A stretch of 29,500 nt of DNA from a virus. Below are positions 1 through 29,500 of the stretch, in pieces. The DNA is taken from IMG/VR virus record IMGVR_UViG_3300020159_000802, positions 1 through 29,500 of that record; one strand, 5' to 3'. Every line of letters starts with the position of its first letter. Within the stretch, counting starts at the first letter, position 1. The position numbers and the translations under genes were made by a program. The notes under the pieces were generated by a model. The model was not told where the DNA came from. It ran no database searches and saw only the letters and a list, made by a program, of their open reading frames with translations.

Positions 1-284
1 ACTTTGATTATCTACGTATGCGTAAGATCAAGTGGGAATACTTTACTGGTAAATTATCTCAAGAGGAACTGGAACAATACGGTTGGGAACCATTTCAGTT
101 TGCTTTGAAATCGGATATTACCACATATCTTGAAGCAGACAAAGACTTGATCAAGTTACTTGAAAAGAAAGTATATCACGATGAAGCTGTTTCTGTTGTG
201 GAATCTATCATGTCGGAACTGAAACAAAGAACTTGGCAATTGAGATCATTCATTGACTATGAAAAATTCATAGGAGGGGCATAA
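1..284 (+). CDS. uvsY: UvsY-like recombination mediator, C-terminal part
   Basis: The frame is open to the left edge, so only the last 94 residues are visible; the internal ATG at 18 is not the true start. UvsY is the T4 recombination mediator that loads the UvsX recombinase onto gp32-coated single-stranded DNA. The visible part follows the T4 UvsY C-terminal half: a Y(F/Y)(T/S)G segment, then LEADKDLIKL (T4: LAADKDVLKV), then a final helix ending RSFIDYEKF (T4: QDMRAFEAG). Its position just before uvsW also matches T4. The recognition is from memory of the T4 protein, not from an alignment. Confidence 0.8.
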   Translation, partial: FDYLRMRKIKWEYFTGKLSQEELEQYGWEPFQFALKSDITTYLEADKDLIKLLEKKVYHDEAVSVVESIMSELKQRTWQLRSFIDYEKFIGGA

Positions 285-309
285 CTTAGCAACTACAACA
301 TTTCATTTG

Positions 310-317
310 TATAAATA
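310..317 (+). promoter_or_regulatory. T4-type late promoter (TATAAATA)
   Basis: An exact TATAAATA lies in the short gap after uvsY. This is the -10 element recognised by RNA polymerase carrying gp55, whose gene lies at 2855. The expected start site, about 6 bases downstream, falls at the ATG of the homing endonuclease at 323. The promoter probably served uvsW, a late gene in T4, before the endonuclease gene was inserted. Confidence 0.6.
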
Positions 318-322
318 GTTGT

Positions 323-946
323 ATGTATAAATTATATTGGATAAAATACCCAGAACACCAAAACCCTCTTTTAGAGGGGTATATTGGTATTACTTCTCAA
401 ACCATAAAAAAAAGGTTTAATGACCACAAACACAACAACAAAAACAAACATTTAAAAAACAGATGTCGGCAAGAAAATGTTGAGATTATTTGTTTAAAAG
501 ATAATTTAAAAAAAGAAGAAGCTAAATTACTAGAAAAACAATATAGACCACTAGAAAATATTGGTTGGAATATCAACAAAGGTGGCGATTTACCACCTTC
601 TAGAAAAGGTAAAATTAGTCCAAAATCCTTACTTAAAGGTGAAGAAAGAACCGAAAATCAAAAACAAGGTTCAAAAAAAAGATCAGAAAAAATAAAAGGA
701 AATAATTTTTCCAGTCAAAGAAAAAACAAAGTTGATTATAGTAAATTATGTGAAAATTGCAAAACAATATTTAATCCTGGTTATGAACGTAAAAGAAAAT
801 ATTGTTGTATTAAATGTGCAGTGGAAACAAGAAATAAAAGTCAAGAATATAAAAATAAATTGGCAGAAAAAACAAAACAAAATTGGAAAAATCCTGAATA
901 TAAAATGAGAATAAGTGATTTAATAAAGAAAAGTTTAAATGAGTGA
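323..946 (+). CDS. GIY-YIG homing endonuclease
   Basis: A 207-residue protein with an N-terminal GIY-YIG nuclease domain: LYW at 4-6, GYIG at 19-22, the conserved Arg in KKRF near 31, a Glu in the LLEKQY helix near 71, and an N-x-N-K-G-G end to the domain. The middle is Lys/Ser-rich and resembles NUMOD3-type DNA-binding repeats (SPKSLLKG, KKRSEKIKGN). A CxxC...CxxC zinc-finger-like segment follows (CENC, CIKC), then a basic helical tail. Such enzymes cut DNA and spread their own gene. Codons are even more AT-rich than in the neighbours, as expected for a mobile gene. It sits between uvsY and uvsW and overlaps the uvsW start by 8 bases. No Shine-Dalgarno sequence is obvious. Confidence 0.85.
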   Translation: MYKLYWIKYPEHQNPLLEGYIGITSQTIKKRFNDHKHNNKNKHLKNRCRQENVEIICLKDNLKKEEAKLLEKQYRPLENIGWNINKGGDLPPSRKGKISPKSLLKGEERTENQKQGSKKRSEKIKGNNFSSQRKNKVDYSKLCENCKTIFNPGYERKRKYCCIKCAVETRNKSQEYKNKLAEKTKQNWKNPEYKMRISDLIKKSLNE

Positions 947-954
947 TTTAATAA
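911..954 (+). repeat. Direct repeat at the endonuclease-uvsW junction
   Basis: AT(A/G)AGTGATTTAATAA occurs at 911-926 and again at 939-954, 15 of 16 bases identical. The second copy encodes the start of UvsW (MSDLI); the first encodes the end of the endonuclease (ISDLI). This looks like a copy of the uvsW start left at the 3' edge of the mobile gene. Confidence 0.7.
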
Positions 955-2426
955 TTTCCAAATTCGATGAAGTCTTTGCTAAAGTAGAATGTGAAAAATA
1001 CATAGCAAAAGAATTACACGAATATTTTTCCTTTTTTGTTCCTGGTTATCAATTTGTTCCAGCATTCAGAAATAAAATATGGAATGGAAAAATATATCTC
1101 TTTCATTTAAACACAAGTCAAATATATCTTGGGTTGATACCTTACCTAAAAGAGTTCTGTGAAGAACGCAGTTACAAATACGAATTTGAAGAAACTCAAG
1201 ATGAGTATTCGATATATCATTTCGAAAAGTTTGTTAAAACTCTGAATCTACATTCACAAGGTCGACCAATTGAAGTCAGAGAACACCAGAGAAATGCATT
1301 CATTCACGCAATGCAACATAGAAGAGCTCTGCTGTTGTCTCCCACCGCATCAGGAAAATCACTGATAATTTATTTGTTGATACGACAATTGTTTGATTAT
1401 CAGAATCTTAAAGGTCTTATTATTGTACCAACAACATCACTGGTTGAACAGTTGTATTCAGACTTCCAAGACTATTCTTCCGAAAACGGTTTTAATGTTG
1501 AACAACATGTACACAGAATTTACCAAGGCAAAGACAAACATACAGATAAGAAGTTAACCATTTCCACATGGCAGTCACTGTATCAATTGCCAAAAGATTA
1601 CTTTGAACAGTTCGATTACATCATTGGAGATGAAGCACACCTATTCAAAGCACAGTCATTGACAACCATTATGACTGCCGCAAACAAAACAAAGTATCGT
1701 ATTGGATTAACTGGTACACTAGACGGAACAAAAACTCATAAGTTGGTTCTGGAAGGTTTGTTTGGAACTGTAGAGAAGGTAATCACAACTAAAGAATTGA
1801 TCGACAAAAAACAATTGTCACCATTCAACATCAAATGTCTGGTACTAAAACATTCACCAGAGGTATGTGATAAACACAAAGACGATTCGTACCAAGAAGA
1901 AATAGAGTATCTAATAACTTCCGAAAACAGGAACAGATTCATTAGAAACTTGGCGATTAGTTTAGATAAAAATACCCTTGTTCTCTATCAAATGGTTGAA
2001 AAACATGGTAAAATATTGTATAATATTATTAAAGAAAAAGCAAACGGCCGCAAAGTATTTTTTGTACATGGCGGAGTAGAAACAGAAGACCGCGAGAATA
2101 TTCGTAAAATTATGGAGACAGAGAATGATGCTATTGTTGTGGCTTCTTTTGGGACTTTTTCTACTGGAATTAATATTAGGAATTTGCATAATATTATATT
2201 CGCATCTCCGTCAAAGTCAAGAGTTCGAAATCTTCAATCGATTGGACGATCTCTTAGACAGGCGGAGGGAAAAGAAATGGCGACACTCTATGACATTGCA
2301 GACGACCTCAGACACAAAAAGAAAATGAACTTTACGTTGCAACATTTCGTGGAAAGAGTGAAAATATATAATGAAGAGAAGTTCTCTTTCAAACTTTATA
2401 ACATAGGATTAAAAGATGGAAAATAA
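939..2426 (+). CDS. uvsW: UvsW-type RNA-DNA and branched-DNA helicase
   Basis: A 495-residue superfamily 2 helicase, close to T4 UvsW in length (about 500). Motifs run in order: Walker A SPTASGKS at 134-141, motif Ia PTTSLVEQL near 164, DEAH at 231-234, TGT of motif III near 258, and a motif VI arginine finger in QSIGRSLRQ near 435. The first 100 residues match the UvsW N-terminal domain position. In T4, UvsW unwinds R-loops and moves branched DNA, turning replication from origin-dependent to recombination-dependent; it is made late. The start lies inside the end of the endonuclease gene, and its stop overlaps the next gene by 11 bases, so translation of all three may be coupled. Confidence 0.93.
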   Translation: MSDLIISKFDEVFAKVECEKYIAKELHEYFSFFVPGYQFVPAFRNKIWNGKIYLFHLNTSQIYLGLIPYLKEFCEERSYKYEFEETQDEYSIYHFEKFVKTLNLHSQGRPIEVREHQRNAFIHAMQHRRALLLSPTASGKSLIIYLLIRQLFDYQNLKGLIIVPTTSLVEQLYSDFQDYSSENGFNVEQHVHRIYQGKDKHTDKKLTISTWQSLYQLPKDYFEQFDYIIGDEAHLFKAQSLTTIMTAANKTKYRIGLTGTLDGTKTHKLVLEGLFGTVEKVITTKELIDKKQLSPFNIKCLVLKHSPEVCDKHKDDSYQEEIEYLITSENRNRFIRNLAISLDKNTLVLYQMVEKHGKILYNIIKEKANGRKVFFVHGGVETEDRENIRKIMETENDAIVVASFGTFSTGINIRNLHNIIFASPSKSRVRNLQSIGRSLRQAEGKEMATLYDIADDLRHKKKMNFTLQHFVERVKIYNEEKFSFKLYNIGLKDGK

Positions 2427-2781
2427 CATTCACATTGTCAGATTTAAGGATGGAACTGATGTTATTTGCTTTATGGAAGAACTTGATTCTTTCCAACTTA
2501 AAATTTCAAGCCCTATGATGTTTGCAGTTCGCAGTGCGAATATCATTCTACAACATTGGTTACCTGTAGACATTATGAAGGGTGATGCGGTAGCAATTAA
2601 CACCGAGGATATTCTCTGTGTTTTTATGCCAACCGAGGAATTTGTGGAATATTATCTGAGTACTCTGGAGAAAATGAATGAAATACTAAGGAATAGATCC
2701 AAAGTTAAAGAAGAAGGAGATGTTAATATGATGGAAGTCTTAAGAGATATGGAATCAATTAAAGGAAATTTATTACATTAA
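2416..2781 (+). CDS. Small Sm-like (beta-barrel) phage protein, copy 1
   Basis: A 121-residue protein of unknown function. The first 80 residues read as short beta strands (HIVRFKDGTDVICFMEE, then a block ending in VFMPTEEFVEYY). They resemble the protein encoded at 27866 in this window, which shares the opening strand, a conserved Pro after the second strand, and the closing V-P-x-(E/D)-(E/D)-F-V-x-x-Y. The pattern suggests an Sm-like small barrel, possibly RNA-binding; this is inference from the strand pattern only. The last 40 residues are helical. The start overlaps the uvsW end by 11 bases. Confidence 0.7.
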   Translation: MENNIHIVRFKDGTDVICFMEELDSFQLKISSPMMFAVRSANIILQHWLPVDIMKGDAVAINTEDILCVFMPTEEFVEYYLSTLEKMNEILRNRSKVKEEGDVNMMEVLRDMESIKGNLLH

Positions 2782-2854
2782 TATCATCGGGGCTACACCG
2801 TGAAATGTATCACATGTCAAGCCCTTTGTCAACAACTTTTTATGGTATACTTGA

Positions 2855-3394
2855 ATGAACAAACAGAAACACTACATCAATAACGAAGATTTCCTAAAGG
2901 CACTAATTGCATACAAAGAGTCATGCATTGAGGCCGAGAAGAATGGCAAATCCAAACCTAACATACCAAATTATATCGGTGAATGTTGGATGAAAATTGC
3001 CGAAGGACTCTCACACAAACCAAACTTCATCAACTACACTTACCGAGATGAAATGATTTCGGATGGCATTGAAAACTGCCTGATGTACTTTGAGAACTTT
3101 GATCCGAATAAATCCAAAAACCCATTTGCTTACTTCACTCAAATCATTTACTATGCGTTCCTCAGAAGGATACAAAAAGAAAAGAAACAGTTGTATGTGA
3201 AGTACAAAGCAACCGAACAAATTGGTGTTTTGGATGAATTTGAAACTATGGAGTTTGAAGACGGTACAACCAAACAATTTGAATTGTATGACAACATTGC
3301 CGAGTTCATTGAGAACTATGAAGTTGCCAAAAAAACCAAAAAAGAATTAAAAACGGTAAAGAAGCCGAAAGGTATTGAAAAATTTATGGAGTAA
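2855..3394 (+). CDS. 55: Late-transcription sigma factor gp55
   Basis: A 179-residue protein, the size of T4 gp55 (about 185). It carries the most conserved stretch of that family: PNFINYTYRDEM, DGIENCLMYFENFDP, then NPFAYFTQIIYYAFLRRIQKEK, which corresponds to sigma region 2. gp55 replaces the host sigma factor on core RNA polymerase and recognises TATAAATA late promoters, three of which are well placed in this window. The gene stands first in the 55-47-46 row as in T4, here with a cytidylyltransferase gene between 55 and 47. No clear Shine-Dalgarno sequence precedes the start, and a coactivator (gp33) gene was not recognised. Confidence 0.95.
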   Translation: MNKQKHYINNEDFLKALIAYKESCIEAEKNGKSKPNIPNYIGECWMKIAEGLSHKPNFINYTYRDEMISDGIENCLMYFENFDPNKSKNPFAYFTQIIYYAFLRRIQKEKKQLYVKYKATEQIGVLDEFETMEFEDGTTKQFELYDNIAEFIENYEVAKKTKKELKTVKKPKGIEKFME

Positions 3395-3401
3395 TGATAT
3401 A

Positions 3402-3863
3402 ATGAAAATTGGATTTAATTGTAGTACATTTGATTTGTTTCATGCTGGACATGTTACAATGTTGCGAGAAGAAAAAAGACATTGCGATTATTTGATTGTG
3501 GCAGTCCAGGTTGATCCAACAGTGGATAGACCAGACACAAAAAATAAACCAGTAATGTCAATGTATGAAAGATTTATGTGCGTGTCGGCTTGCAAATATG
3601 TTGATGAAGTTTTGGTGTATCACACTGAAGAAGATTTGTTGAACATGTTGAAAACAGTACATGTTGATATCCGTTTTTTGGGTGACGAATATAAAACAAA
3701 GGACTTTACTGGTAAACAATGGTGTCTAGATCAAGGTATAGAATTGTTCTATCACGAACGTCAACATCCATACAGTAGTTCTGGTTTAAGAAAAAGAGTC
3801 TGGGAAGCGGAAGAAAAAAGAATGAATATTTTGAAGCAAGAATATAACGATTGTAAAAAATGA
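3402..3863 (+). CDS. Cytidylyltransferase-like nucleotidyltransferase
   Basis: A 153-residue protein with the nucleotidyltransferase fold of the glycerol-3-phosphate cytidylyltransferase (TagD) family. The nucleotide-binding HxGH motif is seen in TFDLFHAGH near residues 9-17. A second conserved block, R-F-x-C-V near 55, and a C-terminal YSSSGLRKRV near 126-135 match the ISSS/T-x-(I/L)-(K/R)-x-R motif of the family. It would transfer CMP from CTP to a phosphorylated alcohol, but the substrate cannot be told from sequence. The start at 3402 is chosen because GGAG lies at 3388-3391 and because this ATG begins the first strand (MKIGFNCSTFD). It overlaps gene 47 by 4 bases. T4 has no counterpart here, so it looks acquired. 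Confidence 0.8.
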   Translation: MKIGFNCSTFDLFHAGHVTMLREEKRHCDYLIVAVQVDPTVDRPDTKNKPVMSMYERFMCVSACKYVDEVLVYHTEEDLLNMLKTVHVDIRFLGDEYKTKDFTGKQWCLDQGIELFYHERQHPYSSSGLRKRVWEAEEKRMNILKQEYNDCKK

Positions 3864-4933
3864 AAATTGCCATCATAACCGATCAACACTTTGGTGCAAG
3901 AAATGATTCAGTTCATTTCCTGGATTTCTATGAAAAGTTTTATAGAGATACCTTTTTTCCTAAATTGAAAGAAGAAAAAATCCAAGCCGTGTTGATTCTT
4001 GGTGATACATTTGATCGCAGGAAATATATCAACTTCTATTCACTGAAACGTGCCAAAGAAATGTTCTTTGAACCATTGGCACAACTCGGTGTTGATGTAC
4101 ATATGTTGGCTGGCAATCACGATACGTATTTTAAAAATACCAATGATGTAAATTCTGTAAATCTTTTACTTGGTGAATATGCATCTTCATTTAACATCAT
4201 AGACCATCCGTCAGAAATCTATGTGGGTCCACATAAAATCTGTATGATGCCTTGGATCTGTCCGGAAAATTATGAAGACTCAATGAAAATGTTGCAAGAA
4301 ACAGATGCAAAATATTGTATGGGTCATTTTGAAATTTCTGGCTTTGCTATGTATCGTGGTATGCCTTCTGAAGGAGGATTAGATCGTGGTATTTTTAGAA
4401 AGTTCTCTCATACTTTTTCTGGCCATTATCATCATAAGTCTAGTTCAGACGATATACACTATGTCGGAAACCCATACGAACTTACTTGGCAAGATTACAA
4501 TGATCCTCGTGGTTTCCATATCTTTGATCTTGATAGTGAAAGACTTGATTTCGTAAAAAATCCTAATGTCATTTTCCACAGAATCAGATATGATGACAAA
4601 GAGGAAACTATTACAGAAATTACCAATAAAGATTTGAGTGTTTATACTGGCACATATGTTAAAGTGGTTGTAATCAACAAAACTAATCCATATTTGTTTG
4701 ACAAGTTTATGAATAGCCTGTATAATGTTAATCCAGTCGATATCACCATTGCAGAAGACTTCACTGAATTAACTGAAGGTATCGATGAGAAGATGATTGA
4801 TCAAGCAGAAGACACGTTGACGATTCTCAACAAGTATGTGGACTCAATCAAAGAAGACAGTATAGATAATAATGTACTAAAGAATTTATTGAAAGAACTC
4901 TACGTAGAGGCATTGAATACTGAACAAGCATGA
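3860..4933 (+). CDS. 47: Recombination nuclease subunit gp47 (SbcD/Mre11-like)
   Basis: A 357-residue metallophosphoesterase, similar to T4 gp47 (about 340). The metal-binding motifs appear in order: D8-x-H10 in TDQHFG, GDTFDRR at 48-54, GNHD at 85-88, a GHFE histidine near 153, and GHYHH near 188. With gp46 it forms the Mre11/Rad50-type complex that resects DNA ends to start recombination-dependent replication. It is translationally coupled on both sides by ATGA overlaps, with the cytidylyltransferase upstream and gp46 downstream. Confidence 0.95.
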   Translation: MKIAIITDQHFGARNDSVHFLDFYEKFYRDTFFPKLKEEKIQAVLILGDTFDRRKYINFYSLKRAKEMFFEPLAQLGVDVHMLAGNHDTYFKNTNDVNSVNLLLGEYASSFNIIDHPSEIYVGPHKICMMPWICPENYEDSMKMLQETDAKYCMGHFEISGFAMYRGMPSEGGLDRGIFRKFSHTFSGHYHHKSSSDDIHYVGNPYELTWQDYNDPRGFHIFDLDSERLDFVKNPNVIFHRIRYDDKEETITEITNKDLSVYTGTYVKVVVINKTNPYLFDKFMNSLYNVNPVDITIAEDFTELTEGIDEKMIDQAEDTLTILNKYVDSIKEDSIDNNVLKNLLKELYVEALNTEQA

Positions 4934-6648
4934 TACTATTTCGTAAGATTCGTTGGAAAAACCTGTTATCAACGGGTAATGTATTTACTGAGATTGATTT
5001 TACCAAATCACAAAACACATTAATTATTGGACAAAATGGTGCCGGCAAATCCACCATTCTGGATGCTTTGTGCTTTGGTTTGTTCGGCAAACCATTTCGT
5101 AAAATTAACAAACCACAATTGTTAAACTCTATCAACTCGCGTGATGCGATAGTTGAAGTTGAATTTACCATTGGTAAAAAATCATATAAAGTTGTTCGTG
5201 GTATCAAACCTAATCTGTTTGAAATCTACGTCAATGATACGTTGATGAACCAGGATGCGGCTGCAAAAGACTATCAAGAAATTCTAGAGAAGAACATTCT
5301 CAAACTAAACTACAAGTCATTCACGCAGGTTGTCATCCTTGGTTCGGCTTCTTTTGTTCCGTTTATGCAGTTGTCTGCCTCAGACCGCAGAACAATCATC
5401 GAGGACTTACTAGACATTCAAATCTTTTCCTCAATGAACGGCGTGGTAAAAGAAAAATTATCCACAATCAAAGATGATATTACCAAAGTAAAATTTGATA
5501 TCAATTTGGTTGAAGAGAAAATCAAATTTCAATTACAAAACATCGAAGACAATAAATTGCGTAACGATGTGGAAATTGATAACAAAAGAAAAGAAATTGA
5601 GACTTCACAAAATCAAATAACCAAAATTACAAAAGATATTGGTTTGATACAGAAACATGTTACAGTTTTAACATCAAAAGTTGGTGATGGAAAGGATATC
5701 TTGGAGAAAAAATCCAAAAAACTTATCCAGATAGAAGCGAAGATCGAAAACAATATTACCAAAATCGAAAAGGATATTGAATTCTATGAAAAAAACGACA
5801 ACTGCCCAACCTGTAAACAATCTATTGAAACACATTTCAAAGAACAACAAATTGAAGAGAGAAAATCCAAAGTCGATGTTCAACAAAAGGGTCTTGAGGA
5901 AGTTAAGGCCGAAATTGATAAAATCTCAAATAGGTTAAAAGATATTGCTGGTGTATTGAATCATATCAATGCACACAATGGTGAAATAATCAAACACAAT
6001 TCAACCATCTCGGCAATTCAACAATACATTACCAAGTTGAATGGAGAGATCACCAATCTTTCCACAACTAAAGATAATCTTGAAGATGAGAATGGGAAAT
6101 TAAAATCTCTCAGAACCGAATTGGCAAATTATACTGAATCGTATGAGGCACTAATTTCGGCAAAACACTATCACGAATTTGCCAGTGGACTACTCAAAGA
6201 TACGGGTATCAAAACCAAAATCATTAAGCAGTATTTGCCGATTATGAATAAGTTGATCAACAAGTACTTGACTGCAATGGACTTCTTTGTCAACTTCAAT
6301 ATCAATGAGAACTTTGAAGAGACCATCAAGAGTCGGCACCGTGATGAGTTTTCTTATGCCAACTTTTCTGAAGGTGAGAAGATGCGTATCGACTTGGCAC
6401 TGTTGTTTACGTGGCGACAGATTGCCAAGTTAAAGAATTCAACCAACACCAACCTTCTGATTCTGGATGAAGTCTTTGATTCATCACTTGATACAGTCGG
6501 CACAGAAGAGTTCCTAAAACTGATTCACGAAATGGGAACAGATACGAACGTGTTTGTTATTTCACACAAAGGCGACCAATTATTCGACAAGTTCAGAAGC
6601 GTAATTAGGTTCGAAAAGAAAAATAATTTTTCAAGGATTGCAAAATGA
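4930..6648 (+). CDS. 46: Recombination nuclease subunit gp46 (SbcC/Rad50-like ATPase)
   Basis: A 572-residue SMC/Rad50-type ATPase, as long as T4 gp46 (about 560). Walker A is GQNGAGKST at 34-42. Two long coiled-coil arms flank a zinc hook, CPTC at 292-295. The signature region (FSEGEKMRIDLAL) and Walker B (LLILDEVFDSSLD, near 510) lie close to the C-terminus, followed by the H-loop in VISHKG. The hook joins two molecules so that the head, bound to gp47, processes DNA ends. The start codon overlaps the gp47 stop (ATGA), which gives balanced synthesis of the two subunits. Confidence 0.95.
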   Translation: MILFRKIRWKNLLSTGNVFTEIDFTKSQNTLIIGQNGAGKSTILDALCFGLFGKPFRKINKPQLLNSINSRDAIVEVEFTIGKKSYKVVRGIKPNLFEIYVNDTLMNQDAAAKDYQEILEKNILKLNYKSFTQVVILGSASFVPFMQLSASDRRTIIEDLLDIQIFSSMNGVVKEKLSTIKDDITKVKFDINLVEEKIKFQLQNIEDNKLRNDVEIDNKRKEIETSQNQITKITKDIGLIQKHVTVLTSKVGDGKDILEKKSKKLIQIEAKIENNITKIEKDIEFYEKNDNCPTCKQSIETHFKEQQIEERKSKVDVQQKGLEEVKAEIDKISNRLKDIAGVLNHINAHNGEIIKHNSTISAIQQYITKLNGEITNLSTTKDNLEDENGKLKSLRTELANYTESYEALISAKHYHEFASGLLKDTGIKTKIIKQYLPIMNKLINKYLTAMDFFVNFNINENFEETIKSRHRDEFSYANFSEGEKMRIDLALLFTWRQIAKLKNSTNTNLLILDEVFDSSLDTVGTEEFLKLIHEMGTDTNVFVISHKGDQLFDKFRSVIRFEKKNNFSRIAK

Positions 6649-7274
6649 GTACTGATGAATTTGTATTATATAATACCGATGAACAATCAAAGGTTGAGAA
6701 ACCGCCAGCACAAACTTTAAGGTTGGTTTCTCCTGATCATCCATTTCTATACAAACAAATACCCGATTTCGACTTTACGGATCCTCCTGTTAATCCAACG
6801 GAGTTGGCATCTGCATTGGTAGAAACATGTAAACAAAATAATGGACTTGGTCTTTCTGCCAATCAATGCGGTTTCTTACATCGTGTTTTTGTCATGGGTG
6901 CCGGTGAAGAGTATGTTGCTTTCTTTAATCCAAAGTTGGTATCAACTGAAGGTGAAGTACACATGGATGAAGGTTGCCTTTCCTTTCCAATGTTACAACT
7001 TAAGATCACAAGACCAAAAAGTATTGTGGTAGAATACCAAGATCACAAAGGTGAGAAACATACCAAAAGATTTGAAGGAATAACCGCAAGGTGTTTCCTG
7101 CATGAGCTTGACCACATGAACGGAATCGTGTATACTGACAGAGTTAAACCACTTGCATTGCAACTTGGATTGAAAAAGTTAAGCAAACTCAATAAGAAAA
7201 TGCTTAAGTTCCAAAAGTTTAAATTAAACAACAAAAACGCATTACCTAATGGCAACAAAAAAAGTATTTCCTGA
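6645..7274 (+). CDS. def: Peptide deformylase
   Basis: A 209-residue protein with the three deformylase motifs: GLGLSANQ at 67-74 (family GxGLAAxQ), EGCLSFP at 109-115, and HELDH at 153-157 (HExxH). The Cys of EGCLS and the two His bind the metal. It removes the formyl group from new N-terminal methionines, including those of phage proteins. Deformylases are common in marine and freshwater T4-like phages. The first 25 residues are an extension with no recognised motif, and the Lys-rich tail overlaps the next gene by 26 bases. It is coupled to gp46 by an ATGA overlap. Confidence 0.93.
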   Translation: MSTDEFVLYNTDEQSKVEKPPAQTLRLVSPDHPFLYKQIPDFDFTDPPVNPTELASALVETCKQNNGLGLSANQCGFLHRVFVMGAGEEYVAFFNPKLVSTEGEVHMDEGCLSFPMLQLKITRPKSIVVEYQDHKGEKHTKRFEGITARCFLHELDHMNGIVYTDRVKPLALQLGLKKLSKLNKKMLKFQKFKLNNKNALPNGNKKSIS

Positions 7275-8523
7275 TGTTACTGAACAGTGGCGAACATGGC
7301 AAATCGCAAATGAACCATCTCGCTTCACTCACATTGACACAGAAAATTTAAAATCATCTCTGATTGGTGATCTAACTCTTGCATCGAAAATGGATGTTCG
7401 TGAATACACTTTGTACCAGAAATGGTGTGAAGTGCATGAGAAATATCCTACACGCGAGATCAATACTATTTTTGATGGTTATCAAGTTCAACTTATCGAC
7501 AATAACCAAATTAAACTCGTTGAAAAAGTTAAGTCTAATTTTTGGATGCCAAAAACACCAGATGATTATGAAAATCTAAAACCTAAAATGGTCTTGTCGA
7601 ATGGTACTTTGGCTGAAACGTGGAACACCATTCGTACATTTTCTTCTACGATGAAGAATAATTCCAATATTGGAAGAAATCTATTCTATACGGTGATTGA
7701 TGAAGTGACTGAGAAATATCTTGGTGTCATTTGCATCTCATCGGACTTTCTTGATCTGACACCTCGCGACAAGGCGATTGGTTGGGAAAGAACTGTGAAG
7801 ACACAAGGCAATATGATCAATCACACCGCGATTGGTTCCACCATTGTGCCTTTGCAACCGCTCGGTTTCAATTACATGGGCGGTAAACTGTTGGCTCTAC
7901 TGTGTCTATCTGATACTGTGCAGAAAGATTGGAAGAGACAATATGACGATGTTCTCGTCGGCGTAACAACAACCTCATTGTATGGTAATACCAAGTCAAA
8001 TGGGTTGTCGCAATACGATGGATTGGAACATTGGAACAAAATGGGATTCTCTAGTGGTTCTGTCGCATTCGAACCAACTAAGAAGACTGTTAATTCAGTG
8101 TATGACTGGGTTAAAGAGAACCACACACAAAAATATTTTGAGTGGTGGGAAGCAAAGAAACCCAATGGTCTGCCTTTCAAGCGTGACCACAAAAACAGGA
8201 CTCTAAACTTTGCCTATTCAAAACTAGGCATTCCTAAAAACCTGATCCGCACTGAACATCAGAGAGGAATTTATTTTTCTCCTCTCTACAATAACACCAA
8301 CGAATTTCTAAGAAAAGAAATTGGTGAAACTGATCTGGTTAAATCTTTTGATACCAGTGAAGAAACCTTGTCAAATATTTGGAAAACCAAATATGCCAAA
8401 GGTAGGATTTCTATGTTAAAAAAGAAGAACAATGTTTCTTATGAATCACTCTTCTATGATGACTTGATCTTCCTATCCTGGGAACAGACCAAAGAAAAAT
8501 ACCTGCCTCAAGTCGGCAGATAA
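7249..8523 (+). CDS. DruA-like (DUF4338) protein
   Basis: A 424-residue protein. Its middle part resembles the DUF4338 family, to which DruA of the Druantia defence system belongs. Visible signs are YLGVICISSDFLDL at 157-170 followed by RDKAIGW at 173-179; the asparagine-led block from 191 with a GGKLL helix; then the strand VGVTTTSLYG at 227-236. The catalytic role of this family is not settled. No other Druantia genes lie nearby, so this is a lone phage-borne homologue inside the recombination operon. The family call is from remembered sequence patterns and needs a profile search. The start overlaps the deformylase end by 26 bases and has no strong Shine-Dalgarno sequence. Confidence 0.6.
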   Translation: MATKKVFPDVTEQWRTWQIANEPSRFTHIDTENLKSSLIGDLTLASKMDVREYTLYQKWCEVHEKYPTREINTIFDGYQVQLIDNNQIKLVEKVKSNFWMPKTPDDYENLKPKMVLSNGTLAETWNTIRTFSSTMKNNSNIGRNLFYTVIDEVTEKYLGVICISSDFLDLTPRDKAIGWERTVKTQGNMINHTAIGSTIVPLQPLGFNYMGGKLLALLCLSDTVQKDWKRQYDDVLVGVTTTSLYGNTKSNGLSQYDGLEHWNKMGFSSGSVAFEPTKKTVNSVYDWVKENHTQKYFEWWEAKKPNGLPFKRDHKNRTLNFAYSKLGIPKNLIRTEHQRGIYFSPLYNNTNEFLRKEIGETDLVKSFDTSEETLSNIWKTKYAKGRISMLKKKNNVSYESLFYDDLIFLSWEQTKEKYLPQVGR

Positions 8524-8540
8524 ATCAAGTATACCGCGAA

Positions 8541-8574
8541 AATGCTTGACACGGCGACTATATAATAGTATACT
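8541..8574 (+). promoter_or_regulatory. Strong promoter of the HTH gene, with a MotA-like alternative reading
   Basis: TTGACA at 8546-8551, 17 bases, then TATACT at 8569-8574 form a sigma70-type promoter. The same stretch can be read as a T4 middle promoter: AATGCTTGA at 8541-8549 resembles a MotA box and stands 11 bases before a perfect TATAAT at 8561-8566. A hairpin CTTGC-AAAAC-GCAAG at 8584-8598 would lie near the 5' end of the transcript and could protect it from decay. Confidence 0.7.
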
Positions 8575-8633
8575 GTGAAGACTTGCAAAACGCAAGAAAT
8601 TTTGTAAACCTTGTCATTATTATGGAGATTATT

Positions 8634-8903
8634 ATGACTAAATTATCCGCTAAGCAACGCCTGATCAACTTTCTGAGCAAGAAAGAAGGCTACAACACCC
8701 TTTCCACCGCACAAGCTCGTGCTCGTTTTGGCATCCAGAATGTCAGCGCTCGCATCGACGAACTTCGCCAAGAAGGTCATGTTATCTACACGAACACCAA
8801 GACCCGCGCTGACGGTTCTAAGGTTGCCGTGTATCGCCTTGGTACTCCTACCAAAGCTATGGTTCGCGCCGCTATCAAATCTGGTTACAGCTTCAACGCT
8901 TAA
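8634..8903 (+). CDS. Small helix-turn-helix protein (HTH_39-like)
   Basis: An 89-residue basic protein starting MTKLSAKQR. It contains a winged helix-turn-helix: a first helix (AKQRLINFLSKKEG), a recognition unit (LSTAQARARFGI, VSARIDELRQEGH), then a beta wing with IYTNTKT and VAVYRLG. It resembles the HTH_39 family (PF14090) of phage proteins. The ATG at 8634 is chosen because GGAG lies at 8624-8627. The codons are richer in G and C (GCT, CGC, AAC, ATC) than in all its neighbours, it has its own strong promoter and a strong terminator follows, so it is probably made in large amounts early. It may regulate phage or host promoters, or simply coat DNA. Confidence 0.8.
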   Translation: MTKLSAKQRLINFLSKKEGYNTLSTAQARARFGIQNVSARIDELRQEGHVIYTNTKTRADGSKVAVYRLGTPTKAMVRAAIKSGYSFNA

Positions 8904-8917
8904 TTGACTGTTTGACT

Positions 8918-8952
8918 GGGAGACCACCGAAAGGTGGTTCTCCCTTTTTTTT
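8918..8952 (+). terminator. Strong intrinsic terminator after the HTH gene
   Basis: GGGAG-A-CCACC, a GAAA loop, GGTGG-TT-CTCCC, then eight T residues. The hairpin closes the single-gene unit that starts at 8541. Confidence 0.93.
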
Positions 8953-8967
8953 ATTTTTGGAGAGATA

Positions 8968-9786
8968 ATGGAAATTTCAATTAAAAAAGAAGACCTTCAA
9001 AAGAAAAGTATTTTCGTTGCAACACCTATGTACGGTGGCATGAATCATGGGCTGTATGCCAAGGCTTGCCTTGACTTGCAGTCTATTTGCATTCAGTATG
9101 GCGTACAAGTTAAATTTTCATTTCTCTTCAATGAATCTTTGATTACACGTGCAAGAAACTACCTTGTTGATGAGTTTTTGAATCGTTCGGAATGTACACA
9201 TATGTTGTTCATCGACTCCGACATTCACTTTGATCCGAAAGATGTGATTGCACTTCTTGCTTTGGACAAAGATGTTATCGGCGGTCCTTATCCTAAGAAA
9301 GCCATCAAGTGGCGTTCTGTTAAGAAGGCCATGGAGAGAAATCCCCAAATTGAAGCACAATCATTAGAAAAAGTAACTGGTGATTATGTTTTCAATCCTG
9401 TTCGTGGTACTGAAAAGTTTTCTGTGTCTGAACCTCTTGAAGTCCTGGAAATCGGTACAGGCTTTATGATGATTAAACGTGAAGTTTTTCCTAAGTTTGA
9501 AGAAGCATATCCTCAACTGCGTTACAAACCAGACCACGTTGGCCAAGCACACTTTGACGGTACACGTTACATTCATGCATACTTTGATACTATTATTGAT
9601 AGTGCAGATTCTGCAACTGGTGGTGGCACAGATCGTTATCTGTCTGAAGACTATATGTTCTGTCAACTCTGGCGCAAACTAGGTGGTCAAATTTGGCTTT
9701 GCCCTTGGATGCGTACTGATCACATCGGCACCTATCACTTCAAAGGCGACATGCCTGCTGTAGCAAATTTCGTCGGAGAAATGTGA
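8968..9786 (+). CDS. Glycosyltransferase-like protein (GT-A fold)
   Basis: A 272-residue protein. It opens with SIFVATPMYGG, typical of the first strand of a GT-A Rossmann-like fold, has the metal and sugar-nucleotide motif DSD in MLFIDSDIHF near 80-89, a GGPYPKKAI segment, and a late EDYMFCQLWRKLGG block that would hold the catalytic acid. Related proteins are frequent in T4-like phages of aquatic bacteria. The acceptor could be phage DNA, a virion protein or cell-surface glycan; sequence does not say. AGGAG-like GGAGAG precedes the ATG. Its stop TGA shares a base with the ATG of the dNMP kinase (TGATG). Confidence 0.75.
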   Translation: MEISIKKEDLQKKSIFVATPMYGGMNHGLYAKACLDLQSICIQYGVQVKFSFLFNESLITRARNYLVDEFLNRSECTHMLFIDSDIHFDPKDVIALLALDKDVIGGPYPKKAIKWRSVKKAMERNPQIEAQSLEKVTGDYVFNPVRGTEKFSVSEPLEVLEIGTGFMMIKREVFPKFEEAYPQLRYKPDHVGQAHFDGTRYIHAYFDTIIDSADSATGGGTDRYLSEDYMFCQLWRKLGGQIWLCPWMRTDHIGTYHFKGDMPAVANFVGEM

Positions 9787-10436
9787 TGATTGTCGGCCTT
9801 CTTGGATTTATTGGTTCAGGTAAAGGCACAGCCGGTGACATCCTTAAAGACCTAGGCTTCACTCCTTTGAGTTTCGCAAAAGGTGTTAAGGATGTTGCTG
9901 CTGAAATGTTTGGTTGGCCAAGGCATCTTCTAGAAGGTGACACAGATGCTTCCCGTAAGTGGCGAGAACAACCTGATAAATTTTGGTCTAAAGAATTCGG
10001 AAAAGAATTCACACCAAGGCTGGCACTACAGTTGATGGGCACAGAAGTTGGACGAAATGTGTTTCATCAGGACTTTTGGGTTATTAAAATGAAGAAATAT
10101 ATCATGGAAAACCCAGAACAAAATTTTGTTATTACTGATGTTCGTTTTAGGAATGAAATGCAGTTTGTACACGATCACGGTGGCATTTTAATTGAAATAC
10201 AAAGAGGTATTACACCACATTGGTATGGCATTGCGAGTAAAGCAAACCGTGGCGACAACGCAGCAGAAAACTTCATGTTAGAACGATCAGGTGTACACGA
10301 ATCCGAATGGCGCTGGATTGGAGGTTCTATTGACCATGTCATTGACAATGAAGGCACACTGGAAGACTTGAAAGAAAATGTGATTAAAAAACTTGAATTA
10401 TCCTACGGTTCAAGTATAATTGAAGAACTGCAATAA
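9786..10436 (+). CDS. 1: Deoxynucleoside monophosphate kinase (gp1-like)
   Basis: A 216-residue kinase similar to T4 gp1 (about 240 residues). The P-loop is GFIGSGKGT at 7-15. A family-typical middle follows: TPRLALQLMGTEVGR, then FWV and a Walker-B-like VITDVRFRNE. It phosphorylates dNMPs to dNDPs to feed DNA synthesis. ATG at 9786, overlapping the TGA of the glycosyltransferase gene, is preferred to the GTG three bases earlier. Confidence 0.88.
   Translation: MIVGLLGFIGSGKGTAGDILKDLGFTPLSFAKGVKDVAAEMFGWPRHLLEGDTDASRKWREQPDKFWSKEFGKEFTPRLALQLMGTEVGRNVFHQDFWVIKMKKYIMENPEQNFVITDVRFRNEMQFVHDHGGILIEIQRGITPHWYGIASKANRGDNAAENFMLERSGVHESEWRWIGGSIDHVIDNEGTLEDLKENVIKKLELSYGSSIIEELQ
10391..10420 (+). 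promoter_or_regulatory. Promoter of the sliding clamp gene, with an inverted repeat over the -35
   Basis: TTGAAT at 10393-10398, 16 bases, TATAAT at 10415-10420, all inside the end of the dNMP kinase gene. ACTTGAA at 10391-10397 and TTCAAGT at 10409-10415 form a 7-base inverted repeat that covers the -35 and touches the -10, as an operator would. Confidence 0.6.
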
Positions 10437-10446
10437 GGAGTATATT

Positions 10447-11121
10447 ATGAAATTATCGAATGAAACACTAACAGTGTTGAAAAATTTTGCTGGCATTAAC
10501 TCCGGCATTGAATTTAAAACGGGCAATAAGATTGCAACCATTTCATCCACCAAAACGGTTCTTGCAAAAGCAACCCTACCTGATGAATTCCCGCAAGACT
10601 TTTGCATCTATGATCTGAATCAGTTTCTGTCGGTGTTTTCCCTGAACAAAGATACTGAATTGGATTTCGACAATCAACATGTCATCTTTAAATCTGGTCG
10701 TAGTAAAACCAAGTATCGTACTACAGTGAAGACAATGATTGTTTCTCCGCCAGATAAAGAATTGAAACTACCAACAGTTGATGGTGAGTTTGAATTGAAA
10801 GATGTGGACTTGGCTCAGGCACTGAAGAATGCGGCTGTTCTTGGTTCTTCACACATTGCATTTGAATCTGATGGTTCTAAAGTTGTTGTTTCAACATTCG
10901 ACGCCAAGGATGATTCTGCACACACAAACACCATTGAGATCGGTGAGATCAACAATGGAAAAGTTTTCAAGGCAGTGTTTCTTGCTGAAAACTTTAAGAT
11001 GATTCCCGGTTCTTATACTGTTGAAGTGTCATCTCAGGGGCTTGCTTCATTCAAGAATGAGAAGGGTGATCTACAATATTGGATCGCAATCGAAGCCAAA
11101 GAATCTAAATTTGGAGAATAA
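10447..11121 (+). CDS. 45: Sliding clamp gp45
   Basis: A 224-residue protein, the size of T4 gp45 (228). It begins MKLSNETLTVLKNFAGIN, typical of the family, and shows alternating strands through two clamp domains. An internal acidic linker (VDGEFELKDVDLAQAL) and a closing YWIAIEAKE strand fit gp45 of cyanophages. The trimer tethers DNA polymerase gp43 and, in T4, also activates late transcription through gp55 and gp33. AAGGAG at 10435-10440 fixes the ATG at 10447; a TTG at 10420 is a poorer choice and lies in the -10 box. Genes 44 and 62 for its loader follow after three small genes. Confidence 0.92.
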   Translation: MKLSNETLTVLKNFAGINSGIEFKTGNKIATISSTKTVLAKATLPDEFPQDFCIYDLNQFLSVFSLNKDTELDFDNQHVIFKSGRSKTKYRTTVKTMIVSPPDKELKLPTVDGEFELKDVDLAQALKNAAVLGSSHIAFESDGSKVVVSTFDAKDDSAHTNTIEIGEINNGKVFKAVFLAENFKMIPGSYTVEVSSQGLASFKNEKGDLQYWIAIEAKESKFGE

Positions 11122-11122
11122 C

Positions 11123-11317
11123 ATGTTGATTTATTTTACCGATGCGATGACCAAAAAATCAATCGCAATCAATCCCACTCATGTTATTGCCGTACTGGAA
11201 TCTCCAAACAATGAAGAAATTCCAGGAAATACTGTTGTTAACTTGATTACAGGTACTGTTGCCCTGGAAGAAAAACTGTTGAATGTTGTTGGTCTGATCA
11301 ATGGAGAACTTAGATAA
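11123..11317 (+). CDS. Small conserved-looking protein after the clamp
   Basis: A 64-residue protein of unknown function, made of short strands (MLIYFTDAMTKKSIAINP, VIAVLES, TVVNLITGTVALEE) ending in a helix. The pattern of a strand, a short turn, I-A-I-N-P and a T-V-V-x-L-x-T-G strand recalls the small FlbD-like fold, but I would not assign a function. GGAG at 11113-11116 fixes the ATG at 11123; longer upstream starts lie inside gene 45. The stop overlaps the next start (TAATG). Confidence 0.65.
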   Translation: MLIYFTDAMTKKSIAINPTHVIAVLESPNNEEIPGNTVVNLITGTVALEEKLLNVVGLINGELR

Positions 11318-11592
11318 TGACTAAAGTAAATACACTTTTTGGTTCTTATGATGAAGAACAATTGAAAAAACTGAAAGGTTATATTGATGAGGTGGTTCTA
11401 CACTTGAACCGCAATCAAGCAAATAACGAAGCAATTAAAGATATCGTCGATGCGGCAAATGAAGAACTAAAAGTTCCAAAGAAGATTGTCAAACGCATGG
11501 CAAAGACTCAATTCAAACAATCTTTTCACACTGAGGTTGCAGAATCTAAAGAGTTTGAGGCTCTCTTTGAATCGATGTTGGATGTGAAATGA
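11317..11592 (+). CDS. dsbA: DsbA-like double-stranded DNA-binding protein
   Basis: A 91-residue, all-helical protein. It resembles T4 DsbA (89 residues) in length, in the central block N-x-x-I-K-D-I followed by A-x-(E/D)-E-L-x-V, and in the ending in which an acidic helix leads to a short F/Y-rich tail. T4 DsbA binds DNA near late promoters and enhances late transcription; it is unrelated to the bacterial disulphide oxidoreductase of the same name. The match is modest and made from memory. The start and stop overlap both neighbours (TAATG upstream, ATGA downstream). Confidence 0.5.
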   Translation: MTKVNTLFGSYDEEQLKKLKGYIDEVVLHLNRNQANNEAIKDIVDAANEELKVPKKIVKRMAKTQFKQSFHTEVAESKEFEALFESMLDVK

Positions 11593-11927
11593 ACACCACA
11601 GGACGGAGAAACTTTGCGAAGTCTTTAGGGATTGCAGGTCTATTCGTTGCTGGGGTTGCCGGTTATAAGGAAGTCAAAGAACGTATTGTATACAAGCAAG
11701 ACGAACTTCCTACCGCTGAGTTGGAAAAACAACTAGAGGGTAAACCTGTATTGCAACTACAGGCAACTTATGGTACACCAAAACCACGTAATCCAAATTC
11801 ATTTTATATTGTTGGATATGGTGATGATTATGTGGAAGGTACAAGAAAAGATATTAGAGTCAATATCGTACCTGGTCCTGATGGTAAACTTTACGTCAAA
11901 GAGAATGACAGTTGGCGTAAAATCTGA
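11589..11927 (+). CDS. Small protein with a Tat-like N-terminus
   Basis: A 112-residue protein of unknown function. Its N-terminus reads GRRNFAKSLGIAGLFVAGVAGY: two arginines, a short polar stretch and about 15 hydrophobic residues, which is the layout of a twin-arginine signal (RRxFxK). A Lys/Glu stretch follows (YKEVKERIVYKQDELP), and then a mostly beta domain of about 60 residues with GYGDDYVEGTRKDIRVN. It could be exported by Tat or remain as a membrane anchor facing the periplasm. It is coupled to the DsbA-like gene (ATGA) and sits oddly inside a replisome operon. Confidence 0.65.
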   Translation: MNTTGRRNFAKSLGIAGLFVAGVAGYKEVKERIVYKQDELPTAELEKQLEGKPVLQLQATYGTPKPRNPNSFYIVGYGDDYVEGTRKDIRVNIVPGPDGKLYVKENDSWRKI

Positions 11928-11959
11928 TACAATGTTATTTTATATTATGGAGAATTTGA

Positions 11960-12895
11960 ATGAACGAACACATGTTGTGGGTGGAGAAGTATCGTCCTAA
12001 GACTATCGAGGAATGTATTCTTCCTGATGCTCTCAAAAAGACATTTCAGGACTTTGTAAATCAGAAGAAGATTCCCAACCTTCTTATGGCTGGCACCGCA
12101 GGTGTCGGTAAAACTACTGTTGCAAGAGCTCTCTGTGAAGAGATTGGTTGCGACTATATCATTATCAACGGTTCTGATGAGTCTGGAATCGATGTTCTAC
12201 GTAACAAAATCAAGAACTATGCCTCCTCAATGTCCTTGTCTGGTGGACGCAAAGTTGTTATTCTAGACGAAGCGGACTATCTAAATCCAAATTCAACGCA
12301 ACCTGCGCTGCGTGGTGCAATCGAAGAGTTTGCATCCAACTGTTCCTTCATCTTTACCTGCAATTACAAGAATCGGATTATCGATCCTATTCATTCTCGT
12401 TGTACGGTAATTGACTTCAAAGCCAATGGCAGCAAAGCCAAGATGGCAGGACAGTTCTTCAAACGTGTTGAAAACATCCTTCAAACTGAAGGCATCAACT
12501 ACGAAAAAGAAGTTGTTGCATCTGTTATCACCAAACACTTTCCTGATAATCGTCGAATTCTAAACGAACTTCAAAGATACGCTGCTGGTGGTACCATCGA
12601 CAAAGGTATTCTTGCATCGGTTTCCGAAATTCGTATGACTGAACTCGTTACTGCACTCAAAGATAAAGACTTTGCATCGTGCCGTAAGTGGGTCACAAAC
12701 AACTTGGACAATGATCCGTCACGCATTTTCAGAAACATCTATGATGGTTTGTATGGTGTGTTGGAAGCAAATTCTGTGCCCCAGATGGTTGTGATTCTTG
12801 CGAAGTATCAATATCAAGCCGCATTCGTTGCAGACCATGAGATTAATCTTATCGCCTGTCTTACAGAAATCATGGTTGAGTGTGCATTTAAATGA
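11960..12895 (+). CDS. 44: Clamp loader large subunit gp44
   Basis: A 311-residue AAA+ ATPase, similar to T4 gp44 (319). It begins LWVEKYRPKTIEECILP, the family N-terminus, with Walker A AGTAGVGKTT at 44-53, the DEAD box in ILDEADYL near 101-108, and the SRC arginine finger at 146-148. Four gp44 subunits with one gp62 open the gp45 ring and load it on primed DNA. GGAG precedes the ATG by about 7 bases. The stop overlaps gene 62 (ATGA), which allows the fixed subunit ratio known in T4. Confidence 0.95.
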   Translation: MNEHMLWVEKYRPKTIEECILPDALKKTFQDFVNQKKIPNLLMAGTAGVGKTTVARALCEEIGCDYIIINGSDESGIDVLRNKIKNYASSMSLSGGRKVVILDEADYLNPNSTQPALRGAIEEFASNCSFIFTCNYKNRIIDPIHSRCTVIDFKANGSKAKMAGQFFKRVENILQTEGINYEKEVVASVITKHFPDNRRILNELQRYAAGGTIDKGILASVSEIRMTELVTALKDKDFASCRKWVTNNLDNDPSRIFRNIYDGLYGVLEANSVPQMVVILAKYQYQAAFVADHEINLIACLTEIMVECAFK

Positions 12896-13260
12896 GTCCG
12901 TTCGACTATGTGGACCTAGTTCTCCACAAGAAAAAGGCAGAAGATGAACTAGATTTCAAGGATTACGCACCCTTTATTGTCAATCGGTCTTTGTCTTATC
13001 ACCTAGATTGTGTTCCTTACGTCAGTGAGATGAATCTCTGGCCGGGTACCGACAAAGATATGCAATACCAGTATTTTCTAAATAATATTAGACCCATGAA
13101 ACGCAAGTTCGCTCCGTGGCAAAAGTCTAAAAAAGATGAGAATATTGATTGTGTAAAAGCCTATTTTGGTTATTCGAATCAAAAAGCCAAAGAGGCTTTG
13201 CGTATTCTCACCGATGAACAAATTTCTGAAATAAAAATAAAAACAGATAAGGGCGGGTGA
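12892..13260 (+). CDS. 62: Clamp loader small subunit gp62
   Basis: A 122-residue protein placed directly after gene 44, with an ATGA overlap, as in T4. It is shorter than T4 gp62 (187) but has the N-terminal features seen in short aquatic-phage versions: SPFDYVDLVLHKK, then DYAPFIVNRSLSYHLD and a closing VKAYFGYSNQKAKEAL. It completes the gp44/62 loader. The assignment rests on position plus these motifs. Confidence 0.85.
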   Translation: MSPFDYVDLVLHKKKAEDELDFKDYAPFIVNRSLSYHLDCVPYVSEMNLWPGTDKDMQYQYFLNNIRPMKRKFAPWQKSKKDENIDCVKAYFGYSNQKAKEALRILTDEQISEIKIKTDKGG

Positions 13261-13261
13261 A

Positions 13262-13669
13262 ATGAATGACGTTAAAAATCTGGTAGAAGTAACTTTAAAA
13301 GAAAAAGATGATTTTTTGAAGGTGCGAGAAACACTCACCCGTATCGGTGTTGCATCAAAAAAAGACAAGACACTATATCAATCTTGCCACATATTGCATA
13401 AACGCGGTCAGTATTATGTGGTGCATTTCAAAGAACTATTTGCCCTAGACGGAAAAGAAACCGATATTACCGATAACGATTTGTCGCGTAGAAATGCGAT
13501 TGTCAATTTGTTGGAGGACTGGGGTCTTTTAAAAATAGTTAACAAAGAACAAACCAAAACTCCGGAACCAATCTTTCTTTCTCAAGTGAAGATCATTTCA
13601 CATAAAGAAAAGAATGAATGGCAATTAGTACCGAAATATAATATCGGTAAACGTCCAAATAATTCTTGA
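13262..13669 (+). CDS. regA: Translational repressor RegA
   Basis: A 135-residue protein that follows T4 RegA (122 residues) closely: EVTLKEKDDFLKVRETLTR near 9-27, then DKTLYQSCHILHKRGQYYVV, then an LLEDWGL block, ending with WQLVPKYNIG. RegA binds early mRNAs near their start codons and blocks ribosomes, including its own message and those of genes 44 and 45 in T4. It begins one base after the gp62 stop. In T4 gene 43 follows directly; here 43 begins at 28177. A 9-residue N-terminal extension precedes the T4-like start. Confidence 0.95.
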   Translation: MNDVKNLVEVTLKEKDDFLKVRETLTRIGVASKKDKTLYQSCHILHKRGQYYVVHFKELFALDGKETDITDNDLSRRNAIVNLLEDWGLLKIVNKEQTKTPEPIFLSQVKIISHKEKNEWQLVPKYNIGKRPNNS

Positions 13670-13694
13670 CATCCAATATAAATAAGTTTATAAT
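13666..13694 (+). promoter_or_regulatory. Consensus sigma70 promoter overlapping a T4-type late promoter
   Basis: TTGACA at 13666-13671, 17 bases, TATAAT at 13689-13694 match the sigma70 consensus exactly. Inside the spacer, TATAAATA at 13677-13684 is an exact T4-type late promoter. The same DNA could therefore be used early by host polymerase and late by the gp55 form, with the late start about 10 bases upstream of the early one. The -35 overlaps the end of regA (stop at 13667-13669). Confidence 0.85.
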
Positions 13695-13700
13695 CTCAGT

Positions 13701-13893
13701 CCCATCGGGATGGGAAACTACCATGCCTGTGAAGGGTAGTAAAAGATACACAGGTGCCAATAATGCCCACCTTAGGGCCTGTTTGATGCTACGGTAAAAG
13801 GCGTCCGTGTAATTACACCTCCGACACGCAAGTTCGGACCAGTATAAGGTAAGCTGGATTAACCGCAACGCCTTCGGGGTTGCAAATTTTATA
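13701..13893 (+). ncRNA. Structured leader RNA (riboswitch-like) upstream of hsp20
   Basis: A 220-base untranslated region with dense structure separates the promoter from hsp20. Visible elements: hairpin CCCAT-CGGG-ATGGG at 13701-13714; an H-type pseudoknot of ACTACC (13717-13722) with GGTAGT (13735-13740) and CCTGTG (13726-13731) with CACAGG (13749-13754); a hairpin GCCC/GGGC at 13765-13778; GTGT/ACAC at 13807-13818 enclosed by GCGT/ACGC; CCGA/TCGG at 13821-13837; and a terminator-like hairpin with a TTCG loop at 13865-13883 followed by AAATTTT. CACAGG can also pair with a second CCTGT copy at 13778-13782, so exclusive folds are possible. Cyanophage-associated RNA motifs such as manA and wcaG are known upstream of genes of this type, but I cannot confirm a match. 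Confidence 0.7.
13865..13890 (+). terminator. Possible conditional terminator at the end of the leader RNA
   Basis: GCAAC-G-CC, TTCG loop, GG-GTTGC (7 pairs, one bulged G), then AAATTTT. The T run is short and displaced by three A residues, so it may be a weak or regulated terminator rather than a constitutive one. Confidence 0.45.
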
Positions 13894-13914
13894 CTCGCTT
13901 AATAGGAGAACTAT

Positions 13915-14364
13915 ATGACAAATCTCACCTCAAGTCTTTTCGACTTCCACAAATTTGACCCTTTCGCTGTTGGTTACGACAAAATGTTCAATGACCTTCA
14001 AGAGATGGCTAAAGGTGTAACGAAAAATCTGACTGCATATCCACCTTACAACATTCGCCAAGTCAAAGATAACAAATGGGTTATCGAAATGGCAGTTGCT
14101 GGCTTTGCAAAATCTGATATTGAAGTTACCATGGAAGGCAACAAACTTGTTATCAAGGGTGCAACTCAGGACAGCGAACCTGAAGATGGCACATTCTTGC
14201 ACAAAGGCATTGCTACTCGTAATTTCACCCGTGAATTCAAACTTGCGGATAAAATTGAAATTGAAAATGCCGAACTTGCTAATGGCATGTTGAAAATTTG
14301 GTTGGAAAATCTTGTCAAAACTCAAGACATGGTAAAGAAAATTGCCGTTAAGAGTAAAGACTAA
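13915..14364 (+). CDS. hsp20: Small heat-shock protein Hsp20 (IbpA-like)
   Basis: A 149-residue protein with an alpha-crystallin domain at about 42-140. YPPYNIRQVKDNKWVIEMAVAGFAKSDIEV is the domain opening, followed by NKLVIKG, the RNFTREFKLAD strand and the A-x-L-x-x-G-x-L-x-I motif (ELANGMLKIWL) at its end. Hsp20 proteins hold unfolding proteins in a refoldable state and are frequent in T4-like phages of cyanobacteria and other aquatic hosts. AGGAGA at 13904-13909 sets the start. Expression is probably controlled by the structured leader and the double promoter upstream. Confidence 0.95.
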   Translation: MTNLTSSLFDFHKFDPFAVGYDKMFNDLQEMAKGVTKNLTAYPPYNIRQVKDNKWVIEMAVAGFAKSDIEVTMEGNKLVIKGATQDSEPEDGTFLHKGIATRNFTREFKLADKIEIENAELANGMLKIWLENLVKTQDMVKKIAVKSKD

Positions 14365-14365
14365 A

Positions 14366-14455
14366 ATGTTTTTTAAAGGAATATTAAATCTTGTTTTGGA
14401 AATAATCCAAAACATCAAAGAACATAAGTCTAGACCACGTATAAGAGGTAGTTAA
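14366..14455 (+). CDS. Possible 29-residue peptide after hsp20
   Basis: An open frame, ATG at 14366 to TAA at 14453-14455, giving MFFKGILNLVLEIIQ then a basic tail ending RPRIRGS. The first half could be an amphipathic or membrane-binding helix. It starts two bases after the hsp20 stop with no separate Shine-Dalgarno sequence, so it would depend on coupling. It may be real or chance. Confidence 0.35.
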   Translation: MFFKGILNLVLEIIQNIKEHKSRPRIRGS

Positions 14456-14471
14456 TACCGAAAACCAAATA

Positions 14472-14497
14472 AGGGGGTCTTGACAGACCCTCTTTTT
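14472..14497 (+). terminator. Terminator whose loop is the next promoter's -35
   Basis: AGGGGGTC at 14472-14479 pairs with GACCCTCT at 14486-14493 (8 pairs, one G-T), and seven T residues follow. The six-base loop is TTGACA. It ends the hsp20 unit. Confidence 0.9.
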
Positions 14498-14508
14498 TTA
14501 TGTATAAT
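14480..14508 (+). promoter_or_regulatory. Consensus sigma70 promoter giving a leaderless start
   Basis: TTGACA at 14480-14485 (the terminator loop), 17 bases, TATAAT at 14503-14508. The expected start site, about 7 bases downstream, is the A of the ATG at 14515, so the message would have no leader. Confidence 0.85.
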
Positions 14509-14514
14509 CTTACT

Positions 14515-14712
14515 ATGAAAACGCAAAAAAAATCTATTCTCAAAAAAGTTCGTGCAAAAATTTCTCTAGAGGAGTTCTACACATTTTCTGATTGGCCGTC
14601 GAAAGAAATCGATGGTGTGGAATTTATTGCTGTGAACAAACGTCTGCCTACTGGCAATGATACACAAATCATTCGTTGGTTGCGTAAAGACAGTGTAGAA
14701 TATATCAAATAA
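14515..14712 (+). CDS. Small unknown protein, probably from a leaderless message
   Basis: A 65-residue basic protein (MKTQKKSILKK start) with an FYTFSDWPSKEIDG segment and an ending with IIRWLRKDSVEYIK. No family is recognised. The frame also allows an ATG at 14500, but that lies in the -10 region, so 14515 is preferred. There is no Shine-Dalgarno sequence, which fits leaderless translation. A tRNA gene follows six bases after the stop, so protein and tRNA are likely cotranscribed. Confidence 0.65.
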   Translation: MKTQKKSILKKVRAKISLEEFYTFSDWPSKEIDGVEFIAVNKRLPTGNDTQIIRWLRKDSVEYIK

Positions 14713-14717
14713 TATTT

Positions 14718-14793
<76 letters not shown>

Positions 14794-14809
14794 TTTAAAA
14801 AGGAAAAAC

Positions 14810-15259
14810 ATGTCTGTCACACTAAAAAACTTAGAGAGTGCATTGGCTGGTGAGTCAATGGCACATATCAAATATCGATACTTTGCTAAGATTGCTCGTG
14901 AAGAAGGGTTTGAAGATGTTGCAAAACACTTTGAGCATACTGCGGATCAAGAAATCAAACATGCATGGGGTCACCTAGAACTGTTGATTGGTAAACCTTC
15001 TACGAAAGAATGTTTGGAGAAAGCAATTGCTGGTGAAACTTATGAGTATACAGAAATGTATCCACAGTTTGAAGCCATTGCAGTAAAAGAAAAAGACATT
15101 GAAGCCGAAAAGGAAATGCGTGGTCAGATTCAAGAATCTTTTGAACATGCAGAAGCATTTAAGGCTGTGTTAGCTAAAGCTGAAAAACGTTTTAATGCTT
15201 TGAAGAAAGTTGAAGAACGTCATGCAAATGCATATAAAAAAGTATTGGAGGCACTATGA
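14810..15259 (+). CDS. Rubrerythrin (ferritin-like domain only)
   Basis: A 149-residue four-helix protein. The diiron ligands are visible: E in LAGESMAHIKY near 14-24, the ExxH in DQEIKHAWGH near 47-56, a Glu in IAGETYEYTEMYPQFE near 78, and ExxH in ESFEHAEAF near 109. Rubrerythrins reduce hydrogen peroxide. The usual C-terminal rubredoxin domain is absent and is supplied by the separate gene that overlaps its stop (ATGA). It lies 16 bases after the tRNA, with AAAGG before the ATG. Confidence 0.9.
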   Translation: MSVTLKNLESALAGESMAHIKYRYFAKIAREEGFEDVAKHFEHTADQEIKHAWGHLELLIGKPSTKECLEKAIAGETYEYTEMYPQFEAIAVKEKDIEAEKEMRGQIQESFEHAEAFKAVLAKAEKRFNALKKVEERHANAYKKVLEAL

Positions 15260-15390
15260 AACCCGATCACGTTTGTGTAGTTTGTGGCCACGTTCACGAT
15301 GAAGAAACTGAAGGCAAGTGGGAAGAACTATCTGAAGATTTTACTTGTCCAGAATGTGGTGTTGGTAAAGAAGAATATGAGGTTCTATGA
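15256..15390 (+). CDS. Rubredoxin-like protein
   Basis: A 44-residue protein beginning MKPDHVCVVCGHVH and ending DFTCPECGVGKEEYEVL. The CxxCG and CPxCG pairs are those that hold the single iron of rubredoxin, and the spacing between them is normal for a short rubredoxin. It would pass electrons to the rubrerythrin encoded just upstream, with which it overlaps by 4 bases. The next gene also starts within its stop codon (ATGA), so the three are translated together. Confidence 0.88.
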   Translation: MKPDHVCVVCGHVHDEETEGKWEELSEDFTCPECGVGKEEYEVL

Positions 15391-15800
15391 TTGATTGTAT
15401 GATTATTGGTGATAGCATTGCAGTTGGTACAGCAATGAAACGACCTGAATGTGTTAGTTACAGCCGTGGTGGTTGGAATTCTTGGCAATGGAACAAAGAC
15501 TATCTTGCACAGTCAACGACCAAACCATATGAAACAATTATTATTAGTCTCGGTGCTAATGATCACAAAGGTGTTAAAACTGAATTTGAATTGAGGAAGA
15601 TGCGAGGATCCATCAAAGGTAAACGTGTCTTTTGGATTGATCCAGGCAAAGACCGTAAACCTGTACCACATGAAGCAATTATGAAGATTGCGAGTGAATA
15701 TGGCGATATTGTATTACCTAGACCTAAAGATCATATGAGTTCTGATGGTATTCATCCAACAGGCAAAGGTTATAAAATTTTAGCCGAACAAACCAAATGA
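15387..15800 (+). CDS. SGNH-fold hydrolase
   Basis: A 137-residue protein with the blocks of the SGNH/GDSL hydrolase family: block I IIGDSI with the nucleophile S10, block III GAND at 56-59, and block V SSDGIHPT with D120 and H123. The block II Gly is probably in SRGGW near 26-30. It is small for the family and has no signal peptide. Members remove acyl or acetyl groups from lipids, sugars or cell wall; the target here is unknown. It is coupled to its neighbours on both sides (ATGA). Confidence 0.8.
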   Translation: MIDCMIIGDSIAVGTAMKRPECVSYSRGGWNSWQWNKDYLAQSTTKPYETIIISLGANDHKGVKTEFELRKMRGSIKGKRVFWIDPGKDRKPVPHEAIMKIASEYGDIVLPRPKDHMSSDGIHPTGKGYKILAEQTK

Positions 15801-16285
15801 AACAGAAATTTCGTGATGCTTATATGAAAACGGCTGAGGTGTTTGCACAACTATCCTCGGCTCGTAGACTTCATGTTGGTGCGATTGTCGTAAAAGATGA
15901 TCGCATCATTTCTATTGGTTACAATGGTATGCCATCTGGTTGGGATAATAATTGTGAAGATAAAGAATACATGAACCAAGGCGCAGGCGGTTGGTTGAGC
16001 GTTGAAGAAATTGAAGAACGTTGGCCATTTCTTGACGGCAGCAGATATGCTTTAAAAACTAAACCTGAGGTTCTCCATGCGGAAACAAACGCTATCGCCA
16101 AATTGGCAAAATCGACTGAATCTGGGGACGGTGCTTCTATCTTTATTACTCATGCCCCTTGTCTTGATTGCGCCAAGCTTATTTACCAAAGCGGCATTAA
16201 TTCTGTGTATTATCGCAATTCTTATCGCTCTGAGGACGGTGTGCATTTCTTAGAAAAAGCAGGCGTCAAAGTGGAAAAGGTCTAG
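15797..16285 (+). CDS. cd: dCMP deaminase
   Basis: A 162-residue zinc deaminase. The catalytic HAE is at 94-96 (LHAETNAI) and the zinc cysteines are in PCLDC at 121-125. The N-terminal SSARRLHVGAIVV and GYNGMPSG are typical of phage dCMP deaminases. It makes dUMP, the substrate for thymidylate synthesis, and helps set the A+T-rich nucleotide pool. The start overlaps the SGNH gene stop (ATGA). Confidence 0.93.
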   Translation: MKQKFRDAYMKTAEVFAQLSSARRLHVGAIVVKDDRIISIGYNGMPSGWDNNCEDKEYMNQGAGGWLSVEEIEERWPFLDGSRYALKTKPEVLHAETNAIAKLAKSTESGDGASIFITHAPCLDCAKLIYQSGINSVYYRNSYRSEDGVHFLEKAGVKVEKV

Positions 16286-16333
16286 TTGATAAATATATGT
16301 GTATAATAGTGTCTTTAAAATGGGAGAATTCTT

Positions 16334-16846
16334 ATGCAGGTACGTATACTTAACTGTCCAGATAAAGATTTCAAGCCATTTGTTGAGCGCGCTGCACTTT
16401 TTTATTCAAAAGAACTGATACCAAACACTAGAATTAGAAACAACTGTCTAACCGAAATACATTTCGATAGTAAGTTGGATGACTATGGTTTCGCAAGTGT
16501 TGAAGACTACAACAGCAGAAAACAACCCAGACATTTTATTATTGAAATCAACCCACTTATTGGTTCCAGAAGAATATTGGAGACATTAGCACACGAAATG
16601 GTACATATAAAACAGTACATTTTCGGTGAAACGAACGATACATTGACTAAGTGGCGCAATAAAAAGATAGATCCAGACAAAATAGATTATTGGATTCAGC
16701 CATGGGAAATAGATGCTTATGGGCGTGAAGCTGGTCTAATAACAAAATTTGCAATATCGGAACAACTCTGGGATATATTTGACGACTTTGTTAATCCTGC
16801 GGCACCCATAGTAGAAAAACCAATATCTTGGAAAAAAATTGATTAA
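16334..16846 (+). CDS. SprT-like zinc metalloprotease
   Basis: A 170-residue protein with the zinc motif HEMVH at 87-91 in ILETLAHEMVHIKQY, and a later WEIDAYGREA helix that can hold the third ligand, as in SprT-like domains. A zinc ribbon is not seen. SprT-like proteases (SPRTN in eukaryotes) cut DNA-protein crosslinks; related proteins occur in T4-like phages. GGGAG at 16321-16325 fixes the start. A TATAAT at 16302 lies upstream without a good -35. Confidence 0.75.
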   Translation: MQVRILNCPDKDFKPFVERAALFYSKELIPNTRIRNNCLTEIHFDSKLDDYGFASVEDYNSRKQPRHFIIEINPLIGSRRILETLAHEMVHIKQYIFGETNDTLTKWRNKKIDPDKIDYWIQPWEIDAYGREAGLITKFAISEQLWDIFDDFVNPAAPIVEKPISWKKID

Positions 16847-16849
16847 GTT

Positions 16850-17362
16850 ATGAGCCATGTGAATTGGGAACACGGAACATATGGTGCAGATAAAATTGAA
16901 ATATTTCAATGGGGCGAAGGCGCAAAATGTTACATTGGAAAATATTGTTCGGTAGCTGATCGTGTAAAACTATTCCTTGGTGGTGATCACCATGTAAATT
17001 GGGTTTCCACTTTTCCACACAGACAACAGAACGGAACAAAAGGTGATATACGAATTGGAAATGATGTTTGGTTAAGTCACGGTGTTACAATCATGTCTGG
17101 TGTTACGATTGGTGATGGTGCAATTATTGCGGCCAATTCTCATGTAGTTAAGAATGTAGAACCTTATACGATTGTCGGTGGAAATCCTGCAAAATATATT
17201 AAACATAGATTTAGTGGTGAAGTTATTGATTTGTTATTGAAGTTGGAATGGTGGAATTTACCATTAAATGATGTAAATGACATGCACGATTTTTTATGTG
17301 CAGAACCAGATATAAATAAATTAAAAGAATTAGTTGAAAAATTTAAAAAAAGTCCTATATAA
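16850..17362 (+). CDS. Hexapeptide-repeat acyltransferase (CatB/Vat-like)
   Basis: A 170-residue left-handed beta-helix protein. Hexapeptide repeats run from about 60 to 115 (IGNDVW, SHGVTIMSG, VTIGDGAIIAA, NSHVVKNVEP), followed by the family-typical YTIVGGNPAKYIKHRF. The catalytic His is probably in GGDHHVNWVS near 45-54. The family includes xenobiotic (chloramphenicol, streptogramin) and sugar O-acetyltransferases; the sequence does not separate these. In a phage, acetylation of a host surface sugar is more likely than drug resistance. It starts 3 bases after the SprT-like gene. Confidence 0.85.
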   Translation: MSHVNWEHGTYGADKIEIFQWGEGAKCYIGKYCSVADRVKLFLGGDHHVNWVSTFPHRQQNGTKGDIRIGNDVWLSHGVTIMSGVTIGDGAIIAANSHVVKNVEPYTIVGGNPAKYIKHRFSGEVIDLLLKLEWWNLPLNDVNDMHDFLCAEPDINKLKELVEKFKKSPI

Positions 17363-17382
17363 TATAAACAATAGAAAATAAA

Positions 17383-17490
17383 ATGACACTCATATCCATT
17401 AAACCCTTTAGATTGCAGCCAGAGTATCGCACAAGTAATTGCGTCGATGCGTCATGGCCGACCGGGTTTTGTGGTAAAAAGGATTCGTAA
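17383..17490 (+). CDS. Possible 35-residue protein or part of a small RNA
   Basis: An open frame starting MTLISIKPFRLQPEYR and ending ASWPTGFCGKKDS, with two Cys and one Trp. It has no Shine-Dalgarno sequence. Base composition at 17415-17480 is richer in G and C than around it, and GCGTCGATGCGTC is locally self-complementary, so the stretch could instead be a structured RNA ending at the terminator at 17523. Confidence 0.35.
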   Translation: MTLISIKPFRLQPEYRTSNCVDASWPTGFCGKKDS

Positions 17491-17522
17491 GAACTAAGTT
17501 CTAAAAAGACTCTAAACACAAG

Positions 17523-17552
17523 ACCCTTAGACTAAAACTCTAAGGGTTTTTT
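17523..17552 (+). terminator. Strong intrinsic terminator
   Basis: ACCCTTAGA, a 7-base loop, TCTAAGGGT, then a run of six T. It ends the 14.5-17.5 kb gene block and separates it from the tRNA array. Confidence 0.95.
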
Positions 17553-17582
17553 GTTTGGTGTTGCGATAAAACAACACTGCTG

Positions 17583-17611
17583 TTGACAGGTCATTGAATC
17601 TGTCATACAAT
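17583..17611 (+). promoter_or_regulatory. Promoter 1 of the tRNA array
   Basis: TTGACA at 17583-17588, 17 bases, TACAAT at 17606-17611. The expected start site is about 17618, where the boxA-like element begins. Confidence 0.85.
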
Positions 17612-17617
17612 ACACTT

Positions 17618-17630
17618 TGTTCTTTAAAAA
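17618..17630 (+). promoter_or_regulatory. boxA-like antitermination element 1
   Basis: TGTTCTTTAAAAA at the very start of the transcript. It matches the core of the rRNA-operon boxA (E. coli TGCTCTTTAACA) that binds NusB-NusE, and is closer still to betaproteobacterial versions as I remember them. A second copy follows promoter 2. Confidence 0.6.
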
Positions 17631-17650
17631 TTTATAGAGTTATTATTTGT

Positions 17651-17728
17651 AGCTCATTCGCCAAGTTGGTCTAAGGCATCGGATTTTGATTCCGACATTC
17701 CGAGGTTCGAATCCTTGATGGGCTGCCA
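17651..17728 (+). tRNA. tRNA-Gln (TTG)
   Basis: Acceptor AGCTCAT/ATGGGCT with one G-T pair, anticodon loop TTTTGAT within TCGGA/TCCGA, G73, encoded CCA. It is the first tRNA of the array, 20 bases after boxA 1. Confidence 0.92.
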
Positions 17729-17810
17729 TATAAAAACACATTGATATCCACGGTTAGCCCGGTACCGTCGAGTGATGAAGCAGGACGACTTTGAGTGTGT
17801 TTCTATATGG
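17726..17810 (+). ncRNA. Structured inter-tRNA element A
   Basis: The left arm at 17726-17740 starts with the CCA of tRNA-Gln and pairs with 17796-17810 (14 of 15 positions). The 55-base interior holds ACGGT/ACCGT and GTCG/CGAC helices. It ends two bases before the Shine-Dalgarno sequence of the gene at 17825, so it may be a processed small RNA or a control element for that gene. Confidence 0.5.
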
Positions 17811-17824
17811 TAAAGGAGATAACA

Positions 17825-18283
17825 ATGAAAAAAATTATATTGTCTTTGTTATTATCTGCACCTCTTTTTGCTCATGCATGTAAAGGTTATGTGATAGGTT
17901 TTAAAGGTTTGAATGAATCGTTTAATTCTGTATCATTTCAGAAATACACAAATCATTTAGGTTATTGTGGTAAATCTTTTTCTTGGTATCAGAACAAAGA
18001 AGCATTACAATACATACAGACACTAAAGAAACCATATCGTCTTTACGGCTTTAGTAAAGGTGCAGAAACTGTTTCATATGTGTTAAAGAGAACAAAAACA
18101 AAACCTGAATATGTTGTAACGATTGGTGCTTACAAAACAGCAAATGTTAATTTTGATGAGCATGGAATACGATACAATAATTTTTTTGACCACTCTGGTG
18201 TAGGTCAAAAAAGTCCAGGAGTATTTTTCGATGTGTCTCATGCAGAGATAGAAAAAGAAGTAGTTAATTTTTTAATAGAATAA
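17825..18283 (+). CDS. Secreted small hydrolase-like protein
   Basis: A 152-residue protein with a clear Sec signal peptide: MKKIILSLLLSAPLFAHA then Cys. The Cys after AHA also resembles a lipobox, so a lipoprotein is possible. The mature part contains YRLYGFSKGAETVSYVL, whose G-F-S-K-G has the nucleophile elbow pattern GxSxG of alpha/beta hydrolases, and a later HSGVG and DVSHAEIE that could supply the His. It is short for that family. AAAGGAG at 17812-17818 fixes the ATG at 17825. It is set among tRNA genes and preceded by structured element A. Confidence 0.65.
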   Translation: MKKIILSLLLSAPLFAHACKGYVIGFKGLNESFNSVSFQKYTNHLGYCGKSFSWYQNKEALQYIQTLKKPYRLYGFSKGAETVSYVLKRTKTKPEYVVTIGAYKTANVNFDEHGIRYNNFFDHSGVGQKSPGVFFDVSHAEIEKEVVNFLIE

Positions 18284-18284
18284 T

Positions 18285-18374
18285 GGAAGCGTGGCAGAGT
18301 CCGGTTTATTGCAGCAGTCTTGAAAACTGCCGATCCGAAAGGGTCCGTGAGTTCGAATCTCACTGCTTCCACCA
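18285..18374 (+). tRNA. tRNA-Ser (TGA)
   Basis: Acceptor GGAAGCG/TGCTTCC, anticodon loop CTTGAAA between CAGT and ACTG, long variable arm (CCGATCCGAAAGGGTCC region), T arm GTGAG/CTCAC, encoded CCA. It starts one base after the preceding stop codon. Confidence 0.93.
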
Positions 18375-18377
18375 ATT

Positions 18378-18451
18378 CAGGGTATATGATAGTGGTAGTC
18401 GCCGAGGTTTGGAACCTTGTAGTGCAAGTTCGATTCTTGCTACCCTGACCA
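18378..18451 (+). tRNA. tRNA-Pro (TGG), divergent copy
   Basis: Acceptor CAGGGTA/TACCCTG, anticodon loop TTTGGAA between GAGG and CCTT, T loop TTCGATT, A73, encoded CCA. A second tRNA-Pro (TGG) at 19929 is much closer to the bacterial gene. Confidence 0.85.
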
Positions 18452-18461
18452 CAAAGATTTT

Positions 18462-18552
18462 GGAGAACGGGCAGGATGGTAATGCAGCGGATTGCTAATC
18501 CGTAGATCGTCTAAACAACGGTCATAGGGTTCGACTCCCTAGTTCTCCACCA
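18462..18552 (+). tRNA. tRNA-Ser (GCT)
   Basis: Acceptor GGAGAAC/GTTCTCC, anticodon loop TTGCTAA, long variable arm, T arm AGGG/CCCT with TTCGACT, encoded CCA. Confidence 0.92.
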
Positions 18553-18557
18553 AATTC

Positions 18558-18649
18558 ACCCCTGTAGTTTAATGGTAAAACGGCGGATTTATATCCCGTA
18601 AGCAACAGATAATTGGTTCATCAGGGTTCGACTCCCTGCGGGGGTACCA
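18558..18649 (+). tRNA. tRNA of uncertain identity (TAT, Ile-like) with a long variable region
   Basis: Acceptor ACCCCTG/CGGGGGT, D arm GTTT/AAAC as in the Gly tRNA at 22433, anticodon loop TTTATAT with an A-C mismatch at its base, T arm CAGGG/CCCTG, encoded CCA. The variable region is about 22 bases, as in class II tRNAs, although TAT would be Ile (class I). Confidence 0.7.
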
Positions 18650-18656
18650 AATTTAT

Positions 18657-18732
18657 GTGGGTGTGACCCGAAAGGCTAGGGAACGGATTGCAAATCCGTT
18701 TTATGCAGGTTCGATTCCTGTCACCCACTCCA
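18657..18732 (+). tRNA. tRNA-Cys (GCA)
   Basis: Acceptor GTGGGTG/CACCCAC, anticodon loop TTGCAAA in ACGGA/TCCGT, and T73, the discriminator used by Cys tRNA. Encoded CCA. Confidence 0.93.
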
Positions 18733-18760
18733 AGTTGTGTTGTATTTGTACAACAACTGG

Positions 18761-18788
18761 TTGACAAAGTTGCCAGTTCGTATATAAT
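18761..18788 (+). promoter_or_regulatory. Promoter 2 of the tRNA array
   Basis: TTGACA at 18761-18766, 16 bases, TATAAT at 18783-18788. A hairpin (GTTG..TTGTA/TACAA..CAAC) at 18735-18758 precedes it. Confidence 0.87.
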
Positions 18789-18795
18789 ACACACT

Positions 18796-18808
18796 TGTTC
18801 TTTAAAAA
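18796..18808 (+). promoter_or_regulatory. boxA-like antitermination element 2
   Basis: TGTTCTTTAAAAA at the expected transcript start, identical to element 1 and at the same distance from its -10 box (7 bases). The first tRNA follows 6 bases later. Confidence 0.6.
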
Positions 18809-18814
18809 TATATT

Positions 18815-18897
18815 GCGAGTGTGGTGAAATAGGTAGACACAAGAGACTTAAAATCTCTCGCTTCGGCGTGCCGGTTCGATTCCGGCCACTCGCACCA
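18815..18897 (+). tRNA. tRNA-Leu (TAA)
   Basis: Acceptor GCGAGTG/CACTCGC, anticodon loop CTTAAAA in AGAGA/TCTCT, class II variable arm (CGCTTCGGCG), T arm CCGG/CCGG, encoded CCA. Confidence 0.94.
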
Positions 18898-18899
18898 AT

Positions 18900-18974
18900 G
18901 CACCGTTCGTCTATCGGTTAGGACACTGCCCTTTCACGGCGGTAAGAGGAGTTCGATTCTCCTACGGTGTACCA
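18900..18974 (+). tRNA. tRNA-Glu (TTC)
   Basis: Acceptor GCACCGT/ACGGTGT with a G1-T72 wobble, anticodon loop CTTTCAC in CTGCC/GGCGG, encoded CCA. Its last five bases belong to the left arm of structured element B. Confidence 0.92.
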
Positions 18975-19124
18975 TTTGTTTAGTGTTATCAAGGTATCGT
19001 TATAGGACGCTATGACTACTCGACAGTACGGGTGCGACCAACACTGTCTGATATAACTGCTAGTCGCTTGTCAGTGTTAGCTACATTGTTGACAAATAGG
19101 CACGATAACACTAAACAAATGGTA
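18970..19124 (+). ncRNA. Structured inter-tRNA element B, closed by a perfect 21-bp stem
   Basis: Bases 18970-18990 and 19104-19124 are exact reverse complements over 21 positions. The left arm includes the TACCA end of tRNA-Glu. The 113-base interior has its own helices, for example AACACTG (19040-19046) with CAGTGTT (19072-19078) and GACTA (19013-19017) with TAGTC (19061-19065). No open frame of note is present. T4 also makes two stable non-tRNA RNAs of this size range from its tRNA cluster, so a small stable RNA is likely. Confidence 0.7.
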
Positions 19125-19138
19125 GTATAAATGTTTAT

Positions 19139-19212
19139 GGGGTTGAAGCTTTAAGGTGAAGCAACTGGCTTTTAACCAGTAGAAAAGGGATCGTTACCCT
19201 TCAGCCCTACCA
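19139..19212 (+). tRNA. tRNA-Lys (TTT)
   Basis: Acceptor GGGGTTG/CAGCCCT with a G1-T72 wobble, anticodon loop CTTTTAA in ACTGG/CCAGT, encoded CCA. The T loop is ATCGTTA instead of the usual TTCRANN. Confidence 0.9.
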
Positions 19213-19220
19213 AAAAATTT

Positions 19221-19313
19221 GGGTGTCTTGATGCTATGGCGTGTGCATCCCCAGACTGTAAATCTGGTCCCTCCGGGTAAACAATCGCGGTTCGACTCCG
19301 TGGACACCCACCA
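19221..19313 (+). tRNA. tRNA-Tyr (GTA)
   Basis: Acceptor GGGTGTC/GACACCC, anticodon loop CTGTAAA in CAGA/TCTG, long variable arm, T loop TTCGACT, encoded CCA. Confidence 0.93.
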
Positions 19314-19331
19314 AATTAAAAGGAGATTACT

Positions 19332-19535
19332 ATGTTAATTTCAGAAATATCAAGTTTAATCAGCTGGGCTGGTGATACGAGAAACACAGTAGTTAGAGAA
19401 ACTATCAAATATGATAGAGGTAATGATGTAACAGTTGTAAGAGTTCAAAGTGAAAAATTTGAACAAACATATGATGAAAAAGGAAAAGAAACTTCCTTAA
19501 ATGATAAAGGAACGAATGTAGACATTCGTGCATAA
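19332..19535 (+). CDS. Small acidic protein of unknown function
   Basis: A 67-residue protein, MLISEISSLISWAGDTR at its start and a charged strand-rich remainder with KFEQTYDEKGKE. No family is recognised. AAAGGAG stands at 19318-19324, 7 bases before the ATG, which supports it. It lies between tRNA-Tyr and tRNA-Asp and is likely read from promoter 2. Confidence 0.65.
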   Translation: MLISEISSLISWAGDTRNTVVRETIKYDRGNDVTVVRVQSEKFEQTYDEKGKETSLNDKGTNVDIRA

Positions 19536-19540
19536 GATTA

Positions 19541-19615
19541 GGTCTCAAAGTGTTCATGGACGCACGTTGGCTTGTCACGCCAAAAGAAGGGGATCGTTAC
19601 CCCTTGGGACCGCCA
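19541..19615 (+). tRNA. tRNA-Asp (GTC)
   Basis: Acceptor GGTCTCA/TGGGACC, anticodon loop TTGTCAC in TTGGC/GCCAA, G73 as usual for Asp, encoded CCA. T loop ATCGTTA, as in the Lys and Met tRNAs of this array. Confidence 0.92.
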
Positions 19616-19846
19616 GAACGTGCCATCTAATCAATGGCTAGTCTGACCCGGACGATGAGAAGTGGTTTGATAACCACGGGTGGTAGTCTTTAAACCGAAA
19701 GGCCGCTGGCAATGCGAGAACGGTCCCTGTCGGGGAGCGGGTGGAAGGTGCGTGAGATTTGCGGGGCAACCCAAGAGATGATGCACTACAATTACCGCCG
19801 AGGGATGCAGAGCATTTTTAGTGTGATATATAATACAGAATTCAAT
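19616..19846 (+). ncRNA. Structured inter-tRNA region C, about 230 bases
   Basis: No gene is visible here, but base composition is richer in G and C than the coding DNA and short helices are dense: GCCAT/ATGGC at 19623-19639, GTGGTT/AACCAC near 19663-19678, CC-GAAA-GG near 19697-19704, TCCC-TGTC-GGGGA near 19733-19745, and GGG-GCAA-CCC near 19762-19771. GGTGGTA (near 19680) can pair with TACCGCC (near 19795), which would close a large domain. ATGC-AGA-GCAT plus five T at about 19806-19820 could end the RNA. It is not recognised as a known RNA family. Confidence 0.55.
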
Positions 19847-19921
19847 TCCACAGTAGCACAGCGGTAGTGCAGTTGACTGTTAATCAATTGGTCGGAGGTT
19901 CGATCCCTTCCTGTGGAGCCA
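19847..19921 (+). tRNA. tRNA-Asn (GTT)
   Basis: Acceptor TCCACAG/CTGTGGA, anticodon loop CTGTTAA in TTGA/TCAA, G73, encoded CCA. A TATAAT at 19829 lies upstream but lacks a good -35. Confidence 0.92.
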
Positions 19922-19928
19922 ATTTATT

Positions 19929-20005
19929 CCGAGTATAGCGCAGTCTGGTAGCGCACCTGGTTTGGGACCAGGGGGTCGGGAGTTCGAACCTCTCTACTCG
20001 GACCA
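19929..20005 (+). tRNA. tRNA-Pro (TGG), bacterial-like copy
   Basis: Acceptor CCGAGTA/TACTCGG, anticodon loop TTTGGGA in CCTGG/CCAGG, encoded CCA. D arm, anticodon arm and variable region are nearly those of bacterial tRNA-Pro (TGG), so it looks recently taken from a host. Confidence 0.94.
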
Positions 20006-20058
20006 ATACTCGCCTTGACTTATGGCGTATAATAGGAAAAGTAGTAAGTCATTCTTTT

Positions 20059-20133
20059 GGGCTGCTAGTGATAATGGGAGCACGCCGCCTTTGCACGGCG
20101 GAGGTAAGAGTTCGATTCTCTTGCGGTCCACCA
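20059..20133 (+). tRNA. tRNA-Ala (TGC)
   Basis: Acceptor GGGCTGC/GCGGTCC with wobble pairs, anticodon loop TTTGCAC in CCGCC/GGCGG, encoded CCA. The G3-T70 wobble pair expected for Ala recognition is present (G-T at the third acceptor position). Confidence 0.9.
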
Positions 20134-20139
20134 ATTAAT

Positions 20140-20214
20140 GGTACTATGACGTAGACGGATGCGTACCGGTTTCATAAGCCGAGGAGATTGGATCGTTACC
20201 AATTAGTACCACCA
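20140..20214 (+). tRNA. tRNA-Met (CAT), elongator type
   Basis: Acceptor GGTACTA/TAGTACC fully paired, anticodon loop TTCATAA, T arm ATTGG/CCAAT with loop ATCGTTA, encoded CCA. The paired acceptor end rules out an initiator. Confidence 0.85.
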
Positions 20215-20220
20215 AAATGT

Positions 20221-20297
20221 CCGTCCTTAGCTCAATGGATCAGAGCATTTGGCTACGAACCAAAAGGTTGGGGATTCGAATTCCTCAGGACGGTCCA
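20221..20297 (+). tRNA. tRNA-Arg (ACG)
   Basis: Acceptor CCGTCCT/AGGACGG, anticodon loop CTACGAA in TTTGG/CCAAA, T loop TTCGAAT, T73, encoded CCA. Confidence 0.92.
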
Positions 20298-20302
20298 ATT
20301 TT

Positions 20303-20377
20303 ACCCTTGTAGCTCAGAGGAAGAGCACCGTCTTGATAAGGCGTAGGTCGACATTTCGAAATTGTCCAAGGGTACCA
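20303..20377 (+). tRNA. tRNA-Ile (GAT)
   Basis: Acceptor ACCCTTG/CAAGGGT, anticodon loop TTGATAA, encoded CCA. One T-T mismatch closes the T loop (GACAT/TTGTC), so it may be slightly weakened. Confidence 0.87.
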
Positions 20378-20379
20378 AT

Positions 20380-20454
20380 ATCTCGCTGGTGTTAACGGCA
20401 GCATGACGGTCTCCAAAACCGTGGGACGGGGTTCGAATCCCTGGCGGGATGCCA
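20380..20454 (+). tRNA. tRNA-Trp (CCA)
   Basis: Acceptor ATCTCGC/GCGGGAT, anticodon loop CTCCAAA in ACGGT/ACCGT, G73 as usual for Trp, encoded CCA. Confidence 0.94.
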
Positions 20455-20475
20455 ATAAAAAGAAAGGTGATTGAT

Positions 20476-20964
20476 ATGAAAAATTTCAACTTAGAAGAAG
20501 TAAAACACTTTATCGTAAACCAAGGACCAGATACACGTGTTTATTTGGGTGCAGACTCGGAACGTGTTCGTGCCGATGGTGTATGGTACGCTGATTACGC
20601 TCTTGCGGTTGTAGTTCATATCGATGGACGCCATGGTTGTAAAATCTTTGGTTATGTTCAACGAGAACTGGATTACGATTACAAGAAAAGTAAACCAGCA
20701 ATGCGTCTAATGACCGAAGTATACAAAGTTTCAGAACTGTTCCAAAGTCTAGCGGATGTGTTGGAAGACCGTCACGTAGAAGTTCACTTAGACCTTAACA
20801 AGTCTGATGAATTTGGTAGTTCTTGTGTTGTTCAACAAGCAATTGGTTACGTCAAAGGTACATGTAATGTGACACCTATGGTGAAGCCAGATGCACCTGC
20901 GGCTTCTTTCTGTGCAGACCGGTTAAAACGGATTCTAACAGAACAAGAAGCATCAAAGGTTTAA
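20476..20964 (+). CDS. YkuK-like (DUF458) RNase H-fold protein
   Basis: A 162-residue protein that resembles the YkuK/DUF458 family. An RNase H-like first strand carries an acidic residue (RVYLGADSERV near 20-30), a second acidic strand reads VEVHLDLNKSDEF near 108-120, and the end has the family-type KPDAPAASFCADRL near 140-153. These three blocks would bring Asp residues together as in RNase H-fold nucleases; activity is not proven for the family. AAAGGTGA at 20464-20471 supports ATG 20476 rather than the in-frame ATG at 20449 inside tRNA-Trp. It lies between tRNA-Trp and tRNA-His. Confidence 0.7.
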   Translation: MKNFNLEEVKHFIVNQGPDTRVYLGADSERVRADGVWYADYALAVVVHIDGRHGCKIFGYVQRELDYDYKKSKPAMRLMTEVYKVSELFQSLADVLEDRHVEVHLDLNKSDEFGSSCVVQQAIGYVKGTCNVTPMVKPDAPAASFCADRLKRILTEQEASKV

Positions 20965-20995
20965 AACCCCAAAGCAATTAAGTTTGCTTTGGGTT
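20965..20995 (+). other. Hairpin running into the 5' end of tRNA-His
   Basis: AACCC(C)AAAGC pairs with GCTTTGGGTT. There is no T run, and the 3' arm includes the G-1 of tRNA-His, so it is a leader hairpin or processing signal rather than a terminator. Confidence 0.5.
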
Positions 20996-21068
20996 GTCCT
21001 TAGTGTAGTGGCCTGCACCCCATGTTGTGACCTTGGTAGTATGAGTTCGATCCTCATAGGACAACCCA
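20993..21068 (+). tRNA. tRNA-His (GTG)
   Basis: Acceptor TTGTCCT/AGGACAA plus the extra G-1 (20993) opposite C73, the identity mark of His tRNA. Anticodon loop TTGTGAC, encoded CCA. Confidence 0.93.
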
Positions 21069-21081
21069 AAGTAAATTTTGT

Positions 21082-21156
21082 GCCTGGTTAGCTCAGGGGT
21101 AGAGCGTCTCCCTTACAAGGAGAGGGTCCGCGGTTCGAAACCGTGACCAGGTACCA
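21082..21156 (+). tRNA. tRNA-Val (TAC)
   Basis: Acceptor GCCTGGT/ACCAGGT with a G1-T72 wobble, anticodon loop CTTACAA in TCTCC/GGAGA, encoded CCA. Confidence 0.93.
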
Positions 21157-21157
21157 T

Positions 21158-21233
21158 GCTGCTTTAGCTGATGTGGTCATAGCGGCGGTCTGAAGAGCCG
21201 TTGAAGTTGGTTCGATTCCAACAGGCAGCACCA
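21158..21233 (+). tRNA. tRNA-Phe (GAA)
   Basis: Acceptor GCTGCTT/AGGCAGC, anticodon loop CTGAAGA in GCGGT/GCCGT, A73, encoded CCA. It starts one base after tRNA-Val. Confidence 0.92.
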
Positions 21234-21237
21234 TTTT

Positions 21238-21311
21238 GCTCCCATAGTATAATGGCATTACACGGCTTTGGTAAAGCCGAAACACAAGTTCAATTCTTGT
21301 TGGGAGCACCA
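21238..21311 (+). tRNA. tRNA-Thr (GGT)
   Basis: Acceptor GCTCCCA/TGGGAGC, anticodon loop TTGGTAA in CGGCT/AGCCG, T loop TTCAATT, encoded CCA. Confidence 0.93.
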
Positions 21312-21428
21312 ATCTCAGGAATAACTAAAGGTTTAAATTCCACTTTTGTTGGTTGACTTATAACAGGATGTGGTGTAAAATATCTACTTGTAGTAAAGTA
21401 AATGCAATGGTGAACATTGGCTGAGATT
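21311..21428 (+). ncRNA. Inter-tRNA element E with an internal promoter
   Basis: AATCTCAG at 21311-21318, which begins with the last A of tRNA-Thr, is the exact reverse complement of CTGAGATT at 21421-21428, and TTTT follows. A hairpin AATG/CATT lies just inside the right arm. A long stem plus a T run would end transcription coming from upstream, while the promoter inside restarts it. Confidence 0.45.
21353..21381 (+). promoter_or_regulatory. Promoter 3 of the tRNA array
   Basis: TTGACT at 21353-21358, 17 bases, TAAAAT at 21376-21381. No boxA-like sequence follows, unlike promoters 1 and 2. Confidence 0.65.
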
Positions 21429-21457
21429 TTTATAGGTTGATTCATAAAGATATATAT

Positions 21458-21534
21458 GCCCCGGTGACGGAATTGGTATACGTGTTGGTCTTAGAAACCA
21501 AATTTTAGGAGTTCGACTCTCCTCTGGGGCACCA
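21458..21534 (+). tRNA. tRNA-Leu (TAG) without the long variable arm
   Basis: Acceptor GCCCCGG/CTGGGGC, D arm of Leu type (GACGGAATTGGTATACGT), anticodon loop CTTAGAA in TTGGT/ACCAA, T arm AGGAG/CTCCT, encoded CCA. Only about 5 bases lie between anticodon and T arms, where bacterial Leu tRNAs carry a long arm. Confidence 0.88.
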
Positions 21535-21539
21535 AATTT

Positions 21540-21614
21540 CTGGCCATAGTATAATGGATAATACAGTTGCCTTCTAAGCAATCAATCCAGGTTCGATTCC
21601 TGGTGGCCGGACCA
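21540..21614 (+). tRNA. tRNA-Arg (TCT)
   Basis: Acceptor CTGGCCA/TGGCCGG, anticodon loop CTTCTAA in GTTGC/GCAAT, T loop TTCGATT, encoded CCA. It reads AGA, a codon common in this AT-rich genome. Confidence 0.92.
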
Positions 21615-21630
21615 AATTAAGGAGTTACAA

Positions 21631-22215
21631 ATGCCAGCAGTATTTTTAGTTAGTGACACACACTTTGGTCACGCTGGTGTGTGTAGGTTTATGCGTAATG
21701 ATGGTGTGACTAAGCTTCGCCCATGGGATAATCCAGAAGAGATGGATGAGGAAATGGTGAAGCGTTGGAACGAAACTGTTCGACCAAACGATAAAGTCTA
21801 TCACCTAGGTGATGTTGTAATCAATAAAAAATCTTTGAACACCATGCATCGTCTGAATGGTGATAAAGTTCTGATCAGAGGTAATCACGACATTTTTAAA
21901 TTAGAGGACTACACCCGACACTTCAGAGATGTTCGTGGTTATCATGTGATGAACGGAATGATTCTGTCTCACATTCCAGTACATGAGGAAAGTCTTGGTC
22001 GTTTTGGTGTCAACATTCATGGTCACTTACATGCGAACCGTGTTAAGATGAAAGATCCTTTTGGTTACAGAGAACCAATAGTTGACTCACGTTACCACTG
22101 CGTCTGCGTCGAACAAACAGACTTCAGACCCATCTTGTTTGAAGATGTTATTAAGAAAATTAAAGAAGAGGGTGGTGAGGTTGGTTTCCGTAATGGAAAT
22201 GGTCCTACGATGTAA
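21631..22215 (+). CDS. Calcineurin-like metallophosphoesterase
   Basis: A 194-residue protein with the phosphoesterase motifs in order: SDTHFGH at 8-14, GD in VYHLGDVV near 57-64, RGNHD near 83-87, SHIP near 114, and GHLH near 130-133. It lacks the extra domains of gp47. Similar short phosphoesterases are widespread in phages; some act on cyclic nucleotides, phosphoproteins or ligated RNA ends, but no specific substrate is implied here. AAGGAG at 21619-21624 precedes the ATG. It lies between two tRNA groups. Confidence 0.85.
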   Translation: MPAVFLVSDTHFGHAGVCRFMRNDGVTKLRPWDNPEEMDEEMVKRWNETVRPNDKVYHLGDVVINKKSLNTMHRLNGDKVLIRGNHDIFKLEDYTRHFRDVRGYHVMNGMILSHIPVHEESLGRFGVNIHGHLHANRVKMKDPFGYREPIVDSRYHCVCVEQTDFRPILFEDVIKKIKEEGGEVGFRNGNGPTM

Positions 22216-22221
22216 AAAGGC

Positions 22222-22250
22222 TTGACAGAATAAAAATCAGCCTATATAAT
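22222..22250 (+). promoter_or_regulatory. Promoter 4 of the tRNA array
   Basis: TTGACA at 22222-22227, 17 bases, TATAAT at 22245-22250. It precedes the Gly-Thr-Gly tRNA group by 18 bases. Confidence 0.88.
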
Positions 22251-22268
22251 AACTCTATAAAGAAAGAA

Positions 22269-22343
22269 GCGGGTATGGTGCTAGTGGTAACACAAGACCT
22301 TGCCAAGGTTTAGTTGTGAGTTCGATTCTCACTACCCGCTCCA
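22269..22343 (+). tRNA. tRNA-Gly (GCC)
   Basis: Acceptor GCGGGTA/TACCCGC, anticodon loop TTGCCAA in AGACC/GGTTT, T73, encoded CCA. Confidence 0.93.
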
Positions 22344-22350
22344 AGATTTT

Positions 22351-22424
22351 GCCCTATTAGTATAATGGTATTACACCGGTTTTGTAATCCGGGTACGGGA
22401 GTTCGATTCTCTCATGGGGCACCA
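22351..22424 (+). tRNA. tRNA-Thr (TGT)
   Basis: Acceptor GCCCTAT/ATGGGGC, anticodon loop TTTGTAA (one T-T mismatch at its base), T loop TTCGATT, encoded CCA. Confidence 0.9.
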
Positions 22425-22432
22425 AGTTAGTT

Positions 22433-22506
22433 GCGGGATTAGTTTAATGGTAAAACAGCAGATTTCCAATCTTCGGTTAAGAGTTCGATTCTCTTATCCC
22501 GCTCCA
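22433..22506 (+). tRNA. tRNA-Gly (TCC)
   Basis: Acceptor GCGGGAT/ATCCCGC, anticodon loop TTTCCAA, T73, encoded CCA. Confidence 0.92.
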
Positions 22507-22512
22507 TTATAT

Positions 22513-22579
22513 GCGGTGTGTAATAATACGACATGGGGTACCCCCTCATGTTAGCTGTGTGAATCAGTACACCGCTCCA
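22513..22579 (+). ncRNA. tRNA-like element without an anticodon loop
   Basis: Only 67 bases long. A perfect 7-bp acceptor stem (GCGGTGT/ACACCGC) is followed by T and an encoded CCA. A T-arm-like hairpin GCTG-TGTGAAT-CAGT stands in the right place. The D arm is missing, and the anticodon arm is replaced by a stiff hairpin, ACATG-GGG-GTAC-CCC-CT-CATGT, with a 4-base loop. It lies 6 bases after a Gly tRNA that has a similar acceptor (GCGG.., T73). It may be a tRNA mimic or a decayed tRNA. Confidence 0.6.
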
Positions 22580-22593
22580 TTTTTGAGGATGTT

Positions 22594-22839
22594 ATGAATA
22601 TTATTCCATTGAAAAATAAAGTTGTAATTGAACGTGTTGAACAGACAAAAACAACAACATCAGGAATCATTCTTCAACGTACAGAAGAACCAGATCGAGC
22701 TAAAATTCTGGCAATCGGTCCAGAAGTTGAAGATGTTTCGGTTGGTGATGTTGTTCTGCTAGATTGGAACGCAGCAATGAAGATTGAAGATAAATATGTT
22801 GCACCAGTAACAAGCATTGTGTTTATCTACGGAGAGTAA
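22594..22839 (+). CDS. groES: GroES-like co-chaperonin
   Basis: An 81-residue cpn10-type protein: IIPLKNKVVIERVEQ at the start, SGIILQ as the GroEL-binding mobile-loop tip near 23-28, AKILAIGPEVEDVSVGDVVLLD as the second barrel sheet, and a short VTSIVFIYGE ending. It is shorter than bacterial GroES (97) because the roof region is reduced. T4 supplies its own co-chaperonin gp31 to fold its capsid protein with host GroEL; this gene would do the same. GAGG precedes the ATG. Confidence 0.9.
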   Translation: MNIIPLKNKVVIERVEQTKTTTSGIILQRTEEPDRAKILAIGPEVEDVSVGDVVLLDWNAAMKIEDKYVAPVTSIVFIYGE

Positions 22840-22840
22840 T

Positions 22841-23026
22841 ATGTCTGATGGAGGTAAAGGTTCAAATCCAAGACCATTCAGTGTATCACAAAAAGAATAC
22901 GCTGATAACTATGATAGAATCTTTAGAAAAACTCCAAAAGAAATTGAAGATGCTTTGGCTGAAGATGAAGCATTTAAAATGATAGAAGAACGATCAAAGA
23001 TCATACGACAAAACAATTATAAATAA
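22841..23026 (+). CDS. Small conserved phage protein (GGKGSNPRPFSV type)
   Basis: A 61-residue protein starting MSDGGKGSNPRPFSV, with EYADNYDRIF and a charged helical end. The G-K-G-S-x-P-R-P-F-S-V start and the D-x-I-F segment are familiar from small proteins of many phages, with no known function. GGAGAG at 22831-22836 supports the ATG at 22841, one base after the groES stop; upstream in-frame starts lie within groES. The last codons contain TATAAATA. Confidence 0.7.
   Translation: MSDGGKGSNPRPFSVSQKEYADNYDRIFRKTPKEIEDALAEDEAFKMIEERSKIIRQNNYK
23018..23025 (+). promoter_or_regulatory. Possible T4-type late promoter before the initiator-like tRNA
   Basis: Exact TATAAATA, but inside the last codons of the upstream gene (Asn-Tyr-Lys-stop), so it may be chance. 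A start about 6 bases downstream would be at the first bases of the tRNA at 23030. Confidence 0.3.
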
Positions 23027-23029
23027 TTT

Positions 23030-23102
23030 GGCGGGTTGGTGAAACAGAATCACAGTGGGCTCATAATCCTCAGTTCCGGTGCAACTCCGTGACCCGCAAC
23101 CA
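23030..23102 (+). tRNA. tRNA-fMet-like (CAT), initiator type
   Basis: GGCGGGT faces ACCCGCA, so bases 2-7 pair and position 1-72 is a G-A mismatch; lack of a 1-72 pair is the hallmark of bacterial initiators. The anticodon stem holds GGG before CTCATAA, another initiator mark, and the 3' end ..CCCGCAACCA is as in bacterial tRNA-fMet. The T arm and D arm are irregular (loop TGCAACT; no GG in the D loop). It is 73 bases long with encoded CCA. Confidence 0.75.
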
Positions 23103-23810
23103 TTACATCTGAGAAATGAATTCTGCTTCAGGAATTCTAGTCTTAGTGTTCTTACTTCCAAGAACAACAACAATTCTTCTCCCAACATCGGTGTCTAACA
23201 TCATTACGATGCAACCACCAGACGCTCTGATATAACCGGTTTTACTAATAATAAAATCGTGTCTCTTACCAATAATTGGATTCGTATTATTAAACACCAT
23301 CCAATTTTTGCGTATCTTAATTTTCACTTCTGACATTTTGCTGTACTGAACCAATTCCGGATAATCTTTGGCTATCAGTATGATATCGATAAGTTCTTCT
23401 GCGTTACTAACATTTCCCGCATCAAGACCCGTTGGATCCGTAAATCTGGTATATAACAAACCCTGGAAATGAACTTTCTTGTTCATTGCAGCAACACACG
23501 CAGACAAACCACCAGGATATTTCTCACATAGTAGTCTGGCCGCATTGTTGTCGGATTTAACAATAGAAAGTTTCAACAATTCTCTTCTGGTAAATTGGTT
23601 TATTTTTTCATCCAAATTTTGTTTGGCATCCAAAACAACCATTGCAGAAATAAGTTTCGTTATACTTGCAATAGAACGAATCTCTTTGGTATTTTCACCC
23701 TGAATAATTTTACCTTTTCCATCGGTGACCAACCAACTTTGAGCAGTAAGTTCTAAAGCATATGAGTTGTTGACAATTAAAAATAACGACAATAAAATAA
23801 TTTTAATCAT
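23103..23810 (-). CDS. DD-peptidase of the penicillin-binding protein type (PBP7/DacA-like)
   Basis: A 235-residue protein with a Sec signal peptide (MIKIILLSLFLIVNNSYA) and the three active-site motifs of the S11 peptidase family: S49-I-T-K52, S86-D-N88 and K190-T-G192. This is the fold of D-alanyl-D-alanine carboxy- and endopeptidases; the small size without a C-terminal anchor is like PBP7. It would cut peptide crosslinks in periplasmic peptidoglycan, which fits a role in lysis or wall remodelling. It is the last gene of the minus-strand operon, and its stop codon abuts the initiator-like tRNA that runs the opposite way. The gap to the gene upstream is 39 bases, with a weak Shine-Dalgarno sequence. 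Confidence 0.88.
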   Translation of the reverse strand: MIKIILLSLFLIVNNSYALELTAQSWLVTDGKGKIIQGENTKEIRSIASITKLISAMVVLDAKQNLDEKINQFTRRELLKLSIVKSDNNAARLLCEKYPGGLSACVAAMNKKVHFQGLLYTRFTDPTGLDAGNVSNAEELIDIILIAKDYPELVQYSKMSEVKIKIRKNWMVFNNTNPIIGKRHDFIISKTGYIRASGGCIVMMLDTDVGRRIVVVLGSKNTKTRIPEAEFISQM

Positions 23811-23849
23811 ATCAATTTTTCAAAATAATAATTGTATATAGTTGACAGT

Positions 23850-24350
23850 TTATCCGCCACATCCTTTTGGTAGAGAATTGCAGTGACTCATTATCTCAAA
23901 GAATGCCCATCCCAAACCAGCCAATATTATAATTATAAGTATAACACCAATTATAATTTGTATGGCTTCTTCCAATTCCTGTTTTTTTCGTTTCTTATCC
24001 TCTTTATCTTTTCTTGCTTGGTGCGCTTCTTCAATATCAAGTGCATGAGCCCTTGCTTTTATTTTATTCCAAACATCAATTTTACCAGACTGCATAAACA
24101 ACAATTGTAGTTCTTTCTCAAATTGTTTAGTTTGTTCTAATGCCATTTCTATTTCTATAGCGACCGCCATATTGGATTTATTGCCGTTACTTTTGGCTTG
24201 ATGAGCTGCTTTTGTTGCTTTATTTTTCGCATCAAAATATTTTCCCAAAACGGGACCCAATGATGACACATCATCCACTGTCTTGGATACCTTTTTAATG
24301 AGTGCAACCGCACTCTGTATTCCCGCTAATGCTGTTATTGGGTCAATCAT
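23850..24350 (-). CDS. C-tail-anchored membrane protein of unknown function
   Basis: A 166-residue protein. The first 130 residues are helical and charged, with an N-terminal MIDPITALAGIQSAVALIKKV that may be amphipathic, and a strongly charged stretch HQARKDKEDKKRKKQELEE. A single long hydrophobic segment follows (IIIGVILIIIILAGLGWAFF, about 133-152), then a short tail with two Cys. The layout suggests a cytoplasmic domain anchored by its C-terminal end. No signal peptide. The ATG overlaps the stop of the 51-residue gene upstream (ATGA), so the two are coupled. Confidence 0.75.
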   Translation of the reverse strand: MIDPITALAGIQSAVALIKKVSKTVDDVSSLGPVLGKYFDAKNKATKAAHQAKSNGNKSNMAVAIEIEMALEQTKQFEKELQLLFMQSGKIDVWNKIKARAHALDIEEAHQARKDKEDKKRKKQELEEAIQIIIGVILIIIILAGLGWAFFEIMSHCNSLPKGCGG

Positions 24351-24502
24351 TTCTTATCTTTCTTTTTTTCTTCTTCATTTTTCTTCCAAACTAAACAAAC
24401 AACCTTTCTATCATAAACATCACCCGTCCATGTCCATCTTACACACTCATACTGTGGTTTCAGATAAGCCAATTTATAAGATAAAATAATTTCAAAAATC
24501 AT
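24347..24502 (-). CDS. Small 51-residue protein in the envelope operon
   Basis: An open frame from ATG at 24502-24500 to TGA at 24349-24347. It starts MIFEIILSYKLAYLKPQYE, has a WTWTGDVYDRKVVC strand segment, and ends in a run of Lys and Glu. Both ends overlap neighbouring genes as ATGA, which is strong support that it is translated even though it is short. No family is recognised. Confidence 0.7.
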   Translation of the reverse strand: MIFEIILSYKLAYLKPQYECVRWTWTGDVYDRKVVCLVWKKNEEEKKKDKK

Positions 24503-25152
24503 TTATTAGCTAAAGGATTGTCTATAGCTTTCTGTATTTTCTGGTCAACTTCTTTTTTAAGAGCGTCCACATCTCTTTTAACTTCTTTTTTCATAGTGTC
24601 AACTTCTTTGGCAATTTCTCTCTTGGTGGCATCTACTTCTCTAGAAATCTCACGGCGAGCATCTGCCACTTCTTTACGTATCGAAGCAACTTCGCCTCTT
24701 GCTTTTTCCAAATCTTCACGAATATCTTTTCGTGCTTGGCGCATTTCTGTTTCGGTTTCTCGTTGTGCCTGTTTTACACTACGCTCAATCTGTTCTGTTA
24801 CAGATTCATTTCTACGAATATCATTTTTCAAATCATTTTTAATATCTCTTGTATAGTCTGAAGTTTTGGCACTATTTTCCTCAATAACGGCTAATCGTTT
24901 ATCAAACTCAGACAAATCTGGTGCAATATATTCTGCTATCTTTTTCTTCATACCTTGGTAGTCTTTGTAAACCTCAAACGCACCATAAAGACCGCCAAGG
25001 GCTGATGACACCAAAGTAAAAGCGACCATTAGTTTGGCCGGCGTGAATTCATAACCACCAATACTAATAACGGTATCTTTACTCGCATACTTCTTAACTG
25101 CTGCTTCTGCTTCGTCTATTTTTTTGTTTACGTTTTTAATTTCTTCTGTCAT
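24499..25152 (-). CDS. Membrane-anchored coiled-coil protein
   Basis: A 217-residue protein. A hydrophobic segment lies at about 38-56 (AKLMVAFTLVSSALGGLYGAF). From about 65 to 205 it is one long highly charged coiled coil with near-regular heptads and repeated units of the type (E/D)-V-(D/A)-x-x-(K/R)-(K/R)-E-(V/I). The N-terminal 35 residues are charged and probably cytoplasmic, so the coiled coil would extend on the other side of the membrane, possibly across the periplasm; orientation is an inference. It ends in an ATGA overlap with the 51-residue gene and starts one base after the stop of the preceding gene. Confidence 0.8.
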   Translation of the reverse strand: MTEEIKNVNKKIDEAEAAVKKYASKDTVISIGGYEFTPAKLMVAFTLVSSALGGLYGAFEVYKDYQGMKKKIAEYIAPDLSEFDKRLAVIEENSAKTSDYTRDIKNDLKNDIRRNESVTEQIERSVKQAQRETETEMRQARKDIREDLEKARGEVASIRKEVADARREISREVDATKREIAKEVDTMKKEVKRDVDALKKEVDQKIQKAIDNPLANK

Positions 25153-25153
25153 T

Positions 25154-26812
25154 TTAGTCCCTGTATTGTTGGTTGACCATTTCTTGATGTAACCTATCTG
25201 AAGATAGTTGTCTCAATGCTCTAACATTATCTACAGTTCTTTGCCCCTTATAAATTTCATCCGGTTTATAAAATGCAACATCACGTAATATCGAATTTAT
25301 ATAAGATTCAAAACCTGCCGGAATCACAGCAATTGAGTTTATGTCTCTGCCGCCGGCCGCTTCGTTTGCTTGAACATCACTCTTTACCGTTTCCGTTTTT
25401 TGCTCATTGATTGTGGTATCGATATTCGGTCTTTGTTCCATAATTGACTTTATAGGACTTTCACTTCCCATAAAACTTACTTGTGTGGGAAGTTCGATTT
25501 CGTTTTCTCTTTGTCGAAAAACATTGTTGGGTGAAACACTGTTTATATTTGGTTGTGGAGGTAACAATGAATAATCCATCTTTGCAACTTGAATTTGCTG
25601 AGTCTGTGTAATTACTTGTTCGGGTGTTCTTGGTGCTTGTTGAAATTGTAAATTGACAACGCTATGGGATTGAGATTCAACTGTCGCCTGTTGTTGAACG
25701 GCATTGTTTCTCTGGTTGTTTTCAATTATCATATTTGTTTGTTCCTGTGCATTTGAGATTGCATTCGAAACTTCTTGTAACGCATTTTGTACAGCAGCAG
25801 CCTGAACAGCTCTGTCGTTTGATTGAACTTGTCTAACGGCACTCATAACCAATGACATGTTGGGTGATGATTTTGTTCTTTCTTCCTGTTTCTCAGCTTG
25901 CGTTTGTGTCTGTGATTCTTTTACAGATTGTGGTATATTGTCTGGAGCACTAATTGTTCCTGAAGTGGAGACTTCAACACCACCAGCATCAACTGTTATT
26001 GTCGTTGGTTGAACGTCTGATGTTGTTGGTAAACTGGTGTTAGTCGGAGTCGCAACCGAAACTGAACCTAAAGTAGTTGTGGTTATTGCAGGTGTCAAAC
26101 TATTAATAGCACTCAAATAACCAGGACAACTTGGCGAACTCAATACGTTCACTGAACATGGGTCAACAGTGTACTTCAAAGAAAAAGAAATATTGTATAT
26201 TTCAGGACCGTAAGGACCTGCCCAACCGTTATTGTCCTTACCTATAAACCCATATTGAACTTGCCCTATCGAACTAGCATTCAGAGGTGATGTGAAATTC
26301 TCCGAGAAATTAAAATTAGTCCAATTGAATTTATAATTAAGATTGTAAGAGTTACCATACAATAAATTATTTGTGCCTCTGCCACCTGTAGTGTCCCAAA
26401 AACGAACAAGTGCAGTTAGTTGGTCGGTTCGACCATCGTCCCAACCGTTTCCGTTTTTCGCATTGAATCCAAAATTATAACCAGTAACTTGTAGACCAGA
26501 TGTTGAGGGCAATAAGTTTGAAATATTTTGTTGTTGGTAAACATAAGTTGAACCGTAGGAAAAGTTTATAACATTACCTGGTCGAACGATTGCATTGGGA
26601 CCACAATAACCTGGGTCACCCCCTGACCAACAAGTCAAGTTGTCTTGATAAACACCACCAACCCAAGATGATGGACCACCTTGAATTGTTGGCACTACAA
26701 TGTTATTGGTATTGTATATTTGTCCTGGTATCAGTTCTTGTGCATTACTTGATAAGCTTGTGAACAAGAATGCCGAGTAAACTGCCAATACCAATTTTTG
26801 TATAATTGTCAT
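25154..26812 (-). CDS. Large exported protein with a beta-rich N-terminal domain
   Basis: A 552-residue protein with a Sec signal peptide (MTIIQKLVLAVYSAFLFTSLSSNAQ). Residues 27-225 are Gly/Asn/aromatic-rich and beta-like (TGYNFGFNAKNGNGWDDG, NLNYKFNWTNFNF), with four Cys that could form disulphides. Residues 230-330 are Thr/Ser/Pro-rich like a linker. Residues 330-420 are Gln/Asn-rich and helical. The last 100 residues (VIPAGFESYINSILRD, FYKPDEIYKGQRTVDNVRALRQL) look like a compact conserved end. No enzyme motif is seen. It may be a periplasmic or surface scaffold. The start lies 68 bases inside the upstream gene. Confidence 0.8.
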   Translation of the reverse strand: MTIIQKLVLAVYSAFLFTSLSSNAQELIPGQIYNTNNIVVPTIQGGPSSWVGGVYQDNLTCWSGGDPGYCGPNAIVRPGNVINFSYGSTYVYQQQNISNLLPSTSGLQVTGYNFGFNAKNGNGWDDGRTDQLTALVRFWDTTGGRGTNNLLYGNSYNLNYKFNWTNFNFSENFTSPLNASSIGQVQYGFIGKDNNGWAGPYGPEIYNISFSLKYTVDPCSVNVLSSPSCPGYLSAINSLTPAITTTTLGSVSVATPTNTSLPTTSDVQPTTITVDAGGVEVSTSGTISAPDNIPQSVKESQTQTQAEKQEERTKSSPNMSLVMSAVRQVQSNDRAVQAAAVQNALQEVSNAISNAQEQTNMIIENNQRNNAVQQQATVESQSHSVVNLQFQQAPRTPEQVITQTQQIQVAKMDYSLLPPQPNINSVSPNNVFRQRENEIELPTQVSFMGSESPIKSIMEQRPNIDTTINEQKTETVKSDVQANEAAGGRDINSIAVIPAGFESYINSILRDVAFYKPDEIYKGQRTVDNVRALRQLSSDRLHQEMVNQQYRD

Positions 26813-27773
26813 CTTTTTTCTCTTTTATTGGTTCAGGAATTTTCCTTGGATTTGATTCCCATGCTTCTTTAGCCGCTTGACCAATCTTACCTTCATAAGG
26901 GCAAGGTGTGCCTGCTGACATCATTGCATCCCACACTCTGCGGTCTTGACACATTGCAGCAACAGCGGCCACTTTCATACCCATATCAAAAAGAGTCTTG
27001 GATAACTTTAACCTTTCACAATTTTCATCACGAATTGTACCACCAGAACTCACACCAAATATTTGTGTTTGAACCGCACTACTTGAACCAGTAGTACACA
27101 AATCATTATTACCTCCACTCATCATCATAGGTGCAACAGCGGTTGGTGGTGGCTGAATTATTCTTTGTGTAATTTCAGATGTATTGATATTTCGATTCGT
27201 CATATCACCAGTCTGCACATTATTATTCACATTGTTATTTGTGGACGTTGATGCAGAAGTCGATGCGCTGGTGTTTATATTTCTGTTTGTCATGTCACCA
27301 GTGTTGACATTGTTGTTGGTGTTTGTACTAGTTGCGGTACTGGAGTTTATGTTTCGATTTGTCATGTCACCAGTGTTGACATTGTTATTTGTACTTGTAG
27401 AAGTATTCGTATTTGTATTGACGTTGTTGTTATTATACGTCATTGTGCCAGAATTTATATTGTTATTTGTATTTACATTCGTAGATGTGCTGGCACTAGA
27501 GTTGACGTTATTGTTGTTGTACGTCATTGTGCCGGTGTTCACATTGTTATTTGTGTTTACACTGGTGCTTGTATTGACATTCGTAGAGACACTATTGACG
27601 TTGGTGTTATTGGTGTTTACAGTCGTGGCTGTGCTTGTGTTATTTGTGTTTACTGTGCTTGTAGAGGTAGATGTACTGTTCGTGTCTACCAATGTTGTCG
27701 AATCATATGTTGTCTGTGCGACAGATGCTAAAGACATGACAAAAAGCACCAATCCGGTAAGCTTTTTGAACAT
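26745..27773 (-). CDS. Exported Asn/Thr-rich repeat protein
   Basis: A 342-residue protein with a signal peptide (MFKKLTGLVLFVMSLASVAQ). About 170 residues of Asn, Thr, Ser and Val follow, containing repeated units such as NNNVNTGDMTNRNIN (three times) and GTMTYNNNNVN (twice), which suggests a long extended or beta-stacked region. The C-terminal third is ordinary sequence: DENCERLKLSKTLFDMGMK, AAMCQDRRVWDAMM and PCPYEGKIG, with several Cys, ending in a hydrophobic IGIGSLLGILVHKL helix. It may be a surface-exposed or envelope-spanning protein. AAAGGT lies before the start and a T4-type late promoter stands about 65 bases upstream. Confidence 0.8.
   Translation of the reverse strand: MFKKLTGLVLFVMSLASVAQTTYDSTTLVDTNSTSTSTSTVNTNNTSTATTVNTNNTNVNSVSTNVNTSTSVNTNNNVNTGTMTYNNNNVNSSASTSTNVNTNNNINSGTMTYNNNNVNTNTNTSTSTNNNVNTGDMTNRNINSSTATSTNTNNNVNTGDMTNRNINTSASTSASTSTNNNVNNNVQTGDMTNRNINTSEITQRIIQPPPTAVAPMMMSGGNNDLCTTGSSSAVQTQIFGVSSGGTIRDENCERLKLSKTLFDMGMKVAAVAAMCQDRRVWDAMMSAGTPCPYEGKIGQAAKEAWESNPRKIPEPIKEKKDDNYTKIGIGSLLGILVHKLIK
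27183..27700 (-). repeat. Degenerate tandem repeats inside the Asn/Thr-rich gene
   Basis: The units near 27183-27220, 27272-27310 and 27350-27390 share most of their sequence (each includes a near-identical GTCACCAGTGTTGACATTG-like stretch), and two further related units lie near 27435-27470 and 27515-27560. They are in frame and expand the protein repeat. Confidence 0.75.
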
Positions 27774-27796
27774 TTTTTACCTTTATTTTAGGTGTA

Positions 27797-27825
27797 TTGA
27801 CATAGAATGAAATTTATGTTAAAAT
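27797..27825 (+). promoter_or_regulatory. Sigma70-type promoter for the Sm-like gene and gene 43
   Basis: TTGACA at 27797-27802, 17 bases, TAAAAT at 27820-27825. Its start site at about 27832 coincides with the start expected from the divergent late promoter on the other strand. Confidence 0.8.
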
Positions 27826-27837
27826 AAACTTCATAAG

Positions 27838-27845
27838 TATTTATA
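27838..27845 (-). promoter_or_regulatory. T4-type late promoter of the minus-strand operon
   Basis: TATTTATA on the plus strand, that is TATAAATA read leftwards. It stands about 65 bases before the ATG of the first minus-strand gene, a normal distance for a late promoter with a short leader. Confidence 0.75.
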
Positions 27846-27865
27846 CAACTATGAAAGGTGCGTCT

Positions 27866-28177
27866 ATGAAAATCATGTTATTCAAACTTGTAACACACGA
27901 AGAAGTCTTGGCTGAAGTGAGTCAGGAAACGGATACAACTGTGGTATTAACAAATCCTGTTGGTGTTGCGGTTGTTAGGGGTAAAGATGGTATACCAAAT
28001 GTCGGGTTTGCACCATTTCCTTTACATTCTGAACAAAAAACTGGGACACAGGTTGCCATTCAGAAGCAACATGTAGTATACTCCTATGTTCCTGCCGATG
28101 ATTTTGTTAATAATTATAATCAAATTTTTGGCACTGGTATCATTCTACCTAAACAACAAAGCATCATTACCGGTTAA
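27866..28177 (+). CDS. Small Sm-like (beta-barrel) phage protein, copy 2
   Basis: A 103-residue protein starting MKIMLFKLVTHEEVLAEV. It shares with the protein at 2416 the opening strand, a TNPVGV/SSPMMF turn, and the closing VPADDFVNNYNQIF (copy 1: MPTEEFVEYY). It is likely a short curved barrel; RNA binding is possible but unproven. AAAGGTG at 27854-27860 supports ATG 27866 over ATG 27851, which would overlap that site. The stop overlaps the start of gene 43 (TAATG), so it may affect gene 43 translation. Confidence 0.75.
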   Translation: MKIMLFKLVTHEEVLAEVSQETDTTVVLTNPVGVAVVRGKDGIPNVGFAPFPLHSEQKTGTQVAIQKQHVVYSYVPADDFVNNYNQIFGTGIILPKQQSIITG

Positions 28178-29500
28178 TGTCTAACTTCTATACCAATGTT
28201 CAAGCCATAGGCGGCAAGATCCTGTATCGCGGGATCATGGATGGAAAACGTATCAAACAAAAAGTTGACTACGAACCATCTCTGTATCTGCCTGCCAAAA
28301 AAGATAAAGGCACACACAAATCTCTTGACGGATTGGATTTGACAGAGAAACGTTTCGATAGCATTTACGAAGCGCGAGAATTCTTTAAGAAATATGATGG
28401 CATTCCTGGTGCACCAAAAATCTATGGTAACACCAGATACGAATATGCATTCATTGCAGATCAACATCCTAAGATGGTTGACTGGGATCAAGATAAAGTT
28501 TCGGTGGCAATTGTCGATATTGAGGTCGGTTCAGAAAACGGATTCCCAGATCCTTATCTAGCCAACGAACCTATCACGGCGATTGCAATCACCTATATGA
28601 ACGGCAAAACCTATGTGTTTGGTTGTGGTGATTATGAAGTTCAAGGTGATGAATATTATATCAAGTGTAAAGATGAATGGACTCTTTGCAAGAAGTTCTT
28701 GATGTTGTGGTCAGATAATTGCCCGGATGTTATCACTGGTTGGAACACAAAGTTTTTCGATATTCCATATCTTGTCAATCGTTTTCGTAAGATTCTTGGT
28801 GAAGATGAAACCAAGAAACTGTCGCCGTGGAATTACATCTCAGAACGAAGAACCAATATTAATGGTCGTCAGTTGATTGCCTACAGTTTTGTCGGTGTTG
28901 AATCGCTAGACTATATCGAACTTTACAAATGGTATGCGCCAGGCGGTAAGTCACAAGAATCCTATCGTCTTGATAATATTGCAAACGTAGAACTTGGTGA
29001 AGGTAAAATCTCTTATGATGAATATGAAAACCTGCACCAGTTGTATCGTTTGAACTTCCAGAAGTTTATTGAGTATAACATCAAAGACGTTAAACTGATT
29101 CTTAAACTTGAAGATAAGTTGAAGTTGATCGAACTGGCACTCACTCTTGCATATGATACCAAGTGTAACTATGAAGATGTGTTTGCACAGACTCGCATGT
29201 GGGATTCTCTGACATATTCCTATCTACTGCAACAGAAGATTATTGTACCACCACGTGAAGTGCAGGATAAAGATTCTGCATTTGAAGGTGCATATGTAAA
29301 AGAACCACAAGTTGGTTTGCACAACTGGGTTGCCAGTTTTGACTTGAACAGTCTGTATCCACACTTGATGATGCAATATAATATTTCACCAGAAACACTG
29401 ATTGAACCAGAAAACTATACACCTGAAATGCGTGAGGTTCTTTCTAGTGGTGTTGATGTGGAAAAGTTATTGCACAAGAAGGTCGATACTAGTAAACTTG
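28177..29500 (+). CDS. 43: DNA polymerase gp43, N-terminal half
   Basis: The frame is open to the right edge, giving the first 441 residues of a family B polymerase (T4 gp43 has about 900). It starts MSNFYTNVQAIGGKILYRG, like T4-type polymerases. Exonuclease motifs are visible: Exo I VAIVDIEVG near 108-116, Exo II ITGWNTKFFDIPYL near 187-200, and Exo III YNIKDVKLILKLE near 302-314. The first polymerase motif (A) follows as SFDLNSLYPHLMMQYNISP near 387-405. It copies the phage genome with the gp45 clamp. In T4 it follows regA directly; here it follows the Sm-like gene and overlaps its stop. Confidence 0.96.
   Translation, partial: MSNFYTNVQAIGGKILYRGIMDGKRIKQKVDYEPSLYLPAKKDKGTHKSLDGLDLTEKRFDSIYEAREFFKKYDGIPGAPKIYGNTRYEYAFIADQHPKMVDWDQDKVSVAIVDIEVGSENGFPDPYLANEPITAIAITYMNGKTYVFGCGDYEVQGDEYYIKCKDEWTLCKKFLMLWSDNCPDVITGWNTKFFDIPYLVNRFRKILGEDETKKLSPWNYISERRTNINGRQLIAYSFVGVESLDYIELYKWYAPGGKSQESYRLDNIANVELGEGKISYDEYENLHQLYRLNFQKFIEYNIKDVKLILKLEDKLKLIELALTLAYDTKCNYEDVFAQTRMWDSLTYSYLLQQKIIVPPREVQDKDSAFEGAYVKEPQVGLHNWVASFDLNSLYPHLMMQYNISPETLIEPENYTPEMREVLSSGVDVEKLLHKKVDTSKL

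Follow-up and report, generated by a model that had tools for sequence, protein, structure and literature searches.

What would a T4-like phage do with six tightly packed genes for exported and membrane proteins? The question is raised by a minus-strand operon at positions 27773-23103 of a viral DNA stretch of 29,500 nt (IMG/VR record IMGVR_UViG_3300020159_000802), here called the window. It is part of a T4-like myovirus genome and has homologues of the T4-type helicase, SbcC/SbcD (gp46/47), a gp55-type late sigma factor, the clamp loader, and RegA; its SbcC shares ~52% identity with the SbcC of Methylophilales phage Melnitz. The operon comprises six open reading frames (A to F) with tight or overlapping junctions. 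An earlier note, made from the sequence, had proposed a six-gene operon with several overlaps, and all six reading frames lie where it placed them.

The plus strand next to the operon has features of its own. It carries 27 tRNA genes (14718-22506) that cover nearly all amino acids and are unusually many for a 29.5-kb fragment. A phage GroES-like co-chaperonin gene (22594-22839, plus strand; PF00166, 1.5e-9) adjoins the operon and also adjoins A-B-C in a 156-kb near relative, G001 (locus L002). Just beyond the 3′ end of gene F lies a degenerate tRNA-like sequence with CAT in the anticodon loop (23030-23099, plus strand), which scores 28.0 bits, below the gathering score of 29, and is not called by ARAGORN.

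A promoter had been claimed ahead of the operon, and a T4-type late promoter octamer, TATAAATA, is indeed located at 27838-27845 on the minus strand, 72 nt upstream of the ATG of gene A. The octamer occurs five times in the window versus 1.85 times expected; of 100 shuffles, four attain this count. Between -200 and +60 relative to the start of A, 9 of 57 non-identical loci carry the octamer, versus a background of 0.7%. The gene for the gp55-type late sigma factor is present at 2855-3394 of the window.

Gene A (26745-27773, minus strand) encodes a protein of 342 aa with a signal peptide, repeats, a four-cysteine domain, and a short hydrophobic C-tail. The four cysteines (C226, C252, C275, and C291) are invariant and lie in the conserved domain. 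The Asn/Thr/Ser-rich stretch is highly variable in length, being almost absent in locus L106 and several hundred residues long in L063. AF2 models these repeats as stacked strands at a pLDDT of only ~60, which is only a suggestion of such an arrangement. The protein matches phrog_20531 (function unknown, 1.5e-12), and a sequence search of its domain against PDB chains gave no match. Foldseek with A gave only a non-significant hit, to FapC (E 1.2).

Gene B (25154-26812, minus strand) overlaps A by 68 nt and encodes 552 aa that are arranged as a signal peptide, a jelly-roll N-domain (~28-240), a long helix (319-376), and a conserved C-terminal region. Residues 28-240 are modeled at a pLDDT of ~95, and the best Foldseek match in the PDB is the sugar-binding domain of Fbs2/Fbs1 (3.5e-6), with CBM61 (2.6e-4) and other lectin-like or MAM folds as further neighbors. 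The N-domain is thereby confidently predicted to be a sugar-binding-type jelly roll. Across its carriers, B measures 500-870 aa, and its N-part varies with the host lineage, in contrast to the conserved A and C. By sequence, the N-termini of A, B, and F are of the Sec type. In a simple signal-peptide test, 62/66 members of the A family and 58/62 of the B family pass, compared with 0-1 for internal-start controls. The description of A and B as a signal-peptide pair, one Asn/Thr repeat-rich and one large and beta-rich, can thus be widened, since export signals are a trait of both families.

Gene C (24499-25152, minus strand) encodes the membrane-anchored coiled coil that the first reading had recognized: 217 aa with a single transmembrane (TM) segment at about residues 41-59 and a long coiled coil of variable length. 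Its C-terminal DNPLANK is near-invariant, with an invariant DNPL near the C-end. The charges flanking the TM segment disagree between phage groups and give no consistent topology for C. Scans of Pfam, PHROGs, and NCBIfam give no family above cut-off for C, and weak coiled-coil matches (apolipoprotein, MutS2, ZorA) were set aside as composition.

Gene D (24347-24502, minus strand) overlaps C by 4 nt and encodes the expected 51-residue protein, which contains two cysteines (ECVRWTW...VVCLVW). In the scans of Pfam, PHROGs, and NCBIfam, no curated family names any of A to D. Gene E (23850-24350, minus strand; 166 aa) overlaps D by 4 nt; its C-tail anchor is corroborated by one strong TM segment near the C-end, and it matches phrog_32327 (function unknown, 2.6e-12). 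C and E have one TM segment each and match no holin family in Pfam or PHROGs, and no spanin family match was obtained there for A to F, in keeping with the claim that none of the six is a classical holin or spanin.

Gene F (23103-23810, minus strand) follows E after a gap of 39 nt and encodes a serine peptidase of 235 aa. It matches Peptidase_S11 (PF00768, 5.7e-35) and the PBP7-type D-alanyl-D-alanine endopeptidase model NF008668 (5.7e-43, under the equivalog cut-off). The catalytic motifs SITK/SDN/KTG are intact, and relatives have the corresponding SxxK/SxN/KTG. F is therefore best described, by its matches, as a putative exported peptidase of family S11 whose nearest kin are the PBP7-type D,D-endopeptidases; the signal-peptide DD-peptidase proposed earlier stands, with its activity predicted. 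F shares with the PBP7-type enzymes the S11 family, the three motifs, and a signal peptide, but it is phage-encoded, shorter, below the equivalog cut-off, and accessory to the operon.

Which of these genes belong together is seen from their conservation. The conserved core is A-B-C, whereas D-E is a second, mobile block and F is sporadic. A search of IMG/VR with B yielded 80 loci, 42 of which were evaluable after 90% non-redundancy. All 42 of these freshwater loci have A directly upstream and C downstream of B; D and E follow A-B-C in many, with E present in 25/42 and F in 7/42. The SAR11-phage and roseophage branches were reached with A as the probe, and neighbors B and C recur there: all three genes are present in the same order in 13/13 SAR11-type and 14/14 roseophage-type evaluable non-redundant loci. 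The idea of all six genes as one unit fails, with A-B-C invariant, D-E separable, and F occasional. What does hold is that genes of the set occur together elsewhere, as the triad recurs in all three groups. Together with a literature search that found no description of the A-B-C or A-F set, this upholds the earlier note's central proposal of an undescribed, conserved, late envelope-directed module.

A is one homologous family across the freshwater, SAR11, and roseophage groups (hhalign 1.5e-24), and its profile finds a match in 16/16 records searched. Profile comparison also links the C proteins (freshwater-roseo 2.2e-8, freshwater-SAR11 5.8e-5) and the C-terminal regions of freshwater and SAR11 B (9.7e-6), and it shows no demonstrable homology between roseophage B and the B of the window. 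A scan of 84,980 species genomes with the A domain returned 22 loci, all on environmental MAG or single-cell contigs. An origin of A as a host gene was rejected because these loci, where gene order is readable, generally have the same set and resemble phage sequence, not host operons. In eight loci (L049, L050, L053, L057, L059, L061, L069, and L070), A-B-C or B-C lies near genes for a dicarboxylate symporter, an aspartate-racemase-like protein, and an amino-acid-binding protein; these viral contigs reach 524 kb, and the genes may form a metabolic cassette of very large phages.

The surroundings of the triad point to lysis. HTVC023P-type contigs show the order XhlA-like TM protein, amidase (PF01510, 9e-20), 3TM holin, A, B, C; in another HTVC023P-type order, A-B-C is followed by an M15 endolysin. 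In four freshwater loci (L010, L011, L012, and L016), Rz-like, Rz1-like, and GH19 endolysin genes precede A-B-C-D-E, and in L032, L034, and L035 the same three precede A-B-C-E, without D. The Rz1-like protein of the L010-type cluster matches PF23793 (8.8e-7). A-B-C is found directly before or close to the large terminase gene in HTVC202P, Baldr, and Autographiviridae S28-C10; in T7, the terminase region is the site of holin 17.5 and spanins 18.5/18.7. Where E occurs without A-B-C, it adjoins a 3TM holin and an endolysin in 14/19 non-redundant loci. By gene order, A-B-C is inseparable, and in several phage lineages it is found inside or beside the lysis cassette. Of the freshwater loci, only 15/42 have a recognized wall enzyme or spanin nearby, and of the SAR11-type loci only 6/13, as raw counts. 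The suggested fit to lysis is accordingly backed by the neighborhood, with holin, amidase, M15, GH19, or Rz-Rz1 genes beside A-B-C or D-E, and this backing is one of synteny, not of function. In many cassettes, a TM protein of 202 aa (L130 8475-9083, cluster c5, and relatives; phrog_31287, unknown) is encoded between E and the 3TM holin; proteins of this cluster also adjoin symporter genes.

The roseophage version of the set adds a small lipoprotein (71-88 aa) that is encoded upstream of A in 71/80 loci (L276-L355) and has the core motif of A (best hmmsearch 3.7e-6, hhalign 6.3e-7). In CRP-207 (L170) and CRP-810 (L171), its gene overlaps or abuts the start of A and is missing from the annotation of these isolates. 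Two proteins that are annotated there as (putative) lysozyme (L170 3292-3873 and L171 6204-6626) are members of the C family, with the TM segment, coiled coil, and NPL end. A lysozyme identity of the CRP-207 protein was rejected, as it matches no lysozyme family and is a C homologue.

Two other phage systems resemble parts of the set. The Mu releasin gp25 (DUF2730; PMC9239132) is, like C, a small single-TM protein near the endolysin, and the C homologue of S28-C10 is annotated as DUF2730 in GenBank. However, neither this protein nor the C of the window matches DUF2730, and C as a releasin was discarded; C is also set apart by the length of its coiled coil and by the conserved C-terminal DNPLANK, and its neighborhood showed no SAR endolysin. 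Operons for curli (type VIII secretion) are found in pelagimyophages and in Melnitz and have been proposed to be linked to lysis or aggregation (PMC7029224, PMC9599517, PMC9004378). These operons share with the set several genes for exported, repeat-rich proteins and their occurrence in aquatic phages (SAR11/OM43). Membership in this system, suggested by the Asn/Thr repeats of A, was rejected since A to F give no CsgG/CsgF or curlin-repeat match, and a comparison with the curli proteins of HTVC008M shows that phage curli operons consist of different genes.

In the explanation that we favor, and to which we give about an even chance, A-B-C encodes a complex, expressed late, that extends across the Gram-negative envelope or bridges it and has its role in lysis or exit. 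The formation of this complex, the locations of its proteins, its glycan target, and its mechanism are what we infer from the data above. A and B would be exported to the periplasm or the outer membrane, and C would be anchored in the inner membrane. The sugar-binding-type domain of B, whose N-part differs by host lineage, may bind peptidoglycan or LPS as the host glycan, with the cysteine domain of A as a universal partner that in roseophages would also be provided on the small lipoprotein. Together, A, B, and C could destabilize the outer layers, or open them, during the action of holin and endolysin. The D-E block would be an accessory to lysis, and F would be exported to the periplasm and, as a D,D-endopeptidase, loosen the wall there. 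Tentatively, and with rather little confidence, A-B-C might be a new kind of outer-envelope disruption machine in phages of SAR11, roseobacters, and freshwater hosts, in which B and A, with C coupled to them, would rupture the outer membrane or detach it as the last lysis step in some spanin-less phages.

The readings weighed here are not mutually exclusive, and one form of the favored explanation makes A-B-C a spanin equivalent, with which phages that lack Rz/Rz1 would disrupt the outer membrane, a proposal that we hold as doubtful. One survey found ~13% of phages to be without an identifiable spanin, with marine cyanophages prominent (PMC6139136). An o-spanin lipoprotein scan that recovered the control T7 18.7 gave nothing convincing in HTVC023P, HTVC115P, HTVC033P, Baldr, and S28-C10, phages whose spanin slot is taken up by A-B-C. 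Two-component spanins (lambda Rz/Rz1, T7 gp18.5/18.7) share with the set late, envelope-directed genes in overlapping frames, a TM coiled-coil partner (C), a small lipoprotein (in roseophages), and a slot by the endolysin or terminase; the roseophage lipoprotein and the TM coiled coil have the layout of an o-/i-spanin pair. Unlike such spanins, the set has two large Sec-exported proteins that lack lipoboxes and sequence matches, and the scan detects no lipobox in A to F of the window, the lipoprotein being confined to the roseophage version. The SAR11 phages HTVC011P and HTVC019P carry neither A-B-C nor o-spanins (plus strand scanned), so the correlation between spanin absence and A-B-C is not specific. 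Contrary to a substitute, the set also co-occurs with Rz/Rz1-like genes in freshwater relatives. G001 encodes Rz-like, Rz1-like (PF23793, 9.4e-8), and GH19 endolysin proteins at 154.8-156.1 kb, ~23 kb from its A-B-C near 132 kb, and because these genes are separate, A-B-C is not the only outer-membrane device of this phage. A simple replacement of spanins is weakened by both cases, as the two SAR11 phages have neither system and G001 has both.

Superinfection exclusion or surface modification is an improbable reading, in which the exported, lectin-like B, retained in the envelope by A and C, masks or modifies a receptor glycan; neither competing phages nor progeny virions would then adhere to the infected cell or to debris from it. 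The sugar-binding-type jelly roll, its divergence by host lineage next to conserved A and C, the surface-like look of the long repeats of A, and the 27/42 freshwater loci that have no recognized wall enzyme or spanin adjacent are consistent with it. Yet superinfection exclusion usually needs earlier expression, the late promoter and the frequent position in lysis cassettes suit an end-of-cycle role better, and no known exclusion family was matched in Pfam, PHROGs, or NCBIfam. A role in lysis timing (lysis inhibition or antiholin-like sensing) is unlikely; here periplasmic A and B would sense the state of the envelope or a superinfecting phage, with C relaying the signal to the holin. The membrane coiled coil with periplasmic domains has the layout of a sensor, holins are in the neighborhood, and the genome is T4-like, but Pfam and PHROGs give no RI/RIII-like match, and three proteins with a B of 500-870 aa are large for an antiholin. 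The set is also present in small podophages, for which we know of no lysis inhibition. It is very improbable that A and B are structural components of the virion, encoded beside terminase and lysis genes. Several homologues do lie close to terminase or structural genes; signal peptides across both families, the lack of a structural PHROG match for A or B, and the frequent position of A-B-C in T4-like relatives beside the DNA polymerase gene gp43, away from structural genes, argue against it.

On the favored explanation of a late complex that acts at lysis or exit, the families phrog_20531 and phrog_32327, previously without a stage of action, acquire a likely one. The conserved exported triad recurs in the lysis region of abundant phages of SAR11, roseobacters, and freshwater hosts and offers a testable candidate for how phages without an identifiable spanin may cross the outer membrane.
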